Source: Bradyrhizobium cosmicum (GTDB lineage: Bacteria; Pseudomonadota; Alphaproteobacteria; Rhizobiales; Xanthobacteraceae). Taken from it: 64,000 nucleotides of DNA. The stretch spans positions 4,588,001 through 4,652,000 of the forward strand of contig NZ_CP041656.2 in the NCBI RefSeq assembly GCF_007290395.2, read 5' to 3'. The position numbers and the translations under genes are program-made. A model generated the notes under the pieces. That model was not told the DNA's origin and made no database searches. It saw only the letters and a list, made by a program, of their open reading frames with translations. Shown piece by piece: positions 1 to 64,000 of this stretch (its first letter is position 1; each line of letters opens with the position of its first letter).

Positions 1-620
1 AGAGCGACATCGCGCTGATCGGCGGCTCGCATAACGGCGAGCGCAAGGACCTGATGGTCCTCTACGAATTCGGCGACTTCAATCTGAAGGACAAGTTTGC
101 CCCCGTCTGGGCGCGCAAGGATCACGCCGGTTTCGCGCTCGGCTCGGCCGGTGCCTTCCTGGTGCTGGAATCGAAGGCGCACGCCGAGGCACGCGGCGCC
201 AAGCCGTTTGCGAAGCTGTCGAGCGTCGTCGCTGATCTTGCCCGGCGCAAGCAGCCCGGCGACATGGCGGCAACGCTGGAGAAGCTTTGGGCCAAGCTGC
301 CCAAGCGTGAGGGCAAGGGCGCGATCATCACCGGAGCGACCGGCGCGGAGCCGGCGACATCGGAAGAGCGCGGCTTCCTGAAGAGCCATGCCGAATTCCC
401 AGTGCGCTCGACCGGTACGATGTTCGGCCACACCATGGAAACGCAATTCCCGCTTGGGCTCGCGCTCGCCGCCCTGTCGATCTCGCGCGGCGCGCTGTTC
501 CCGCCGAACGATTCGACGGGGCTTGAGATTGAAATGCAGGGGACGCCCACCCAGATTGTGGTTGTGGGGGCCGGACACTGGCGCGGCGAAGGCATGGCGC
601 TGGTCGAGGCGGTCGGCTGA
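1..620 (+). CDS. fabF2XL: Beta-ketoacyl-ACP synthase II-like protein, C-terminal part (FabF2XL type)
   Basis: The frame is open from the window edge, so only about the last 205 residues are present. They form the C-terminal half of a thiolase-fold ketosynthase: the GFALGSAGAFLVLES segment matches the usual GFV-GEGAG-LVLE, and MFGHTMET matches the second catalytic-histidine motif. The first histidine motif (normally NAHGT) reads ITGATGAEP, and the lysine of the TKS/NKS motif is replaced (TGTMFGH), so the protein probably lacks condensing activity and may act as a chain-length-factor-like partner. It lies 51 bp before a second complete synthase and lpxXL, the order of the cluster that makes the C26-C28 acyl chain of rhizobial lipid A. 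The partner role is inference, and the cysteine region lies outside the window. Confidence 0.85.
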   Translation, partial: SDIALIGGSHNGERKDLMVLYEFGDFNLKDKFAPVWARKDHAGFALGSAGAFLVLESKAHAEARGAKPFAKLSSVVADLARRKQPGDMAATLEKLWAKLPKREGKGAIITGATGAEPATSEERGFLKSHAEFPVRSTGTMFGHTMETQFPLGLALAALSISRGALFPPNDSTGLEIEMQGTPTQIVVVGAGHWRGEGMALVEAVG

Positions 621-671
621 GGCGCGGCGCGTTTGGGCTGATGACGCTCTAGCTCTATCGGGGGATCGATT

Positions 672-1949
672 ATGACTGCACCACGCGACAAACTCGGGCG
701 TCCCGTCGTCGTCGTCACCGGCATGGGCATCATGACTTCGCTCGGCGCCGGCAAGGCCGACAATTGGGCGAAGCTCGTCGCCGGCGAATCCGGCATCCGC
801 ACCATCACGCGCTTTCCGGTCGACGGCCTCAAGACCACGATGGCCGGCACCGTGGATTTCGTCAGCGTCGATCCGTTCTCCTCCACCGGCCTGTCCGAGC
901 GGATGGCCGAGCTCGTGACGCAGGAGGCGCTCGAGCAGGCCGGCATTGGCGCCAAGGCCGATTTCCCGGGTCCCCTCTTCCTCGCGGTTGCGCCGGTCGA
1001 GGTCGAATGGCCGCAGCGCCGCGAGCTCGGCCGCGCCGTCGGCTCGCCGGACTTCACCTATGACGATCTGCTGCGCATCTCGGGCGGCGGCAAGTACAGC
1101 GCTTATCACCACCGCTTCATGTTCGGCTCGGTGGCAGCCCACCTCGCCGAGACCTTCGGCACCAAGGGTTCGCCGATCTCGCTGTCGACGGCATGCGCCT
1201 CGGGCGCGACCTCGATCCAGCTCGGCGTCGAGGCGATCCGCCGCGGCGAGACCGATGCCGCGCTGTGCGTCGCGACCGACGGCACGGTGAACCCGGAAGC
1301 GCTGGTGCGCTTCTCGCTGCTCTCGGCGCTGTCGACCCAGAACGATCCGCCGCAGGCGGCCTCGCGCCCCTTCTCCAAGAACCGCGACGGCTTCGTCATG
1401 GCCGAAGGCGCCGGCGCTCTGGTGCTCGAGAGCTACGAAGCCGCCACCGCCCGCGGCGCGAAGATCCTCGGCGTGATCGCCGGCTGCGGCGAGCTGACCG
1501 ACTCCTTCCATCGCACCCGCTCCTCGCCCGACGGCAAGCCGATCATCGGCTGCATGAACAAGACGCTGGCCGATGCCGGCATGACGCCGGACCAGATCGA
1601 CCACATCAACGCGCACGGCACCGCGACGCCCGAGAACGACAAGATGGAGTACAACACGACATCCGCCGTGTTCGGCGATCTCATCTCGAAGATCCCGGTC
1701 ACGTCCAACAAGTCGATGGTCGGCCATACCATCTCGGCCGCCGGCGCGGTCGAGGCGATCTTCTCGCTGCTGACGCTCGAGCATCAGCGCATCCCGCCGA
1801 CGATCAACTACGAGACGCCGGATCCCACGATCTTGTTCGACGTCGTCGGCAACAAGGCGCGCGATGCCCGCGTCACCGCGGTGATGTCGAACTCGTTCGG
1901 CTTCGGCGGCCAGAACGCCTCGCTGATCCTGACCCGCGAACCGGTCTGA
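672..1949 (+). CDS. fabF1XL: Beta-ketoacyl-ACP synthase (FabF1XL type)
   Basis: Complete 425-aa FabF-type condensing enzyme. The catalytic set is intact: Cys175 in STACASG, His315 in INAHGTATP, and Lys347 and His352 in SNKSMVGHT. It should extend acyl chains on AcpXL in the cytoplasm to make the very-long-chain hydroxy fatty acid of lipid A. It follows the catalytically degenerate synthase by 51 bp and precedes lpxXL by 11 bp, so the three are very likely co-transcribed. An alcohol-dehydrogenase-like gene found in some rhizobial versions of this cluster is absent between fabF1XL and lpxXL here. The assignment to the lipid A pathway rather than general fatty acid synthesis rests on this context. 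Confidence 0.92.
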   Translation: MTAPRDKLGRPVVVVTGMGIMTSLGAGKADNWAKLVAGESGIRTITRFPVDGLKTTMAGTVDFVSVDPFSSTGLSERMAELVTQEALEQAGIGAKADFPGPLFLAVAPVEVEWPQRRELGRAVGSPDFTYDDLLRISGGGKYSAYHHRFMFGSVAAHLAETFGTKGSPISLSTACASGATSIQLGVEAIRRGETDAALCVATDGTVNPEALVRFSLLSALSTQNDPPQAASRPFSKNRDGFVMAEGAGALVLESYEAATARGAKILGVIAGCGELTDSFHRTRSSPDGKPIIGCMNKTLADAGMTPDQIDHINAHGTATPENDKMEYNTTSAVFGDLISKIPVTSNKSMVGHTISAAGAVEAIFSLLTLEHQRIPPTINYETPDPTILFDVVGNKARDARVTAVMSNSFGFGGQNASLILTREPV

Positions 1950-1960
1950 CCGGACGCGGC

Positions 1961-2893
1961 ATGGCGCTGATTCCTATCAGCACGAAGATTCGCGCGCGGA
2001 ATGCTGCCAAGTCGATCGGCGGGAGCCTGATCGGCGCCGCCACCGTCGGCATGCTGCGCACCACGCGCTATTTCGATCCGGTCAAGACCTCGGACTTCTT
2101 CGCGCGCGTCACCAAGCTGATCGGCCCGCGCCTGCGCGAGCACCGCATCGGCCGCGCCAACCTCACCGCCGCGTTTCCCGAGAAGTCGCCGGAAGAGATC
2201 GAGCAGATCCTGATGGGCGTGTGGGACAATCTCGGCCGCGTCGGCGGCGAGTTTGCGCACATGGACCACGTCTGGGATTACGATCGCGACCATCCGGAAA
2301 ACAGCCGGATCGAACTGCCCCAGCGCAGCATCGAGCTGTTCGACCGCATCCGCGACGACGGCAAGCCGGCGCTGATCTTCGCCGCGCATCTGTCCAATTG
2401 GGAACTGCCGGCGCTGGCCGCCGTCGCACACGGGCTCGATACCGCGATCCTCTACCGCCGGCCGAACATCGCCTCCGCCGATCGCATCATCCAGGAGATG
2501 CGCCAGGTCAACATGGGCACGCTGATCCCTGCCGGGCGCGACGCGCCGCTGCGCCTCGCGCAGGCGCTCAAGGACGGCAAGCACGTCGCCATGCTGATCG
2601 ACCAGTATCTGACCGGCGGAGTCGAGGTCACCTTCTTCGGCCGCAAGACCCGCGCCAACCCGATGCTGGCGCGCCTGCTCCGCCAGGTCGAATGCCCCAT
2701 CCACGGCGTCCGCATCATCCGCCTGCTCGGCAATCGCTTCCGCGCCGAGCTGACCGAGGAGATTCCGCCGGTGCGTGATGCCGACGGCAAGATCGACATC
2801 CAGGGTACGACACAGGCGATCACCAGCGTGGTGGAGAGCTGGGTGCGCGAATATCCCGAGCAGTGGCTGTGGCTGCATCGCAGGTGGCGGTGA
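1961..2893 (+). CDS. lpxXL: Lipid A very-long-chain acyltransferase LpxXL
   Basis: 310-aa member of the LpxL/HtrB lysophospholipid acyltransferase family. It carries the HX4E catalytic motif as HLSNWE (His143, Glu148) and ends with the family's typical QWLWLHRRWR. LpxXL moves the very-long-chain fatty acid from AcpXL to lipid A on the inner face of the inner membrane. The frame is open for about 770 bases upstream, but that stretch overlaps fabF1XL in another frame. The ATG chosen lies 11 bp after the fabF1XL stop and gives the expected family length. It is the last gene of the cluster and is followed directly by a palindromic repeat. Confidence 0.93.
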   Translation: MALIPISTKIRARNAAKSIGGSLIGAATVGMLRTTRYFDPVKTSDFFARVTKLIGPRLREHRIGRANLTAAFPEKSPEEIEQILMGVWDNLGRVGGEFAHMDHVWDYDRDHPENSRIELPQRSIELFDRIRDDGKPALIFAAHLSNWELPALAAVAHGLDTAILYRRPNIASADRIIQEMRQVNMGTLIPAGRDAPLRLAQALKDGKHVAMLIDQYLTGGVEVTFFGRKTRANPMLARLLRQVECPIHGVRIIRLLGNRFRAELTEEIPPVRDADGKIDIQGTTQAITSVVESWVREYPEQWLWLHRRWR

Positions 2894-2901
2894 TTTTGCT
2901 C

Positions 2902-2987
2902 CGTCATTGCGAGCGAAGCGAAGCAATCCAGAGTCTTTCCGCGGAAATAGCCTGGATTGCTTCGTCGCTTCGCTCCGCGCAATGACG
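2902..2987. repeat. Dispersed palindromic repeat, copy 1
   Basis: About 86 bp imperfect inverted repeat with arms starting CGTCATTGCGAGCGAAGCGA and ending in the complementary CGCTTCGCTCCGCGCAATGACG. The centre (CCGCGG) is the less conserved part. A second, nearly identical copy lies at 17713-17797. Both copies sit just past the 3' end of genes, where the hairpin could stabilise or terminate transcripts. It resembles the REP-like elements common between genes in Bradyrhizobiaceae. Confidence 0.9.
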
Positions 2988-2994
2988 TATACTC

Positions 2995-4119
2995 TCAGCG
3001 CCCCGTCTTCACCTTCGTCCACAACCGGTTGATGATGCGCTGCGTCGCCGGCTCGCGCGCCGTGATGACGAACAGCTTTGCGAGCGTCGCCTCGTCCGGA
3101 TAGATGTTCTTGTCGTTCAGAATTTTCGGATCGACCAGCTTCTGGCTCGCGAGGTTGCCGTTGGCGTAGGACAGGAAGTCTGAGTTCTTGGCGGCGACGT
3201 CGGGGCGGTAGAGATAGTTGATCAGCTCGTAGGCTTCCTTGACGTTCTTGGCATCCGCTGGGATCGCGAGATTGTCGAAGAACATCTGCGCGCCCTCCTT
3301 CGGGATCGTGTAGCCGATCTCGATGCCGCTGCTGTTGTCTTTCTTGGCTTCGGCGGCGCGCGCACGGGCCTGCATGATGTCGCCGGACCAGCCGACCACG
3401 AAACAGATCTCGCCGGTGGCGAGCGCGCTCAGATATTCGGAGGAGTGAAACTTGCGCACGGACGGACGGACCTTGGCGACCACGTCGGCGGCCTTCTCGA
3501 GGTCCGCTTGTTTGGTCGAGTTCGGATCGAGCCCGAGCCAGCTCAGCGCCGCCGGAAAGATGTCGTCGGCGGAGTCGAGCATGTGGACGCCGCAGTCTTT
3601 GAACTTGGCGAGGTTCTCCGGCTTGAACACGATGTCCCAGCTGTCGATCCTGGCGTCGGCCCCGAGGATCTGCTTCAGCTTGGCGACGTTGTAGCCGATG
3701 CCCGTCGTGCCCCACATGTAGTTGGCGGCGTAGACGTTGCCGGGATCGTAGATGCCGAGGCGCTGCGTCACGACCGGCCAGGCATTGCCGAGGTTCGGCA
3801 GCTTCGCCTTGTCGAGCTTCTGGAAGATGTTGGCCTTGATCTGGCGCTGCAGGAAATAGGCCGTGGGCACCACGACGTCATAGCCGGACTTGCCGGCCAT
3901 CAGGCGCGTCTCAAGCGTCTCGTTGGCATCAAAGGTGTCGTAGACCACCTTGATGCCGGTCTCCCTGGTGAAGGCCTCTAGCACATCAGGCGCCATGTAA
4001 TTGGACCAGTTGTAGAAGTTGACGACGCGGTCCTCGGCCCCTGCCGGCACCGGGAGGAACGTCAGCGCTGCGGCGATCGCGAGACCAAAGCCAAATCCGG
4101 AGCGGCCGACGTTCGTCAT
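2995..4119 (-). CDS. Polyamine ABC transporter substrate-binding protein (PotF-like)
   Basis: 374-aa periplasmic binding protein with an N-terminal signal peptide ending near residue 28 (VPAGAED), followed by the PotD/PotF opening VVNFYNWSNYM and the YDVVVPTAYFLQRQ segment. It should bind putrescine or spermidine. No permease or ATPase lies nearby, so it is an orphan that must use a transporter encoded elsewhere, or it acts as a sensor. It starts 6 bp after an aminotransferase, and a rhodanese gene lies before that, so the three form one operon. The stop codon lies just beyond the palindromic repeat at 2902-2987. Polyamine specificity is inferred from family similarity only. Confidence 0.85.
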   Translation of the reverse strand: MTNVGRSGFGFGLAIAAALTFLPVPAGAEDRVVNFYNWSNYMAPDVLEAFTRETGIKVVYDTFDANETLETRLMAGKSGYDVVVPTAYFLQRQIKANIFQKLDKAKLPNLGNAWPVVTQRLGIYDPGNVYAANYMWGTTGIGYNVAKLKQILGADARIDSWDIVFKPENLAKFKDCGVHMLDSADDIFPAALSWLGLDPNSTKQADLEKAADVVAKVRPSVRKFHSSEYLSALATGEICFVVGWSGDIMQARARAAEAKKDNSSGIEIGYTIPKEGAQMFFDNLAIPADAKNVKEAYELINYLYRPDVAAKNSDFLSYANGNLASQKLVDPKILNDKNIYPDEATLAKLFVITAREPATQRIINRLWTKVKTGR

Positions 4120-4125
4120 CCCTGT

Positions 4126-5304
4126 CTACCTCTTGCGTCCACGGACCGCGTCCGACAGCCGCTCCAGCGCGGTGTCGAGGGTCTCGTCCTTCTTGGCAAA
4201 GCAGAAGCGCACCACCGACGTCACGGGGTCCTGCTCGTAGAAGGCCGAGACCGGGATCGCGGCGACCTTGTAGTCCTTCACGATCCGCCAGCAGAACTCG
4301 GTGTCGCTCTCGTTGAGCCCGAGCGGCGACAGGTCGACGGTGAGGAAGTACGTGCCTTGCGACTTCAGCACGGGGAAGCCGAGGCTCTCCAGCCCCTTGG
4401 TCAAGCGGTCCCGGCTCCGCGTCAGGTCCTTGCGCATCGACAGGAAGTAGTCGTCGGACTTGCCGAGACCGTAAGCGACGGCGGCTTGCAGGTTTGGCGC
4501 GGTCGTAAACGTCAGGAACTGATGCACCTTGGCCGCCACCCGCAGCAGCGGCGGCGCGGCGCAGACGAAGCCGATCTTCCAGCCGGTCAACGAGAAGATC
4601 TTGCCGGCCGAGCCGACCTTGATGGTGCGGTCGCGCATGCCGGGGATGGTGATCAGCGGGATGTGCTTGTGCTCGTCGAAAGTGACGTGCTCCCAGACCT
4701 CGTCGGTGATCGCGATGACGTCGAACTCCTGGCAGTAGCGCGCCAGCAGCTCGAGGTCCTCGCGCGGATAGACCACCGCGGAGGGATTCAGGGGATTGTT
4801 GAACAGCACCGCCTTGGTCTTTGAATTGAAGACGCTTTTCAGCATGTCTTCATTCAGACGCCAGTGCGGCGGCTCGAGCCGGACGAGGCGCGGAATGCCG
4901 CCGGCCTGGCGGATGATCGGCAGGTAAGAATCGTAGACCGGCTGGAAGCAGACCACCTCGTCGCCGGGCTGGACCACCGCGAGAATGGCCGAGGTCAGCG
5001 CCTCGGTGCCGCCGGAGGTCACCATCACCTCGCTCATCGGGTCGAGCTTGAGGCCGTGCCAGTGGCCGTAATGGGTGGCGATCGCCTGGCGAAGCTCCGG
5101 GATGCCCATCATCGACGGGTATTGGTTGTAGCCGTTCAGCGAGGCCTCCGCCGCGGCGCGGCGGATGTCCTCCGGACCCGGATCGTCAGGGAAGCCCTGG
5201 CCGAGATTGATGGCGGCATTGTCGCGGGCGGCCTGCGACATCGCCTCGAAGATGGTGACGGGAAGATCGGCGAAGATCTTGTTCAGGGACGAGCTCTTTG
5301 ACAT
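4126..5304 (-). CDS. Class I/II PLP-dependent aminotransferase
   Basis: 392-aa fold-type I aminotransferase. The PLP lysine lies in the SAGKIFSLTGWKIG motif. Other family marks are the INLGQGFPD opening, the VTSGGTEALT phosphate-binding segment, NNPLNPS and ITDEVWEH (Asp contacting the pyridine nitrogen). The GQGFPD plus GKIFSLTGWK pattern fits the subgroup of methionine aminotransferase YbdL, kynurenine aminotransferase and DapC-like enzymes; the exact substrate cannot be read from the sequence. It starts 8 bp after a rhodanese gene and ends 6 bp before a PotF-like binding protein. The rhodanese neighbour mildly favours a sulfur amino acid substrate, which is inference. Confidence 0.88.
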   Translation of the reverse strand: MSKSSSLNKIFADLPVTIFEAMSQAARDNAAINLGQGFPDDPGPEDIRRAAAEASLNGYNQYPSMMGIPELRQAIATHYGHWHGLKLDPMSEVMVTSGGTEALTSAILAVVQPGDEVVCFQPVYDSYLPIIRQAGGIPRLVRLEPPHWRLNEDMLKSVFNSKTKAVLFNNPLNPSAVVYPREDLELLARYCQEFDVIAITDEVWEHVTFDEHKHIPLITIPGMRDRTIKVGSAGKIFSLTGWKIGFVCAAPPLLRVAAKVHQFLTFTTAPNLQAAVAYGLGKSDDYFLSMRKDLTRSRDRLTKGLESLGFPVLKSQGTYFLTVDLSPLGLNESDTEFCWRIVKDYKVAAIPVSAFYEQDPVTSVVRFCFAKKDETLDTALERLSDAVRGRKR

Positions 5305-5312
5305 CGGGTCGA

Positions 5313-5639
5313 TCAGCCACCGACCTTGCTGGGAAGACCCGCCGCTTTCCAGCCGAGCATGCCCCCGGCCAGGTGCTTGTCGTAAGGCAGGCCCGCCGCC
5401 TGTGCCGCGAGCGAGGCCGTCACCGAGCGCTTGCCCGAACGGCAGGCGAACACGACCTCCTTGCCGGCGGGATCGGGGATCGCCTTGGGATCGAAGGTCG
5501 AGAGCGGCACGACGATGCCATAAGGATAGGCCTCGGCTTCGACCTCGTTCGGCTCGCGCACGTCGACGAGCATATAGCGCCCTTCCGCGACACCCTTGGA
5601 GACCTCGTCCGGGGTCAGATCCTGTACTTGATTTGCCAC
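5313..5639 (-). CDS. Rhodanese-like domain protein
   Basis: 108-aa single-domain rhodanese with the active-site loop CRSGKRS (Cys first) and the CH2-like GGMLGWKAAGLP near the C-terminus. It would transfer sulfane sulfur or act as a thiol carrier in the cytoplasm. The frame stays open upstream, but a GTG at 5639 lies behind a good ribosome binding site (GGAGG, about 5 nt upstream) and gives the usual single-domain length, so I chose it. It is the first gene of the operon with the aminotransferase and the PotF-like binding protein. Confidence 0.87.
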   Translation of the reverse strand: MANQVQDLTPDEVSKGVAEGRYMLVDVREPNEVEAEAYPYGIVVPLSTFDPKAIPDPAGKEVVFACRSGKRSVTASLAAQAAGLPYDKHLAGGMLGWKAAGLPSKVGG

Positions 5640-5795
5640 ATCATCCTCCAACGTCGCGAGCCGCCGCCGGGGTGATCCCGGCGCCGGCAACCTCGCCCCT
5701 CGGCAGGCGAAAATCAAGCGCTACAAAGGCTTGAGCCGCATGCCGGAAGTTAAGGCTAAATCGCAGCGACTTGAAGTGTGCCTTGAATCCGGACC

Positions 5796-7724
5796 TTAAA
5801 TCGTCACCTGAGTTCCGACCTCGACAACGCGGCCGGAGGGGATCTGGAAATAGTCGGTGGCATCGTTGGCGGAGCGGCTGAGCGAGATGAACAGCCGGTC
5901 CTGCCAGCGCGGCATGCCCGAATGGACGGCGGGCTTCAGCGCCCTGCGCGACAGGAAGAACGAGGTCGACATGATGTCGAACTGCCAGCCGAGCTTGCGG
6001 GCGATCGCCAGCGCCTTGGGCACGTTGGGCGATTCCATGAAGCCGAACTTCAGCGTCACCTTGGAGAAGGTCGGGCTGATCTGCTCCAGCCTGACCCGCT
6101 CGGCCGGATCGATGCGCGGGGTCTGCGCGGTCTCGATGGTGAGAATGACGTTCTTCTCGTGCAGCACCTTGTAGTGTTTCAGACTATGCATCAGCGCGGT
6201 CGGCGCGCTGAGCGGATCGCTGGTCAGGAACACCGCGGTGCCGGGCACTCGCTGCGGCGGCCGCTTCTCCAGCATCGCCACGAGATCGGCGAGCGGAAAT
6301 TCGAGCTTGCGCGACTTCTCGAACAGCAGCCGGCTGCCGCGCCGCCACGTGTACATCAGAATGATCATGAGCGCTCCGAGCGCCAGCGGCACCCAGCCGC
6401 CCTCGAACACCTTGAGCAGGTTCGCAGCGAGGAATGTCAGGTCGAGGAACAGGAACGGCGCAATCAGAGCGGCGGCCGCAAACGGCGACCACTTCCAGAC
6501 CTTCCAGATCACGACGAAGCCCATCATCGCCGTGACCACCATGGTGCCAGTCACGGAGATGCCATAGGCCGAGGCGAGCGCGCTGGAGGAGCGGAACAGC
6601 AGCACCAGCAGCACCACCGCGACCAGCAGCAACTGGTTGATGCGCGGGATGAAGATCTGGCCGGAATGGGCTTCAGACGTATGGCGAATTTCAAAGCGCG
6701 GCAGCAGGCCGAGCTGAATCGCCTGGCGTGTCAGCGAATAGGCACCGGTAATGACGGCCTGGCTCGCTATCACGGTTGCGGCGGTGGCGAGCACGACCAT
6801 GCAGCCACGGAAGAAACCCTGCGGGAAGAGCTGGAAGAACGGACTCACGATTGCGCCGGGATCGCCGAGGACGAGAGCGCCCTGCCCCAGATAGTTGAGA
6901 GCCAGCGACGGCAGCACGATGAACAACCAGGCCGTCTGGATCGGCCGCTTGCCGAAATGGCCGAGGTCGGCATAAAGCGCCTCGGCGCCGGTGACGGCCA
7001 GAAACACCGCGCCCAGCGTCACGAAACCGATGATGCCGTGGTGGAGCATGAAGGACACGGCGTAGAGCGGGTTCAGCGCATACAGCACCTGCGGCTGCTC
7101 GATGATCGGATGGATCGCCGCAACCGCGATCACCGCGAACCACACGCACATCACAGGGCCGAAGAAGGCGGCGACCCGGGCGGTGCCGCGCGACTGCACG
7201 GCGAACAGGCCGACCAGGATCACCACGGTCAGCGGCACGATGTAGGGCTCGAACCGCAGCGTGACGTCCTTCATGCCTTCGATCGCCGACAGCACCGAGA
7301 GCGCCGGCGTGATCACCGCGTCTCCGTAAAACAGAGCGCCGGAGATGATGCCGAGCATGACGATAGTCGCCCCGCGGGTGCCGACCGCGCGCTGCGCCAG
7401 CGCCATCAGGGCGAGCGTGCCGCCTTCGCCGTTATTGTCGGCGCGCAGCAGGATCACCACGTATTTCAGGGTCACCACCACGACCAGCGCCCACAGGATC
7501 AGCGAGAGCACACCGAGCACAGCAGCCTGGGTCGGGGCCCCTTCCGTCCCCGACGCGGCCATGACGGCCTCCCGGAACGCGTAGAGGGGACTGGTGCCGA
7601 TATCGCCGTAGACGACGCCGATGCTGCCGAGCGTCAGCGCACCGAAACGGGCGGTCGTATGGGCTTCGCCATGCCCATTGGCCGCCGCCGTTTCCGGGGC
7701 GGAAATCGCTACATCACTTGTCAT
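5796..7724 (-). CDS. kup: Low-affinity potassium transporter Kup (paralogue 1)
   Basis: 642-aa KUP/HAK/KT potassium transporter: about twelve membrane segments in the first 440 residues, then a hydrophilic cytoplasmic C-terminal domain. Family marks include [15 protein letters not shown] near residue 40 and [15 protein letters not shown]. It should import potassium with protons across the inner membrane. It lies 140 bp after a second kup gene in the same direction. The two proteins match along their whole length and share the C-terminal [11 protein letters not shown], so this is a tandem duplication. Codon choices have diverged widely, which suggests an old event. Confidence 0.95.
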
Positions 7725-7864
7725 GGGAGAGCCCAGTGGCCTCTAAAATGCTTCACTGCACAACGGCGTAAGAGCGCGCGGCTTATAGCCCTGCGCTACC
7801 GGCATAGCCTAGCCCGTTTTTGGGCCCTCGCCATGCAAAAATCGCATAGATTCGCCGATTGCGA

Positions 7865-9763
7865 TCAAATGGTGACTTGTGTGCCGACTTCAACCACCCG
7901 CCCGGTGGGAATCTGGAAATAGTCGGTGGCGTCATTGGCGGACCGGCTCAGCGCGATGAACAAATGGTCCTGCCAAAGCGGCATGCCGGATTGCGCCGAG
8001 GCCTTCAGCGACCTTCGCGACACGAAGAACGACGTCGACATGATGTCGAACTGCCAGCCCTGCTTGCGTGCGATCGCGAGCGCCTTGGGCACGTTCGGCT
8101 GCTCCATGTACCCGAACCGCAGCCGGACCTTCGAGAACTTGTCGCTGACCTTCTCCATCCTGAACCGATCAGCCAGATCGACCCGCGGTGTCTGCGCGGT
8201 TTCGATGGTCAGGATCACATTGTGCTCGTGAAGCACCTTGTTGTGCTTGAGATTGTGCAGCAGAGCGGTGGGTACAAAGGAAGGATCGCTGGTGAGGAAT
8301 ACCGCCGTGCCCTTGACGACGTGCGGCGGCCGCTTCTCCAGACTCTTGATCAGGTCGTCCAGCGGCACCTCGATCCGGCGCGTCTTCTGGATCAGGATCC
8401 CCGTGCCGCGCCGCCAGGTCCAGATCGTCCCGGCCATGACGACGCCGAACAGCAACGGCACCCAGGCGCCTTCGAGCAGCTTGAGCAGATTGGCGCTGAA
8501 GAAAGTCATGTCGACGATAACGAAGGGCATGATCACGGCGGCCGCCGTCGCGGCGCGCCAGTTCCACAATTTCCAGATGACGACGAAGCCCATGATGCCG
8601 TCGGCAACCATGGTGGTGGAGACCGCGATACCGTAGGCCGAAGCCAGATTGCTGGAGGTGTGGAACAACAGCACCAGCAGCATCACGCCGATCAGGAGCA
8701 GCCGGTTCACCCGCGGCAGATAGATCTGGCCGGCATGGATTGCGGAGGTGTAGCGCACTTCGAAGCGCGGCAAGAGACCGAGTTGCACCGCCTGATAGAC
8801 CAGGGAATAGGCGCCCGTGATCACCGCCTGGCTCGCGATCACTGTCGCGGCGGTCGCGAGTCCGACCAGCGGCAACACCAGATACTCGGGCACCATGCGG
8901 TAGAAGGAATGCTCGATCGCGCTGGGATCGGACAGCACCAGCGCGCCCTGTCCGAAATAGTTGATCAGCAGCGAGGGCAGCACGAAGAACATCCAGGCGG
9001 ACTGGATCGGCTTACGGCCGAAATGGCCGAGATCGGCATAGAGCGCCTCGCCGCCGGTGACCGCCAGGAAGACGGCGCCCAGCGTGACGAGGCCGATGGT
9101 GCCGTGCGACAGCAGGAACTCCAGCGCGTAATAGGGATTGATCGCGGCCAGCACCGACGGATCGTCGGCGATGTGGACGGCGCCCATCACCGCCAGACAG
9201 GTGAACCAGATCACCATCACCGGCCCGAAGGCCGAGGCCACCAGCGCTGTCCCCTTGCTCTGGACCGCGAACAGCAGCACCAAAATGAAGACGGTGAGCG
9301 GCACGACGTAATGCTCGAAGGCGGGCGTGGCGAGCTTGAGACCTTCGACTGCCGACAACACCGAGATTGCCGGTGTGATCATGGAATCGCCGATGAACAT
9401 GGAGGCGCCGACCACGCCGAGCGCGAGCAGGAACCAGCTTCGCCGCCCGAGCGCGCGCTGGCCGAGCGCCATCAGCGAGAGCGTGCCGCCCTCCCCGTTA
9501 TTGTCGGCGCGCAGCAGCAGCAGGACATATTTGGCGGTGACGACGATAAACAGCGCCCACAGGATCAGCGACAGCACGCCGAGCACGATGACCCGCGACA
9601 CCGGCTCGCCATGGGCCGCGCCTCTGACCGCCTCGTGGAATGCGTAGAGCGGCGAGGTGCCGATGTCGCCAAAGACGACGCCGATGCTCCCGAGCGTAAG
9701 GGACCAAAAGCCCGAAGTGACCGGCCCGTCCTGGGTCTCGGCCGATGTGATGCTCGTGGTCAT
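7865..9763 (-). CDS. kup: Low-affinity potassium transporter Kup (paralogue 2)
   Basis: About 632-aa KUP family potassium/proton symporter with [31 protein letters not shown] and the same membrane-plus-cytoplasmic-domain layout as its neighbour at 5796-7724. I start it at the ATG at 9763 because that gives the usual length. The frame also has a GTG at 9838 that would add 25 basic residues, and neither start has a clear ribosome binding site. It is transcribed first of the pair, with a 140-bp gap that leaves room for a separate promoter for the second copy. No potassium-sensing leader structure was recognised in the gap. Confidence 0.94.
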
Positions 9764-9936
9764 GTGGATGGAAAACGCTTCGTCCCTGGAATTGATCCGG
9801 CGCCTTTTGACGCTTCCGGCGCGGCTGTCAATCGGCACAGCACCTTAGCAGGCGGCGAGGCAGATGCTGTGACGCCGCAGCAACGGTTGCCGCCAGCGCG
9901 ACGACATGCCTCAGGTAAGATGGTAGCGCAAGACCT

Positions 9937-10764
9937 CTAGGGCTTCAAATTCGGCGGCAGCGGCGGATCTTCCCGCATCAGGGTGATCGTCACCCGGCGG
10001 TTGGCCGCCAGCGAGGGGTCGTCCGGAAACAGCGGCTGGGTGTCTGCCTTGCCCGAAACAGCGAAGACGTGCGACGGCGGCAGGCCCTCTCGTTCGAGGA
10101 TCTGGCGCACTGCATTGGCCCGATCGGCCGACAGATCGAAGGCGCCGTAGTCGCTGCGGGTCGGCACGAAACCGGCTGCGGTGTGGCCGGCGATGGAGAC
10201 GCGCAGCGGCGTAGCCTTCAGCGGAATGGCGAGCTTCTCGATCAGGCGGCGCGTGCGGTCAAAGGGCACCTTTGAGCCGTCGGCGAACATCGAGCGGCCG
10301 TCCTGGTCGACGATCTCGAGGTTGAGGCCCTGCTTGGTCTCCTCGAACATGATGTGCTTGGACATCTCGGTCAGTTCCGGCATGTCCTGCAGGGCCTGAC
10401 GCAGCGACGCTGCGGCGAGCGCGAAACCGCGGTCGACCTTGAGCCTCGCGCCGGACGTCTTGTCGTGATCCTCCTGGTCCGGCGTCGGCGTGTTCGACGA
10501 CTCCTCAGGCTGGATGTGGTCGACGTTCTTCAGCCGCGCACGGGTCGGCAGGCCGTCGGATTCGATGATGCCCGCGTAGCGCGCCTCGCTCTGGACGCCG
10601 AAGGCCTCGCGCATGGAGCCCGCGACGATCTTCAGCTTGTTGGAGTCCTGGGTGGAGAACGCGACCAGCATCACGAAAAACGCCAGCAGCAAGGCCATCA
10701 GATCGGCAAACGTCACGAACCAGCCATGGCCGCCGTGAGCTTCTTCGCGTTTCTTCTTTGCCAT
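9937..10764 (-). CDS. motB: Flagellar motor stator protein MotB
   Basis: 275-aa MotB. A short basic N-terminus (MAKKKREE) leads into one membrane segment containing the proton-carrying aspartate (Asp21 in FADLMALLLAFFVML). A linker of about 100 residues follows, then an OmpA-like peptidoglycan-binding domain (SIAGHTAAG and LSADRANAVRQIL near 195-230, ending NRRVTITL). It anchors the stator to the cell wall and conducts protons with MotA. It starts 24 bp after motA in the same direction. No other flagellar genes are in the window. Confidence 0.93.
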   Translation of the reverse strand: MAKKKREEAHGGHGWFVTFADLMALLLAFFVMLVAFSTQDSNKLKIVAGSMREAFGVQSEARYAGIIESDGLPTRARLKNVDHIQPEESSNTPTPDQEDHDKTSGARLKVDRGFALAAASLRQALQDMPELTEMSKHIMFEETKQGLNLEIVDQDGRSMFADGSKVPFDRTRRLIEKLAIPLKATPLRVSIAGHTAAGFVPTRSDYGAFDLSADRANAVRQILEREGLPPSHVFAVSGKADTQPLFPDDPSLAANRRVTITLMREDPPLPPNLKP

Positions 10765-10788
10765 CTGTCAGATCCCGGCGTCCGGTGT

Positions 10789-11562
10789 TTACGCCGGAAC
10801 CGGCTCGCCTTCGGCGTGACGGTGCTTCTCGGGCAGATAGGCCAGCAGCATTTCGCGCACCAACGTCGGACTCTTGGAGTCGCGGATCATCAGAATGCCG
10901 TCGATGATCAGCGTACGATTGGTTTCCTCGTCGATCAGCTTGCCATGCAGCTTGTCGGCGATCGGCAGGCAGAGCAGGTTCGCGACCAGCGCGCCGTAGA
11001 GAGTTGCCAGCAGGGCGGTCGCCATGAACGGGCCGAGCTTCGAGGGATCCGACATGTTCGAGAACATCTGCACCATGCCGATCAGCGTTCCGATCATGCC
11101 GAACGCAGGCGCGCAGTCGCCGACGGCGCGGTAGATCTTGCTGCCTTCGTTGAGGTGCAGCAGGAAATTGTCGCGGTCGCGCTCCATATTGTCCCTGATA
11201 AAGTCGAGGTCGTAGCCGTCGGCGACGTAGCGGATTCCCTTCGCGAGGAACGGCTCGTCGGTCTCGACCTTTTCCAGCCCCACCGGGCCCTGCTTGCGGG
11301 CGATCTCGGCGATGCGAGCGAGTTCGTCGACCAGGTCGTGCGCCGACAGCCGGCTCATCGTGAAGGCGAATTTCATGCCGAGCGGCAGGCCATGCATCAG
11401 CACCGAGAGCGGAAAGCGGATCATGGTCGCTGCGGCCGAGCCGCCGAAGATGATGATCGCCGCATGATCGCTGATGAACATGTGCAGATCGCCGCCCATG
11501 AACACCATCAGCGCGATAACGGCGAGGCCGCCCACAAGCCCGGCGCCCGTCATGATATCCAT
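10789..11562 (-). CDS. motA: Flagellar motor stator protein MotA
   Basis: 257-aa MotA/TolQ/ExbB proton-channel family protein with four expected membrane segments: two at the N-terminus (GAGLVGGLAVIALMVFMGG, then HAAIIIFGGS) and two near 145-200 (FGMIGTLIGMVQMF, ATLYGALVANLLCLP). The cytoplasmic loop between them is charged, as needed for torque with FliG. I chose the ATG at 11562, with GGAG about 7 nt upstream, over a TTG four codons earlier. It is the first gene of a motA-motB operon. Confidence 0.93.
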   Translation of the reverse strand: MDIMTGAGLVGGLAVIALMVFMGGDLHMFISDHAAIIIFGGSAAATMIRFPLSVLMHGLPLGMKFAFTMSRLSAHDLVDELARIAEIARKQGPVGLEKVETDEPFLAKGIRYVADGYDLDFIRDNMERDRDNFLLHLNEGSKIYRAVGDCAPAFGMIGTLIGMVQMFSNMSDPSKLGPFMATALLATLYGALVANLLCLPIADKLHGKLIDEETNRTLIIDGILMIRDSKSPTLVREMLLAYLPEKHRHAEGEPVPA

Positions 11563-11925
11563 GGGAGACTCCAACGCGAACGCAACAACGGCCGTCCTGG
11601 CCGATGGCGCGGCCCAACCCCGAACCGCATTGGAAACCCTAGTGAGCCGCGATTAAAGACGCGTAAAGGTTAAGTCCGGACAGCGTGTCCGCCGCTGCCG
11701 ATGGTACCGCGATTGCCGCGCAGCGACATGAATCTCAACACTTCGCTAACCATGATGACGCCGCCATGCGACGAAATCCTCGGCGTCTCGTGCAGGCCGA
11801 TGTCTGGAATGGTCAGACGCTTCTGAACAAGCGATTTGTCTTGAGAAGCAATTTGTCTTGCGCACCAGGACCACATCCATGTCGCCGGCCCGTGCGAGCC
11901 GGCGACCGCTTGCCAAGTCAGGAGC
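11563..11925. other. Intergenic region upstream of motA, no gene supported
   Basis: This 363-bp stretch should hold the motA promoter. A 27-codon reading frame on the minus strand (start near 11753) has no convincing ribosome binding site. A 9-bp-stem hairpin at 11881-11906 (GTCGCCGGC with its complement) lies just downstream of the RraA-like gene on the minus strand. It lacks a T-run, so it is at best a weak terminator. Confidence 0.6.
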
Positions 11926-12645
11926 TTAGTGGATTTCCGCCGAGCGCTTCAGCGCGGCCTTCAGCTTCTCCAGCGTGAAGTCGGGGCTACGGGCGATCTC
12001 GAGGATTGGCGTCTCGCGGCGGCCGCAGAGTTCGGCGGCATCCGGCAGCTTCGCGGCGATGTCGAGCGGGATCACGATAGCGCCATGCTGATCGGCGTGA
12101 ATGAGGTCATCCGACTTCACGGTCATGCCGGCGACGCGCACTTCGCCGCCGAAGCTCTCCGCATGCACCCACGCATGCGACGGGCCGATCGAACCGGCCA
12201 GTGCCTGGAAGCCCGGGGCCCATTGCGGGATGTCTCGGATCGAGCCGTCGGTGATGACGCCGAGGCAGCCGAGCGCCTTGTGCACGTTGCTCTGCACCTC
12301 GCCCCAGAACGCACCGTAGCCGACATCGGGACCGTCGATATCCTGGATCACCGAAATGCGCGGACCGTGGCCGGTGCCGACATATTCGTAATAGTCGATG
12401 CGGCGCTTGGACTGCTCTTCGGGCGGCAGCGAGGATTTCAGCACCGAGCGGATCGCGACCGTGCGGGCGTAACCGACGATCGGCGGCAGATCGGGGAACG
12501 GGCAGACGAGCTGCTTGGTGGTGTAGCCGATCAGCCGGCGCTCGGGCGCGACGATCTCCATGGCATTGCAGATCGTCGGGGTGTCGTAGCGGCCCAGCGC
12601 TTCGAGGACGGAAGCGGGCAGCGGCCCGGTCGCGGAATTGGTCAC
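11926..12645 (-). CDS. RraA-like / 4-hydroxy-4-methyl-2-oxoglutarate aldolase family protein
   Basis: 239-aa member of the RraA (former dimethylmenaquinone methyltransferase) fold family. The key motif GVITDGSIRDIP near residue 130 carries the metal- and substrate-binding Asp and Arg-Asp of the HMG-aldolase subgroup; a YDTPTICNAM opening is also typical. In bacteria such proteins are pyruvate aldolases or decarboxylases for 4-carboxy-4-hydroxy-2-oxoacids, or regulators of RNase E; this longer form (about 240 aa) is closer to the metabolic subgroup. The start is a GTG at 12645 with GGGAGAG about 7 nt upstream. A TTG 26 codons earlier has less support. The gene stands alone. Confidence 0.8.
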   Translation of the reverse strand: MTNSATGPLPASVLEALGRYDTPTICNAMEIVAPERRLIGYTTKQLVCPFPDLPPIVGYARTVAIRSVLKSSLPPEEQSKRRIDYYEYVGTGHGPRISVIQDIDGPDVGYGAFWGEVQSNVHKALGCLGVITDGSIRDIPQWAPGFQALAGSIGPSHAWVHAESFGGEVRVAGMTVKSDDLIHADQHGAIVIPLDIAAKLPDAAELCGRRETPILEIARSPDFTLEKLKAALKRSAEIH

Positions 12646-12755
12646 GGCGTTCTCTCCCAGATTGGCGGCCGCTGTTGGCGCGGTGCCGCCTGCACGGGCG
12701 ATATAGCCGAGATCAGGCTTCAACCCAACTCAGCACGCCCTCATGGCAGATATCC

Positions 12756-12800
12756 GTGTCTTGCCGTTCAGTGTCTTGCCGCTCAGTGTCTTGCCGCTCA
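12756..12800. repeat. 15-bp tandem repeat, three copies
   Basis: Three head-to-tail 15-bp units of the form GTGTCTTGCCGYTCA at 12756-12770, 12771-12785 and 12786-12800. The last two are identical and the first has one change. On the minus strand the first unit encountered ends the pssA reading frame, because its TCA is the pssA stop codon. Copy number could change by replication slippage without altering the protein. Confidence 0.9.
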
Positions 12801-13682
12801 GTGCAGCCGTCCGGGCCGGTCGTCCTCGTCCGGCGGCTCCGCCAGGTTTGCCAGTGTCGGCGCCGAGGGGGGCGACGGGACCTCGCCTCCTGCGGCCGGC
12901 GCGGTCGCTTCCATCGCACGGGCCTGATCGCGATAGGATTTGAAACCGAGCGGCAGTGAGGCCAGATACAGCACCGTGCCGATCGAGAGCACATACCAGG
13001 GATAGCTGATCAGGAGCGCGATGAAGAAGATCACCGCGACGAAGGCCGGCAACACCAGCTCCGGCGGCACCCGCATGCGCATGCTCTTGCCGGAGAAAAC
13101 CGGCAGGCGCGATACCATCAGGAAGGCAATCAACAGCGTATAGCCGGCCGTGAGCGACGCGGGCCAGCGGCCCAGATCCAGGAACGCGGCATAAATCGGC
13201 AACATCACGGTAATTGCACCGGCCGGCGCCGGCATGCCCGTGAAGAAATTGGCGGCAAAGGCCGGTTTGTTCGGATCGTCCAGTGTCGCGTTGAAGCGCG
13301 CAAGCCGCAGGCACATGGAGATCGCAAACACCATGGCCGCGATCCAGCCGGCATTGCCGAGCTCGTGCAACTGCCAGAAATACAGCATCAGGCCGGGGGC
13401 CACGCCGAAATTGACGAAATCGGCGAGGCTGTCGAGCTCGGCGCCGAACTTGGACTGGCCCTTGATCAGCCGGGCAATGCGGCCGTCGATGCCGTCGAGC
13501 GCCGCAGCGAACACGATGGCATAGACGGCAAGCGTCATCCGCCCTTCGATCGACAGCCGGATCGCCGTCAGGCCGGCGCAGATCGCCAGCAGCGTGATGA
13601 CGTTCGGCACCAGCATCCGCACCGGGATCGGGCGGAACCGGCGGCGGCGCACGTCTGGATCTCTGGAGTCGTAGGGCGTCAT
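12798..13682 (-). CDS. pssA: CDP-diacylglycerol-serine O-phosphatidyltransferase PssA
   Basis: 294-aa inner-membrane CDP-alcohol phosphatidyltransferase. The family signature DGxDGRxAR-x8-GxxxDSxxD is present around residues 62-85 (LDGIDGRIARLIKG, then FGAELDSLADF). It joins serine to CDP-diacylglycerol to make phosphatidylserine. It lies 87 bp after psd in the same direction, so the two enzymes of the phosphatidylethanolamine route are together. A proline- and acid-rich C-terminal tail of about 35 residues follows the last membrane segment. The stop codon is inside a 15-bp tandem repeat. Confidence 0.94.
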   Translation of the reverse strand: MTPYDSRDPDVRRRRFRPIPVRMLVPNVITLLAICAGLTAIRLSIEGRMTLAVYAIVFAAALDGIDGRIARLIKGQSKFGAELDSLADFVNFGVAPGLMLYFWQLHELGNAGWIAAMVFAISMCLRLARFNATLDDPNKPAFAANFFTGMPAPAGAITVMLPIYAAFLDLGRWPASLTAGYTLLIAFLMVSRLPVFSGKSMRMRVPPELVLPAFVAVIFFIALLISYPWYVLSIGTVLYLASLPLGFKSYRDQARAMEATAPAAGGEVPSPPSAPTLANLAEPPDEDDRPGRLH

Positions 13683-13769
13683 GGATCGTCCTCACCTCAA
13701 GGCGAGATATAGCAAGCCCCGCTTCCCTCCGCCATTGCGGCGGAAGGCCCCCATGGACCGACTTATGGG

Positions 13770-14468
13770 TTAATTGGCGCGGTAGGCGCGGCTCGGGTCG
13801 TCGCCGGCAAGGTCGGCCAAAATCGTCTCGCCGGCGATTGCGGTCTGCCCTTCCGAGACCAGCGCCCTGGTGCCGACGGGCAGATAGACATCGAGGCGCG
13901 AGCCGAAGCGGATCAGGCCGAAGCGCTCACCGGCCCCGATCGCCTGCCCTTCCCTGACGAAGCAGACGATGCGCTTGGCGATCAGCCCCGCGATCTGGAC
14001 CACGCCGATCCGTGCCGTCGGCGTCGTGATCACCAGCGAGTTGCGCTCATTGTCCTCGCTCGCCTTGTCGAGCTCGGCATTGATGAAGAGGCCGGGCCGG
14101 TAGGCGATGCGGTCCACCCTGCCCGCAACGGGGGCGCGGTTCACATGGCAGTTGAACACGCTCATGAACACCGAGATGCGCGGCAGCGGACGGTCGCCGA
14201 GCCCGAGCTCGGCCGGCGGCAGCGCCATGGTGATCATCGAGACACGGCCGTCGGCCGGCGATACCACGAGCCCGTCGCGCACCGGCGTCACCCGCACGGG
14301 GTCGCGGAAGAACAGCGCGCACCACACGGTCAGGATCGTGCCGATCCACCCGAGCGGCGACCACAGCCAGAACAGGATCAGGCTTGCCAGCGCAAAGCCG
14401 CCGATGAAGGGATAGCCCTCCTTGTGGATCGGCGGGATCTGACGCTGGATCGAATCGAGAATGGACAT
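13770..14468 (-). CDS. psd: Phosphatidylserine decarboxylase proenzyme
   Basis: 232-aa short-form phosphatidylserine decarboxylase. An N-terminal membrane hairpin is followed by [11 protein letters not shown] and [13 protein letters not shown], and near the C-terminus by the self-cleavage site ([11 protein letters not shown]). Cleavage at Gly-Ser makes the pyruvoyl prosthetic group that decarboxylates phosphatidylserine to phosphatidylethanolamine. The ATG at 14468 gives the family length; a GTG ten codons earlier is possible but unlikely. It is followed by pssA, and an ABC exporter gene lies 81 bp before it. Confidence 0.95.
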
Positions 14469-14549
14469 CGCTATCTGCCGCCTGAGGGTTGATGGCACGC
14501 GGGGTGCCCCGCGCGGTTGTTTAGGCCAGAGTTGGGACCGGAGACAAGG

Positions 14550-16505
14550 TCACTCCGCGGCCGCAGGCGCTGTCAGGGCATCCTGGACCGGCGGCGGCTC
14601 CCGGTTGGGCGCCTCGCTGGTATCAGCCATCTTGGCCAGCTTCTCGCGCGCGGCCTCCGCCTCGCGCTGCCTGTTCCACATGCTGGCATAGAGGCCGCCC
14701 TGCGCGAGCAGCTTGGCGTGGGTGCCGCGCTCGGCAATGCGGCCCTGGTCCAGCACGATGATCTCATCGGCGCCGACGATGGTGGAAAGCCGGTGCGCGA
14801 TCACCAGCGAGGTGCGGTTTTTCGCCACCCGCTCGAGCGCGCCCTGGATCTCGTGCTCGGTGTGGGTGTCGAGCGCCGACGTCGCCTCGTCCAGCACCAG
14901 GATCGGCGGCGCTTTCAAGACGGTCCGCGCGATGGCGACACGCTGCTTCTCGCCGCCGGAGAGCTTCAGGCCGCGCTCGCCGACCTGGGTCTCGTAGCCC
15001 TTCGGCGCCATACGGATGAAATGGTCGATCTGCGCCAGTTGCGCTGCCTGCTCGACCTCGGCATCGCTGGCGTCCCACCGGCCGTAGCGGATGTTGTAGC
15101 GGATGGTGTCGTTGAACAGCACGGTATCCTGCGGCACCATGCCGATCGAGGCGCGCAGGCTGGCCTGTGTGACCTCGCGGATGTCCTGGCCGTCGATCAA
15201 GATCCTGCCGCCCGAGATGTCGTAGAGGCGGAACAGAAGCCGCGAGATGGTCGACTTGCCTGCCCCCGACGGGCCGACGATCGCCACCGTCTTGCCGGCC
15301 GGCACCTCGAAGCTGATGCCCTTCAGGATCGGGCGTGCAGGCTCATAGGCAAAGCGCACGTCCTCGAAACGCACATTCCCGGCGGAGACCACCAGCGGCT
15401 TCGCATCGGGCACGTTCTTGATCTCGGCTTCGCGGCCAAGGACGTTGAACATCTTCTCGATGTCGATGATCGCCTGCTTGATCTCGCGATAGACCATGCC
15501 CATGAAATTCAGCGGCTGGTAGAGCTGAATCATCATGGCGTTGACCAGCACGAAATCGCCGACCGTGTTGGTGCCGTTGCGGACGCCGATCGCGCACATC
15601 AGCATGGTCGCGGTCAGCCCCATCGTGAAGATCACCGCCTGTCCGGTGTTGAGCACGGCGAGCGACGTATAGGCCTGAACGCTCGATTCCTCGTAGCGCG
15701 CGACCGACTTGTCGTAACGCTGCGCCTCGCGCGCCTCGGCGCTGAAATATTTCACGGTCTCGTAGTTGAGAAGCGAGTCGATCGCCTTGGTATTCGCCTC
15801 GGTGTCGGAATCGTTCATCTTGCGGCGAATGCCGATCCGCCATTCGGTCGCGACGTAGGTGTAGTACATATACACCGTCACCGTGATCAGGGTCGCGACC
15901 ACGTAGCGCCAGTCGAACTGCCAGAGCAGCACGGCCATCAGCAGCGAGACCTCGACGATGGTCGGGATCAACTGGAGGATCACCATCCGCACGATGACCT
16001 CGATGCCCTCGCGGCCGCGCTCGAGCACACGCGTCAGGCCTCCGGTCTTGCGTTCGAGGTGAAAGCGCAGCGAGAGTTCGTGCATGTGAATGAAGGTGAT
16101 GGTGGCGAGCTTGCGCACCGCATGCATGGCCACGCGGGCGAAGATGCCGTCGCGCCATTGCGTCAGCACCGCCATCATGATGCGCATCACGCCGTAGCTC
16201 GCGGTCAGCAGCAACGGCGAGGCGATCACCCAGAGGTGCCAGTTGTCGGGCTGCACCGGCGCGGTGTTGGCGCCGGTCAGCGCATCGGTCGCCCATTTGA
16301 AGCTGAATGGAACCGTGAGCGTGATCAGCTTGGCGGCGAGCAGCAGCACCATCGACCAGACCACGCGCATCTTTAGGTCGAAGCGGTCACCCGGCCAGAT
16401 ATAGGGCCACAGATGCGCCAGCGTGCCCATCAGCGTGGCCCGTTCCAGCGGTCCGCCGGCCGGCTCGGGCACTTCGGCGCCATGGGGCGAATGGGGAGGA
16501 GTCAT
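14550..16505 (-). CDS. ABC exporter, ATP-binding and permease fused (Atm1/HMT1 type)
   Basis: 651-aa half-transporter: six membrane segments in residues 45-330, then one nucleotide-binding domain with Walker A GPSGAGKST, signature LSGGEKQR, Walker B ILVLDEATSALD and an H-loop VIAHRLST. The FHLERKTGGLTRVLERGREG and NYETVKYF segments are typical of the Atm1/ABCB7/HMT1 subgroup, which exports glutathione-bound sulfur or metal compounds. It would work as a homodimer. The annotated frame opens with a TTG, and the next codon is ATG (16505), which I chose. It precedes psd by 81 bp. The transported substrate is inferred from the subgroup. Confidence 0.9.
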   Translation of the reverse strand: MTPPHSPHGAEVPEPAGGPLERATLMGTLAHLWPYIWPGDRFDLKMRVVWSMVLLLAAKLITLTVPFSFKWATDALTGANTAPVQPDNWHLWVIASPLLLTASYGVMRIMMAVLTQWRDGIFARVAMHAVRKLATITFIHMHELSLRFHLERKTGGLTRVLERGREGIEVIVRMVILQLIPTIVEVSLLMAVLLWQFDWRYVVATLITVTVYMYYTYVATEWRIGIRRKMNDSDTEANTKAIDSLLNYETVKYFSAEAREAQRYDKSVARYEESSVQAYTSLAVLNTGQAVIFTMGLTATMLMCAIGVRNGTNTVGDFVLVNAMMIQLYQPLNFMGMVYREIKQAIIDIEKMFNVLGREAEIKNVPDAKPLVVSAGNVRFEDVRFAYEPARPILKGISFEVPAGKTVAIVGPSGAGKSTISRLLFRLYDISGGRILIDGQDIREVTQASLRASIGMVPQDTVLFNDTIRYNIRYGRWDASDAEVEQAAQLAQIDHFIRMAPKGYETQVGERGLKLSGGEKQRVAIARTVLKAPPILVLDEATSALDTHTEHEIQGALERVAKNRTSLVIAHRLSTIVGADEIIVLDQGRIAERGTHAKLLAQGGLYASMWNRQREAEAAREKLAKMADTSEAPNREPPPVQDALTAPAAAE

Positions 16506-16697
16506 CAAACAGCCTGAAAGCCCGCCGAATGCGGGCTGCGTTGCGATTAAGGATTTTCGCTCGTCATATAGAAGCTTCCGGAGGCGAACGCACCCCGCCA
16601 GATGGCGAATCTTCGATTGTTTGTCGCCATTTACCGGTAGATTTCCGGGTGGTCCGAATCACCGATTGAGCTTGACGCCCTTTCGCTGCAATGCATC

Positions 16698-17312
16698 ATG
16701 GTACCAATGAGCACCATCAAAACCGTCTGTGTCTATTGCGGCTCCGGCCCGGGAACCAATCCACGTTTCACCGAAGGCGCCAAGGCGCTCGGCAAGGCGC
16801 TCGCCGAGAACAACGTCCGCTTGGTCTATGGCGGCGGCTCGGTCGGCCTGATGGGCGCGGTCGCGACCTCCGTGCTCGATCACGGCGGCACCGTCACCGG
16901 CATCATCCCCGAATTCCTGCGCAAGCGCGAGAACGCGCTGACGCGCGTGCAAGAGATGATCGTCACTCCCGACATGCACGAGCGCAAGCGGCTTATGTTC
17001 GAACGCTCGGACGCCTTCGTGGCACTGCCGGGCGGCGTCGGCACGCTGGAGGAGCTGGTCGAGCAATTGACCTGGAAGCAGCTGGGCCGCCACGCCAAGC
17101 CGGTGCTGCTCGCCAACATCGACAATTTCTGGGAGCCGCTGTTCTCGCTGCTGTCGCACATGCGCCAGACCGAGTTCATCCGCGCCGGCCTGTCGGTCGA
17201 CATCCTCAAGGCCGATCGCGTCGAGGACATCCTGCCGAAGCTGAAGTCCGCCGTGGCCCAGCTCGCCGAAGCCGAAAAGCAGCTCGCCCCGGACGTGGCG
17301 CGCAAGCTCTAA
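16698..17312 (+). CDS. LOG family protein (cytokinin riboside 5'-monophosphate phosphoribohydrolase-like)
   Basis: 204-aa TIGR00730-type LOG protein with VCVYCGSGPG at the N-terminus, the LVYGGGSVGLMG nucleotide-binding segment and the catalytic PGGVGTLEEL near residue 110. Members hydrolyse the N-glycosidic bond of nucleoside monophosphates; in plant-associated bacteria they can release active cytokinin. Two ATGs three codons apart are possible, and neither has a clear ribosome binding site. The gene converges with the VOC gene, leaving only 3 bp between stops, and is divergent from the ABC exporter. Confidence 0.9.
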   Translation: MVPMSTIKTVCVYCGSGPGTNPRFTEGAKALGKALAENNVRLVYGGGSVGLMGAVATSVLDHGGTVTGIIPEFLRKRENALTRVQEMIVTPDMHERKRLMFERSDAFVALPGGVGTLEELVEQLTWKQLGRHAKPVLLANIDNFWEPLFSLLSHMRQTEFIRAGLSVDILKADRVEDILPKLKSAVAQLAEAEKQLAPDVARKL

Positions 17313-17315
17313 ACA

Positions 17316-17693
17316 TCATTCGCTCGGGAACGTCACCGCCTCGATGCGATTGCCGTCGGGATCGGCGACGAATGTCGCGTAGTAGCGCACACGGTCGTGC
17401 GGGCGGAGGGCCGGCGCACTCTCGGACGCACCTCCAGCCCTGAGTGCTGCGGCGTGAAACGCGTCGACCTCCGCCGTGGTCTTCGCCCGCAGGCAGATGT
17501 GCACGCCGCTCTCCGACGGCACCAGCGGCATGTTCTCGCGCAAGTTGATCCAGAACTCGGGATAGGCCTTGCCGAAGCCGATCGTCCGCGGCCGCGTGAC
17601 CAAGCGCGTCAGGCCGAGGGCGGCGAGCGTCGCTTCGTAAAACCTTGCGGAGCGTTCGAGGTCGCTGACGCCGACGGAAATGTGGTCGATCAT
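17316..17693 (-). CDS. VOC family (glyoxalase/bleomycin resistance-like) protein
   Basis: 125-aa vicinal oxygen chelate protein with two beta-alpha-beta-beta-beta modules. Probable metal ligands are His4 (IDHISVGV), His around 69 (GVHICLRA) and Glu near the C-terminus (DPDGNRIEAV). The substrate is unknown. The ATG at 17693 has GGGAG about 9 nt upstream. A palindromic repeat separates it from cimA upstream, so it may have its own promoter or be expressed at a reduced level by read-through. Confidence 0.85.
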   Translation of the reverse strand: MIDHISVGVSDLERSARFYEATLAALGLTRLVTRPRTIGFGKAYPEFWINLRENMPLVPSESGVHICLRAKTTAEVDAFHAAALRAGGASESAPALRPHDRVRYYATFVADPDGNRIEAVTFPSE

Positions 17694-17712
17694 TGCAAAC
17701 GCTCCCTCCCCT

Positions 17713-17797
17713 CGTCATTGCGAGCGAAGCGAAGCAATCCAGAGTGCATCCGCGGAAGCCACTGGATTGCTTCGTCGCTTCGCTCCTAGCAATGACG
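17713..17797. repeat. Dispersed palindromic repeat, copy 2
   Basis: About 85 bp, near-identical in both arms to the repeat at 2902-2987 and differing mainly in the centre. It lies between cimA and the VOC gene on the minus strand, so it would form a hairpin in any read-through transcript. Confidence 0.9.
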
Positions 17798-17834
17798 GCG
17801 ATTGTGGCGCCGCCATGCCTCGAATTGCCGCCCC

Positions 17835-19433
17835 CTACGCCGGCGCGCCGGACTTCACGAGCTTGTAGATCACCGAATCCATCAGCGCCTGGAACGAGGC
17901 ATCGATGATGTTCGGCGACACGCCGACCGTGGTCCAGCTGTCGCCGTTCTCGTCCTTGCTTTCGATCAGCACGCGCGTGACCGCGCCGGTGCCGCCATTG
18001 AGGATACGCACGCGGTAATCGATCAGCGTCAGACCCTCGATGTATTTCTGGTACTTGCCGAGGTCCTTGCGAAGCGCGACGTCGAGCGCGTTGACGGGGC
18101 CGTTGCCCTCCGCGGCCGAAATCAAATGCTCGCCGGCGACATCGACCTTGACCACGGCAAGTGCCACCGTCACACGCTCGCCAAGCGCGTTGTAGCGCTG
18201 CTCGACATTGACGTCGAACTGCTCGACCTCGAAATATTGCGGCACCTTGCCGAGCGTGCGGCGCGCCAGCAGGTCGAACGAGGCGTTGGCGGATTCATAG
18301 GCGTAGCCGGCCGCCTCGCGCTCCTTCAACTCCTCCACGAGCCGGGTCAGCTTCGGATCGCTCTTCTCGTAAATGATGCCGGCGCGGTCGAGCTCGGCGA
18401 TGACGTTGGAGCGGCCGGCCTGGTCGGACACCAGCACCTTGCGGTGATTGCCGACCGTCTCGGGCAGCACGTGCTCGTAGGTGTGCGGATCCTTCAGCAC
18501 GGCGGAGGCATGAATGCCGGTCTTGGTCACGAAGGCGCTTTCGCCGACATAGGCCGCATGCCGGTTCGGCACGCGGTTGAGCATGTCGTCGAGCGTGCGC
18601 GAGACCTTGACCAGCGTCGCCAGTTTCTCCGCCGTGACCGATATCTCGAAAGCGTCGGCAAACTCCTGCTTCAACTTCAAGGTCGGGATCAGCGAGCAGA
18701 GATTGGCATTGCCGCAGCGCTCGCCAAGCCCGTTCAGCGTGCCCTGGATCTGCCGCGCGCCGGCGCGCACCGCGGCGAGCGAATTCGCCACCGCCTGCTC
18801 GGTGTCATTATGGGCGTGGATGCCGAGATGATCGCCGGGGATGTGCTTGGTCACCTCGGCGACGATCGCCTCGATCTCGTTCGGCATGGTGCCGCCGTTG
18901 GTGTCGCACAAGACCACCCAGCGCGCGCCGGCCTCATAGGCCGCCTTGGCGCAGGCGAGCGCGAAGCTGGAATCTTCCTTGTAGCCGTCGAAGAAATGCT
19001 CGCAGTCGAGCATGACCTCGCGGCAGGCCGCCTTCGCCGCCGCGACGCTGTCGCGGATGGAAGCGAGGTTTTCCTCCTTCGTCGTCTCCAGCGCCACGCG
19101 CACCTGATAGGCGGAGGACTTCGCGACGAAACAGATCGCATCGGCTTTCGCTTCCAGTAGACCGGCAACACCGGGATCGTTGGAGACCGAGCGCCCTGCC
19201 CGGCGCGTCATGCCGAAGGCGGTGAAGCGCGCATGCGACAAGTTCGGCCTGGTGCCGAAGAACTCGGTGTCGGTCGGATTGGCGCCGGGGTAGCCGCCCT
19301 CGACATAGTCGATGCCGAGTTCGTCCAGCATCGCGGCGATGATCTGCTTGTCGGTCAGCGTGAAATCGACGCCATTGGTCTGCGCGCCGTCGCGCAGCGT
19401 GGTGTCGAACAGATAGAGGCGCTCCCTGCTCAT
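17835..19433 (-). CDS. cimA: Citramalate synthase
   Basis: 532-aa DRE-TIM metallolyase of the LeuA family. The N-terminal barrel opens with FDTTLRDGAQTNGV and has the metal-binding GIHAHNDTEQAVANS. A C-terminal LeuA-type regulatory domain (IDYRVRILNGGTGAVTRVLI) follows. The subgroup condenses pyruvate and acetyl-CoA to (R)-citramalate, giving a threonine-independent route to isoleucine. The ATG at 19433 has GGAG about 7 nt upstream and overlaps the stop of the preceding GNAT gene by 4 bases (ATGA), so translation is probably coupled. It ends the cysS operon. A 2-isopropylmalate synthase-like role is less likely given the length and the opening motif. Confidence 0.88.
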   Translation of the reverse strand: MSRERLYLFDTTLRDGAQTNGVDFTLTDKQIIAAMLDELGIDYVEGGYPGANPTDTEFFGTRPNLSHARFTAFGMTRRAGRSVSNDPGVAGLLEAKADAICFVAKSSAYQVRVALETTKEENLASIRDSVAAAKAACREVMLDCEHFFDGYKEDSSFALACAKAAYEAGARWVVLCDTNGGTMPNEIEAIVAEVTKHIPGDHLGIHAHNDTEQAVANSLAAVRAGARQIQGTLNGLGERCGNANLCSLIPTLKLKQEFADAFEISVTAEKLATLVKVSRTLDDMLNRVPNRHAAYVGESAFVTKTGIHASAVLKDPHTYEHVLPETVGNHRKVLVSDQAGRSNVIAELDRAGIIYEKSDPKLTRLVEELKEREAAGYAYESANASFDLLARRTLGKVPQYFEVEQFDVNVEQRYNALGERVTVALAVVKVDVAGEHLISAAEGNGPVNALDVALRKDLGKYQKYIEGLTLIDYRVRILNGGTGAVTRVLIESKDENGDSWTTVGVSPNIIDASFQALMDSVIYKLVKSGAPA

Positions 19434-19933
19434 GACGCAGCTCCGAGCGTCTTCTTCATCGTGGTGTTGGCGAGCCACTCGTCGTTGACGCTGATGCTGT
19501 TACGCTGCATGGCGACGTAGCCGCGCTTGGCGAAGAATCCTTCTGCGGTATCGCTGGCGTCGACCGAGAGGCCGGTCGCGCCGCGGCCGCCGGCAAGCTT
19601 CTCCAGCGCGTCGACCAGCATGGTCGCGATGCCCTGTCCGGTCACGGCGGGATGCACATAGAGCATGCGGATGTGATCGGCGCCGCGCAACGAGGCGAAG
19701 CCGACGGGCGAGCCTTCCAATGTAGCGACCAGCGTCAGGTCGGCCGCAAGCCGCTTGCCGAACTCCTCATCCTCAGCGGCCTCCATCCAGGCCTGCTGCT
19801 GCGCCTCGTTGTAGTCCTCGCCGGTCAGTTCCTCGATGCTGGCCGTGAAGATCGCGGCGAGCATCGGCACGTCAGCCGGCAGGAAGGGCCGCAAGCCGGG
19901 CTTTGGCAAAGTCTGTCCCATGGTCTTCACCAT
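19430..19933 (-). CDS. GNAT family N-acetyltransferase
   Basis: About 167-aa acetyltransferase with the GNAT acetyl-CoA-binding segment as LYVHPAVTGQGIATMLVDAL near residue 115 and a following FFAKRGYVA. The acetyl acceptor is unknown. Two ATGs, at 19933 and 19921, are possible. The first overlaps the stop of the upstream 37-aa gene by 7 bases and the second lies 5 bases after it. The stop overlaps the cimA start by 4 bases. The gene sits inside a compact cysS to cimA operon. Confidence 0.87.
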   Translation of the reverse strand: MVKTMGQTLPKPGLRPFLPADVPMLAAIFTASIEELTGEDYNEAQQQAWMEAAEDEEFGKRLAADLTLVATLEGSPVGFASLRGADHIRMLYVHPAVTGQGIATMLVDALEKLAGGRGATGLSVDASDTAEGFFAKRGYVAMQRNSISVNDEWLANTTMKKTLGAAS

Positions 19934-20040
19934 ATCCCGTAGAGCTTGAGCGCCAGTGCCACCGCGGCGCCGAGCAGCAGAATCTTGAGCGCGATGTAAT
20001 AGAGCCAGTGCCGCGGAAACGGCGTGTCGGGGCGTTTCAT
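19927..20040 (-). CDS. 37-aa single-pass membrane protein
   Basis: A short frame reading [15 protein letters not shown], then a hydrophobic stretch ([18 protein letters not shown]) and the end YGIW. Its ATG overlaps the cysS stop by 4 bases (ATGA) and its stop overlaps the first candidate GNAT start, so it fills the whole gap in the operon. That packing and the amphipathic-then-hydrophobic composition support a real gene. It would sit in the inner membrane with a basic cytoplasmic N-terminus. Function unknown. Confidence 0.75.
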
Positions 20041-21419
20041 CGCATGACCTCCCAGGTCGTCCCGTCCTTGGAGTCCTTGATCGCAACGCCCATCGCAGCG
20101 AGCAGATCGCGGATGCGGTCGGACTCCCTGAAATCCTTGCGGCTACGGGCCGCCGTCCGCTCCGAGAGCAGGCGCTCGACCTCTTTGGCATCGACGCCGC
20201 TGGCCTGCTGCTTGCGCCCTTCCCACTGCGCAGCGCTCTCGGACAGGAAGCCGAGCAGCCGCAATGAACCCGCCAGGGCGGGTACGTCGCTGCTGCGCAG
20301 ACCGTGCAACGCCGCGATCGCGAGCGGCGTGTTGAGGTCGTCGAGCAACGGATCGACCACGGACGCAGCCGGCTTGCCCGGCGCGACGTCGGCCGCGACG
20401 CGATACCAGTCGTCGAGCGTCTTGGCGCTCTCCTCCAGTGACTTCATGGTCCAGTCGATCGGCGACCGATAATGCGTCTTCAGCATGTTCAGGCGCAGCA
20501 CCTCGCCCGGCCAATCCGCGAGCAACTCGTGGATCGTGATGAAGTTGCCGAGCGACTTCGACATCTTCTCGCTCTCGACCTGCAGGAAACCGTTGTGCAT
20601 CCAGTAGTTCGCCATGCGCTCGCGGTGGAAGGCGCAGCAGGTCTGCGCGACCTCGTTCTCGTGATGCGGAAATACGAGATCGATACCGCCGCCATGGATG
20701 TCGAAATGCTCGCCGAGATGCTTCCAGGCCATGGCCGAGCACTCGATGTGCCAGCCCGGTCGCCCCTCGGCCTTGATGCCGGCCGGCGACGGCCATGACG
20801 GCTCGCCCGGCTTGGACGGCTTCCACAGCACGAAGTCGGTGTTGTCTTTCTTGTAGGGCGCCACGTCGACGCGGGCACCAGCGATCATCTCGTCCAGCGA
20901 ACGATTGGACAGCGCACCATAGCGCGGCAGGCCGGCATTGGCCGCGTTCATCGCCTGCGGCGAGAACAGCACGTGGTCCTCGGCGGCATAGGCAAAGCCG
21001 CCCTTGACCAGCCGTTCGATGATCTCGCGCATCTCGCCGATATGCTCTGTCGCGCGCGGCTCGACGCTCGGCCGCAGCGCACCGAGCGCATCGACGTCGG
21101 CGTGAAACTGCTGTCCGGTCTGCTCGGTGACCTTGCGGATCGCCTCGTTCAGCGGCAGGCCGGGGAAGTCGCGCGCGGCACGGTCGTTGATCTTGTCGTC
21201 GACGTCGGTGATGTTCCGGACGTATTTGACGTGCGCCTCGCCGTAGAGATGGCGCAGCAGCCGAAACAGCACGTCGAAAACGATCACCGGCCGCGCGTTG
21301 CCGATATGGGCGAAGTCGTAGACGGTCGGTCCGCACACATACATGCGGACGTCGTTCGCATTGAGCGGCACGAACGGCCGCTTCTCCTTCGTCAGCGTAT
21401 CGTAAAGGCGCAGTTCCAT
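20037..21419 (-). CDS. cysS: Cysteinyl-tRNA synthetase
   Basis: 460-aa class I aminoacyl-tRNA synthetase that charges tRNA-Cys. It has the HIGN signature near residue 38 (FAHIGNARP) and KMSKS near 283. The zinc ligands are Cys29 (YVCGPTVYD), Cys in HIECSAMA, and His and Glu in [10 protein letters not shown]. The length matches bacterial CysRS. It is the first gene of an operon with a 37-aa membrane protein, a GNAT enzyme and cimA. Confidence 0.97.
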
Positions 21420-21711
21420 ATGGATACCCGTCGGCTGTTGGCCGGGCGTCCAGTGCTCTCAATGGTTTTGAGAAAAGACGGCTCCAGCCAGCGAATCGCT
21501 AGCTCGTAATCTCGCGGCAAATGGCGCAAATGACGAGGAGACCGTTCATGGCGGAACATATGGGCTATGAGGCGGCCCCGCGTCAAGAGTGCCGCGGAAA
21601 TGCCGTTTTGTCTCCGCACTGCGCCCTCGCCGGCCCTAAGGGTTCATGATCCTTAACTATTTGCGCCCATTCTGGAACCGGCAGTTCCTGCTTTTTGCCT
21701 CCGGTGTTCTC

Positions 21712-22017
21712 ATGCGATCATTGCTCGCGCTCATTTCCTGCGCCTCCATCATTTCAGCATCCAGCGCTTTTGCCGAAACCCGCGTCTTCATCATTCCCAA
21801 CCAGGCTGACGGCTACGGCGTCGATCATTGCCTGGCCAAGGGCGACAAATGCGGCGCGCAGGTCGCCCGGACCTACTGCCAGTCACGGGATTTTGCCCAG
21901 GCATCAAGCTATCGCCGGGTCGATCCCGACGAAATTACCGGCTCTGTCCCCAAAACCGGCGCAAACTGCTCGCATGGCCATTGCGACGAATATGTCGCAA
22001 TCACCTGCCAGCGCTGA
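21712..22017 (+). CDS. Small secreted cysteine-containing protein, function unknown
   Basis: 101 aa from the ATG at 21712, beginning with a clear signal peptide (MRSLLALISCASIISASSAFA, cut before ETRVF). The mature part has six cysteines, including HCLAKGDKC and CSHGHCDEY, so it probably folds with disulfides in the periplasm. The frame is open to an earlier ATG at 21646, but that would put 22 residues before the signal peptide. It is divergent from cysS across about 290 bp with no other gene. The family was not recognised. Confidence 0.75.
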   Translation: MRSLLALISCASIISASSAFAETRVFIIPNQADGYGVDHCLAKGDKCGAQVARTYCQSRDFAQASSYRRVDPDEITGSVPKTGANCSHGHCDEYVAITCQR

Positions 22018-22147
22018 ATTCGCTCGGAACTGGCGTATCTTAGGCCCGGTCTTTGGCCCCGAAACGACGTGACGATGCCGCAGGAAGCGGCTATGGGAGG
22101 GCGCGCTTCTGCCCTCCAATGTCACATGGGGCCGTGACCTCGCTAGA

Positions 22148-23341
22148 ATGGCGGATATGCCTGAATTTTTGTCTCTCTCCCGTGCCCGCTTCCTCTCTGC
22201 CTGCACCGTGCTTCTGAGCACCGTCGTGCTCGCCACCGGCGCTTTCGCGCAGGCCGGCCCGCCCGGTCCACCGCCCCAGCCCGGCCAGAATGGGCTTGGC
22301 CCCAATCCGATGTGCGTCCGACTGGAAGGCCAGCTCGCCGCGCTCGATCGCGGCGGCGGCGGTGATCCCGCGCGCGACGACCAGATCCGCCGCTATCAGG
22401 ACTCCCAGGCCAAGCAGCAGGCCGAGCTCGACCGCGTCACCATGCAGGCCAAGCGCATGGGCTGCGATTCCTCCGGCTTCTTCTCGCTGTTCAACGGCCA
22501 GTCGGCGCAATGCGGCCCGGTCAACACCCAGATCCAGCAGATGCGCGCCAATCTGGACCAGATCACCGGCAATCTCGAACGCCTGCGCGGCGGCGGCGCC
22601 GGCGGCTTCAGCCCGGAGCGCGACAGCCAGCGCCGCTCGGTGCTGGTGGCGCTCGCGCAGAACAATTGCGGCCCGCAATACGCCAACGCGGCGCAATCAC
22701 AAGGCGGCGGCAACTTCCTGAGCAATCTGTTCGGCGGCAACAATCCCAACAATCCGCAAGGCGGCCCGCCCTCCGATCTCGGCCCGCAATCCGGCACCTT
22801 CCGCACCGTGTGCGTGCGCACCTGCGACGGCGCCTATTTCCCGATCTCGTTCGCCACCGTGCCGGCGCGTTTCCCCGACGACGAAAAGACTTGCAAGGCG
22901 CTGTGCCCGGCCGCGGAAGCCGTGCTCTACACCCACCGCAATCCCGGAGAGGACATGAACTCCGCGGTCTCCACCAGCGGCCAGCCCTACACGGCGCTAC
23001 CGACCGCGTTCAAATTCCGCAGCGAGTTCAACCCGTCCTGCTCCTGCAAGGCGGCGGGCCAGACCTGGGCCGACGCCTTGAAATCGGCCGACGACAAGGC
23101 GTCAGCCGAGCAGCAGGGTGACATCATCGTCACCGAGGAGAGCGCCAAGAAAATGCAGCAGCAGCGGCTTGGTAAGGGTGCACCTGCGACGAACGCGAAG
23201 AAGGGCACGCCCCCGGCGCCGACGACAGCGAACGCTCCGGCCGCAACGCCCCCGGCAGACACGGGCACGGCGACGACGTCCTCCGAGAACAAGCCGATCC
23301 GCTCGGTGGGGCCGAGCTTCCTGCCGCAGCAACAGAAGTAG
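22148..23341 (+). CDS. DUF2865 domain secreted protein
   Basis: 397 aa. A signal peptide (cut near AFAQAG, about residue 35) is followed by a proline/glycine-rich stretch and a helical region with QAELDRVTMQAKRMGC. The conserved DUF2865 core contains TVCVRTCDGAYFPISFAT, CKALCPAAEAVLYTH and CSCKAAGQTWADAL, with paired cysteines that suggest disulfides. The C-terminal 80 residues are low-complexity Ala/Thr/Pro. An ATG three codons later (22157) is an alternative start. The family is common in Bradyrhizobiaceae and has no known function; a cell-envelope role is likely. Confidence 0.85.
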   Translation: MADMPEFLSLSRARFLSACTVLLSTVVLATGAFAQAGPPGPPPQPGQNGLGPNPMCVRLEGQLAALDRGGGGDPARDDQIRRYQDSQAKQQAELDRVTMQAKRMGCDSSGFFSLFNGQSAQCGPVNTQIQQMRANLDQITGNLERLRGGGAGGFSPERDSQRRSVLVALAQNNCGPQYANAAQSQGGGNFLSNLFGGNNPNNPQGGPPSDLGPQSGTFRTVCVRTCDGAYFPISFATVPARFPDDEKTCKALCPAAEAVLYTHRNPGEDMNSAVSTSGQPYTALPTAFKFRSEFNPSCSCKAAGQTWADALKSADDKASAEQQGDIIVTEESAKKMQQQRLGKGAPATNAKKGTPPAPTTANAPAATPPADTGTATTSSENKPIRSVGPSFLPQQQK

Positions 23342-23371
23342 CGACAGCAGGTAGTCGCGCTGCACACTCAA

Positions 23372-23497
23372 CTGTCATGCCCCGCGAAGGCGGGGCATCC
23401 AGTACGCCGTGTCATCAATTGGTTTTGACAACGTCGGCCGCGGAGTACTGGATCATCCGCCCCAGTGCGCAATTGCGCACAAGGCGGATGATGACAG
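23372..23497. repeat. Palindromic intergenic repeat (second family)
   Basis: Imperfect inverted repeat. The left arm starts CTGTCATGCCCCGCGAAGG and includes GGGGCATCCAGTAC; the right arm has GTACTGGATCATCCGCC and ends GCGGATGATGACAG. It lies between the converging DUF2865 and nadE genes and could fold in transcripts from both sides. Elements beginning and ending this way are common between Bradyrhizobium genes; no second copy was seen in this window. Confidence 0.8.
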
Positions 23498-23554
23498 CGG
23501 ACTGGGTGGCGAGACCGCCTGCGCCAACCACGCCAGCCCCCAACTCGATAACTG

Positions 23555-25312
23555 TCACCCCTCGAACGCGTCGATCGACGCCCGGTTGCCGCGCGAGACC
23601 AGCGTCTCGTCCGCCACCGGCAGCTCCTCGCCCTTGTCGCGAAAGCGGTTGGTGATGGGATAGCGGCGGTCGCGGCCGAAATTCCTCGCCGTCACCTTCA
23701 CGCCCGGCGCGGCCTGGCGGCGCTTGTATTCGGCGACGTTGAGGAGATGGTCGATGCGGATCACCGTCTCGCGGTCGAAGCCGGACGCGATGATCTGATC
23801 GAGCGGCTCCTCGCGTTCGATGAGACCCTGCAGAATGGCATCGAGCACCTCGTAGGGCGGCAGCGAGTCCTGGTCGGTCTGGTTCTCGCGCAGCTCCGCA
23901 CTCGGCGGGCGCGTGATGATGTCGGGCGGGATCACCTCGCCCGCAGGCCCGAGCGCGCCATCCGGCTTCCAGCCGTTGCGCAAGCTTGCCAGCCGAAACA
24001 CCTGGGTCTTGTAGATGTCCTTGATCGGGTTGAACCCACCGTTCATGTCGCCATAGAGCGTGGCGTAGCCGACCGACATTTCCGACTTGTTGCCTGTCGT
24101 CACCACCATCAGCCCGGTCTTGTTGGAGATCGCCATCAGCAGCGTGCCGCGGGTGCGGGCCTGCAGGTTCTCCTCGGTGATATCGGGCGGCAGGTTCTTG
24201 AAGATGCCGGACAAGATTGTTTCGAAGCCGGTCACGGCTTCGGCGATCGGCAGCACTTCGTAGCGGATGCCGAGATGGCCGGCGAGCTCGCCGGCATCCG
24301 CGATCGAATGCGCTGCCGTGTAACGATAGGGCAGCATCACGCCGTGGACCTGGTCGGCACCGAGCGCATCGACCGCAATCGCCGCGCAGAGCGCCGAATC
24401 GATGCCGCCGGAAATTCCGAGCAGCACGCCGGGAAAGCCGTTCTTGGCGACGTAGTCGCGCAGGCCCAGCACGCAGGCGGCGTAGTCGGCGTGGTCGCCC
24501 TCGGGCAGCTGCGCGATCGGCCCCGCGCAGCGCCAATCGTCGCCATGTCTGATGAAACGCAGCGTGCTGATGTTCTCGGCAAAGGCAGGCAATTGCGCGG
24601 CGAGCGAGAGATCGCCGTTGAGCGCGAAGGAAGCGCCGTCGAACACGAGCTCGTCCTGGCCGCAGACCTGATTGAGATAGACCAGCGGCAGCCCGCTCTC
24701 CGTCACCCGCGCCACGGCCACCGAGAGACGCACGTCGTTCTTGTCGCGGGCGTAAGGCGAGCCGTTCAGCACCAGGATGATCTCGGCGCCGGTCTCGGCC
24801 AGTGTCTCGACCACGTTCTCGTAGTCTTCGGACTCCTCAAGCCAGATGTCCTCGCAGATCGGCACGCCGATCCGCACGCCCCGCACGGTCACCGGGCCGG
24901 CCGCGGGCCCGGGCGAAAACAGCCGCTTCTCGTCGAACACGCCGTAGTTCGGCAGATTGCACTTGAAGCGCAAGCTCGCGATACGGCCGCCGTCGAGCAG
25001 CGCGCAGGCATTATAGAGCTTGCCGTCCTCGACCCATGGCGTGCCGACCAGCATGGCTGGCCCGCCGTCGGCCGTCTCGCGCGCGAGGCTTTCGATCGCG
25101 GCGCGGCAGGCGGCCTGGAAGGCCGGCTTCTGCACCAGATCTTCCGGCGGATAGCCGGCGATGAACAATTCCGGAAACAGCACGAGATCGGCGCCGTCGG
25201 CGATCGCCTGCGCGCGCGCGGCCCGCACCTTGGCGGCGTTGCCGTCGATGTCGCCCAGGGTCGGATTGAGCTGGGCGAGCGTGACCGCGAATGCGTTGAG
25301 ACGTTCCGTCAT
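23555..25312 (-). CDS. nadE: Glutamine-dependent NAD+ synthetase
   Basis: 585-aa two-domain enzyme that turns nicotinate adenine dinucleotide into NAD+ in the last step of NAD synthesis. The N-terminal nitrilase-like glutaminase domain has Glu48 (FPELFIAGYP), Lys117 (FKCNLPNYG) and Cys153 (PICEDIW). The C-terminal synthetase domain has the PP-loop LGISGGIDSALCA near 290 and GNKSEMSVGY. The ATG at 25312 is preferred over a GTG two codons earlier. It is the third gene of an operon with a DAHP synthase and diacylglycerol kinase, starting 24 bp after the latter. Confidence 0.96.
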   Translation of the reverse strand: MTERLNAFAVTLAQLNPTLGDIDGNAAKVRAARAQAIADGADLVLFPELFIAGYPPEDLVQKPAFQAACRAAIESLARETADGGPAMLVGTPWVEDGKLYNACALLDGGRIASLRFKCNLPNYGVFDEKRLFSPGPAAGPVTVRGVRIGVPICEDIWLEESEDYENVVETLAETGAEIILVLNGSPYARDKNDVRLSVAVARVTESGLPLVYLNQVCGQDELVFDGASFALNGDLSLAAQLPAFAENISTLRFIRHGDDWRCAGPIAQLPEGDHADYAACVLGLRDYVAKNGFPGVLLGISGGIDSALCAAIAVDALGADQVHGVMLPYRYTAAHSIADAGELAGHLGIRYEVLPIAEAVTGFETILSGIFKNLPPDITEENLQARTRGTLLMAISNKTGLMVVTTGNKSEMSVGYATLYGDMNGGFNPIKDIYKTQVFRLASLRNGWKPDGALGPAGEVIPPDIITRPPSAELRENQTDQDSLPPYEVLDAILQGLIEREEPLDQIIASGFDRETVIRIDHLLNVAEYKRRQAAPGVKVTARNFGRDRRYPITNRFRDKGEELPVADETLVSRGNRASIDAFEG

Positions 25313-25336
25313 GGCCACCGCGCTCCGATCCCTTGG

Positions 25337-25690
25337 CTAGACGAAGCCCAATCGTTCGACGATGGCAAGGATCCAGAACGCGCCGGCCATCAGGAGCGCG
25401 ACGCCGACCGCGGCCGAGCCCATGTCCTTGACCCGGCCGATCTGCTTGTCATGGTCCATGGTCAGGCGATCGGCGAGCTTCTCGATCGCGGTGTTGAGCA
25501 GCTCGACCACCAGCACGAAAGCGACCGCGCACACCAGCTCGACCGCGCGCGTTGCGGTCGAGCCGACGAACCACGCGAGCGGAAGCGACAGCAGCAGCGC
25601 GAAAATCTCCTCCCGGACGGCCTGCTCCGAGCGGAACGCAAAGGCAAGACCATTGCGGGAGTTGATCGTGGCCTTCCAGATCCGCAGCAA
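25337..25690 (-). CDS. dgkA: Diacylglycerol kinase
   Basis: 117-aa small integral-membrane diacylglycerol kinase with three membrane segments. The active-site pattern ELLNTAIEKLADR and VKDMGSAAVG around residues 63-97 is diagnostic. It phosphorylates diacylglycerol back to phosphatidic acid. No ATG exists before residue 78. The start is a TTG at 25690, which lies 4 bp after the stop of the upstream DAHP synthase with only a weak AGGA nearby, so translation probably depends on coupling to that gene. nadE follows at 24 bp. Confidence 0.9.
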   Translation of the reverse strand: MLRIWKATINSRNGLAFAFRSEQAVREEIFALLLSLPLAWFVGSTATRAVELVCAVAFVLVVELLNTAIEKLADRLTMDHDKQIGRVKDMGSAAVGVALLMAGAFWILAIVERLGFV

Positions 25691-25694
25691 GGTC

Positions 25695-27083
25695 CTAGAG
25701 CCCCGCTGCGACCGGCATCGGCCTCGCCTTGCCCACGCGTTCCTGCTTGAGGAGCTCGGCGACCAGGAAAGCCATGTCGATGGATTGCTCGGCGTTGAGC
25801 CTGGGATCGCAGACCGTGTGATAGCGGTCGTTGAGATCCTCGTCGGTGATGGCGCGGGCGCCGCCGATACATTCGGTGACGTCCTGGCCGGTCATCTCCA
25901 GATGCACGCCGCCGGCATGGGTGCCTTCCGCCGCGTGGATGGTGAAGAACGACTTTACTTCGGACAGGACGCGGTCGAACGGCCGCGTCTTGTAGCCTGA
26001 CGTGGACGTGATGGTGTTGCCGTGCATGGGATCGCACGACCAGACCACGACCTTGCCCTCGCGCTTCACGGCGCGGATCAGGCCCGGCAGATGGTCGGCG
26101 ACCTTGTCGGAGCCGAAGCGGTTGATCAGCGTCAGCCTGCCCGGCTCGTTGTCCGGGTTGAGCACGTCGATCAGCTTGAGCAGCTCGTCGGGCTTGAGCG
26201 ACGGGCCGCACTTCAGGCCGATCGGGTTCTTGATGCCGCGGAAATATTCGACGTGGGCATGGTCGAGCTGACGGGTGCGATCGCCGATCCAGATCATGTG
26301 GCCCGAGGTCGCGTACCAGTCGCCGGTGGTGGAATCGACGCGGGTCATGGCCTGCTCGTAGCCGAGCAGCAGCGCCTCGTGGCTGGTGTAGAAATCGGTG
26401 GCGCGCAGCTCGGGATGGCTCTCGAGGTCGAGGCCGCAGGCACGCATGAAATTGAGCGCGTCCGAGATGCGGTCGGCCAGCTCCTTGTAACGGCGGGACT
26501 GCGGGCTATCCTTCAGGAAGCCGAGCATCCACTCATGCACGCTGCCCAGATTGGCGTAGCCGCCGGTTGCAAACGCGCGCAGCAGGTTCAGCGTCGCGGC
26601 CGACTGGCGATAGGCCATCAGCTGACGCTGCGGATCCGGCACCCGCGCTTCCTTCGTGAAGGCGATGTCGTTGACGATGTCGCCGCGATAGCTCGGCAGC
26701 TCGACGCCGCCGATCTTCTCCGTCGGCGAGGAGCGCGGCTTGGCGAACTGGCCGGCGATGCGGCCGACCTTCACCACCGGCACGGCGCCGGCATAGGTCA
26801 GCACCACCGCCATCTGCAGCAGCACGCGGAAGAAGTCGCGGATGTTGTTGGCGCCGTGCTCGGCAAAGCTCTCGGCGCAGTCGCCGCCCTGGAGCAGGAA
26901 GGCCTCGCCGGCCGCCACGCGGGCCAGCGCCTTCTTCAGATTGCGTGCCTCGCCCGCGAACACCAGCGGCGGAAAGGTCGCAAGCTGCGCCTCGACGTCG
27001 GCCAAGGCCTTGGCGTCGGGATAATCGGGCACCTGGAGCACCGGCTTGCTGCGCCAGGACTCGGGCGTCCACCGCTCGGACAT
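25695..27083 (-). CDS. Class II 3-deoxy-7-phosphoheptulonate (DAHP) synthase
   Basis: 462-aa plant-type (class II) DAHP synthase. It condenses phosphoenolpyruvate and erythrose 4-phosphate in the first step of the shikimate pathway. Diagnostic segments are [11 protein letters not shown] near 70, [16 protein letters not shown] near 115, DPMHGNT near 360 and [14 protein letters not shown] near 400, with Cys in GGDC and the His and Glu expected as metal ligands. The ATG at 27083 has GGAGAG about 9 nt upstream and gives the usual length. It is the first gene of an operon with dgkA and nadE and is divergent from a hydrolase gene. Confidence 0.95.
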
Positions 27084-27265
27084 CGCAATCTCTCCGTGAA
27101 GCAAAAAACACAACCTGATCTGTGGGTTGCGAGGGCCGCCTTATACACAGGCTGGCCCCGCGCCGCCAGTTGTAAATCCATTTCGCACTGCAAACCCTTG
27201 CGGGAAAAGCTGAATTCGCATTTGCTGGGGGCGGTAGAAGAAACTGGCAGCACACCCTCCAGCCA

Positions 27266-28162
27266 ATGGACGCCGCACCGGACGACGTTTTCATCGACGA
27301 GATCAGCTTCCCGGCGACCGACGGGTATGCGCTGACCGGCACCCTGTTCCTGCCGCGCGGCGCCAAGCGCCATGCCGTGCTGATCAATTCGGCCACCGCC
27401 GTCCCGCGAAAGATCTACCGCGGCTTCGCCTCCTACCTTGCCCATCGCGGCTGCGCGGTCCTCACTTACGACTATCGCGGCATCGGTGACTCCCGCCAGC
27501 CGGCGATGGTCGGCTACAACCAGCCGAAATCGCTGGTCGGCTTCAAAGCCTCGATGTCGGACTGGGCCGCGCAGGACGTCACCGCCGCGGTGCGCTGGAT
27601 GCGCGAGCGCTACACCACCCTGCCCCTTGCCTATGTCGGCCATTCCTTCGGCGGCCAGGCGCTCGGGCTGATTGCGAACAACACGGAAATATCGCGCGCC
27701 GCGTTCGTGGCCTCGCAGGCCGCGACCTGGCGGCTGATGACGTCGCCGGAGAAATATCGTGTGTTCGCCTTCATGAACCTCATTGGCGTACCGCTCGCCC
27801 ACGCGCTCGGCTACGCACCGGGCTGGGCCGGCATCGGCGAGGACCTGCCCAAGGGCGTCTTCCTGCAATGGGCCGACTGGGTCTCGAGCCCGCGCTATCT
27901 CTTCGATTCAAAGCTGCCCGCGCTGGAGAATTTCGCGAAGTTCAAGGGCGAGCTGCGCGCGATGTGCTTCTCCGACGATCCCTGGGCGACGCGGCCCGCG
28001 GTCGAGCTGCTCACCGGCGGCTTCAGCGCGATCAAACCGGAGGTGCTAACGGTCAAGCCGTCCGACGTCGGTGCCAAGGCGATCGGCCATTTCGGCTTCT
28101 TCCGCCCCGAGCACCGCGACACGCTGTGGCGCGGCGTCGCGGAGTGGATCCAAGGGGAGTGA
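27266..28162 (+). CDS. Alpha/beta hydrolase
   Basis: 298-aa hydrolase with the nucleophile elbow GHSFGG near residue 128, an oxyanion-forming LINSATAVPR near 40, TYDYRGIGDSR, and a C-terminal HFGFFRPEHRDTLW that supplies the catalytic His. The serine-hydrolase type is clear; the substrate is not. It belongs to a bacterial group often annotated as putative lysophospholipase or esterase. It is divergent from the class II DAHP synthase and converges with a small gene, leaving 2 bp between stops. Confidence 0.87.
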   Translation: MDAAPDDVFIDEISFPATDGYALTGTLFLPRGAKRHAVLINSATAVPRKIYRGFASYLAHRGCAVLTYDYRGIGDSRQPAMVGYNQPKSLVGFKASMSDWAAQDVTAAVRWMRERYTTLPLAYVGHSFGGQALGLIANNTEISRAAFVASQAATWRLMTSPEKYRVFAFMNLIGVPLAHALGYAPGWAGIGEDLPKGVFLQWADWVSSPRYLFDSKLPALENFAKFKGELRAMCFSDDPWATRPAVELLTGGFSAIKPEVLTVKPSDVGAKAIGHFGFFRPEHRDTLWRGVAEWIQGE

Positions 28163-28164
28163 CG

Positions 28165-28428
28165 TTAGCGGATGATCGTCGTCAGAGACGAGTAACGCCT
28201 GTTCGGCCTGGCTTCGCCCGGCGCGAATTGCGCAAAGGCATCGCTGACGCGCTTAGCCGGCGGCGTGTCGCCGGCGAAGCGAAACTCCTTTGGCCGCGGC
28301 GCGTAGGTGCTGGCGCTATAATAGGCGTCGTCGAAACGCGCCTCGCCGACGCCGAACACTGCGTCGCACACGAACAGGAGCGCGTAGACTCCCGCGACCG
28401 CTGCGACGATCTCCCTGACAACTGACAT
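28165..28428 (-). CDS. 87-aa protein with N-terminal membrane segment
   Basis: MSVVREIVAAVAGVYALLFVC gives one hydrophobic helix; a polar tail rich in Arg, Ala and Pro follows (YYSASTYAPRPKEF, then RPNRRYSSLTTIIR). I chose the ATG at 28428 because the upstream frame is unrelated and lacks hydrophobic character. The tail would lie in the periplasm if the helix is an uncleaved anchor or signal. The family was not recognised. It converges with the hydrolase gene. Confidence 0.65.
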   Translation of the reverse strand: MSVVREIVAAVAGVYALLFVCDAVFGVGEARFDDAYYSASTYAPRPKEFRFAGDTPPAKRVSDAFAQFAPGEARPNRRYSSLTTIIR

Positions 28429-28663
28429 TCTGATGCCCCACCCTTTGCAGTCAGCATGCACGCCGGTTGCAAAACCTAGGTTTAAGGCGCTGCGGGACTT
28501 GTCGGGAGAGTTTGCAGCCGCTGAGCGGATCGCAGACAATTTTAGCGATCTTGAAAACGATGCCGTGCTGCGGCAGGTCACGGGACCCGGCAGGCCGCAC
28601 TCTCCTTGTCCGCGACCGGCAGGAGTGGCAATCTCTGATGCAATTGGCCCAAGAGATCCGATC

Positions 28664-29038
28664 ATGCCGCGCGCGAGCGCAAATTCACGTCCCCAACTGA
28701 GCGTTCGCATCGATCTTGACGACCGGGGCCGCATCGGCCCCGGGAAGATCGAGCTCCTTGAGCAGATCCGGCAACACGGCTCGATCTCGGCGGCCGGCCG
28801 GGCGATGGACATGTCCTACAAGCGCGCCTGGGATCTCGTGGACGAGATCAACCGTATTTGCGGTCGTGCTGCGGTCGAACCGCAGGCAGGCGGCAAGAAT
28901 GGCGGCGGCGCGATGCTCACGACATTCGGCGCGACCCTGATCGCGCGGTACCGCAAGATCGAGCGCGACGCGGCGCGCGCGGTGCGCAAGGAGCTGACGG
29001 CGCTCAAGTCGGACATCGCACGCTCGCGAAAGTCCTGA
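28664..29038 (+). CDS. ModE-like N-terminal winged-helix LysR-type regulator
   Basis: 124-aa DNA-binding protein resembling the N-terminal domain of ModE: IGPGKIELLEQIRQHGSISA, then AGRAMDMSYKRAWDLVDEIN (recognition helix region), then a GG-rich wing (GGKNGGGAMLT). It has no molybdate-binding (TOBE) domain, so any ligand response is unclear. Proteins of this type often repress molybdate uptake genes, but no such genes are next to it; moaA lies 24 kb away in the window. The ATG at 28664 was chosen over upstream open frame because family proteins begin near here. Confidence 0.83.
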   Translation: MPRASANSRPQLSVRIDLDDRGRIGPGKIELLEQIRQHGSISAAGRAMDMSYKRAWDLVDEINRICGRAAVEPQAGGKNGGGAMLTTFGATLIARYRKIERDAARAVRKELTALKSDIARSRKS

Positions 29039-29043
29039 CGGGC

Positions 29044-29616
29044 TCAGATCACCGGCTCGTCCTTCAGCGCCGAGATCACCTGCTCGCCCTGCGTGGTCAG
29101 GCGATAGGTCACCAGCGGACGGCTCGATGGCGGCTTGCGGGCGACTTCGACGACATAGCCGCGCACCATCAGGGCTTCGAAGCTGCCGTAATAGCCGAAC
29201 ATGCTGATCTGGTTCTGCTTGAGCAGCTTGAACTCGCGCAAGAGACGAATCTCGTTGCCCGACAGCAGCGACCGGCGTACCCGCTGCACGAAACTCGCGC
29301 GCTGCTCGAACCAGGCCTGATCGGGCAATTCGCGCGAGACCGGCGCCGGGTCGCGTTCGCACGGGCGCAGGTCCGGCGCAGCATCGACCTTGACTTCCGG
29401 CAGGCGCGGCATGCTGCTGAGGACAGCGTCCCTGGCAATATCCAGCAACGCGAGCGGCCAGCGCCGCTTGTTGTCCACCATCACCGGCGGCGGCACTACA
29501 TTGTCGCGCACCAATTGTTCGAAGCGTCCGGCGGTCACGCCGACATAGGCCGCGGCCCGGCGGCGGTCGACCATGCGGGTGTCCCGCACGACCTCGCAAG
29601 CAACGTTCTCGTCCAC
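29044..29616 (-). CDS. Putative DNA-binding protein, unknown family
   Basis: 190 aa from a GTG at 29616 with AGGGGA about 7 nt upstream; an ATG at 29574 is the alternative. Residues 15-60 (MVDRRRAAAYVGVTAGRFEQ onward) look like an excisionase/AlpA-type helix-turn-helix. The C-terminal third (FKLLKQNQISMFGYYGSFEA onward, ending TYRLTTQGEQVI) resembles a winged helix of the kind ending in TxxG. It is divergently transcribed from a LysR regulator across 160 bp and converges with the ModE-like gene. A regulatory role is inferred from the two helix-turn-helix-like parts. Confidence 0.65.
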   Translation of the reverse strand: MDENVACEVVRDTRMVDRRRAAAYVGVTAGRFEQLVRDNVVPPPVMVDNKRRWPLALLDIARDAVLSSMPRLPEVKVDAAPDLRPCERDPAPVSRELPDQAWFEQRASFVQRVRRSLLSGNEIRLLREFKLLKQNQISMFGYYGSFEALMVRGYVVEVARKPPSSRPLVTYRLTTQGEQVISALKDEPVI

Positions 29617-29776
29617 CCCAAAATCCCCTGGCGCCTCGTTGCGCAGGCCTGCCGTCCCCCCGGCAAGGCCGGCCAAGCCGGCGGCAACCTAGGCGGGACG
29701 GCCGCTCTCGAAAAGCAGAGAATTTCGCACATGTTGATGCCGTTTCGGCAACAGCTATAATCGGACCGGGGATCTC

Positions 29777-30715
29777 ATGCGCTTTCACTCACCATCCATC
29801 CAATATTTCCACGCGGTCCGCCGCACCGGCTCGATCCGCGCAGCGGCGCGCGTCCTGAACGTCGCCTCGTCGGCGGTGAGCCGCCAGATTCTCAAGCTCG
29901 AACAAGAAGTTGGATCGCCTCTTTTCGAGCGCAATGCGCGCGGCCTGACGCTGACCACGGTCGGCGAGATGCTGGCCCGGCACGTCATGAACGTGCTCCA
30001 GGACCTCGACCGCTTCCGCTCGGACGTCGCGTCGCTCTCCGGTGCCTGGCACGGCACGGTCAGCATCGCCTGCATCGAGTCCCTGACCGAGTCGGTGCTG
30101 CCGGACCTGATCGCCTCGCATCGCGGCCGCGCCCGGCGCGTCAGCTTCACCACCGAGGTGAAAGGATCGTCGGACGTGCTGGAAGCGCTCAGCCGCGGCG
30201 AGGCCGACATCGGCATCGCCATGGCGCTGCGGCATCCGCCGGACCTGCGCCAGGTCGCCTTGAAGCGGTTTCGCCTCGGCGCCATCGTCGCCCGCGAACA
30301 TCCGCTGGCGCGTCGCAAGACGGTCACGCTGGCACAATGCCTCGCCTTTCCCGTCATCAACGCGCTGCCGGAGCTGTCGATCTATCACCTGCTCCAGCCG
30401 CTGATCGCTCAGCTCCCGGAAACGCCGGAGCCGGCAATCCAGGCCAACTCGATCGACCTGATGCGCGAGCTCGCCGCGCGCGGTGTCGGCGTCGCCTTTC
30501 AGACCCAGCTCGGCATCGGCCGCCTGTCGCGCGAGAGCCAGCTCGTGTTCCTGCCGCTCGACAATGCCGGGAGCCCGGTCTGGTCGGACCTCGGCATCTA
30601 TGTCCGCGCCGAGCGCACCCTGCCCGCCTACACCGAGTCGTTTCTTCAAGAGCTCGTGCGTGAGCTCGGCGAGCGCGAGCGGCGGGAGAGCGCGTCCTAT
30701 CCGCAAGTAGCGTGA
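29777..30715 (+). CDS. LysR family transcriptional regulator
   Basis: 312 aa. The N-terminal helix-turn-helix (IQYFHAVRRTGSIRAAARVL, then NVASSAVSRQILKLEQEVG) and FERNARGLTLTTVGE are standard for the family. The C-terminal part is a periplasmic-binding-like effector domain (RGEADIGIAM, then AAR-GVGVAFQTQ). The effector and targets are unknown; divergence from the 190-aa putative DNA-binding protein at 29044-29616 suggests it may control that gene. About 100 bp separate it from the AraC regulator downstream. Confidence 0.9.
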   Translation: MRFHSPSIQYFHAVRRTGSIRAAARVLNVASSAVSRQILKLEQEVGSPLFERNARGLTLTTVGEMLARHVMNVLQDLDRFRSDVASLSGAWHGTVSIACIESLTESVLPDLIASHRGRARRVSFTTEVKGSSDVLEALSRGEADIGIAMALRHPPDLRQVALKRFRLGAIVAREHPLARRKTVTLAQCLAFPVINALPELSIYHLLQPLIAQLPETPEPAIQANSIDLMRELAARGVGVAFQTQLGIGRLSRESQLVFLPLDNAGSPVWSDLGIYVRAERTLPAYTESFLQELVRELGERERRESASYPQVA

Positions 30716-30816
30716 TGAAGTCTGACAGTAGTTTCCCGGGATAGGGCCGATGGTTGGCCATCTGGTAGTTTCCACGGATCGCTCATGCCCTTCCTGACAC
30801 CGCCCAGTATGCCGCC

Positions 30817-31764
30817 ATGCCGGTAAGTCAGCTCACGCCTTCGCGCATCCTTCGCATCGAGCGCTTTTCGGACTTCGACGAGTTTCGGGCCAATGACGTC
30901 CTGGGCCTCGGCGTCAGCACGCCGCTTCGCCCACGCGAGGTCTCGCTGTCTCGCGCCATCCTGCCGCTTCAGGACGGTCTCTTCGTGCTCCAGCGCGCTT
31001 TCCCGCGCCGTCTCGAGGTCGATGTCGGCACCGACCGCGGCATCGGCCTCACCGTGCCATTCTCGTTTCATTCGATCACCAACGGCCACGAGATCGACAA
31101 TTCCATGGTGAATGTCGTCCGCGGCACGGTGCCGATTGATTCCATCGCGCATGGCACGAACACCTATCTGATGATGCGCTACAACTCGGACATGCGCCAT
31201 CGCGGCTGGGCAGACTACGACAGCGGACTCAGCTATGTCCGCCCGCACGATGCCGCCATGGCACGCCTGCGTACCACGATCCTGAGCATGTTCCGCCTGG
31301 CCTCGGATCTCGACAATCCGAGAGAGTTCGACGCGCTCAGCCGCTCGCTCCAGGAGACGCTGCTCTCCTGCCTTGACGACGTCCTGCTGCCGGCCGGCGC
31401 GCTCTCCGCGCCGCGCGGATCTTTCGACAAGCACCGCAGGCTGATTGCTCATCTCGATGAAGTCATTGCGCTGATCCGCGGCAAGCCGCTCTACAGCGAC
31501 GACCTCGCCCGCGCGCTCGGCGTGTCCGTGCGCACGCTCCAGACCGCGACGCATGCTGTGCATGGCGTAAGCCTGCATCACTATCTCAGGCTCAAGCGGC
31601 TGTGGTTCACCCGCATCCAGTTGTTGACCGGCGGCGCCGGATTGAGCGTCAAGGCCGCAGCGCTCGGCAACGGCTTCTGGCACCTCGGCGACTTCGCGCG
31701 GGGTTACAAGATGACGTTCGGCGAAGCGCCGTCCGAGACGCTGGCGCGGGGCCGGCGTCTCTGA
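30817..31764 (+). CDS. AraC family transcriptional regulator
   Basis: 315 aa. The first 200 residues resemble the AraC-binding-like domain 2 (RIERFSDFDEFR opening), and residues 215-315 carry the two-helix-turn-helix domain (LARALGVSVRTLQTATHAVH and AAALGNGFWHLGDFARGYKM, then FGEAPSETL). This FWHLGDFARGYKMTFGE ending is typical of regulators related to the OxyR-independent and aromatic-degradation AraC types. Target genes are unknown. It converges with the UPF0114 gene. Confidence 0.9.
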   Translation: MPVSQLTPSRILRIERFSDFDEFRANDVLGLGVSTPLRPREVSLSRAILPLQDGLFVLQRAFPRRLEVDVGTDRGIGLTVPFSFHSITNGHEIDNSMVNVVRGTVPIDSIAHGTNTYLMMRYNSDMRHRGWADYDSGLSYVRPHDAAMARLRTTILSMFRLASDLDNPREFDALSRSLQETLLSCLDDVLLPAGALSAPRGSFDKHRRLIAHLDEVIALIRGKPLYSDDLARALGVSVRTLQTATHAVHGVSLHHYLRLKRLWFTRIQLLTGGAGLSVKAAALGNGFWHLGDFARGYKMTFGEAPSETLARGRRL

Positions 31765-31782
31765 GCGCGGCCCGATCGCACG

Positions 31783-32364
31783 TCAGCCGTGACCGGCCTT
31801 GCGGTGCCCGCTATCGCTGAGACGATCGACCCAGGCGATGCCGATCGCCGAGATGATGAAGGTCAGGTGGATCAGCACCTGCCACATCACGCCGCTCTCG
31901 GTGAAATTGCTGCGCGTCGTGCCGAGATTGCCGGCCTCGATGAAGGTCCGCAGCAGCGAGATCGAGGAGATGCCGATGATCGCCATCGCCAGCTTGATCT
32001 TGAGCACGCTGGCGTTGACGTGACTGAGCCATTCCGGCTCGTCGGGATGACCGCTCAGGTTCAGCCGGGAGACGAAAGTCTCGTAGCCGCCGACGATCAC
32101 CATGATCAGAAGGTTCGAGATCATGACGACGTCGATCAGCCCGAGCACGACCAGCATGATCTGCTGCTCGCTGGCGTCGAACGAGTGCAGGACCAGGTGC
32201 CAGAGCTCTTTCAAGAACAGCAGCACATAGACGGCCTGCGCGACGATGAGGCCGATATAGAGCGGCACCTGCAGCCAGCGCGAGCCAAAGATGACCTGGG
32301 CAAACAGGCCGATCGGCGGCGGCGGCAAAGGCGTGGCCGAAGGTGCTTTGGGTTCAGACGTCAT
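31783..32364 (-). CDS. UPF0114 (YqhA) family membrane protein
   Basis: 193-aa inner-membrane protein with about four membrane segments. The family core is easy to recognise: WLQVPLYIGLIVAQAVYV, LGLIDVVMISNLLIMVIVGG near 80, and VLKIKLAMAIIGISSISLLR near 125. The function of the family is unknown. GGAG lies about 7 nt upstream of the ATG. It is the last gene of a four-gene run (terB-like, PGPGW-like, terC-like, this gene) with 34 bp to the gene before, suggesting a joint role in membrane or metal-ion stress. Confidence 0.9.
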   Translation of the reverse strand: MTSEPKAPSATPLPPPPIGLFAQVIFGSRWLQVPLYIGLIVAQAVYVLLFLKELWHLVLHSFDASEQQIMLVVLGLIDVVMISNLLIMVIVGGYETFVSRLNLSGHPDEPEWLSHVNASVLKIKLAMAIIGISSISLLRTFIEAGNLGTTRSNFTESGVMWQVLIHLTFIISAIGIAWVDRLSDSGHRKAGHG

Positions 32365-32398
32365 CGATCACTCCGGAGCGGGGGCTGGAAACGTCATC

Positions 32399-33037
32399 TC
32401 AGAGACTCGCGATCACGGGCGCGAGCTCGAGCGAGCCCCGATAGATCATTTCGAAGGCGACGTAAACGATGATGGCAAGACCGACATAGGCGATCCAGCG
32501 CTGCTTCTGGAGCACGCGGCCGAGCAGGTCGGCGGCCACGCCCATCAGCCCGACCGACAACAGCAGGCCGAAGGCCAGAATATAGGGATGCTCGCGCGCG
32601 GCGCCGGCGACCGCAAGCACGTTGTCGAGCGACATCGAGATGTCGGCTGCGACAATCTGAGCCGCCGCCTGCCCGAAGGTCTTGCGTGGCGCCGGCGCGC
32701 TGCTCGCGCCGCCGCCATGGCTGAAGGCGAGCTCGCTGGACTGCGCGGCCTGCTCGCGCAGCTCGCGCCACATCTTCCAGCAGACCCACAGCAGCAGAAC
32801 GCCGCCGGCAAGCAGGAGGCCGATCACCTGCAGAAGCTGGGTTGCAACGCCGGCAAAGACGATGCGCAAGCCGGTGGCGGCAATGATGCCGACGACGATG
32901 GCGCGGCGGCGTTGCTCGGCCGGCAGGCCCGCGGCGGCAAGGCCGATGACGACGGCGTTGTCGCCGGCCAGCACGAGATCGATCAGGATGACCTGGAGCA
33001 GCGCAGACAGCGCGTCGGCAGTAACGAATTCAAACAT
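32399..33037 (-). CDS. TerC family integral membrane protein (YjbE type)
   Basis: 212 aa with about seven membrane segments and the two TerC signature aspartate motifs: IDLVLAGDNAVVIGLA near 20 and AADISMSLDNVLAVAG near 130. These acidic residues in membrane helices fit ion, probably manganese, export as shown for several TerC relatives. It starts 6 bp after the PGPGW-like gene and is part of the terB to UPF0114 operon. Tellurite resistance itself is not implied, since the other ter genes are absent. Confidence 0.92.
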   Translation of the reverse strand: MFEFVTADALSALLQVILIDLVLAGDNAVVIGLAAAGLPAEQRRRAIVVGIIAATGLRIVFAGVATQLLQVIGLLLAGGVLLLWVCWKMWRELREQAAQSSELAFSHGGGASSAPAPRKTFGQAAAQIVAADISMSLDNVLAVAGAAREHPYILAFGLLLSVGLMGVAADLLGRVLQKQRWIAYVGLAIIVYVAFEMIYRGSLELAPVIASL

Positions 33038-33043
33038 GTTTGA

Positions 33044-33394
33044 TCATTTTTCCGGTGTGGACGGATCGAGCCAATGCGGCTTCTTCCGCTCGATCCAGTC
33101 GAAGACCTTCGAACGGGAAGTGCGCAATGCCGGCACGTCCTCGGCGAGCAGTGCAAGTCCCAGCGGCAGCATCCAGACGCCGAGCAGGGGCAGGAACGAC
33201 AGCACGCCGCCGACGACGAGCAGCGCACCCGAGGGGATCCTCACCCAGCGGCTGGACGGCTTGAGCAGGTAGGAGACGGTGTCGCCCACGCGCGCCGGCA
33301 TGCGGTCGACCAGCTTGTCGAGGCGCGGGTCACCACCGGCCATCTGGCTGGTGTCCTTGGTTGCCGTCGTACGTTCGTCCGATGCTGCGCTCAT
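33044..33394 (-). CDS. PGPGW-like transmembrane protein
   Basis: 116 aa from the ATG at 33394, with GGAG about 6 nt upstream. Two adjacent hydrophobic helices (GALLVVGGVLSFLPLLGVWM and LPLGLALLAEDVP) match the PGPGW transmembrane family, although the motif here reads LPLLGVWMLP. The tail is basic (ERKKPHW). It starts 22 bp after the TerB gene and ends 6 bp before terC, so it is an internal member of this operon. Function unknown. Confidence 0.8.
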   Translation of the reverse strand: MSAASDERTTATKDTSQMAGGDPRLDKLVDRMPARVGDTVSYLLKPSSRWVRIPSGALLVVGGVLSFLPLLGVWMLPLGLALLAEDVPALRTSRSKVFDWIERKKPHWLDPSTPEK

Positions 33395-33416
33395 GTTCGC
33401 TCCATTATGCGGTGCG

Positions 33417-33869
33417 TTATTCGGCACGCACCGCGCTCGGCGTGACCTGCTTGGCGCGCGGCAACACCAGCGTCAGCAGGCGTAACAGCTTGATCGCCTG
33501 CACTTCGTGGGGATGCACGTCCTCGTCCGCAGCCGCAACGCGCTCCGACAGCTCCATCAGATGCGACGAGAGCGGGAGATTCGAGACGGGCCGCAGCGTG
33601 TCGATCACCACATTGGCAAAGTCCGGCTCCTCGAGTCGTTCCGCCAGTTCGTCGAATATCGCAAACAGGCGATCGTCGCTCATGTGCGGCGCCAATCCGC
33701 GATCACGGATGAAACGGATCACCTCGTCGCGCTCGACCGGCGAGACGCGCCGGTCGGCGACCGCGACGAGCGCGCCGGCAATCACCAGGGCGACCGCAGC
33801 CTGCTCATTGAGGCGGGTGGGTTCTGTGATCTCGGGCTCGATCGGATTGGAAGTGGCGGCGTCAGACAT
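33417..33869 (-). CDS. TerB-like tellurite resistance domain protein
   Basis: 150-aa all-helical soluble protein of the TerB/DjlA-N superfamily: ALVIAGALVAVADRRVSPVE (the conserved VAxADGxxxxxE region), ELAERLEEPDFANVVI and AADEDVHPHEVQAIKLL, the acidic metal-binding pattern of the family. GGAG lies 7 nt upstream of the ATG. It is the first gene of the terB / PGPGW / terC / UPF0114 operon and may sense or buffer metal ions next to the membrane partners. The exact role is unknown. Confidence 0.87.
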   Translation of the reverse strand: MSDAATSNPIEPEITEPTRLNEQAAVALVIAGALVAVADRRVSPVERDEVIRFIRDRGLAPHMSDDRLFAIFDELAERLEEPDFANVVIDTLRPVSNLPLSSHLMELSERVAAADEDVHPHEVQAIKLLRLLTLVLPRAKQVTPSAVRAE

Positions 33870-34273
33870 CAGGGCTCCTCAGGTTGCGATATGACGCGCG
33901 GAGCTGTGATGGGGACGATTGGGTCGGAGGGAACAGAGAAGGCCCGACGATCGGCCGATCCATCGCATTCGCGCGGGACAGGTCATCCGACATCGCGAGG
34001 TTCGCTGACATCGTCAGCGGCCTCGCCAGAGGGGCCCGGATTCGTGTTCGTTCCACACATAAAGATGGGTCCGCGGGAATCAAGGCGGCGGCACTGCGAC
34101 CAGCCGCCGCATCGGGTTCCATATTGTTGCGCCTGGTTGAGCCATGGTGGCGTGTCCGGTCGCAGCGCCGCTCGCAACGTCTAACAACGGCTAACGAGCC
34201 AGCAATCCGGTTTGGATGCAGATTGGCTCGGGCGCCTCGTTGTATCGGGGCGCGCACACAGGAGCGTGAACCG
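33870..34273. other. Divergent intergenic region, no gene seen
   Basis: About 400 bp between terB (minus) and the MOSC-reductase gene (plus). It is a little less GC-biased than its neighbours. It must hold both promoters. I found no conserved frame, clear hairpin terminator or known RNA. AGGAG at 34260-34264 is the ribosome binding site of the MOSC-reductase gene. Confidence 0.6.
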
Positions 34274-36034
34274 ATGGCCCGGCTGCTTTCAGTGAATGTC
34301 GGCCTGCCGCGCGACGTCGCGTGGCAAGGCAAGACCGTCCATACGGGCGTCTGGAAAACGCCCGTCGAAGGCCCGCGCAGGGTGCGCCGGCTCAACATCG
34401 ATGGTGACGGCCAAGGCGATACGGCAGGTCATGGCGGCGAGCAGCGCGCCGTCTACGTCTATCAGCGCGAGTCCTATCTGTTCTGGCAAAAGCATCTGGG
34501 GCGATCGAACCTGGTTCCTGGACAGTTCGGCGAGAATTTCACTGTCGATGGCCTCGCCGACACCGACGTCTGCATCGGAGACCGCTACAGGATCGGCTCT
34601 GCCCTTTTCGAGGTGACCCAGCCGCGCGTCACCTGCTACCGGCTCGGCATTCGCATGGAGGAGCCCGACATGGCCGCGCTGCTCGTCAGGCACGGCCGGC
34701 CCGGCTTCTATTTCCGCGTGATCGAGGAAGGCGACGTGGAAGCCGGTGACGAGATCACACGGGTCGCAGATGGCCCCGAGCGCATGAGCGTGTCCGAGAT
34801 CAACGCCCTGCTCTACCTGCCGCCCCACCCGCGCGAGCGACTCGCGCGCGCGCTGCGCATCCCGGCGCTGAGCCGCGGCTGGCGGCATTCGTTCGAGGCG
34901 CTGCTCGCGCAACAGCACGACGACAACACGGCCGCGGGAAATGCCGGTCTGGGCCCGACTGCAAGCCCACCTCCGGCCTGGCATGGATTCCGCCCGTTCC
35001 GCGTCTCGCGCAAGATTTCCGAAAGCGGCACTGTGACGTCGCTGATCCTCGATCCCACGGACCAACATCCCGTCGCCGCCGCCCTGCCCGGCCAGTTCAT
35101 CGTCGTACGGCTCGGACCGTCGGTGGCCCCCGCGATGACACGCAGCTATTCGCTGTCGAGCCGCTCCGATGCCGCGTCCTATCGCGTCAGCATCAAGCGG
35201 GAGGCACACGGGGCAGCCAGTCGATATATCGCGGACGAGCTCCGGATTGGCGACGTCGTCGAGGTCGGCGCGCCACGTGGGAGTTTCACGCTGCGCCAGG
35301 ACGCGCGGCCGATCGTCTTGCTGAGTGCCGGCATCGGCGCGACGCCGGTGCTCGCCATGCTCCAGGCGCTTGCCGCGGAAGGCGCGACACGAGAGGTCTG
35401 GTGGCTGCATGGCACCCGCAACGGCCACGAACACGCGTTCGCCGCGGAGGTGCGCAGGCTGCTGGCTGGGCTCGCTCACCATCGCAGCCACATCTGCTAC
35501 AGCGCGCCAGATCCCGCCGATCGCGCCGGGACGGATTTCGACACTGTCGGACGTCTGGATGCTCGCTTGCTCCAAAGCCTCGACGTGCCGCGCGACGCCG
35601 ACTTCTATATCTGCGGACCGGCTGCATTCATGACCGATCTTGCGGCGGGTCTCGGCGCTTTGGGCGTCGCGCCGGATCACATCTACACCGAGCTGTTCGG
35701 CACCAAGCCTTCACTGACGCCGGGCATTGCAGCTACGCCCAGGATTGCCGCGCATCTGCCGGCTGGAGCCCCCGGCCCGGGTCCGATGGTCAGTTTCGTC
35801 CGCAGCGGTCTCAATGTCTGCTGGGGGCCGGCCTATGCCAGCCTGCTCGAACTCGCCGAAGCGTGTGACGTGCCGGTGCGCTGGTCGTGCCGGACGGGCG
35901 TGTGCCACAATTGTGAGAGCGGGCTCGTGGCCGGCAAAGTCAGCTATGCGCCGGATCCCCTCGACCCGGCGGCGGACGGAAATGTCCTGATCTGTTGTGC
36001 GCGCCCCCAAGGCGACGTCGTCGTCGATCTGTGA
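34274..36034 (+). CDS. MOSC domain fused to ferredoxin-NADP reductase and 2Fe-2S ferredoxin
   Basis: 586-aa three-part protein. Residues 1-215 are a YiiM-like MOSC domain (AGHGGEQRAVYVY, VPGQFGENFTVDGL, PRVTCYRLG with the cofactor-binding Cys) with the 3-alpha extension (MSVSEINALLY). Residues about 245-480 are an FAD/NAD reductase (TRSYSLSS for FAD, LLSAGIGATPVLAML, FYICGPAAFM). Residues about 505-586 are a plant-type 2Fe-2S domain with CRTGVCHNC plus a later Cys (LICCA). Electrons would flow NAD(P)H to FAD to iron-sulfur to molybdenum cofactor, as in reduction of N-hydroxylated or toxic compounds. It starts at the ATG 9 nt after AGGAG. A redoxin gene follows 38 bp downstream. Confidence 0.92.
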   Translation: MARLLSVNVGLPRDVAWQGKTVHTGVWKTPVEGPRRVRRLNIDGDGQGDTAGHGGEQRAVYVYQRESYLFWQKHLGRSNLVPGQFGENFTVDGLADTDVCIGDRYRIGSALFEVTQPRVTCYRLGIRMEEPDMAALLVRHGRPGFYFRVIEEGDVEAGDEITRVADGPERMSVSEINALLYLPPHPRERLARALRIPALSRGWRHSFEALLAQQHDDNTAAGNAGLGPTASPPPAWHGFRPFRVSRKISESGTVTSLILDPTDQHPVAAALPGQFIVVRLGPSVAPAMTRSYSLSSRSDAASYRVSIKREAHGAASRYIADELRIGDVVEVGAPRGSFTLRQDARPIVLLSAGIGATPVLAMLQALAAEGATREVWWLHGTRNGHEHAFAAEVRRLLAGLAHHRSHICYSAPDPADRAGTDFDTVGRLDARLLQSLDVPRDADFYICGPAAFMTDLAAGLGALGVAPDHIYTELFGTKPSLTPGIAATPRIAAHLPAGAPGPGPMVSFVRSGLNVCWGPAYASLLELAEACDVPVRWSCRTGVCHNCESGLVAGKVSYAPDPLDPAADGNVLICCARPQGDVVVDL

Positions 36035-36072
36035 AAGCATCGGCATATTCAATACCGATATGGGAGGGCTTG

Positions 36073-36669
36073 ATGCGTACGGATATGGTGCCGGGAGTGG
36101 CTTTCCCGGATTACGAGCTCAGCGACCATACCGGCAAACACCGCAAGCTCTCGGAGTTGCAAGGAGGCGACCCCATGGTGGTCGTTCTCGGCCGTGGCGG
36201 CTTTTGTCCAAAGGACCGACGGCAGGCCGAAGGACTGCTGCAGCTCCATCGCGAGATGGAAGTCGGCTATTGCCGGATGGTGACGATCACGACCGATAAT
36301 ATCACCCAGACGAACGAGTATCGCAGCGGCGTCGGGGCGCACTGGCCCTTCCTGTCCGATTCCCGGCGGATCATTCAGAAGGATCTCGACATCGCCGAAT
36401 ACACCGATCCCGTCCACAATCCGATGATCCCGCATGTCGTCGTGCTGGAGCCCCGCCTCGTCATTCACAAGGTCTACAACGGCTACTGGTTCTTCGGGCG
36501 TCCGACCGTCGAAGAGCTTCGCCAGGACCTGCGAGCGGTCACCATGAAATGCCGCCCGGACTGGGACATCACGGCCCCCGGTCTCAGGACGTTATGGGAC
36601 CAGGGCCGCAAGGAGCACTTTTATCCCTACGGCAAGGCTTACGTCGAAACTCTCGGCGAACGGGATTAG
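36073..36669 (+). CDS. Redoxin/peroxiredoxin-like protein with a single-cysteine motif
   Basis: 198 aa with a thioredoxin-fold AhpC/TSA-like layout: [20 protein letters not shown], a [16 protein letters not shown] segment where a peroxidatic Cys is expected, then [10 protein letters not shown] and an [15 protein letters not shown] segment like the FP-LSD of peroxiredoxins. The usual resolving CPxC partner is missing (CPKD), so it would be a one-Cys enzyme or not a peroxidase at all. The ATG at 36073 has GGAGG about 6 nt upstream. It probably shares a transcript with the MOSC-reductase fusion 38 bp before it. Its stop overlaps the nhaA stop by four bases. Confidence 0.8.
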
Positions 36670-37901
36670 CCCTCGGCCTCGTTGCGCCGGCGCTGGGCGT
36701 ATTCCGCGCCCCATCCGAGGCCGAGCGTCACGGAAATCAGCGAGCCGAGCAGCACGCCGAGCTTCGCGGCATCCAGCAGTTTGTCGTCGGTGAAGGCGAG
36801 CATCGCGATGAAGATCGACATGGTGAAGCCGATGCCGGCCAGGAGCCCGATCAGGCAAACGCCGCCCCATGACACGCCGGGAGCGAGGCGGCACCAGCCG
36901 GTGCGCACCGCAAGCCACGTTGCACCGATCACGCCGACGGGCTTGCCAGCACACAGGGCCAGGGCAACACCGAGCGTCACGAACTGTGCGCCGCCGGAGA
37001 GCTCCGTGCTCGCGAAGCCGACACCGGCATTCGCCAGCGCGAACAGCGGCATGACTCCGTAAGCGACCCAGGGATGCAGCGCGGCCTCGACACGCATGAC
37101 GGGCGGCACGACCTCCGGGCTGGCCGATCGCACCGGCGTGATCAGGCCAAGCACGACACCGGCCAGCGTCGGATGAACTCCGGCCATGAGGAAGCCCGCC
37201 CAGACGATGAACCCAGGCACCACATAGGTGGACGCCGAACCAAATCCGATCCACTGAAAGCCAAGCACGATCAGGACGCCGAGCGCTGCGACGGCGAAGC
37301 CGTTGAGATCGAGTCCGCTGGTGTAGAACGCCGCAATGATGAGAACCGCGATGATGTCGTCGATGATGGCGAGCGCCAGCAAAAAGACCCGGACATTGGA
37401 CGGGATCGATTTTCCGAGCAGCGCGAGCACGCCGACGGCGAAAGCGATGTCGGTTGCCGTCGGGATCGCCCAGCCTTGGCTGCGCCCGGGAGCGGCGTTT
37501 AAGCTCAGGTAGATCAGCGCGGGAACGACGACACCGCCGACAGCCGCGAGCACCGGCAGAATGGCCTGATCAAACCGGCTCAGTGCGCCCTCGTGGATTT
37601 CGCGACGGATTTCCATGCCGACGACCAGGAAGAAGATCGTCATCAAGGCGTCGTTGATCCAGAAATGCAGCGGCCTCACGAAGGCGAACCCGCCAAGGCG
37701 GAGCGGAATCTCCAGGTGCCAGAGATCATGATACGAATGGGCGAAGGGTGAGTTGGCCCAGAGCAGCGCGGCCGCTGCGGCCACGAGCAGCACGATGCCG
37801 CTGATGGCCTCGACATGCAGGAATTGCTGGAGTGTGGAAAGCGCCCGCTCAACGAAAAGAGGTGTTTTGGGCAGGTCCCCGCCGGGCAGCTGATCGTTCA
37901 T
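36666..37901 (-). CDS. nhaA: Na+/H+ antiporter NhaA
   Basis: 411-aa NhaA with twelve membrane segments. The ion-binding pair lies in [12 protein letters not shown] (two adjacent Asp, near 168), and [17 protein letters not shown] carries the conserved TD motif of the crossed helices. [13 protein letters not shown] near 75 and [15 protein letters not shown] near 365 are also typical. It exports sodium for protons at alkaline pH. Starts at 37901, 37913 or 37955 are possible; none has a strong ribosome binding site, and 37901 fits the family length. It converges with the redoxin gene, sharing four bases at the stops. Confidence 0.93.
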
Positions 37902-38042
37902 GGGCACGCGCATCCTGCGTGGCGGCCCGACCATCGCTTGACCTGTCGCTGCCACATGCAGCGAGCACCCGGACCCGTTCTACACGGCGCCGGGCGTAAG
38001 GCAACCCCGCTCCGCGCGCATACGCATCTAGCCCATGCGGCG

Positions 38043-38068
38043 GGAACTACGGCGCGGTAAGGATCGTT
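38043..38068 (+). promoter_or_regulatory. EcfG-type (general stress) promoter
   Basis: GGAAC at 38043-38047, a 17-nt spacer, then CGTT at 38065-38068. This matches the alphaproteobacterial EcfG consensus (GGAAC, N16-17, CGTT) exactly and lies 35 bp upstream of the amidotransferase start. Confidence 0.7.
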
Positions 38069-38102
38069 GGTGCACCTCACGACCCGTCTTGACAGGAACG
38101 CC

Positions 38103-38930
38103 ATGTGCCGCTGGATCGCATACCGGGGCGAGACGACCTCGTTCGAGCCTTACGTCACCGAGCCCGAGCATTCGCTGATTGCGCAAAGCATCCGCTCGCT
38201 GCAATCGACAGCGGGCTCGAATGGCGATGGCTTCGGTCTCGGCTGGTACGGCGAGCACCCGGAGCCTGGGCTTTATCGCGAGACGCGCCCCGCCTGGTCG
38301 GATGAAAACCTCCGCTACCTCTGCCGCCATCTCCGTTCGCACCTGTTCTTCGCCCATGTGCGCGCCGCCACCGGCACGGCGGTAACGCGGCAGAACTGTC
38401 ATCCCTTCGCCTGCGGCCAGTGGATGTTCATGCACAACGGCTTCATCGGCAGCTGGAATCGCCTGCGGCGGAAGGTCGAGGCGCTGATCCCCGACGCCTA
38501 CTATCCGTCGCGGCTGGGCTCGACGGACTCCGAAGCCGTGTTCCTCGCCATGATGGGTGCCGGTCTCGACAGCGATCCGGTCGGCGCGACGCACCGCGTG
38601 CTGCGATCGCTTGCCGGTCTCGTCAACGAAGGCGAACACCGCGAGCGGCTGCGCTTCACCAGCGCGGTCGCGAACGGTCGCGACCTCTACGCCTTCCGCG
38701 TTGCAGTCAACGATGCCGCGAACACGCTGTATTTTCGCGAATCCGGCGGCCAGGTCGTCGTCGTATCCGAGCCGTTCGACAAGGAAACGGACTGGACCGA
38801 AGTGCCGCCCAATCACGCCCTGATCGCGCGCGCGTCCGAAAGCGCGAAGATTGTTCCGTTCGACCTTGCAATTTCCAGTGAGCCCGGCGCGGAACCCGCC
38901 CCCGTCAGGAGGATTATCGCCCGCAGGTAA
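38103..38930 (+). CDS. Class II glutamine amidotransferase (YafJ/EgtC-like)
   Basis: 275 aa. The start at 38103 makes Cys2 the N-terminal nucleophile after Met removal (MCRWIAYRG), as the Ntn-hydrolase fold requires; AGGA lies 7 nt upstream. Other marks are NGDGFGLGWYG near 50, FAHVRAATGTAV near 80, NCHPFACGQWMFMHNGFIG near 95 and GSTDSEAVF near 135. It would cut gamma-glutamyl amides or glutamine. Nineteen bases later begins a YbdK-type gamma-glutamyl ligase gene, then a zinc-ribbon protein; the three probably form one operon behind an EcfG-type promoter. The substrate is unknown. YafJ and EgtC are the nearest known types. Confidence 0.9.
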   Translation: MCRWIAYRGETTSFEPYVTEPEHSLIAQSIRSLQSTAGSNGDGFGLGWYGEHPEPGLYRETRPAWSDENLRYLCRHLRSHLFFAHVRAATGTAVTRQNCHPFACGQWMFMHNGFIGSWNRLRRKVEALIPDAYYPSRLGSTDSEAVFLAMMGAGLDSDPVGATHRVLRSLAGLVNEGEHRERLRFTSAVANGRDLYAFRVAVNDAANTLYFRESGGQVVVVSEPFDKETDWTEVPPNHALIARASESAKIVPFDLAISSEPGAEPAPVRRIIARR

Positions 38931-38949
38931 TACCATCGCCGGGTGGACA

Positions 38950-40179
38950 ATGACATTTGCTTCGGACGTTTTGAAACTGCTGCGTCTCGATTCCTCCGAT
39001 GACAAGCAGCACCTCGTCATTCGCTCGGCCGGCGGCGGCGGCAAAGCCGCCGAATATTCGTTCGGCATCGAGGAGGAATATTTCCTCGCCGATCGCCGCA
39101 GCTTCGAGGTCGCGATCGAAACGCCCAACGCGCTGTTCGAATCGGCGAACTGGTCCACCGGCGGCCAGGCCATGCGCGAGATGCTGCAATCCCAGCTCGA
39201 GGTCGCCACCAACGTTCACGTCGACGTCAATGATGCCAGGGAAGAGCTCAGGTTCCTGCGCCGCGAGGTCGCCAACGTCGCCGCGCAATACGGCTTCGTC
39301 ATCATGGCCTGCGGCACCCATCCGACCGCGGTCTGGCGCATGTCGCAGCCGAGCCCGAAGCCGCGCTATGAGGAAATGATCGAGGATCTGCGCAGCATCG
39401 GCCACCGCAACATGATGTGCGGCATGCATGTGCACGTCCAGCTGCCGGATCCCGAGAAGCGGATGGCGGTGATGCGGGCGATGCTGCCGCTTCTGCCGCT
39501 GTTCATCGCGCTGGCTGCCTCCTCCCCGTTCTGGAATTCCCACAAGACGGGACTGAAGGGCTACCGGCTGGCGGCCTATAGCGAGCTGCCGCGCACCGGC
39601 ATGCCCGAACTGTTCGAGAACCGGCAGGACTACGACGCCTATATCGGCGCGTTGCAGCGCTCGGGCGTGATCCCCGACGAGAGCCACATCTGGTGGGCGA
39701 TGCGCCCGTCCATGAAGCATCCGACGCTCGAGCTTCGCGCGCCGGACACCTGCACCTTCGTCGACGACGCCGTCGCGATCGCCTCGCTCTATCGCTGCCT
39801 GACACGGCACCTCTATCTGCGGCCTCATCTGTCGAAGGAGGTCACCGTGGTCGAGCGCGCGATCGCGGTCGAGAACAAATGGCGCGCCCAGCGTTACGGC
39901 ACCGACTGCATCTTTGCTTCCAAGGATGGTCCGGTCACGATCTCCGAGCTGCTCACGCGCATCATCGACGACACCGCCGAGGACGCGGCCGCGCTGAACT
40001 GCGCCGCGGAGGTCGAGCACTGCCGGACCATCGTGGAACGCGGCAGCTCGGCCGAGTTCCAGCTTCGCGCCTATCGCGAAAACGGCGACGACATCGCATC
40101 GGTGTCACGATGGATTGCTACAGCTACGATGTCAGGGACCAGTGCTCCGATCGGACGCAGTGCTCAGGCGCCGACATAG
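38950..40179 (+). CDS. YbdK-type carboxylate-amine ligase (GCS2 family)
   Basis: 409-aa glutamate-cysteine ligase family 2 protein. The ATP-grasp-like core opens with SFGIEEEYFLAD near 38, followed by QLEVATNVHVDV near 80, CGMHVHVQLPD near 155 and PTLELRAPDTC near 255, which supply metal and glutamate contacts. Members join glutamate (or another carboxylate) to an amine with ATP. The last 15 or so residues (SGTSAPIGRSAQAPT) look like a non-conserved tail. It starts 19 bp after the amidotransferase and ends 62 bp before the zinc-ribbon gene. Whether the product is a glutathione-like thiol or another gamma-glutamyl compound cannot be read. Confidence 0.9.
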   Translation: MTFASDVLKLLRLDSSDDKQHLVIRSAGGGGKAAEYSFGIEEEYFLADRRSFEVAIETPNALFESANWSTGGQAMREMLQSQLEVATNVHVDVNDAREELRFLRREVANVAAQYGFVIMACGTHPTAVWRMSQPSPKPRYEEMIEDLRSIGHRNMMCGMHVHVQLPDPEKRMAVMRAMLPLLPLFIALAASSPFWNSHKTGLKGYRLAAYSELPRTGMPELFENRQDYDAYIGALQRSGVIPDESHIWWAMRPSMKHPTLELRAPDTCTFVDDAVAIASLYRCLTRHLYLRPHLSKEVTVVERAIAVENKWRAQRYGTDCIFASKDGPVTISELLTRIIDDTAEDAAALNCAAEVEHCRTIVERGSSAEFQLRAYRENGDDIASVSRWIATATMSGTSAPIGRSAQAPT

Positions 40180-40241
40180 CGTCCGCACAAGCTTCGACAC
40201 CGATAAGGGCGCTGCGGAGTTGCCGTGGCGTGGAGAAAAGC

Positions 40242-40445
40242 ATGACCGACATCACCTGTTGCGCTGGCTGTGGCCACAGCCTGGTCCCCATGCTGACCAG
40301 GAAGGGCTCGACGGAGTTCACCTGCCTCTGGTGCGAAAGCATCGACGCCCAGGCAATGGACATGGCGAAGTGGACGGACAGCCCAACGGGTAAGCCCCAA
40401 CGGTTCTCGGCTGCACATTCCCCATCACGCCTGCCGCCAAATTAG
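40242..40445 (+). CDS. 67-aa zinc-ribbon-like protein
   Basis: Small protein with two CxxC-type knuckles, CAGCGHSL near residue 7 and CLWCESID near 28, the spacing of a zinc ribbon. The C-terminal half is polar and unstructured. The ATG has GGAG about 7 nt upstream. It follows the YbdK-type ligase gene in the same direction and is probably in its operon. Function unknown. Confidence 0.7.
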   Translation: MTDITCCAGCGHSLVPMLTRKGSTEFTCLWCESIDAQAMDMAKWTDSPTGKPQRFSAAHSPSRLPPN

Positions 40446-40679
40446 ACAACCGACGGCACGTCCGGGGGATCGTACCGCCTGCAAAGCGGGTCAGTCGTCC
40501 GGCGAATCGGTCGACCTAACTAGCGGTGCAACCACCGGATTTTGCTTGCTCCGCCATGGCGCGCGAGCCGTCCCATCGCTGGAACCGAACTGGCCCAGAA
40601 TTCGCAACGCAGCGTTAGACCTTCAGTCTCCGCTGCCCGCCAGATCGCGCGCGGAGGACCGGCCAGATCGGAGAATGCC

Positions 40680-41819
40680 ATGAACGTGCATGCTGCCGCC
40701 GATATCAAATTCACCGGCCTCACCCGCCCGAGCGGCGCGCCGCTTCGCCTCAACGATCAGGATTTCGTGGCGATCGACCGCGACAAGAATGCCAAGTATG
40801 AGGCGACCTACAGGCCCCAGGCACTCTACAACCGCGCCAATGAAGGCTTTCACGCCAACAACGAAACCTTCCTGCTGCACGAGGTCGCGACCAACCTGCC
40901 GATCTACCGGCCCGACACCGGCCCCACCGATTTCCATCTGCATCTGCCGCCGGGCGGCTTTCAACTCGTGCTGGTCACCTCGGGCGCGTTCACCTTCGAC
41001 TACGACGGGCGCTTCTACAATGTCGGCCCCGGCGCCGTGATGCTGCAAAGCGCGATCGTGCACCGCCAGCTGTTCTACACCTGGTCGGGACTGTCGACGG
41101 AGGAGAACCTGAAGACGGCGCAGACCGTGGTGCCGGACCCGATCTCGATGGGCTATTCCGGCAAATTCCTCGAAGCCTTCATCACCGACCCCACCACCTT
41201 TCCGAATCCGACCATCGTCGGTCCGGACCAGATCAATGAGGCCGAGACGCCGCGCGTGGCCTGGAATCATCCGCTGCATGATCGCCCGGCCGATGCAGGC
41301 TTCTGGCTGCAGGACCCGCTGGCGCTGGATGCGCTGTTCAAGCCGCTCACCGACAACTCGGTCAAATCGGCCATGCCGGTTTATGTGCGCGATATCGGCA
41401 TCGAGATTCCGAGCGGCCATCTTGTCACCGGCCACATCATCGCGACCGACCCGCGCGGCCAGTCGCTGCTGCCGAAGAGCACGTCGATCGCTGCAGACAC
41501 TGGTTTCTTTACCAAGGGCGAGGTCGTCATCTATCGCGTCATTCGCGGCACGGCCGAGTTCAGGAAGAAGTCCGGCGAGAGCTTTGAACTCTCTGCCGGC
41601 GATGTCGTGACCGCGGGCAAGGAGTCGGTCAGCCTGATTGGCCTCGGCGAAAACACCCAGGTACTTCGGCTGGGCCTGCTCAAGGGGATGAACGAGCTGC
41701 GCAGCTGGACCCCGACGCAGCGTGACGAGATCGACGGCCTCGCCGGCCAGATCATTACACAGAGGGACGTTCGTCCCCTGCGCACCGAGGGCAAGCCGGT
41801 CGGCTATCTGTACGCCTAG
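40680..41819 (+). CDS. Bicupin-like protein, function unknown
   Basis: 379 aa with two beta-barrel halves: HLHLPPGGFQLVLVTSGAFT near 82 and a second jelly-roll at about 265-335 (FFTKGEVVIYRVIRGTAEF, then GESFELSAGDVV). The first half keeps two histidines of a cupin motif; the second lacks most metal ligands. It may bind a small molecule or act as a dioxygenase-like enzyme. The ATG has GGAG 7 nt upstream. A GGAAC at 40581 lies about 100 bp upstream, but the -10 part (CGCA, 17-nt spacer) is a poor EcfG match. A strong hairpin follows the stop. Confidence 0.7.
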   Translation: MNVHAAADIKFTGLTRPSGAPLRLNDQDFVAIDRDKNAKYEATYRPQALYNRANEGFHANNETFLLHEVATNLPIYRPDTGPTDFHLHLPPGGFQLVLVTSGAFTFDYDGRFYNVGPGAVMLQSAIVHRQLFYTWSGLSTEENLKTAQTVVPDPISMGYSGKFLEAFITDPTTFPNPTIVGPDQINEAETPRVAWNHPLHDRPADAGFWLQDPLALDALFKPLTDNSVKSAMPVYVRDIGIEIPSGHLVTGHIIATDPRGQSLLPKSTSIAADTGFFTKGEVVIYRVIRGTAEFRKKSGESFELSAGDVVTAGKESVSLIGLGENTQVLRLGLLKGMNELRSWTPTQRDEIDGLAGQIITQRDVRPLRTEGKPVGYLYA

Positions 41820-41829
41820 CCCAAAAAGA

Positions 41830-41851
41830 ACGGCCCGCCGAAGCGGGCCGT
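41830..41851 (+). terminator. Hairpin terminator between convergent genes
   Basis: ACGGCCCGC, loop CGAA, then GCGGGCCGT: a 9-bp perfect stem directly after the bicupin stop and just before the stop of the converging gene. On the minus strand the stem is followed by TCTTTTTGG, so it is a good intrinsic terminator for the 41863-42483 gene; on the plus strand the T-run is poor. Confidence 0.75.
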
Positions 41852-41862
41852 CGAACTCTCGT

Positions 41863-42483
41863 TTAGCGGAGCGATCCGCCGTAAAGCTGCCGCTCCTTGC
41901 GAACCTCGTCGGCACCGTAAGGCTTGCTGGCGGGATCGAACGACTTCCACCCGGCCTTCTGCCAGGCGGCGCTGCGGTCCCGCAAATCGACCGACGACTC
42001 GTTCAGGATCGCGTCGAGACGCGCGCGATCGGTATCCGCAACCCGCGCGGACACCAGCGTGCCTCCGCGACGAACGCCCTCGGCGTACGAGTCAGCATCC
42101 TCCTTGGAAATGCCGGCTTCAGTCAGCGCCCCAACGACGCCGCCGGTTGCAGCGCCTGCAGCCGCGCCGACGGCAGTCGCAGCGAGCCAACCGGCTGCGA
42201 CGACAGGACCGAGGCCGGGGATCGCGAGAAGGCCGAGTCCGGCCAATAGGCCGGCGGTGCCGCCTACGCCCGCACCGATGCCGGCACCCGTGCCCGCACC
42301 TTCGGCGCGATCGTCGACACCGTCGCGATCACGATCCACCTTCTTGTCGGTGTTGAACCAGCTGTCCGAATTGTTGGCGACGATGCTGATGTCCGCATGC
42401 GGCACGCCGGCAGCTTCGAGCCGCTGAACCGCCTGCTGCGCGTTGGTGTAGTTGTCGTAAAGACGAGAGATTGTAACGGTCAT
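41863..42483 (-). CDS. General-stress-type protein with glycine-rich hydrophobic centre
   Basis: 206 aa. The N-terminal 50 residues (MTVTISRLYDNYTNAQQAVQ, then LEAAGVPHADISIVAN) match the YflT/general stress protein 17M-like domain that begins many bacterial stress proteins. An acidic DRDRDGVDD follows, then a glycine/alanine-rich stretch (residues 70-140) of membrane-like or zymocin-like character, then VSARVADTDRARLDAIL. The ATG at 42483 has AAGGA about 8 nt upstream. It lies 13 bp after an exported small protein gene and is likely co-transcribed with it. Exact function unknown. Confidence 0.75.
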   Translation of the reverse strand: MTVTISRLYDNYTNAQQAVQRLEAAGVPHADISIVANNSDSWFNTDKKVDRDRDGVDDRAEGAGTGAGIGAGVGGTAGLLAGLGLLAIPGLGPVVAAGWLAATAVGAAAGAATGGVVGALTEAGISKEDADSYAEGVRRGGTLVSARVADTDRARLDAILNESSVDLRDRSAAWQKAGWKSFDPASKPYGADEVRKERQLYGGSLR

Positions 42484-42496
42484 TTTGATTCCTTGC

Positions 42497-42832
42497 TTAC
42501 TTGGCCGAATTGACGTTGCCCTGGAAGTCGACGCTGACCGCAGTGGCTGATCCGCCCTTGCTGGCCTGGCCGCGCCAGACACCCTTGTCGTCCTTCTTCA
42601 GTGCGGTGACGTTGGCGTAGCCGGCGTCCTCGATCTTGGATTTGGCCTGACCTTCAGTGAAACTGTTGCGACCCGCGACAGGCGCGTCGGAGTTGTTCTG
42701 ACCTGCACTGTTGACCGCATTGTTGTTCGGCCCGGACTGCGCTGGCTGATTCTGCGCTGAAGTGGGGGCAGCTACGAAAGCCGTGGCCGCAGCGAATAAA
42801 GATAGGCAAACGAAAAGTGTTGGGCGCTTCAT
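42497..42832 (-). CDS. Exported 111-aa protein (PepSY-like)
   Basis: A clear signal peptide (MKRPTLFVCLSLFAAATAFV onward, cut near TSAQN) is followed by an Asn/Ser-rich linker. A compact domain then reads FTEGQAKSKIEDAGYANVTA and GVWRGQASKGGSATAVSVDF, which resembles PepSY-type domains that inhibit or bind in the periplasm. A GGAAC lies 50 bp upstream on the minus strand (42882-42886), hinting at stress control, but the -10 element is weak (GCTT). Probably the first gene of a two-gene operon with the 206-aa protein. Confidence 0.75.
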   Translation of the reverse strand: MKRPTLFVCLSLFAAATAFVAAPTSAQNQPAQSGPNNNAVNSAGQNNSDAPVAGRNSFTEGQAKSKIEDAGYANVTALKKDDKGVWRGQASKGGSATAVSVDFQGNVNSAK

Positions 42833-42917
42833 GATTGTCTCCAGTGACTAAGGAATGAGCCAAGCCCTCAACGGAGCTTTCGTTCCTAAGTCGCGCGCGG
42901 AGACATCGCCCGCGCAT

Positions 42918-43070
42918 TTAAGTTTTAAAGAAAATCATCCACGTAACGGCCAGGATGAGAACCGCGAGTGCAACGCTCACACCAAGCAGCATCAGGACGC
43001 TGGGCCCCAGCTCGCCTTGACGTGCTTCGACAGCGGTCTCGACGACGTGTCCGCTTTTGTCTTTGTCCAT
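42918..43070 (-). CDS. 50-aa single-pass membrane protein
   Basis: A short frame reading MDKDKSGHVVETAVEARQGE, followed by one membrane helix (SVLMLLGVSVALAVLILAVT) and WMIFFKT. Start ATG at 43070, with only a weak GAGAG upstream. The charged N-terminus and strongly hydrophobic C-terminus form a sensible tail-anchored protein, and codon use suits a coding region. It lies among small stress-type genes. Function unknown. Confidence 0.65.
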   Translation of the reverse strand: MDKDKSGHVVETAVEARQGELGPSVLMLLGVSVALAVLILAVTWMIFFKT

Positions 43071-43116
43071 GGCATTGCTCTCATAGTCCGAGGATCAGCT
43101 TGACCGTACGCTTGCT

Positions 43117-43350
43117 CTAATAGCGCGGGCGCCGTTGAGCGAACGCCGCACGAGGGTTGATGCCGCATCCTGCATTGCGGCCGGAAGCCGACGCCATGCA
43201 TTGCGCCCGCGTTTGATAATTGCAGTCGCCCGGATAGCCCGTCTGCCGCCCCTGAAGACACCAGCGATATTCCTGAGCATCGGCGGGTACTGCGCCTGCG
43301 ACGGTGATCGTCCCGGCGGTCAACGCCAACATGATGAGAATCTTACGCAT
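43117..43350 (-). CDS. DUF3551 family small exported protein
   Basis: 77 aa: signal peptide (MRKILIMLALTAGTITVAGA onward, cut near ADAQEYRW) and a mature part with the DUF3551 pattern RWCLQGRQTGYPGDCNYQTR, then CMASASGRNAGCGINPR, i.e. four conserved cysteines. AGGAG lies 6 nt before the ATG at 43350. DUF3551 proteins are abundant in Bradyrhizobium and of unknown function. A GGAAC at 43408-43412 on the minus strand is about 60 bp upstream, with only a partial -10 (GATT). Confidence 0.85.
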   Translation of the reverse strand: MRKILIMLALTAGTITVAGAVPADAQEYRWCLQGRQTGYPGDCNYQTRAQCMASASGRNAGCGINPRAAFAQRRPRY

Positions 43351-43707
43351 GTTCGGCTCCTGCTTGTCCAATTCGCGTTAACGTCCAAATCGGATCCGCG
43401 GAGGTTCGTTCCTATACGCTTGGGAGCGGTCCAGCGGACGGACCTCGTCGGCAGGCGCAAACCTTTAAAGAGAAGAGCTCGGAACCCGGCGTGCTGGAGG
43501 TCAGGCAGGCGTTGATAGGCTGCCATCCTGTTGCGGTGCGCTTACTTCAGGAGGCCTCTCATTCCGCACCAGGCTCCAGGCGCGAGGCCCATTCAAGCAG
43601 TCGATGCACTTTGTTGCGAGAAGTTTGGCAAGTGAACCCGCCTGGCGCACGCGGTTGCGCTTCTCCGTCGTGGCGAAACCTCCCGACATACCGCGATATC
43701 GACGACG
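43351..43707. other. Intergenic region, no gene supported
   Basis: About 350 bp. Frames of 62-68 codons exist on the minus strand (for example 43501-43689), but they have no ribosome binding site and no recognisable motif. The region may hold the DUF3551 promoter near 43390-43412. Nothing else was seen. Confidence 0.5.
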
Positions 43708-44154
43708 TCAATCCAACGCGTTCGGCGACTGATGTTGCAAGGCTGGCGTTGCGCCGTCGAGCCAATCCTGCGTCTCAGCAAGAGAGAGCCACGCATCACC
43801 CATGCGCCTCAACTGCTTGCGCGTTGCGTCGTCGGCGGTGGCGTGTTCCAGCGAGAGGCAGTGGCCGGCGTTGTTCCGAAGGTGGTCCGACCGGCTCAAT
43901 TGGCTGTCGGTGCTGTTCGCTGGCTCGGCGGATGTCTGCCAGGAGTTCTTGCAGACAGGGCACCGCCACTGATTGATCAATGTCCCGGTCGGTAAATAGG
44001 TCGCGTGCGCCGGAGCCGCCACGAGTTTCCCGCAAGCGGTGCAGCCTTCCGGCCGCTGTGACGGGGAATGCAGGCTCTCGGCCTGCACGGCTCTCGCAAT
44101 CCAGCGGCGTTCGAACTTGCGGCAAAGATGGAGAGGATAGGAGATGACGTTCAA
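43708..44154 (-). CDS. Zinc-ribbon protein with TTG start, function unknown
   Basis: 148 aa from a TTG at 44154 with a strong GGAGG about 5 nt upstream; no ATG fits. A zinc ribbon is plain: CTACGKLVAAPAHATYLPTG to WRCPVCKNSW (two CxxC pairs about 25 residues apart, residues 38-70). The C-terminal part is helical (HCLSLEHATADDATRKQLRR, then MGDAWLSLAETQDWLDG). Small proteins of this layout are common in Bradyrhizobium and uncharacterised. It lies divergent from the zinc alcohol dehydrogenase. Confidence 0.7.
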   Translation of the reverse strand: MNVISYPLHLCRKFERRWIARAVQAESLHSPSQRPEGCTACGKLVAAPAHATYLPTGTLINQWRCPVCKNSWQTSAEPANSTDSQLSRSDHLRNNAGHCLSLEHATADDATRKQLRRMGDAWLSLAETQDWLDGATPALQHQSPNALD

Positions 44155-44338
44155 AGCGCGCCTCCAGTCTGTGGCGGGAGCGCGGCAGCGTCTCTCTGTC
44201 ACCGGCGCCTGTCAGTCTCTGCCAGCGATACTCTTGATATGGTACGCCAAATGGCCTCCGCCAGTGCGAAGTCGAGAAGCCCTTTCTGACAGCCGTATTG
44301 ACCCGGCCTGACCTGAGCGTCGCGCTCATTCGATTTAG

Positions 44339-44363
44339 GAACCTCTCTCCATTCCTCCTGTTG
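44339..44363 (+). promoter_or_regulatory. EcfG-type promoter, upstream of alcohol dehydrogenase
   Basis: GGAAC at 44339-44343, a 16-nt spacer, then TGTT at 44360-44363, differing from the EcfG -10 consensus (CGTT) by one base. It lies about 59 bp before the dehydrogenase start. Confidence 0.55.
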
Positions 44364-44421
44364 CCTCAGCACGACATGACCTGTGAATGCGCATGCCGTC
44401 CCCAAAAATGGAGATATGACC

Positions 44422-45597
44422 ATGCGTGCACTCTGTTGGCACGGCAAAGGCGACGTTCGGGTCGACACGGTTCCGGATCCCAAAATCCAGCATCCGCGCG
44501 ACGCGATCATCAAAATCACCGCCTGCGCCATCTGCGGCTCAGATCTGCATCTCTTCGACGGCTACCAGCCGACCATGGAGAGCGGCGATATCCTCGGACA
44601 TGAAAACATGGGCGAGGTGATCGAGTTGGGATCTGAGGTCACCAATCTGAAGATCGGCGATCGTGTCGTTGTTCCCTTCACGATCAGCTGCGGCAATTGC
44701 TGGTTCTGCCAGCAGGGATTGTTCTCCTGCTGCGACCGCACCAACCCGAATGCGGAGATCGCGGCCAAGGCCATGGGTCAATCGCCCGCCGGGCTTTTTG
44801 GCTTCAGTCATATGCTGGGTGGGTATTCGGGCGGGCAGGCGGAATATTTGCGTGTGCCAATGGCCGACGTCGGCCCGATCAAGATTCCCGACAGCATTAC
44901 GGACGAGCAGGCGCTGTTTCTGTCCGACATCTTCCCGACCGGCTACATGGCTGCCGTCAACGCGCAGATCGAGCCGGGAGATACGGTCGCGATCTGGGGA
45001 TGCGGCCCCGTCGGCCAGTTCGCAATTCGCTCCGCCCTGATGCTGGGAGCCGGACGCGTCATCGCGATCGACGAAGTGGCCGAGCGCCTCGACATGGCGG
45101 AAGCCGGCGGCGCCGAGACGATCGATTTCTCGAAGTCCGACGTCCATGAAGAACTGATGCGGCGAACCAACAAGCGCGGTCCGGACAGCTGCATTGATGC
45201 GGTCGGTTGCGAAGCTTCGGGTCATGGCTCGGCGGACGCGGTGATCGACAAGGTCAAGGCCGCGACCTTCCTGGCAACGGATCGTGTTCACGTTCTCCGC
45301 CAGGCGATCATGGCCTGCCGCAAGGCGGGCACCATCTCGATTCCAGGCGTCTATGTCGGGATGGGCGACAAGATCCCGCTGGGTGCCGCCATGAACAAGG
45401 GACTGACCATCAAGACCGGTCAGACCCACGTCCAGGCTTATACCAAGCCATTGCTCGCCAAGATCGTTGCGGGCGAAATCGATCCCAGCTTCGTGGTGAC
45501 GCATCCGGCCAGTCTCGAAGACGCGCCCGAGATGTACCAGAAGTTCCGCGACAAAGAAGCCGGCGTCATCAAGGTCGTGATGCGACCGGGGCGTTAG
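44422..45597 (+). CDS. Zinc-dependent alcohol dehydrogenase (formaldehyde dehydrogenase-like)
   Basis: 391-aa medium-chain dehydrogenase. The catalytic zinc site is [14 protein letters not shown] with GHENMGEV; the structural zinc site is [16 protein letters not shown]. The NAD-binding region is [20 protein letters not shown] near 190. The insert ([20 protein letters not shown]) is typical of the FDH_like group related to glutathione-independent formaldehyde dehydrogenase. The start at 44422 is preferred because GGAG is 8 nt away; the ATG at 44416 is too close to it. It is preceded by an EcfG-type promoter, and a membrane-anchored hydrolase gene follows 53 bp later. Confidence 0.9.
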
Positions 45598-45650
45598 CCC
45601 GGCGCCGCCACCCGCTCTCCAACAGCTGGCTCCAGCCAGCGAAAGTGCAC

Positions 45651-46658
45651 ATGCGCATCCTGAAAAAACGCTCGCCGTCGTTGGCGACCATGACTCTTCG
45701 TACTCTCGGGAACTATCCCATCGTATCCGCCCTCGCCGCCACGGCCGGCTTGATGGCCGCCGCTGCCGTCGTCAATCGGCGCCTTGCGGACAAGGCGCAA
45801 CGCGATAACCCGCCTCAAGGACGGTTCATCGACATCGACGGCGTGCGCCTGCACTATGTCGAGCGGGGATCCGGTCGTCCTCTTGTGCTGCTCCACGGCA
45901 ATGGCAGCATGATCCAGGATTTCGAGTCCAGCGGTCTGATCGATCTCGCAGCCAAGGAATATCGCGTTATCGTATTCGACCGCCCCGGCTTCGGCCACAG
46001 CCTGAGGCCTCGCAACGTGGTGTGGACGCCTGCGGCGCAAGCCGACCTGTTCAAGGAGGCGCTTGCGCATCTGGGCGTCGAAAAGGCAATCGTGCTCGGA
46101 CATTCCTGGGGAGCATCGGTCGCGGTCGCACTCGCAAGCAGACACCCGTCATTCGTCGAAGCTTTGATACTTGCATCCGGCTACTATTTCCCGACAGCCC
46201 GCACCGACGCGATGATGGCGATGGCCGGGCCGGCGATCCCGGGGTTCGGCGACATACTCAGTCACACGATTTCGCCAATCCTCAGCCGCCTGATGTGGCC
46301 GGCGATGCTGCGGCAGCTGTTCGGGCCGAAGTCGGTCCCGCAGAAATTCGACGGCTTCCCCAAATCGCTGGCGGTTCGCCCATCGCAGCTTCGTGCCGGA
46401 GCGGCCGAGGCCGCGTTGATGGTGCCTTCGGCAATGCTGTCTGCGAAGACCTATGGCGAGCTTGCCATGCCCGTCACCATCCTCGCCGGCGAGGACGATC
46501 GCCTCATCGACATCGACGAGCAATCCGGTCGGCTGCATGACGAAATCAAGCACAGCAAGATGCGCCGTGTCCCGAATGCGGGTCACATGATCCAGCAGTC
46601 GGATACGGCCGACCTCATGGCTGCGGTCGACGAGGCCGCGGCGGAAACGCTGCATTGA
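45651..46658 (+). CDS. Alpha/beta hydrolase with N-terminal membrane anchor
   Basis: 335 aa. A hydrophobic stretch near residues 24-42 (IVSALAATAGLMAAAAVV) precedes a standard hydrolase domain: VLLHGNGSMIQDF (oxyanion), FDRPGFGHS, the nucleophile elbow GHSWGAS near 147, acid in ILAGEDDRLID and His in VPNAGHMIQQS. The anchor suggests the enzyme sits on the membrane facing the periplasm. The substrate is unknown; it resembles epoxide hydrolase/haloperoxidase-like enzymes. It starts 53 bp after the zinc alcohol dehydrogenase. An ATG at 45690 is a possible alternative start. Confidence 0.85.
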   Translation: MRILKKRSPSLATMTLRTLGNYPIVSALAATAGLMAAAAVVNRRLADKAQRDNPPQGRFIDIDGVRLHYVERGSGRPLVLLHGNGSMIQDFESSGLIDLAAKEYRVIVFDRPGFGHSLRPRNVVWTPAAQADLFKEALAHLGVEKAIVLGHSWGASVAVALASRHPSFVEALILASGYYFPTARTDAMMAMAGPAIPGFGDILSHTISPILSRLMWPAMLRQLFGPKSVPQKFDGFPKSLAVRPSQLRAGAAEAALMVPSAMLSAKTYGELAMPVTILAGEDDRLIDIDEQSGRLHDEIKHSKMRRVPNAGHMIQQSDTADLMAAVDEAAAETLH

Positions 46659-46704
46659 GATCCTGATCATCCCGAGGGGATATGATCGTGCACGATCCGA
46701 ATTA

Positions 46705-46729
46705 GGAACGTCCGATACAGCTCTCGGTT
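46705..46729 (+). promoter_or_regulatory. EcfG-type promoter, upstream of catalase fusion
   Basis: GGAAC at 46705-46709, 16-nt spacer, GGTT at 46726-46729 (one change from CGTT). The catalase start is about 33 bp downstream, a sensible leader length. Confidence 0.6.
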
Positions 46730-46761
46730 GGCCCGGCATCTCCAGCAAACAAAGGTCTATC

Positions 46762-48057
46762 ATGTATCATCACGTCAAGAAGCTCATGTTCACTGTTCGG
46801 GTCGACGAGCCGGATCCGCGGTTCGGCAATATGCTCCTGGAGCAATTCGGTGGGGCCAACGGTGAGCTGGCGGCCGCCATGCAGTATTCCATCCAAGGTC
46901 TGAATTGCGAAGATCCGGATCGCAAGGATCTCCTGATGGACATCGGAACCGAGGAACTGAGCCATCTCGAAGTGGTCGGGTCGCTCGCGCGGCTGCACTT
47001 GAAGCCCATGAAGTTCGATCGCGAAGCGGCGGAAGCCGATCCGTTGATCGCGATCGCCGGGGGCGGCGGCGTCAATCTGTTCAACTCGCAGGGCAGTGCC
47101 TGGACGGCGGACTACCTGAAGATCACCGGTGAACTCGACGTCGATCTCCGCAGCAACATTGCCGCGGAAGCGCGTGCCAAGATCGTGTATGAGCGCTTGA
47201 TCAATTTCTGTGATGATGCAGGCACCAAGGACGCGCTGCAGTTCCTGATGACGCGTGAGATCACCCATATGAAGGCGTTTTCGCGCGCGTTGGAAAGCAT
47301 GAACAAGCCCACGTTTAGCATCGGTCGTATCGCTCCAACGCCGGGACTGGTGGACCAGTTCTTCAACGATTCGACCGGATCGGGAGACAACGGCGAAATC
47401 GACACGAGAGGCCCATGGAACGAGGGCGACGACTGGATTTTCACGGAGTCACCTGCGCTCCAGAGCAGTGATCCCGGCGTAGCAGCCTCCATCGTTGCCG
47501 AGAGCTCGCCGTCAGAACCTCTTGTTGGCCTAGACGACTTGCTCATCGACCAACTGCGGGACCTCCTGCATGCGGAGAAGCAACTGACAAAGGCCTTGCC
47601 TCAGATGATCGAAGCCGCACGCTACGATCAGCTCTGCGAGCTCTTCACCGTTCACCTGGCCGAAACCGAAGCCCAGATCGAGCGTCTCGATGAGTGCTTC
47701 GAACTACTCGGCAAGAAGCCGCGCGCCAAGGCCTGCAAGGGTATGCTGGGGCTTGTCGAAGAAGGCGAAGAAGTGATCAAAGAGGGTGCCAGGAAGGATA
47801 ATGCCGCCGCGGATCTCGCCTTGATCGGTGCGGCTCAGCGTGTCGAGCATTACGAAATTTCCGGCTACACGACTGCCCGCAACCTGGCCCAGCAGCTGCG
47901 TCACAGTGCCGTCGTCGCGCTCCTTTCGAAGAATTTGGCGGAGGAGGAGAACGCGGACCAGTTGCTCAATCAGGTCGCGCGATCGCTGATGTCGGTTGCG
48001 AAGATGCCGGCCCCGATCGAACAGAGCTTTGTCCAGGATGAGCCGGCCGGAGGTTAG
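46762..48057 (+). CDS. Manganese catalase fused to a DUF892 (YciE/YciF-type) domain
   Basis: 431-aa two-domain protein. Residues 1-about 205 are a dimanganese catalase: Glu35 (NGELAAAMQY), Glu65 and His68 (TEELSHLEV), Glu136 (AEARAKIVYE) and Glu166/His169 (TREITHMKAF) supply the metal site, and PWNEGDDWIF (near 218-227) is the family's C-terminal segment. After a short linker, residues 255-420 are a ferritin-like DUF892 domain (LLIDQLRDLLHAEKQLTKAL, then EAQIERLDECFELLG and EHYEISGYTTARNLAQQL). The two parts normally come from separate stress genes. An EcfG-type promoter precedes it. It should destroy hydrogen peroxide; the DUF892 role is unknown. Confidence 0.93.
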   Translation: MYHHVKKLMFTVRVDEPDPRFGNMLLEQFGGANGELAAAMQYSIQGLNCEDPDRKDLLMDIGTEELSHLEVVGSLARLHLKPMKFDREAAEADPLIAIAGGGGVNLFNSQGSAWTADYLKITGELDVDLRSNIAAEARAKIVYERLINFCDDAGTKDALQFLMTREITHMKAFSRALESMNKPTFSIGRIAPTPGLVDQFFNDSTGSGDNGEIDTRGPWNEGDDWIFTESPALQSSDPGVAASIVAESSPSEPLVGLDDLLIDQLRDLLHAEKQLTKALPQMIEAARYDQLCELFTVHLAETEAQIERLDECFELLGKKPRAKACKGMLGLVEEGEEVIKEGARKDNAAADLALIGAAQRVEHYEISGYTTARNLAQQLRHSAVVALLSKNLAEEENADQLLNQVARSLMSVAKMPAPIEQSFVQDEPAGG

Positions 48058-48083
48058 TCAACGACCGAGCGTCAACTGAACAA

Positions 48084-48106
48084 GGCGGCCCCCAATGGGG
48101 GCCGCC
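48084..48106 (+). terminator. Strong GC hairpin after the catalase fusion
   Basis: A perfect 10-bp stem GGCGGCCCCC with loop AAT and its complement, just after the catalase stop and before the mini-DnaJ-like gene. There is no T-run after it, so it may be an attenuator or processing hairpin rather than a full terminator. Confidence 0.6.
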
Positions 48107-48129
48107 TCGCCATAGCGGAAGGATTCAGC

Positions 48130-48276
48130 ATGTCCCCAAAGATCAAGGAACGCACCTGCCAGTTGTGCGAAGGAACCGGCTTTCCGAAGCCCGAGCCGGC
48201 TCGGCCAGGTCGCAAAATCTATCCGGTCAAATGCAAGTCGTGCCTGGGCAAGGGCAAGGTCCCAGAGATCGCGTGA
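48130..48276 (+). CDS. 48-aa protein with two DnaJ-type CxxCxGxG zinc motifs
   Basis: A short frame: MSPKIKERTCQLCEGTGF, then PKPEPARPGRKIYPVK and CKSCLGKGKVPEIA. It has exactly two CxxCxGxG repeats, CQLCEGTG and CKSCLGKG, as in one zinc-binding half of the DnaJ cysteine-rich domain. AAGGA lies 7 nt before the ATG. It follows the catalase fusion in the same direction across a strong hairpin and converges with the DUF6894 gene, leaving 7 bp between stops. It may be a redox- or misfolding-linked zinc protein; the role is inference. Confidence 0.8.
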   Translation: MSPKIKERTCQLCEGTGFPKPEPARPGRKIYPVKCKSCLGKGKVPEIA

Positions 48277-48283
48277 AGCGATC

Positions 48284-48532
48284 TTAGTGCCTTGATCTCT
48301 CGACCTCGAACGTGAACTTGACCTGCATCACGGGACCGTCGGCATCCCTCACTTCAATCGCGAGGTCGCGTCTGTCGACGGCGGCCATGGAATCATGGAC
48401 AGCATCGCGCGCCATATCGGCTAGTGATCTCGCCGCTTCCGCTTGCGCGGCCGGCAAATTCGGAAGCTCGACTCCTTCTTCGTCGACAGCAAGAATGTCG
48501 CCGTCCAGCAGATCAAAGTAGTATCGCGGCAT
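48284..48532 (-). CDS. DUF6894 family protein
   Basis: 82 aa: MPRYYFDLLDGDILAVDEEG, then VELPNLPAAQAEAARSLADM and AIEVRDADGPVMQVKFTFEV. This YFD-D-G plus A-x3-A pattern is the DUF6894 signature, a family numerous in Bradyrhizobium and of unknown function. The ATG at 48532 is the family start; upstream frame is not conserved. A GGAAC at 48575-48579 on the minus strand is 40 bp upstream, but the -10 match is weak. Confidence 0.82.
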   Translation of the reverse strand: MPRYYFDLLDGDILAVDEEGVELPNLPAAQAEAARSLADMARDAVHDSMAAVDRRDLAIEVRDADGPVMQVKFTFEVERSRH

Positions 48533-48640
48533 CGCTTCGCACTCCGTCAAGTCCAAGTGACGGTTCGAGCGCACGTTCCAAAAAAATAGCGGGGTAGCGG
48601 CGGGCTGCCGCGCAGCGTCGGAACGGAGTTGCGTTCTGCA

Positions 48641-48665
48641 GGAACGCAGCACGCCAACCCACGTT
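48641..48665 (+). promoter_or_regulatory. EcfG-type promoter, upstream of the 87-aa protein
   Basis: GGAAC at 48641-48645, 16-nt spacer, CGTT at 48662-48665, an exact consensus match. It lies 29 bp before the TTG start of the 87-aa gene. Another GGAAC occurs at 48620-48624. Confidence 0.7.
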
Positions 48666-48694
48666 GGTCCGGGAATTCAGACCCCGGAGCATAC

Positions 48695-48958
48695 TTGTCC
48701 ATTTTGCAACTCAACCCGCCCATTCCCGTCGTGACGCCCAAGGGCGACGGCTACGCCCACGTCCTCATCGACTATGGAGCGGAATTCAATCTGCTCTGGG
48801 TCGTCTTTCTCGACGATTCCGGGGAATGCTGGACCTACGACAATTCGCAAATCCGCGCCCAGAAGAACGTCACGATGGGACGAACCTTCGTCTCGATGCA
48901 CAAGGCATCTTTGGCCCCCGGTGCCGAATCTGCCGCCCGCACAGAGACCGTCCGCTGA
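48695..48958 (+). CDS. 87-aa protein with TTG start, function unknown
   Basis: Reads LSILQLNPPIPVVTPKGDGY, then AHVLIDYGAEFNLLWVVFLD and DDSGECWTYDNSQIRAQKNV. The start is a TTG at 48695 with GGAG 6 nt upstream; the open frame before it is unlike the family. Similar short proteins occur widely in Bradyrhizobium. An exact EcfG-type promoter lies just upstream, pointing to stress induction. It converges with gor, leaving 8 bp between stops. Confidence 0.75.
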   Translation: MSILQLNPPIPVVTPKGDGYAHVLIDYGAEFNLLWVVFLDDSGECWTYDNSQIRAQKNVTMGRTFVSMHKASLAPGAESAARTETVR

Positions 48959-48966
48959 GCGCAACC

Positions 48967-50355
48967 CTACTCCGCCGCCTGCTGCACGTGGCGGGCGGTC
49001 GGCGTGCGCATGGTGACGAGCTCTTCGGCCGCGGTCGGATGCAGCGCGATGGTGGAGTCGAAATCGGCCTTGGTCGCCTTCATCTTGATCGCGATCGCGA
49101 CCACCTGCGTGACCTCGGCGGCACAATCGCCGACGATGTGACAGCCGAGCACGCGGTCGGTCGAGCCGTCGACGACGAGCTTCATCAACACGCGGGTGTC
49201 GCGGCCCGACATCGTCGCCTTGATCGGGCGGAAATTCGTCTTGTAGATGTCGACGTGGCTGAACTGCGCGCGCGCTTCGGTCTCCGTCAGGCCGACCGTG
49301 CCGACCTCCGGCTGCGAGAACACGGCGGTCGGAATGCTGGAATGATCGACCTGCACCTCGCGCTTGCCGAACACGGTGTCGGCGAAGGCATGGCCCTCGC
49401 GGATCGCGACCGGCGTCAGATTGAAGCGGTGGGTGACGTCGCCGATCGCATAGATGCTGTCGACCGAGCTCCTGGAGAAATGATCAACCGCGATGCCGCC
49501 ATTCGCGGGGTTGATGGCCACGCCGGCCTTTTCCAGGCCGAGATTGGCCACCGCCGGATGACGGCCGATCGCGAACATCACCTGGTCCGACGCGAGACTC
49601 GAGCCGTTCGACAGATGCGTGGTGAACTCGTCGCCATGGCGATCGACCTTCGCGACCGTGCAGCCGGTCAGGATGGTGATGCCCTGCTTCTCCATCTCGC
49701 TGCGGACGTGAGTGCGGACGTCCTCGTCGAAGCCGCGCAGGATGTTGTCGCCGCGATAGATCACGGTGACGTCGGAGCCGAAGCCGGCGAAGATGCCGGC
49801 GAATTCCAGCGCGATGTAGCCGCCGCCCTGGATCACGATCCGCCTCGGCAGCCTTTCAAGGTGAAACGCCTCGTTGGAGGAGATCACGTGCTCGATACCG
49901 GGAATGGAGGCGCCGTGGTTGGGCGCCCCGCCGGTGGCGATCAGGATGTATCGGGCCGTGATCTTCCGGTCGTTCTCGAGCAGGCGGACGGTGTGCTTGT
50001 CCTCGATCACCGCGCGGCTCTTGACGATCTGCGCGCCGGACTTCTCCACATTGGTCGTGTAAGCCGCCTCCAGCCGCGCGATCTCCTTGTCCTTGTTGGC
50101 GATCAGCGTCGGCCAGTCGAAACTGGCGGGCGGAACGGTCCAGCCGAAGCCGGCGGCGTCCTCGAGCTCGTGTCGGAAATGCGAGCCGATCACGAACAGC
50201 TTCTTCGGCACGCAGCCGCGGATCACGCAGGTCCCGCCCATGCGGTACTCTTCCGCGATCATCACGCGGGCGCCGTGGCCGGCCGCGATGCGGGCGGCAC
50301 GCACGCCGCCCGAGCCGCCACCGATGACAAAGAGGTCGACGTCGAATTCAGCCAT
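48967..50355 (-). CDS. gor: Glutathione reductase
   Basis: 462-aa flavin disulfide reductase. FAD binding: VIGGGSGGVRAARIAA. The redox disulfide is Cys43-Cys48 in GGTCVIRGCVPKKL. NADPH binding is at VIQGGGYIALEFAGIFAG near 170, FAD again at YAIGDVTHR, and the catalytic His-Glu lie in LHPTAAEEL. It keeps glutathione reduced. GGAG lies 7 nt before the ATG. It is the third gene of an operon rpiA, DUF2059, gor, which couples NADPH-linked pentose chemistry to redox defence. Confidence 0.96.
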   Translation of the reverse strand: MAEFDVDLFVIGGGSGGVRAARIAAGHGARVMIAEEYRMGGTCVIRGCVPKKLFVIGSHFRHELEDAAGFGWTVPPASFDWPTLIANKDKEIARLEAAYTTNVEKSGAQIVKSRAVIEDKHTVRLLENDRKITARYILIATGGAPNHGASIPGIEHVISSNEAFHLERLPRRIVIQGGGYIALEFAGIFAGFGSDVTVIYRGDNILRGFDEDVRTHVRSEMEKQGITILTGCTVAKVDRHGDEFTTHLSNGSSLASDQVMFAIGRHPAVANLGLEKAGVAINPANGGIAVDHFSRSSVDSIYAIGDVTHRFNLTPVAIREGHAFADTVFGKREVQVDHSSIPTAVFSQPEVGTVGLTETEARAQFSHVDIYKTNFRPIKATMSGRDTRVLMKLVVDGSTDRVLGCHIVGDCAAEVTQVVAIAIKMKATKADFDSTIALHPTAAEELVTMRTPTARHVQQAAE

Positions 50356-50401
50356 TGTCCACTCCGACCTCTGCCATCAACTCCTGACTAGATAGGTATT
50401 G

Positions 50402-50947
50402 TCAGATTTCCTTGCCACGCTTGCGCATCTCGGCACGGAAGGCGCCCATCACGGTCTCGGAGAAGTTCTGGGCCCAGGAGTTCATGAAGGCCATGCTGAG
50501 GCCAATGGCGCGCGGCTCGGCGTCGATCAGCTTCTTGCCCAGCGGCGACTTGTAGAAGGTGACGAGATCCTTCAGCTCCTGCTCGGTGAACTCGCTGGCA
50601 TAGATCTGCGCCATGCCGTCGCCGATCTCGTTCTGGCGGCCCATCAGCTGCTGTTCGACGATCGGGGCCACCTCGTTGAGGTCTTTTTGGTAGTTCAGGT
50701 TCTGCTGGAGCAGCGCGATCTTGGTCTTCTGAACCAGGCCCGGCACGGCGCCGGCATACATCGCAGTGGCGTTCTTGATCTGCAAAATCTCCTTGGCCGC
50801 GGCGACCGCCGCGGGCGTGGCCTTCGGCTGGGCCGGCGCGGCAGCCGCCTTGGGCTGGGCCGCCTGCTGCCCGAGGGCCGGAGCGGCCGAGAGCGCCAGT
50901 CCCACAGCGAGGGTCGCGGCCGGCAAAAACTTCAATACGCTCGTCAT
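50402..50947 (-). CDS. DUF2059 family exported protein
   Basis: 181 aa: signal peptide (cut near PALGQQ), an Ala/Pro/Lys-rich linker and a helical DUF2059 domain (YASEFTEQELKDLVTFYKSP, then LGKKLIDAEP). The family is thought to be periplasmic with unknown function. AAGGAG lies upstream of the ATG. It starts 2 bp after rpiA and is followed by gor after 46 bp. Confidence 0.88.
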   Translation of the reverse strand: MTSVLKFLPAATLAVGLALSAAPALGQQAAQPKAAAAPAQPKATPAAVAAAKEILQIKNATAMYAGAVPGLVQKTKIALLQQNLNYQKDLNEVAPIVEQQLMGRQNEIGDGMAQIYASEFTEQELKDLVTFYKSPLGKKLIDAEPRAIGLSMAFMNSWAQNFSETVMGAFRAEMRKRGKEI

Positions 50948-50949
50948 TC

Positions 50950-51675
50950 CTAGTCTCCTTTCGGCTTTCGCCGTTCAATTACGCGGATTCCCTCGCCACC
51001 CGCCAAAACAGCCGAGCTGGCCAAGCCGATGAACAACCCATGCTCGACCACGCCGGGGATCGCGCTCAACGCCTCGGCGAGGCGTGGTGGATCCACGATA
51101 CGTCCGAGCTGGGCATCGAGGATCCAGTGGCCGCCGTCGGTGACGAAAACGTGGCCGTCCTTGTCGCCGCCTTTGGCCTTGCGGACCGCCATTTGCCCGG
51201 AAACGCCGCATTCCGCAAATGCCTTCTCGATCGCGCGGCGCGTCGCGCCAAGCCCGAACGGGATGACCTCGATCGGCAGCGGAAAGCGGCCGAGCGTCGG
51301 CACCCATTTGGTGTCGTCGGCAATCACGATCATGCGATCCGAAGCGGCCGCCACGATCTTCTCGCGCAGCAGTGCGCCGCCGCCGCCCTTGATCAGATTG
51401 AGCTCGGGATCGATCTCGTCGGCGCCGTCAATGGTGATGTCGAGATGGTCGATCTCGTCCAGTGTGGTCAGCGGCACGCCGCAGCGCATCGCATCGAGGC
51501 GCGTCGCCTCGGAGGTCGGCACGCCGATCACCTTGAGCCCGGCGGCGACGCGCTCGCCGAGCAGCTCGACGAAATGCTTGGCGGTCGAGCCGGTGCCGAG
51601 CCCGAGCTGCATGCCGTCGCGCACCTCCTCGAGGGCGCGCGCCGCAGCCTGCCGCTTCAACTGGTCCATGTTCAC
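50950..51675 (-). CDS. rpiA: Ribose-5-phosphate isomerase A
   Basis: 241-aa RpiA that interconverts ribose 5-phosphate and ribulose 5-phosphate. Motifs: [15 protein letters not shown] near 25, [20 protein letters not shown] near 84 (catalytic Asp) and LLREKIVA. The start is a GTG at 51675 or an ATG two codons later; neither has a classic ribosome binding site. First gene of the rpiA, DUF2059, gor operon and divergent from gph. Confidence 0.95.
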
Positions 51676-51830
51676 GATGCGCCCGCCCCCGATTGAATAG
51701 AGTGTGCCGCCGAGTCTGGCCGCTTGCGGCGGCCTGTGTAGCCTCGTTTTCCTCGCGGGAACAGGCCCATAAGCTGATCTTATGGCGCCGCCCCTTGCGC
51801 GGGTCCGGCCGGCCCGGTAGCGCTTGCACC

Positions 51831-52505
51831 ATGACCTCCTCCTACACCCTCGTCTTCGATCTCGACGGCACGCTCGTGGATACGGCGCCCGACCTGATCA
51901 CCGCGCTGAATTACGTGCTCGACCGCGAAGGGCTGCCGCCTGTCCCGATGGCCTCGGCCCGCAACATGATCGGCGCCGGTGCCCGCAAGCTGATCGAGCG
52001 GGGCCTGGAGGCGGAGGGCCGCACCGTGAGCCTCGCGGACATGGACCGGATGACGGCGGATTTCATCGCCTATTACGCCGACAACATCGCGGTGGAATCC
52101 CGGCCCTTCGAGGGGCTGGAGGCCGCGCTCGACCATTTTGCCGCCCAGGGCCACCGGCTGGCGGTCTGCACCAACAAGCTGGAATGGCTGTCCAGGCGGC
52201 TGCTGGACCAGCTCGACATGAGCCGTCGCTTCGCGGCGATCTGCGGCGCCGACACATTCGGGGTCCAGAAGCCGGATCCCACCATCTTCCGCGAGACCGT
52301 GGCGCGCGCCGGCGGCGATGTGAAGGCCAGCATCATGGTCGGCGATGCCGGAACCGACGTGGGCGTGGCCCGCCGGGCCGGGGTGCCCGTGATCGGGGTC
52401 AGCTTCGGCTATACGGACGTGCCGATCGCGGAGCTGAAGCCGGACCGGCTGATCCATCACATGCGCGACCTGCCGGCGGCTGCCCTCAGCCTGATGACAG
52501 GCTAG
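51831..52505 (+). CDS. gph: Phosphoglycolate phosphatase
   Basis: 224-aa HAD superfamily phosphatase. Motif [14 protein letters not shown] has the nucleophile and acid aspartates, motif II is AVCTNK, motif III lysine is in GVQKPDP, and motif IV is VGDAGTD. The CbbY/Gph cap (residues 15-85) and opening [17 protein letters not shown] fit phosphoglycolate phosphatase, which clears the 2-phosphoglycolate made by DNA repair or photorespiration. The ATG at 51831 gives the usual length. It is divergent from rpiA. Confidence 0.9.
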
Positions 52506-52648
52506 CCCAAACCGCTGATTTCACACAGCTATTTTTCGGAACCCTGCGTTAATCATCTATTATCTATGCGCCGCGCGCCGGTTGCCTGCCCGAAACGACA
52601 CTCCTATGGTCCGGCCGGGGATGTGGCGGTTCGTCGCAGTAGAAGTGG

Positions 52649-53158
52649 ATGGTCATGCATCGTGTCATCGCGATTGCGCTAGCGGGGGCAAGCCTCCTGG
52701 CGACAACAAGTCTTGGGGGCTGCTCCTCGACGCCTTCGATGTCCTGGGACATGTTCAAATCGGCGCCGCCGACCGTTCAGGTCCGGCTCGAATCCAATCC
52801 GCCGGGCGCCGACGCCACGACCTCGCTGGGTTCGGGCTGCAAGACCCCCTGCTCCGTCTCGGTTCCCGCTCCCGACGCCCCGTTCACGGTCGCTTTCGCG
52901 CTGCCCAAGTACCAGCCGGCCAGCGTGCCGGTGAACGTCATCAGGAATCCCGGCGATTTCACCACGCCCGCCTCGGTCACCACCGACCCCAATCCGGTGT
53001 TCGCCGAGCTTCAGCCGGCCGCGCCGCTGAAACCGGTTCGCAAGCCGCACCGGCCGAAGAAGCCGAAACCAGCCGCAGCCGCGCCCGCTGCGGCCCCGGC
53101 CGAGGCGGCTCCTGCTGCGGGCTCGCCGTTCCCCGATCCGAACGCGGGCAAGCGCTGA
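52649..53158 (+). CDS. Lipoprotein with PEGA-like domain
   Basis: 169 aa. The N-terminus is a lipoprotein signal with the lipobox LGGCSS (modified Cys near residue 25). VQVRLESNPPGADATTSLGS, GCKTPCSVSVPAPDAPFTVA and ALPKYQPASVPVNVI match the PEGA beta-sandwich fold found in surface-binding proteins. The tail is Pro/Ala/Lys-rich. A second ATG lies two codons later. It stands between gph and moaA in the same direction. Likely in the outer-membrane periplasmic space; function unknown. Confidence 0.85.
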   Translation: MVMHRVIAIALAGASLLATTSLGGCSSTPSMSWDMFKSAPPTVQVRLESNPPGADATTSLGSGCKTPCSVSVPAPDAPFTVAFALPKYQPASVPVNVIRNPGDFTTPASVTTDPNPVFAELQPAAPLKPVRKPHRPKKPKPAAAAPAAAPAEAAPAAGSPFPDPNAGKR

Positions 53159-53266
53159 TCTCCGTGCACTGCACGATTGTCCTTGTCGCACCTGATGCTT
53201 AGATTGCTTCCAGAGCACCTCTGAAGCAAAAGGTGCGCCCGTCGCCGTAAGTGACAAGGCATTTGT

Positions 53267-54301
53267 ATGAACGGACCTTCCGCGAGCTCCCGCGCCGCGC
53301 TGTCGAGCGCCATGACCGATCCGTTCGGGCGGACCATCTCTTACTTGCGGGTCTCCGTGACGGACCGCTGCGACCTGCGCTGCTTCTACTGCATGTCGGA
53401 AGACATGACGTTCCTGCCCAAGGCGGACCTGCTGACGCTGGAGGAGCTCGACCGGCTCTGCACGGCCTTCATCGCCAAGGGCGTGAAGAAGCTGCGGCTC
53501 ACCGGCGGCGAGCCGCTGGTCCGCCGCAACGTGATGACGCTGGTGCGCTCGCTGTCGCGCCATCTTTCGAGCGGCGCCCTGCACGAGCTGACGCTGACGA
53601 CCAACGGCACCCAACTCGCCAAGCACGCCAGCGAGCTTGCCGATTGCGGCGTCCGCCGCATCAACGTCTCGCTCGACACGCTCGATCCCCAAAAGTTTCG
53701 CGAGATCACCCGCTGGGGCGAGATCGACAAGGTGCTGGAAGGCATCGAGGCCGCGCGCGCCGCGGGCCTTGGCGTGAAGATCAACGCGGTGGCGCTGAAG
53801 AACCTCAACGAGGACGAGCTTCCCGAGCTGATGCGCTGGGCCCACGGCAAGGGCATGGGCCTGACGCTGATCGAAGTCATGCCGATGGGCGAGATCGGCT
53901 CGGGCCGCATCGACCAGTATCTGCCGCTGTCGCTGGTGCGCGCGCGCCTGGCCCAGCAGTTCACGTTGACCGATCTGGCCGAGAGCACCGGCGGGCCTGC
54001 ACGCTATGTCAGCGTCGCCGAGACCGGCGGCAAGCTCGGCTTCATCACGCCGATGACCCATAATTTCTGCGAATCGTGCAACCGGGTACGCATCACCTGC
54101 ACCGGCACGCTGCACACCTGCCTCGGCCACGAGGATGCCTCCGATTTGCGCAAACCTCTGCGTGCATCGAGCGAGGATGCACTGCTTGCGGATGCGATCG
54201 ACCGCGCCATCGGGCTCAAGCCCAAGGGCCACGATTTCATCATCGACCGCCGCCATGACCGCCCCAGCGTCTCCCGGCATATGAGCGTGACCGGCGGTTG
54301 A
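53267..54301 (+). CDS. moaA: GTP 3',8-cyclase MoaA
   Basis: 344-aa radical SAM enzyme that starts molybdenum cofactor synthesis by cyclising GTP. N-terminal 4Fe-4S cluster at Cys35, Cys39 and Cys42 (CDLRCFYC), SAM-binding [11 protein letters not shown] near 77, and the C-terminal cluster in [14 protein letters not shown] and HTCLG. It ends SVTGG, the terminal double-glycine needed for activity. A MOSC-reductase fusion and a ModE-like regulator elsewhere in the window may depend on the same cofactor. No Moco riboswitch was recognised in the 108 bp upstream. Confidence 0.96.
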
Positions 54302-54720
54302 GGGATTCGCGCCAGCGTCGCTAACCTAAGCTTTTGAGCGCGCGTCAATTTGTCCATTTTCCGATTGACGGCACGCAAACCCGCTGGTTTGGTGCACCCG
54401 CCTTTGCTTGCCCGGCAGCAATAAGCCGGCCCGCCCCTCTGGCGGTCGCGGTCAAGACGGCAAGGCACGAGGGGAGGACTGAAGCCGCAATCGCTTTCGG
54501 AAAACGATCCGTACGGTCGCGTGCACTTTGCACGCGGGCCGAGCGATGCGTGCTGAAGCCTCCCGTGAAGTCTGAAGCGCGATGAGATGGGATCAATCAT
54601 CTCATCGCGCTTCAGGTTGTTGTTCGAGCCTGGTCTCTTCGGAAAGCCGCTTCGCAACTCGCGCTGGCGCGGCCCACCGGGTCCGGATCACGCTCATGGC
54701 CGCGACGGAGAGAAAGTAAG
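54302..54720. other. Intergenic region with palindromic element, no gene seen
   Basis: About 420 bp between moaA and dctQ. No convincing frame exists. The palindrome at 54572-54615 and the sequence after it (GTTCGAGCCTGGTCTCTTCG onward, then CCGGATCACGCTCATGG) resemble a degenerate copy of a dispersed Bradyrhizobium intergenic element. Confidence 0.55.
54572..54615. repeat. Perfect 18-bp inverted repeat upstream of dctQM
   Basis: CTGAAGCGCGATGAGATG (54572-54589), an 8-nt spacer and its exact complement (54598-54615). It lies about 105 bp before the dctQ start. It could be a transcription terminator for moaA (no T-run), a binding site, or part of a dispersed element common in Bradyrhizobium genomes. 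Confidence 0.85.
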
Positions 54721-55260
54721 ATGCGTCCCTTGCTGGCGGTGAGCAACGCCATCGACCTCCTCAACGAAAAGATCGGGTACGTCTGTAACCTGCTGGTGCT
54801 GCTGGCGTGCCTGGTCAGCGCGGCCAACGCCATGATCCGCTACGCCTTCAGCAACTCCTCCAACGGCTGGCTGGAGCTGCAATGGTACATGTTCGCGATC
54901 CTGGTGATGTTCGGCGCGTCCTACACCTTCAAGCGCAACGAGCATGTGCGGGTCGAGATCTTCTATCTGACGCTCTCCGAGCGCGGCCAGCTCTGGCTCG
55001 ACATGATCGGCACGCTCTGCTTCCTGATCCCCTCCTGCCTGCTGCTCGCCTATCTGTCATGGCCGTTCTTCATGCAGGCCTATAGCGTCGGCGAGATGTC
55101 CGGCAATGCCGGCGGCCTGATCCGCTGGCCGATCAAGTTCGTGATCCCCGCCGGCTTCGTCCTGCTGGCGCTCCAGGGTGTTTCCGAAGTCATCAAGCGT
55201 ATCGCGGCTCTCAAGGGCTATGTCACGATCGACGCCAAGTACGAGAGGCCGACCCAATGA
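54721..55260 (+). CDS. dctQ: TRAP transporter small permease DctQ
   Basis: 179 aa with four expected membrane segments. The family opening LLAVSNAIDLLNEKIGYVCN, the WLELQWYMFAILVMFGASYT segment, FKRNEHVRVEI (conserved DctQ motif) and IKFVIPAGFVLLALQGVSE near 140 are all present. It pairs with the large permease DctM, whose start codon overlaps its stop by 4 bases (ATGA). The matching binding protein is not next to it; the likely partner lies at 62107-63198. Confidence 0.92.
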   Translation: MRPLLAVSNAIDLLNEKIGYVCNLLVLLACLVSAANAMIRYAFSNSSNGWLELQWYMFAILVMFGASYTFKRNEHVRVEIFYLTLSERGQLWLDMIGTLCFLIPSCLLLAYLSWPFFMQAYSVGEMSGNAGGLIRWPIKFVIPAGFVLLALQGVSEVIKRIAALKGYVTIDAKYERPTQ

Positions 55261-56858
55261 TTACGCTGGAGATGATGCCGCCGTTGATGTTCGGCGGTCT
55301 GGTTCTGGCGATGCTGATCGGCTTCCCCGTCGCGTTCACGCTCGCGGCGGTCGGCCTCTCCTTCGGCTTCCTCGCCATCCATCTCGGATTCTTCGACCTC
55401 AACTTCCTCCAGGCGATCCCCGGACGCGTGTTCGGCAGCGTGCTCTCCAACGAGCTGCTGCTCGCGATTCCGTTCTTCACCTTCATGGGCGCGATATTGG
55501 AGAGATGCGGACTCGCTGAGGACATGCTGGATTCGATGGGCCAGCTGTTCGGCCCGATCCGCGGCGGCCTCGGCTATTCCGTGATCATCGTCGGCTTCAT
55601 CCTCGGCGCCATCACCGGCACGGTGGCGGCGCAGGTCATCGCCATGGCGCTGATCTCGATGCCGATCATGATCCGCTACGGCTACAACATGCGCTACATC
55701 ACCGGCGTGCTCGCTGCCTCCGGCACGATCACGCAGCTGGTGCCGCCCTCGCTGGTGCTGATCGTCCTCGCCGACCAGCTCGGCAAGTCGGTCGGCGACA
55801 TGTATCTCGGCGCCTGGGGTCCCTCGGTGTTCCAGATCATGTTGTTCGCCGGCTACACCTTCGTCCTCGGCCTGATCAAGCCGGACCACGTGCCGCCGGT
55901 GCCGCTGGAAGCGCGCACGCTGAACGGCTGGGCGCTGTGGAAGAAGTGCCTGATGGGCATCATCCCCTCCGCCGTGCTGATCTTCGTCGTGCTCGGCACC
56001 ATGATGATGGGCCTTGCGACCCCGACGGAAGCCGGCGCCATGGGCGCGGTCGGCGCGATCGTGCTCGCGGCGATCCATCACAAGGACTTCACCACGAACG
56101 ACCGCAGGATCCTGATCATCGGCGTGATCGCCGCCGGCATCGGCACCATCGTCGCGATGCTGTTCACCGAGAACCTGGTGTTCAGGCTTTCGTTCGCAGT
56201 GTGCTATATCGCCGTGGCCTGGATCTGCATCCAGGCTGCCCGCATCCCCGACCTGCGCGACCTCATCAAGCAGGGCTACGAATCCACCATGCGCCTCACC
56301 TGCATGGTCACCTTCATCCTGATCGGCTCGACCTGCTTCTCGGTGGTGTTCCTGGGCGTCTCCGGCGGCGTCTGGCTCGAGCATCTCCTGACCTCGCTGC
56401 CCGGCGGCGTCTGGGGCTTCCTGATCTTCATCAACCTCTTCATCTTCTTCCTGGCGTTCTTCCTCGACTTCTTCGAGATCGCCTTCATCATCCTGCCGAT
56501 GATCGCGCCGATCGCGCAGAAGGTTCTCGCGCCGGTGGTGGGACCGGACGCTGCGCTGATCTGGTTCGGCGTGATGCTGTGCGTGAACATGCAGACCTCG
56601 TTCCTGCATCCGCCGTTCGGCTTCGCGCTGTTCTACCTGCGCGGCGTCGCGCCGAAGGAAGTGAAGAGCTCCGACATCTATTGGGGCGCGGTCCCCTGGA
56701 TCGGCTTGCAGATGATCATGGTGCTGCTCGTGATCATCTTCCCGGTCACGGTGACGGGCCTGCTCGACAAGCCGCTCAACGTCGATCTCGACAAGGTCAA
56801 GATCGAGGTGCCGCAGATCGACCTGCCGCCGCTCGATCTGGGACCACCGCAGAAGTAG
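55257..56858 (+). CDS. dctM: TRAP transporter large permease DctM
   Basis: 533-aa inner-membrane permease with about twelve to thirteen membrane segments. Family marks: GFPVAFTLAAVGLSFGFLA near 22, IPFFTFMGAILERCGLAEDM near 75, and LAASGTITQLVPPSLVLIVL near 155. It is about 100 residues longer than the classical DctM of C4-dicarboxylate systems, a length seen in the TakM-like group that works with alpha-keto acid binding proteins. Solute import would be driven by the sodium or proton gradient. Its start overlaps the dctQ stop. An inverted repeat follows. Confidence 0.92.
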   Translation: MITLEMMPPLMFGGLVLAMLIGFPVAFTLAAVGLSFGFLAIHLGFFDLNFLQAIPGRVFGSVLSNELLLAIPFFTFMGAILERCGLAEDMLDSMGQLFGPIRGGLGYSVIIVGFILGAITGTVAAQVIAMALISMPIMIRYGYNMRYITGVLAASGTITQLVPPSLVLIVLADQLGKSVGDMYLGAWGPSVFQIMLFAGYTFVLGLIKPDHVPPVPLEARTLNGWALWKKCLMGIIPSAVLIFVVLGTMMMGLATPTEAGAMGAVGAIVLAAIHHKDFTTNDRRILIIGVIAAGIGTIVAMLFTENLVFRLSFAVCYIAVAWICIQAARIPDLRDLIKQGYESTMRLTCMVTFILIGSTCFSVVFLGVSGGVWLEHLLTSLPGGVWGFLIFINLFIFFLAFFLDFFEIAFIILPMIAPIAQKVLAPVVGPDAALIWFGVMLCVNMQTSFLHPPFGFALFYLRGVAPKEVKSSDIYWGAVPWIGLQMIMVLLVIIFPVTVTGLLDKPLNVDLDKVKIEVPQIDLPPLDLGPPQK

Positions 56859-56888
56859 CTACGACTGACGCCACTGCCCTCTTACCCC

Positions 56889-57129
56889 CCTGGAGGACAG
56901 GGCGATCGCAGACGACGAAAAACGTGACGAGCACTCGGTTGCGGCCATCCTTCGAGACGCCCGCCTGCGGCGGGCCCTCAGGATGAGGACGGAGCGCGTG
57001 GCGGCATTTCGACAGGCAAAGCTGCTGCTCAGCCTCATCCTGTGGAGACCGCGCAGCGGTCGTCTCGAAGGACGAGGCGCTTGCTCGGGCCCTCCCGAGA
57101 TGTCAAATGCGATCGCCCTGCCCTCCAGG
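56889..57129. repeat. Nested inverted-repeat element between dctM and the sensor kinase
   Basis: Outer arms: CCTGGAGGACAGGGCGATCG at 56889-56910 and its near-complement TGCGATCGCCCTGCCCTCC at 57108-57129. Inner imperfect arms: 56946-56988 (CATCCTTCGAGACGCCCGCC onward) and 57033-57074. Such double palindromes are dispersed between Bradyrhizobium genes. The right outer arm encodes the last eight residues of the sensor kinase. Confidence 0.8.
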
Positions 57130-58497
57130 CGAGGATGAAGAGAGCGCCTTCTCCGCCAGCCGAAACCGCAGCGTGAACTCCGCGCCGCCGCCCGGCAAAT
57201 TCTCCACCGCGACCGTGGCGGCGTGATCGTCCGCGACACCGCGCACGATCGAGAGCCCCAGGCCCGCGCCGTCGCTGCGCTGACGGTCCGCGCGCCAGAA
57301 GCGCTGGAAGATCAGGTCGCGCTCGGCCTCCGCGATGCCCGGACCGCAATCGCGCACCCGCACCGAACCGTCGTCATTCACCTCGATATCGACGGAAGTG
57401 TCCTTTGCCGTGAACTTGATGGCGTTCTCCGCGAGGTTGACGATCGCGCGCTGGAGCATCTCGGAATTGCCGTGGATCAGCACCGGCGCGTCCGTGCCCT
57501 TCAGCGCAATATCCTTGTGCTGGGCGATCGCGAACGGCGCGATCCCGGCGACCACCTCGGCGCAGACGGCGCGCAAATCCGCGGTCTCGCCGGGATCGAG
57601 CACCAGGGTGTCGAGCTCGGCGATCTCCAGCAGCTGCGCGACGATGCGGCTCATGCCCTCGATGTCGGCATGCAGCACCTCGCGTGCCGCGCCATCGCCA
57701 AGTGTCTCGATCCGCGTCCGCAGGATCGCGAGCGGCGTGCGCAATTGATGCGCGGCGTCGGCCGTGAACTGGCGCTGCACCCGGAAGCCGTCTTCGAGCC
57801 GGTCGAGTGCCTGGTTGACCGCGGTGACCAGCGGCAGGATCTCGCGCGGGATCTGCTGCGTCGGCAGACGGATGTCGGTGCGTGCCGGCCCGATATTGCT
57901 GGCCTCCTGCGACGCCTTCCACAATGGCGCGAGGGCACGACGGAAGATGATGATGTCGGCGGCAAGCAGGATCAGCAGGATCGGAATGGTGATCCAGCCC
58001 ACCCGCCGGAAGAAATTCGAGATGATATCGTCGATGATGACGTCACGATGCGAAAGATCTTCGGCGACACGGATGCGCAGGATCTTGCCGTCAATGATGC
58101 GCGTGACGCCGGCGCCGGAAATCGACTCGGGCAGCGGCGGCGCCTGTGCCGCCGCTGCCCCCGTCTTGCGGCGGGAGGAGAACAGCAAGCGACCGTCGGC
58201 ATCGCGGATGTCGTAGAGATAGCGGCCATAGGCCTCGGAATAGAGTCCCCTTAGGCTGTCCGGCAGGTTGAACGTCAGCAGGCCGTCCGGTGCGGCGACG
58301 ATGCGCTCGGCCAGCACTTCGGCCTGCGCGCGCATCCCTTCGCGGTGCAGCTGGTCGACTTCGGAATTGAGCAGCCAGAACAGCACCAGCGGCAGGAAGA
58401 TCGCGACGACCGCGACCGCGACGATGTGCATGAACACGATCCGCCAGATCAGCGATTTGAATGTCGGCGACCTGGCAAAGATCCCGCCGGCAGCCAC
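57103..58497 (-). CDS. Sensor histidine kinase (TctE/QseC-like)
   Basis: 464-aa inner-membrane kinase: membrane segments at about 20-43 and 167-185, a periplasmic domain of about 120 residues between them, then the HisKA domain with His250 (FTADAAHQLRTPLAILRTR). The ATPase has the N box NLAENAIKFTAKD, the G1 box DCGPGIAEAE and GAGLGLSIVRG. The start is GTG at 58497, two bases after the response regulator stop, with GGAG about 8 nt upstream. Its C-terminal eight residues (PGGQGDRI) come from an inverted-repeat arm. The gene converges with dctQM, so sensing of the TRAP solute is plausible but unproven. Confidence 0.92.
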   Translation of the reverse strand: MAAGGIFARSPTFKSLIWRIVFMHIVAVAVVAIFLPLVLFWLLNSEVDQLHREGMRAQAEVLAERIVAAPDGLLTFNLPDSLRGLYSEAYGRYLYDIRDADGRLLFSSRRKTGAAAAQAPPLPESISGAGVTRIIDGKILRIRVAEDLSHRDVIIDDIISNFFRRVGWITIPILLILLAADIIIFRRALAPLWKASQEASNIGPARTDIRLPTQQIPREILPLVTAVNQALDRLEDGFRVQRQFTADAAHQLRTPLAILRTRIETLGDGAAREVLHADIEGMSRIVAQLLEIAELDTLVLDPGETADLRAVCAEVVAGIAPFAIAQHKDIALKGTDAPVLIHGNSEMLQRAIVNLAENAIKFTAKDTSVDIEVNDDGSVRVRDCGPGIAEAERDLIFQRFWRADRQRSDGAGLGLSIVRGVADDHAATVAVENLPGGGAEFTLRFRLAEKALSSSSPGGQGDRI

Positions 58498-58498
58498 G

Positions 58499-59173
58499 CT
58501 ACTTCTCCTCGGCCATGAGATAGCCTACGCCGCGGATGGTGTGGATCACGACCTTGGCGCCGTGCTCGGTGAGCTGCTTGCGCAGCCGCGAAACGTAGAC
58601 CTCTACCGCGTTGGAGGCCACCTCGCCTTCGAGCCCGAAGATGTGGTCCTCGACGTTCTTCTTCGGCACCACCCGCCCCTGCCGCCGCAGCAGGATCTCC
58701 AGCACCGAGGTCTCGCGCGCCGAGATGATCCGCGGCTGGTCGTCGACGAAGATCTGGCGGCTCTCGGTGTCGTAGACGAGGTTGGCGAGGCGCAGCGAAC
58801 GGCCGAGCAACTGGCCGGGACGGCGCAGGATCGCCTCCAGCCGCGCCACCAGCTCCTCCATCGCGAACGGCTTGGCGAGATAATCGTCGGCGCCGCTGCG
58901 CAGGCCGGTGACGCGATCCTGCAAGCCGCCGCGCGCGGTCAGCACCAGCACCGGCAGCGGCTCCATCTGCCGGCGCAATTCGCGCAGCACCGACAGGCCG
59001 TCGCCGTCGGGCAGGCCGAGATCGAGGATCATTGCGGCATAGTTGACGCTGCTGACCGCCTCGCGCGCCTCGGCGGCACTGCCGACGATATCGCTCTCGT
59101 AGCCCGCTGCCGCCAGCCCGGCGGCAACGAGCCGCGACAGTTCGGCATTATCCTCGACGATCAGAAGGCGCAT
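58499..59173 (-). CDS. OmpR family response regulator (TctD/QseB-like)
   Basis: 224 aa. Receiver domain with the acidic pocket and phospho-acceptor Asp51 (AMILDLGLPDGDG), the conserved Thr in LVLTARGG, and Lys in LAKPFAMEELVAR. The C-terminal winged helix (SARETSVLEILLRRQGRVV, then VEVYVSRLRKQL and IHTIRGVGYLM) is typical of OmpR-type DNA binding. Directly followed by its kinase gene. Targets are unknown; dctQM and the lone dctP are candidates. Confidence 0.93.
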   Translation of the reverse strand: MRLLIVEDNAELSRLVAAGLAAAGYESDIVGSAAEAREAVSSVNYAAMILDLGLPDGDGLSVLRELRRQMEPLPVLVLTARGGLQDRVTGLRSGADDYLAKPFAMEELVARLEAILRRPGQLLGRSLRLANLVYDTESRQIFVDDQPRIISARETSVLEILLRRQGRVVPKKNVEDHIFGLEGEVASNAVEVYVSRLRKQLTEHGAKVVIHTIRGVGYLMAEEK

Positions 59174-59418
59174 TGCATTCCCGCCGGATGTTCCGGTGCA
59201 ACCACGGCTCGCGCCGCATCGTTGCTCTATTCCACCATCTTCGCGGTTTCGGCCAGCAAAAAGGCAGTCCTGGCCGCCGTTCCGGGCTTCGTCAGCTCGG
59301 TGTAAGCTTCGCGCATCGACTTGGTTGCCGCCGCGGCCAATGCGACGCGGGTGCCCTGCCTCTCATGGAGATCGTTCGCGTGCGGAGACAACTGATCTGC
59401 GCGTGTCCCGCGCTAGGA

Positions 59419-59730
59419 CTACTCAGCGGAACACAAGCGCGCGATCAGCAACGAGCTGCCGGCCGCTCCGGCAAGCAGGAACGCCATGGCGAAGATGCTC
59501 GTGAGCACCGAGATCAAGCCGCGCTCATGGGCATTGACCGCGGCTATGCCAAGCGTCAGCCAGCTCCCGGTTGCGACAAGGTTCGCCACGCCTCGCAGGA
59601 TCCCGCAGCGAGTCACCGGCCTGTAGTTCAGGAACCTCCAAAGCAGCGGCCCGCCCGCGATGGCGAGTGTGGCGATCCATACGAGGATCAACGTTGGCAC
59701 ATGAAAAAGGCTGGTCAAATCGGTGGACAA
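59419..59730 (-). CDS. 103-aa membrane protein, function unknown
   Basis: Three hydrophobic segments (VPTLILVWIATLAIAGGPLL, NLVATGSWLTLGIAAV, VLTSIFAMAFLLAGAAGSSL). The start is a TTG at 59730 with AGGG about 9 nt upstream; there is no in-frame ATG before it that fits. The family was not recognised. It is divergent from the TetR gene across about 110 bp, so the TetR-type operator near 59820 might also touch its promoter. Confidence 0.65.
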   Translation of the reverse strand: MSTDLTSLFHVPTLILVWIATLAIAGGPLLWRFLNYRPVTRCGILRGVANLVATGSWLTLGIAAVNAHERGLISVLTSIFAMAFLLAGAAGSSLLIARLCSAE

Positions 59731-59819
59731 GGCAAATACCCTGAAGTGTCCCGAGTTTGACGTCCTGAGCCCGGACGAGGTTCAGAGCACCAATGCAGAT
59801 CGTCTGCTTGCTCTTTTAC

Positions 59820-59831
59820 GACCGATTGGTC
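59820..59831. promoter_or_regulatory. Likely TetR-family operator
   Basis: GACCGATTGGTC, in the wider context TACGACCGATTGGTCTATA. Outer half-sites GACC and GGTC are inverted and flanked by TA-rich sequence, as in sites bound by NemR/AcrR-like TetR proteins (TAGACC-N4-GGTCTA). It lies 12 bp before the TetR start codon, in a promoter position. Confidence 0.6.
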
Positions 59832-59843
59832 TATATATCAACA

Positions 59844-60458
59844 ATGAGCCAGCAGACCCCAGTGCAGTCGGCCCGTGGCCGTCCCCGAAGTTTCGACGTG
59901 GACATCGCGGTAGAACGCGCGATGGAGGTGTTCTGGTCGCGCGGCTATCACGCCACAGCGCTCCCCGATCTGCTTCGTGCGACCAGGCTATCGCGCGGCA
60001 GTCTCTACGCCGCCTTCGGCGACAAGCATTCGCTGTTCCTGCGTGCGCTGGATCGCTACATCGCCGATGCCCTGACCCGGATCGACATCGAACTTGCCCC
60101 CGACAGGGAGCCGGTCGAAGGCCTGCGGGCGTTCCTTGCCGGCTACGTCGACCGCACCAGCGGTGCCAATGGCCGGCGCGGATGCCTGCTCGTGGCGACA
60201 GCCATGGAACTGGCAGGCCAGGACGCTGAAGTTGGCCGTCGCATCGCGGGCTTCTTCAAAGCGATGGAGACCAGGCTGGCGGCTGCATTGTCCCGCGCGA
60301 AGGCGGCGGGCCTGCTGGCCGATGGTGTCGAGCCCTCGAGTGCCGCCCGAATTCTGGTCTGTTTCGTTGAGGGGCTGCGCGTGGTCGGAAAGACGGCCCC
60401 GGCACGGACCACGTCGAAGGCCACCGCTGACGCTCTTCTCGATCGTTTCATCAAGTGA
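59844..60458 (+). CDS. TetR/AcrR family transcriptional regulator
   Basis: 204 aa. The N-terminal helix-turn-helix reads VERAMEVFWSRGYHATALPD, then LLRATRLSRGSLYAAFGDKH, the standard TetR pattern, after a basic GRPRSFD lead. The C-terminal ligand domain (residues 85-204) carries GANGRRGCLLVATAME, a Cys in a Gly-Arg-Arg-Gly-Cys motif common in NemR-like members. The ATG at 59844 fits the family start. A palindrome of the type this group binds lies just upstream, so it probably represses itself and the EamA gene 88 bp downstream. Confidence 0.9.
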   Translation: MSQQTPVQSARGRPRSFDVDIAVERAMEVFWSRGYHATALPDLLRATRLSRGSLYAAFGDKHSLFLRALDRYIADALTRIDIELAPDREPVEGLRAFLAGYVDRTSGANGRRGCLLVATAMELAGQDAEVGRRIAGFFKAMETRLAAALSRAKAAGLLADGVEPSSAARILVCFVEGLRVVGKTAPARTTSKATADALLDRFIK

Positions 60459-60546
60459 GCCACCCGATCATATGAACGATCATGCCGCGCCTTCCGCCAT
60501 CCGCGCACCAATATCTGGACTGAACGGTCTCGAAAGGACGAATGTC

Positions 60547-61407
60547 ATGTCGGCTCTCCAGATCGTCTGCGCCGTCGCCGTTCCCCTGCTCTGGGGCTAC
60601 CAGTTCGTGGCGATCAAGGTGGGCGTGACGGAGTTTCCGCCGCTGTTCTTCCTCGCGCTGCGCTTCCTCGCCATCGCTCTGCTGCTCGTTCCGTTCGTCA
60701 AGCGGCCCACGCGCCGACAGCTTGGCCCCATCGCGGCCATTTCGTTTTTCCTCGGCGGACTGAACTTCGGGCTGTTCTATGTCGGCCTCGGCCTCGGCTC
60801 GGGCAGCATGTCGGCGGTCGCATATCAGCTCGCCACACCCTTCACCGTCCTGCTGGCCTGGCCGCTGCTCGCGGAGAGACCGTCCCTCATCACGTCCGCT
60901 GGCGTGGTGCTCGCATTCGTCGGTGTGGTCGTGCTGGCAGCGCAGCCCGGCCCGTCGGCCAACCCGCTGCCGCTGCTGCTCGTGATCGGAGCAGCCTTCG
61001 CTTTCGCGGTGTCCAACGTCCTGACCAAACGTTACGGCCCTTTCGATCCGCTGATGTTGATGGGGTGGTCGTCGTTGTTCACGGTGCCGCAGGTCATGGT
61101 GATATCGCTGCTGCTCGAACACGGACAGTTGGCGAGCCTTGCCACCGCGGATGAAAATGGTTGGCTCGCCCTCGCCTACACGATCTTCATCGGCGGAATC
61201 ATCGGCTTTGGCCTCTGGTTCTGGCTGATCGCCCGCTGCTCCATGAGCCGCGTCGCTCCCTTCGGTCTGCTGCTGCCGGTGTTCGCCCTGACGTCGAGCG
61301 TGCTGTTCCTTGGCGAGCGCATGACCCCGAGGTTGATCGTCGGCGGCCTGCTCGCGATCTCCGGCGTCGCCATTACGCAAGTCAGACCGAGCACTCGGCC
61401 AGGCTGA
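60547..61407 (+). CDS. EamA/DMT family transporter
   Basis: 286-aa membrane protein with ten segments in two EamA repeats, VPLLWGYQFVAIKVG near 12 and LLLVIGAAFAFAVSNVLTKR near 140. The SFFLGGLNFGLFYVGLGLG segment and end GERMTPRLIVGGLLAISGVA are typical of this drug/metabolite exporter group. The ATG at 60547 has AAGGA 9 nt upstream; the ATG at 60472 has none. The TetR repressor just upstream suggests it is induced by the compound it exports. It converges with the YunG gene, leaving 12 bp between stops. Confidence 0.88.
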   Translation: MSALQIVCAVAVPLLWGYQFVAIKVGVTEFPPLFFLALRFLAIALLLVPFVKRPTRRQLGPIAAISFFLGGLNFGLFYVGLGLGSGSMSAVAYQLATPFTVLLAWPLLAERPSLITSAGVVLAFVGVVVLAAQPGPSANPLPLLLVIGAAFAFAVSNVLTKRYGPFDPLMLMGWSSLFTVPQVMVISLLLEHGQLASLATADENGWLALAYTIFIGGIIGFGLWFWLIARCSMSRVAPFGLLLPVFALTSSVLFLGERMTPRLIVGGLLAISGVAITQVRPSTRPG

Positions 61408-61419
61408 GCGCCTACAGTC

Positions 61420-61767
61420 TCACCGAGCTGGTGCCCGCCGCTGAAACGCGGCCCTGAGTTCAGCCAGCTGGTCGCTTGTTGCTCCCTGCTCTGCGTCGGC
61501 CCGATCTGTCGGCAAATCCATGTAGGCGATCGGCCGCTCGAACTGGCTCGCCGTGAAGTCGTACCTTTGGCCTCCGATCCGATTGTAGAAATGATCGCCG
61601 GCCGGCAGGGGCGTCTTCAGTAAGTCACCGCCGAAGAGTTCGTGGATCAGCAGCGCCGTGACGTTGCATTGTCCGGCTGCGGGGTTGCCCGCCGTCCATT
61701 GGCTGGCCGTCGACAGCGACCAGGCCTTGCGCAGTGAGCGTTGAATATCATCCGGATCGAAGCGCAT
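61420..61767 (-). CDS. YunG-like protein
   Basis: 115 aa: WSLSTASQWTAGNPAAGQCN, then VTALLIHELFGGDLLKT, HFYNRIGGQRYDFTASQFER. The AGQCxVTALLI-x3-FGG and HxxN-x-I-x-G-x3-DFTxxQF patterns define the YunG family; the conserved Cys and His suggest an enzyme, but none is known. It lies convergent to the EamA exporter. Confidence 0.85.
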   Translation of the reverse strand: MRFDPDDIQRSLRKAWSLSTASQWTAGNPAAGQCNVTALLIHELFGGDLLKTPLPAGDHFYNRIGGQRYDFTASQFERPIAYMDLPTDRADAEQGATSDQLAELRAAFQRRAPAR

Positions 61768-62106
61768 CGTCAGCTCCCAACGGATCGGCGCCGAGACCGA
61801 ATTTCGGATTATTCGATAATCGCTTTATGCCACTATTTTGCCCGACGTGTCAAACGGGTTCGTTGCGCGGCCGAGCGCACCTCCGTCCGCGTGTCATTGC
61901 GAGCGGTGTCGAAGCGGACGCGCCTTCCTGCAAATTTACCCGGTCAGTCAAACTGTTGTCGGCCGCCATCGGGCCATTTTCCCGCACCCCGCGTCTACTG
62001 TGCATGGGGTTGTTTTGCGGACTTTGAGTCCGCACATGCGCCGCAAACTAAAAGCCCGGCCTCGCGAGCGAGGCCGGGCTCCGTGTCTTGCGACTTGCTC
62101 GTGAGA
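61768..62106. other. Intergenic region upstream of YunG-like gene, no gene seen
   Basis: About 340 bp between the YunG-like gene start and the end of dctP on the minus strand. It should hold the YunG promoter, and it includes the dctP terminator at 62053-62080. I found no supported frame and no known RNA. Confidence 0.55.
62053..62080 (-). terminator. Intrinsic terminator after dctP
   Basis: AGCCCGGCCTCG with a 4-nt loop (CGAG) and its exact complement: a 12-bp stem. On the minus strand it is followed by TTTAGTTTG, and the dctP stop lies 27 bp before it. Confidence 0.88.
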
Positions 62107-63228
<1,122 letters not shown>

Positions 63229-63393
63229 CTAACTTCCTCTTTGCTGCCGCTCATTCCGGCGACGCGTTTTGGGCCGCGTCGAACCGAAGGGGCTTGACTG
63301 CCGAGGGCCTTTAACACGGACCGCCCGGTTTCGGAACGCGACATTGGCATGACGGGGCTCTACGAAAGTCGCATGTCCCCGGAAAAGACCGGC

Positions 63394-64000
63394 TCAGACT
63401 GTGGCGACAACGCCCTTGAGCTGGTCTCGGACTTGGCCCGCAATGGCGCGGTAGATCGCCGCATGAGGCCCGTCCGGTTCGCTGTCGACCACGGGGCTGC
63501 CGGCGTCCGAGCTGGCGCGAATCGCCATGTGCAGCGGGATTTCGCCCAGAAACGGCACGCCCAGCTTCTCGGCTTCGTGGCGCGCCCCGCCGTGGCCGAA
63601 GATGTCGGATTTGGTACCGCAATGCGGGCACTGGAAATAGCTCATGTTCTCGACGATGCCGAGCACGGGCACGTTGACCTTCCTGAACATCGCAAGCCCT
63701 CGCCGCGCGTCGATCAGGGACAGGTCCTGCGGGGTCGAGACGATCACGGCACCTTTCAGCGGTACGTTCTGCGCCAGCGTGAGCTGGGCATCGCCGGTGC
63801 CCGGCGGCATGTCGACGACAAGCACGTCGAGCGTGCCCCAGGCGACGTCACGCAGCATCTGCGTCACCGCGGACATCACCATCGGACCGCGCCAGATCAT
63901 CGCGGTCTCTTCCTCGACGAGGAAACCGATCGACATGATGGCGAGGCCGAAACGCCGGAGCGGAATCATCTTGCGCTCGCCGTTCAGCTCCGGCTTCTCG
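63394..64000 (-). CDS. mrp: Iron-sulfur cluster carrier ATPase Mrp/ApbC, C-terminal part
   Basis: The frame runs past the window edge, leaving about the last 201 residues. They include GFLVEEETAMIWRGPMVMSA, LVVDMPPGTGDAQLTL (the switch/Walker B region of Mrp) and YFQCPHCGTKSDIFG, whose CPHC motif binds a bridging 4Fe-4S cluster. The Walker A loop is outside the window. Mrp assembles and delivers iron-sulfur clusters in the cytoplasm. It is transcribed in the same direction as dctP, about 195 bp upstream of it. Confidence 0.95.
   Translation of the reverse strand, partial: EKPELNGERKMIPLRRFGLAIMSIGFLVEEETAMIWRGPMVMSAVTQMLRDVAWGTLDVLVVDMPPGTGDAQLTLAQNVPLKGAVIVSTPQDLSLIDARRGLAMFRKVNVPVLGIVENMSYFQCPHCGTKSDIFGHGGARHEAEKLGVPFLGEIPLHMAIRASSDAGSPVVDSEPDGPHAAIYRAIAGQVRDQLKGVVATV

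Follow-up and report, generated by a model that had tools for sequence, protein, structure and literature searches.

Predicted EcfG-type promoters in and beside an accessory islet of Bradyrhizobium cosmicum

Introduction

In Bradyrhizobium diazoefficiens, EcfG is described as redirecting more than 100 genes, and the general stress response of Bradyrhizobium is required for soybean symbiosis (PMC8092242); this requirement lends interest to the seven predicted EcfG promoters considered here. An 11-kb stretch in a 64-kb length of the Bradyrhizobium cosmicum genome (the window) carries repeated GGAAC boxes. Do the genes behind them form a block controlled by PhyR and EcfG, as originally predicted? 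The stretch very probably holds seven units of general-stress-response genes, each with its own EcfG-type promoter (GGAAC-N16/17-NGTT or a relaxed NNTT form).

Organization of the locus

All eight predicted GGAAC boxes are present in the window. The two exact GGAAC-N16/17-CGTT matches were found on the plus strand at 38043 (N17) and 48641 (N16). The site with one change at 46705 (GGTT) stands as described; the other reads TGTT and begins at 44338 rather than 44339. The spacing of 29–59 bp to a start codon holds for these four main sites, measured from the end of the −10 part to plausible starts. Weaker boxes placed near 42884, 43410 and 48577 (minus strand) were located at 42886, 43412 and 48579, and the one at 40581 (plus strand) fell away as a promoter. 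Among the seven sites that stay, the −10 part is exact CGTT in two, another NGTT in two and NNTT in three. These are at least seven separate promoters rather than one unit (table 1). The genes behind them were said to include a catalase, an alcohol dehydrogenase, small exported proteins and an amidotransferase–ligase pair; domain matches agree for the enzymes, and two of the small proteins have a signal-like N-terminus. Six of the promoters lie on an accessory islet flanked by the convergent cupin and gor genes; the seventh, that of the amidotransferase–ligase pair, lies in the left flank. The term island literally fits 41820–48966 only, and the pair is flank.

Table 1. Features of the block, with positions in the 64-kb window.
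Feature	Position	Strand	Motif or family
EcfG-type promoter of amidotransferase–ligase pair	38043..38068	+	GGAAC-N17-CGTT
gatII, class II glutamine amidotransferase, EgtC-like	38103..38930	+	PF13230
gcs2, carboxylate-amine ligase	38950..40179	+	PF04107; NF010039 above cut-off
sigma54-like element of cupin gene, not EcfG	40590..40606	+	CTGGCCC-N5-TCGCA
Accessory islet, cupin stop codon to gor stop codon	41820..48966	.	gap 7148 bp
gsp17M, YflT-domain stress protein, operon with sp42	41863..42483	-	PF11181
sp42, small protein, signal-like N-terminus	42497..42832	-	
EcfG-type promoter of sp42-gsp17M	42862..42886	-	GGAAC-N16-GCTT
tm43, 50 residues, one hydrophobic stretch, 3' of DUF3551	42918..43070	-	translation and relatives
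DUF3551 small protein, signal-like N-terminus	43117..43350	-	PF12071
EcfG-type promoter of DUF3551 gene	43388..43412	-	GGAAC-N16-GATT
EcfG-type promoter of adh-abh	44338..44362	+	GGAAC-N16-TGTT
adh, Zn-dependent alcohol dehydrogenase	44416..45597 (start 44416 or 44422)	+	PF08240, PF00107
abh, alpha/beta hydrolase	45651..46658	+	PF00561
EcfG-type promoter of Mn-catalase	46705..46729	+	GGAAC-N16-GGTT
Mn-catalase domain fused to DUF892 domain	46762..48057	+	PF05067 and PF05974
sm48, small protein with cysteine pairs, 3' of catalase	48130..48276	+	
DUF6894 small protein	48284..48532	-	PF21834
EcfG-type promoter of DUF6894 gene	48555..48579	-	GGAAC-N16-ACTT
EcfG-type promoter of sm48b	48641..48665	+	GGAAC-N16-CGTT
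sm48b, small protein, tentative start codon	48695..48958	+	

The gatII product scores 187.7 bits against the EgtC model TIGR03442, below the cut-off of 218.65 for this ergothioneine protein. A gap of 19 bp separates gatII from gcs2, which is probably in the same operon. Searches of Pfam and NCBIfam gave no match for sp42. Of 149 genomes from the host's taxonomic family, 30 carry homologues (its own genome counted), and a relative of the YflT protein gsp17M is found nearby at 23 of 29 homologous loci. No NCBIfam equivalog exceeds its cut-off for adh, and sm48b matches neither Pfam (48629–48958 scanned) nor NCBIfam.

Frequency of the motif

GGAAC is common in this genome of 64% GC, and an 11-kb stretch might have been singled out by chance for holding several copies. 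Exact counts fit that explanation. GGAACN15-18CGTT occurs three times in the window against 1.62 expected, a number reached by 21 of 100 shuffles; the third match, at 40037 on the minus strand with 15-nt spacing, lies within a gene. Genome-wide, the exact motif occurs 139 times against 136 for the reversed pattern. Exact-motif counting was rejected as proof, since neither count exceeds its control. Two longer patterns are likewise no more frequent than their reversed controls (19 versus 34 and 34 versus 38), and only the clustering of the 19-match pattern is informative: four of its matches lie within 3.9 kb of the islet, an arrangement reached in none of 200,000 random placements of a pattern chosen after the promoters had been seen.

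A scoring matrix was built from 67 promoters that precede relatives of the Mn-catalase at other loci (72 loci, less three lacking GGAAC-N16/17-NNTT and two duplicates). Its top seven among the 102 GGAAC occurrences of the window are seven of the eight predicted boxes, with scores of 8.1 for gatII, 13.1 for sm48b, 20.7 for DUF3551 and 10.8 for DUF6894. Sites scoring at least 8 have a background of 5.6 per 100 kb, which gives 0.6 expected in 11 kb; seven were found, more than chance would give. Across forty background stretches of 20 kb the maximum was three sites per 11 kb, reached in four of them. An upstream site precedes 9 of 750 called genes in the background, with at most one per stretch. 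In the window the figure is 5 of 61, and these five all belong to the nine genes called between 38 and 49 kb. The comparison of 5/9 with 9/750 (Fisher, 1.2e-7) is optimistic, since its motifs were the reason for choosing the block; unlike this p-value, conservation is independent evidence. The phyR and nepR promoters score below 6, and the matrix is therefore biased to the catalase type.

Conservation of the promoters

Identical upstream regions were counted once, and rows were left out when identity was below 60%, the alignment started after residue 6 or fewer than 100 bases lay upstream. Before gatII, GGAAC-N16/17-NGTT is present in all 24 distinct orthologous upstreams, with constant boxes and a variable spacer. 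The Mn-catalase promoter is found in 8/8 syntenic upstreams, and 69 of 79 loci of Mn-catalase relatives agree with CGTT in three or more letters. The sp42 promoter has NNTT in 9/9 syntenic upstreams and NGTT in 0/9; GGAAC-N16/17-NNTT precedes 21 of 29 sp42 homologues within the host's family, whereas permuted 5-mers average 0.5 and reach six at most. Conservation is strong for these three promoters and thin for the other four, namely those of adh (3/3 upstreams having an adh start), sm48b (3/3 syntenic upstreams), and DUF3551 and DUF6894 (2/2 syntenic upstreams each). The adjoining core genes are clean negatives (promoter in 0/46 upstreams of cupin, 0/46 of gor, 0/45 of rpiA and 0/33 of duf2059). 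For sm48 the promoter is present in 0/10 upstreams. In this genome no EcfG-type promoter stands directly in front of cupin, gor, sm48 or, taken on its own, abh. Chance is already contradicted because the promoters are conserved, and the motif also recurs before relatives of the Mn-catalase at other loci and before sp42 homologues from other genera; we regard chance as barely credible. Comparison detects promoters that exact-motif counting misses. For sp42, which has no named family and is paired with a YflT protein, an EcfG-type promoter is recognizable across many genera.

Two candidates did not survive. A promoter of gcs2 itself (GGAAC-N16/17-NNTT in 29/29 upstreams) was discarded because the site falls within the 3' end of the amidotransferase reading frame, where a permuted 5-mer reaches 26/29. 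Box 40581 scores −17.2, has no usable −10 part and is absent from aligned relatives; the cupin upstreams with a promoter number 0/46. Overlapping its neighbourhood is a different element, CTGGCCC-N5-TCGCA, present before cupin in 40 of 46 distinct upstreams, which we take to resemble a sigma54 promoter (GG-N10-GC).

The departure of GCTT, GATT and ACTT from NGTT counts against seven functional promoters, and two of these three rest on two upstreams each. Only the NGTT promoters (38043, 44338, 46705 and 48641) might work, the other three being decayed or very weak: changing CGTT to CATT or TGTT reduces transcription in vitro (PMC7083833), and the aligned DUF3551 promoter position of relative L032 reads GTAAC. 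The GCTT before sp42 is not decay, however, because it is kept in 9/9 syntenic upstreams, and CATT, ACTT and GCTT precede sp42 homologues elsewhere. Restriction to NGTT is unlikely, and seven EcfG-type promoters remain the preferred reading.

Regulators and proposed mechanism

NepR and PhyR are encoded in the genome, as is one EcfG that exceeds the family cut-off (a PF18557 match, with NF006623 and NF009192 over cut-off). The phyR–nepR intergenic region contains two divergent promoters with the GGAAC motif, their −10 parts being GGTT and AGTT. The mechanism of the PhyR–NepR–EcfG pathway is established. Applied to this locus, it would run as follows. (i) Stress would lead to phosphorylation of PhyR. 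(ii) PhyR would then remove NepR from EcfG. (iii) RNA polymerase with free EcfG would initiate at every GGAAC promoter separately. (iv) Products would include the Mn-catalase/DUF892 protein, the YflT protein with its small partner, and Adh with Abh, together with the amidotransferase–ligase pair and several small proteins. All seven units would then depend on EcfG, have their transcription starts at these promoters and serve protective roles.

Another ECF sigma factor might instead serve these promoters. An AAC-type −35 element is common to several ECF groups, and the genome contains ten further, weaker sigma-factor matches. This alternative is nevertheless very improbable: the same motif lies between phyR and nepR, the published EcfG motif is GGAAC-N16-NGTT (PMC3892343, PMC7083833, PMC6599016), and the gene content is like that of the EcfG targets described in Sphingomonas melonis. 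The original claim of a PhyR–EcfG-controlled block keeps its seven conserved boxes and its regulators and loses box 40581, with control by EcfG itself a prediction.

Distribution and evolution of the islet

The gap between cupin and gor is 4–514 bp in 25 of 46 relatives and 1.3–7.4 kb in 21 of 46, compared with 7148 bp here; L205, with the same values as L035, is outside this count. Among 49 further genomes matching cupin, 40 were sampled. The islet is patchy on a core-gene tree. Its site is fixed and its presence variable, as for a mobile genomic island. There is no tRNA in the 64-kb window, and the islet proteins scanned (all but sm48 and tm43) include no integrase or transposase families; the cupin–gor segment is named an accessory islet rather than a mobile element. 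The idea that the site takes stress genes only was rejected: 8/46 relatives hold more than 1 kb of other content, six of these eight lacking any score-8 site.

Genes behind the promoters vary among close relatives. This genome and L034 carry adh and abh behind the 44338 promoter, and L185 carries adh without abh. In seven genomes most of adh is gone, with at least four different deletion junctions, and the promoter is left before abh. L209 was dismissed as a case of adh without promoter, as it carries adh residues 320–393 only. The DUF3551 promoter is retained before tm43 in L033 and L193, where no DUF3551 match was found. The islet may tentatively be viewed as a promoter-anchored cargo dock, at which EcfG promoters stay while, from one close relative to another, the downstream genes are lost or exchanged. 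If so, stress regulons would change their gene content with constant wiring. The islet suggests a way in which a stress regulon may grow or shrink, through gene gain or loss beside ready-made promoters.

Comparison with known systems

The B. diazoefficiens regulon is of the same genus and has the same PhyR–NepR–EcfG triad (PMC8092242). The EcfG regulon described for S. melonis Fr1 similarly contains catalases, a Zn-alcohol dehydrogenase, a small secreted protein and an EgtB-type protein (TIGR03440), with motifs less than about 100 bp from the gene start, as here; it differs in its motif, GGAAC-N17-20-GTT rather than N16–17, and in that EcfG dependence was measured there and is predicted from sequence here (PMC6599016). 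In the limited literature searched, no description was found of an EcfG regulon with a manganese catalase or with a genomic island. In Sphingopyxis granuli and Rhizobium etli, GGAAC-N16-CGTT precedes several separate units, as in this block, and two EcfG proteins are reported, whereas one exceeds the cut-off here (PMC7083833, PMC3892343); −10 variants and GCAAC also occur in S. granuli (PMC7083833). The kind of system is thus already known and is well supported at this locus by sequence comparison, and its modular evolution is of interest.

Boxes and promoter statistics

The 38–49 kb block had been predicted to be controlled by the PhyR–EcfG general stress response, on the strength of eight GGAAC boxes. 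All eight are present: 38043, 40581, 44338 (not 44339, as first placed), 46705 and 48641 on the plus strand, and 42886, 43412 and 48579 on the minus strand. Counts of the exact motif are not significant in the window (GGAAC-N15–18-CGTT, 3 versus 1.62 expected) or genome-wide (139 versus 136 in the control), and a matrix was therefore built from relatives of the Mn-catalase gene (mncat) elsewhere. The best 80 of 282 relatives gave 79 distinct loci, seven of which (L032–L038) share the window's neighbourhood. Among the 72 others drawn from these best 80, 69 carry GGAAC-N16/17-NNTT within 110 bases before the start. The training set comprised 67 distinct promoters (58 with N16, nine with N17), both T being imposed by selection. 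Across all 79 loci, at least three CGTT letters match in 69 (all four in 40) and fewer in eight; two, L106 and L108, have no such box. The 67 non-syntenic promoters (among L039–L110) also display an extended −35, with T (59/67) and A (63/67) directly before GGAAC, and A as second spacer base (61/67). The sp42 promoters from other genera do not generally share this extension.

Ranked by the matrix, the top seven of the window's 102 GGAAC sequences are seven of the predicted boxes. Box 40581 (score −17.2) was rejected as an EcfG promoter. With this one exception the original prediction is right in substance, as judged from matrix ranking and conservation. Sites of score ≥8 located 32–200 bases upstream precede 5/61 called genes in the window, all five in the block. 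In forty 20-kb samples of this genome the count is 9/750, and no sample has more than one. The gene caller misses the smallest genes, so that DUF3551 and DUF6894 fall outside the 5/61. The matrix is biased to the catalase type: phyR and nepR sites score <6.

Conservation in relatives

Loci related to the window are nearly all from Bradyrhizobium. Conservation was assessed in 46 syntenic loci (40 chosen by cupin, seven by Mn-catalase, one genome in both sets), scoring GGAAC-N16/17-NNTT ≤130 bases before each gene; rows were filtered for identity (≥60%), alignment start (no later than residue 6) and upstream length (≥100 bases), with identical upstreams taken once. This form is kept before gatII (24/24), sp42 (9/9), mncat (8/8), adh (3/3), sm48b (3/3), duf3551 (2/2) and duf6894 (2/2). 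It is absent before cupin (0/46), gor (0/46), rpiA (0/45), duf2059 (0/33), redoxin (0/12), nhaA (0/11), sm48 (0/10) and gsp17M (0/9), and occurs before smallCys in 3/38, tm43 in 1/6 and abh in 3/11 upstreams. The 29/29 matches before gcs2 were discarded as a coding artefact. The stricter NGTT form is found before gatII (24/24), mncat (8/8), adh (3/3), sm48b (3/3) and abh (2/11), and before none of the remaining genes. In gatII upstreams the spacer varies and both boxes are constant.

The sp42 protein, encoded with gsp17M, has no Pfam or NCBIfam match. Homologues occur in 30/149 genomes of the family searched (this one included) and 13/41 genera, with a gsp17M relative nearby in 23/29 loci. The promoter is present in 21 of these 29 homologous loci, one per genome, where permuted 5-mers average 0.5 and reach 6 at most; in 17/21 it lies 51–60 bases before the chosen ATG. 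The eight loci missing it are L226, L229–L232, L244, L247 and L250. In four (L226, L230–L232), all Bradyrhizobium, GCAAC-N16-TGTT can be read by eye. In Sphingopyxis granuli, GCAAC is one of the two most frequent −35 elements (PMC7083833).

An accessory islet between cupin and gor

Cupin and gor-duf2059-rpiA are present in 46/46 syntenic loci. The cupin–gor gap measures 4–514 bp in 25 and 1.3–7.4 kb in 21 (7148 bp here); it holds one or more islet genes or relics in 13, other content in eight, and is empty in 25. Islet genes occur in 7/40 cupin-chosen genomes (L185, L193, L202, L205, L209, L212, L219). The islet label requires 10 changes on the core-gene tree (shuffled mean 12.1; as low in 48/500 shuffles), three changes being forced by well-supported branches, and the islet is therefore patchy. 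The tree is compatible with insertion or loss alike, which cannot be told apart on these sequences. The gap is a general insertion or deletion hotspot. Other inserts of 1.3–2.6 kb lie there in L184, L186, L189, L192, L196, L218, L220 and L222; islet genes were sought in these eight and none found.

At the 21 loci with gaps >1 kb, sites of score ≥8 have a density of 5.6 per 10 kb within the gap (43 in 77 kb, including Mn-catalase promoters related to the training set) versus 0.5 outside (18 in 350 kb). Around Mn-catalase genes elsewhere, with the catalase's own site left out, extra sites of score ≥14 reach 16.6 per 100 kb in the nearest 2 kb and 6.6–8.0 further away; the own-genome sample has 1.6.

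L034 is alignable along the whole adh-abh unit behind the 44338 promoter. Most of adh is lost in L035, L032, L033 and the L036/L037/L038/L193 group, between different points, and each deletion leaves the promoter before abh. In L202 and L212 abh is closely preceded by a site, and no adh can be aligned; L185 keeps adh without abh. No DUF3551 hit was obtained in L033 or L193, but in both a matching site precedes tm43 (43412 promoter); L032 reads GTAAC at that promoter's place. These comparisons suggest that promoters are held by selection while the genes behind them change, though the deletions could also be neutral.

Features located in the window and on the genome's contig (G000:C1)
Feature	Position	Strand	Remark
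sp42-gsp17M gene pair	41863–42832	minus	
adh deletion points, L035	44540/45535		
adh deletion points, L032	44398/45472		
adh deletion points, L033	44399/45548		
adh deletion points, L036/L037/L038/L193	about 44466/45611		
sigma54-like element	40590–40606		CTGGCCC-N5-TCGCA
cupin gene	40680–41819		
nhaA-I riboswitch	37918–37970	minus	RF03057, 46.6 bits
Na+/H+ antiporter gene	36666–37901		
terC RNA	33978–34047	minus	RF03067, 51.2 bits
four-domain protein	34274–36034	plus	scanned as 33884–36034
EgtB-type gene	G000:C1 2709970–2711124	minus	TIGR03440 over cut-off
GGAAC-N16-CGTT, exact	G000:C1 2711230–2711254	minus	roughly 100–130 bases before EgtB-type gene

Other elements in the window

A sigma54-like element before cupin, adjoining the rejected box 40581, is found in 40/46 distinct upstreams; its GG-N10-GC spacing resembles the sigma54 consensus. 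Also present are an nhaA-I riboswitch before the antiporter gene, a terC RNA, and a single-chain protein with MOSC, YiiM 3-alpha, FAD/NAD-binding and 2Fe-2S domains.

Regulators and known EcfG targets

The window (bases 4588001–4652000) is part of a single 7.27-Mb contig, which carries the NepR, PhyR and EcfG genes at about 6.641–6.643 Mb. One EcfG exceeds the family cut-off; the next sigma-factor match reaches 89 bits. The phyR–nepR intergenic region contains GGAAC-N16-GGTT facing nepR and GGAAC-N16-AGTT facing phyR; because neither has exact CGTT, exact matching is too strict in this genome. The layout is as described for the general stress response, with stress-dependent promoters on both units (PMC8103513).

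Judged by its promoters, the block is a set of predicted EcfG targets, a known kind of system, in an accessory arrangement of which no description was found in the literature searched. Its products include a Mn-catalase with a DUF892 domain, a YflT protein, DUF3551, DUF6894, a Zn-alcohol dehydrogenase, an alpha/beta hydrolase, an EgtC-like class II amidotransferase scoring below cut-off, and a carboxylate-amine ligase of the GCS2 type. In Sphingomonas melonis, the products of genes listed as EcfG-dependent include catalases and a Zn-alcohol dehydrogenase, together with an EgtB-type and a small secreted protein (PMC6599016). The EgtB-type gene of the present genome, with its upstream motif, parallels the EcfG-dependent TIGR03440 gene of S. 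melonis.
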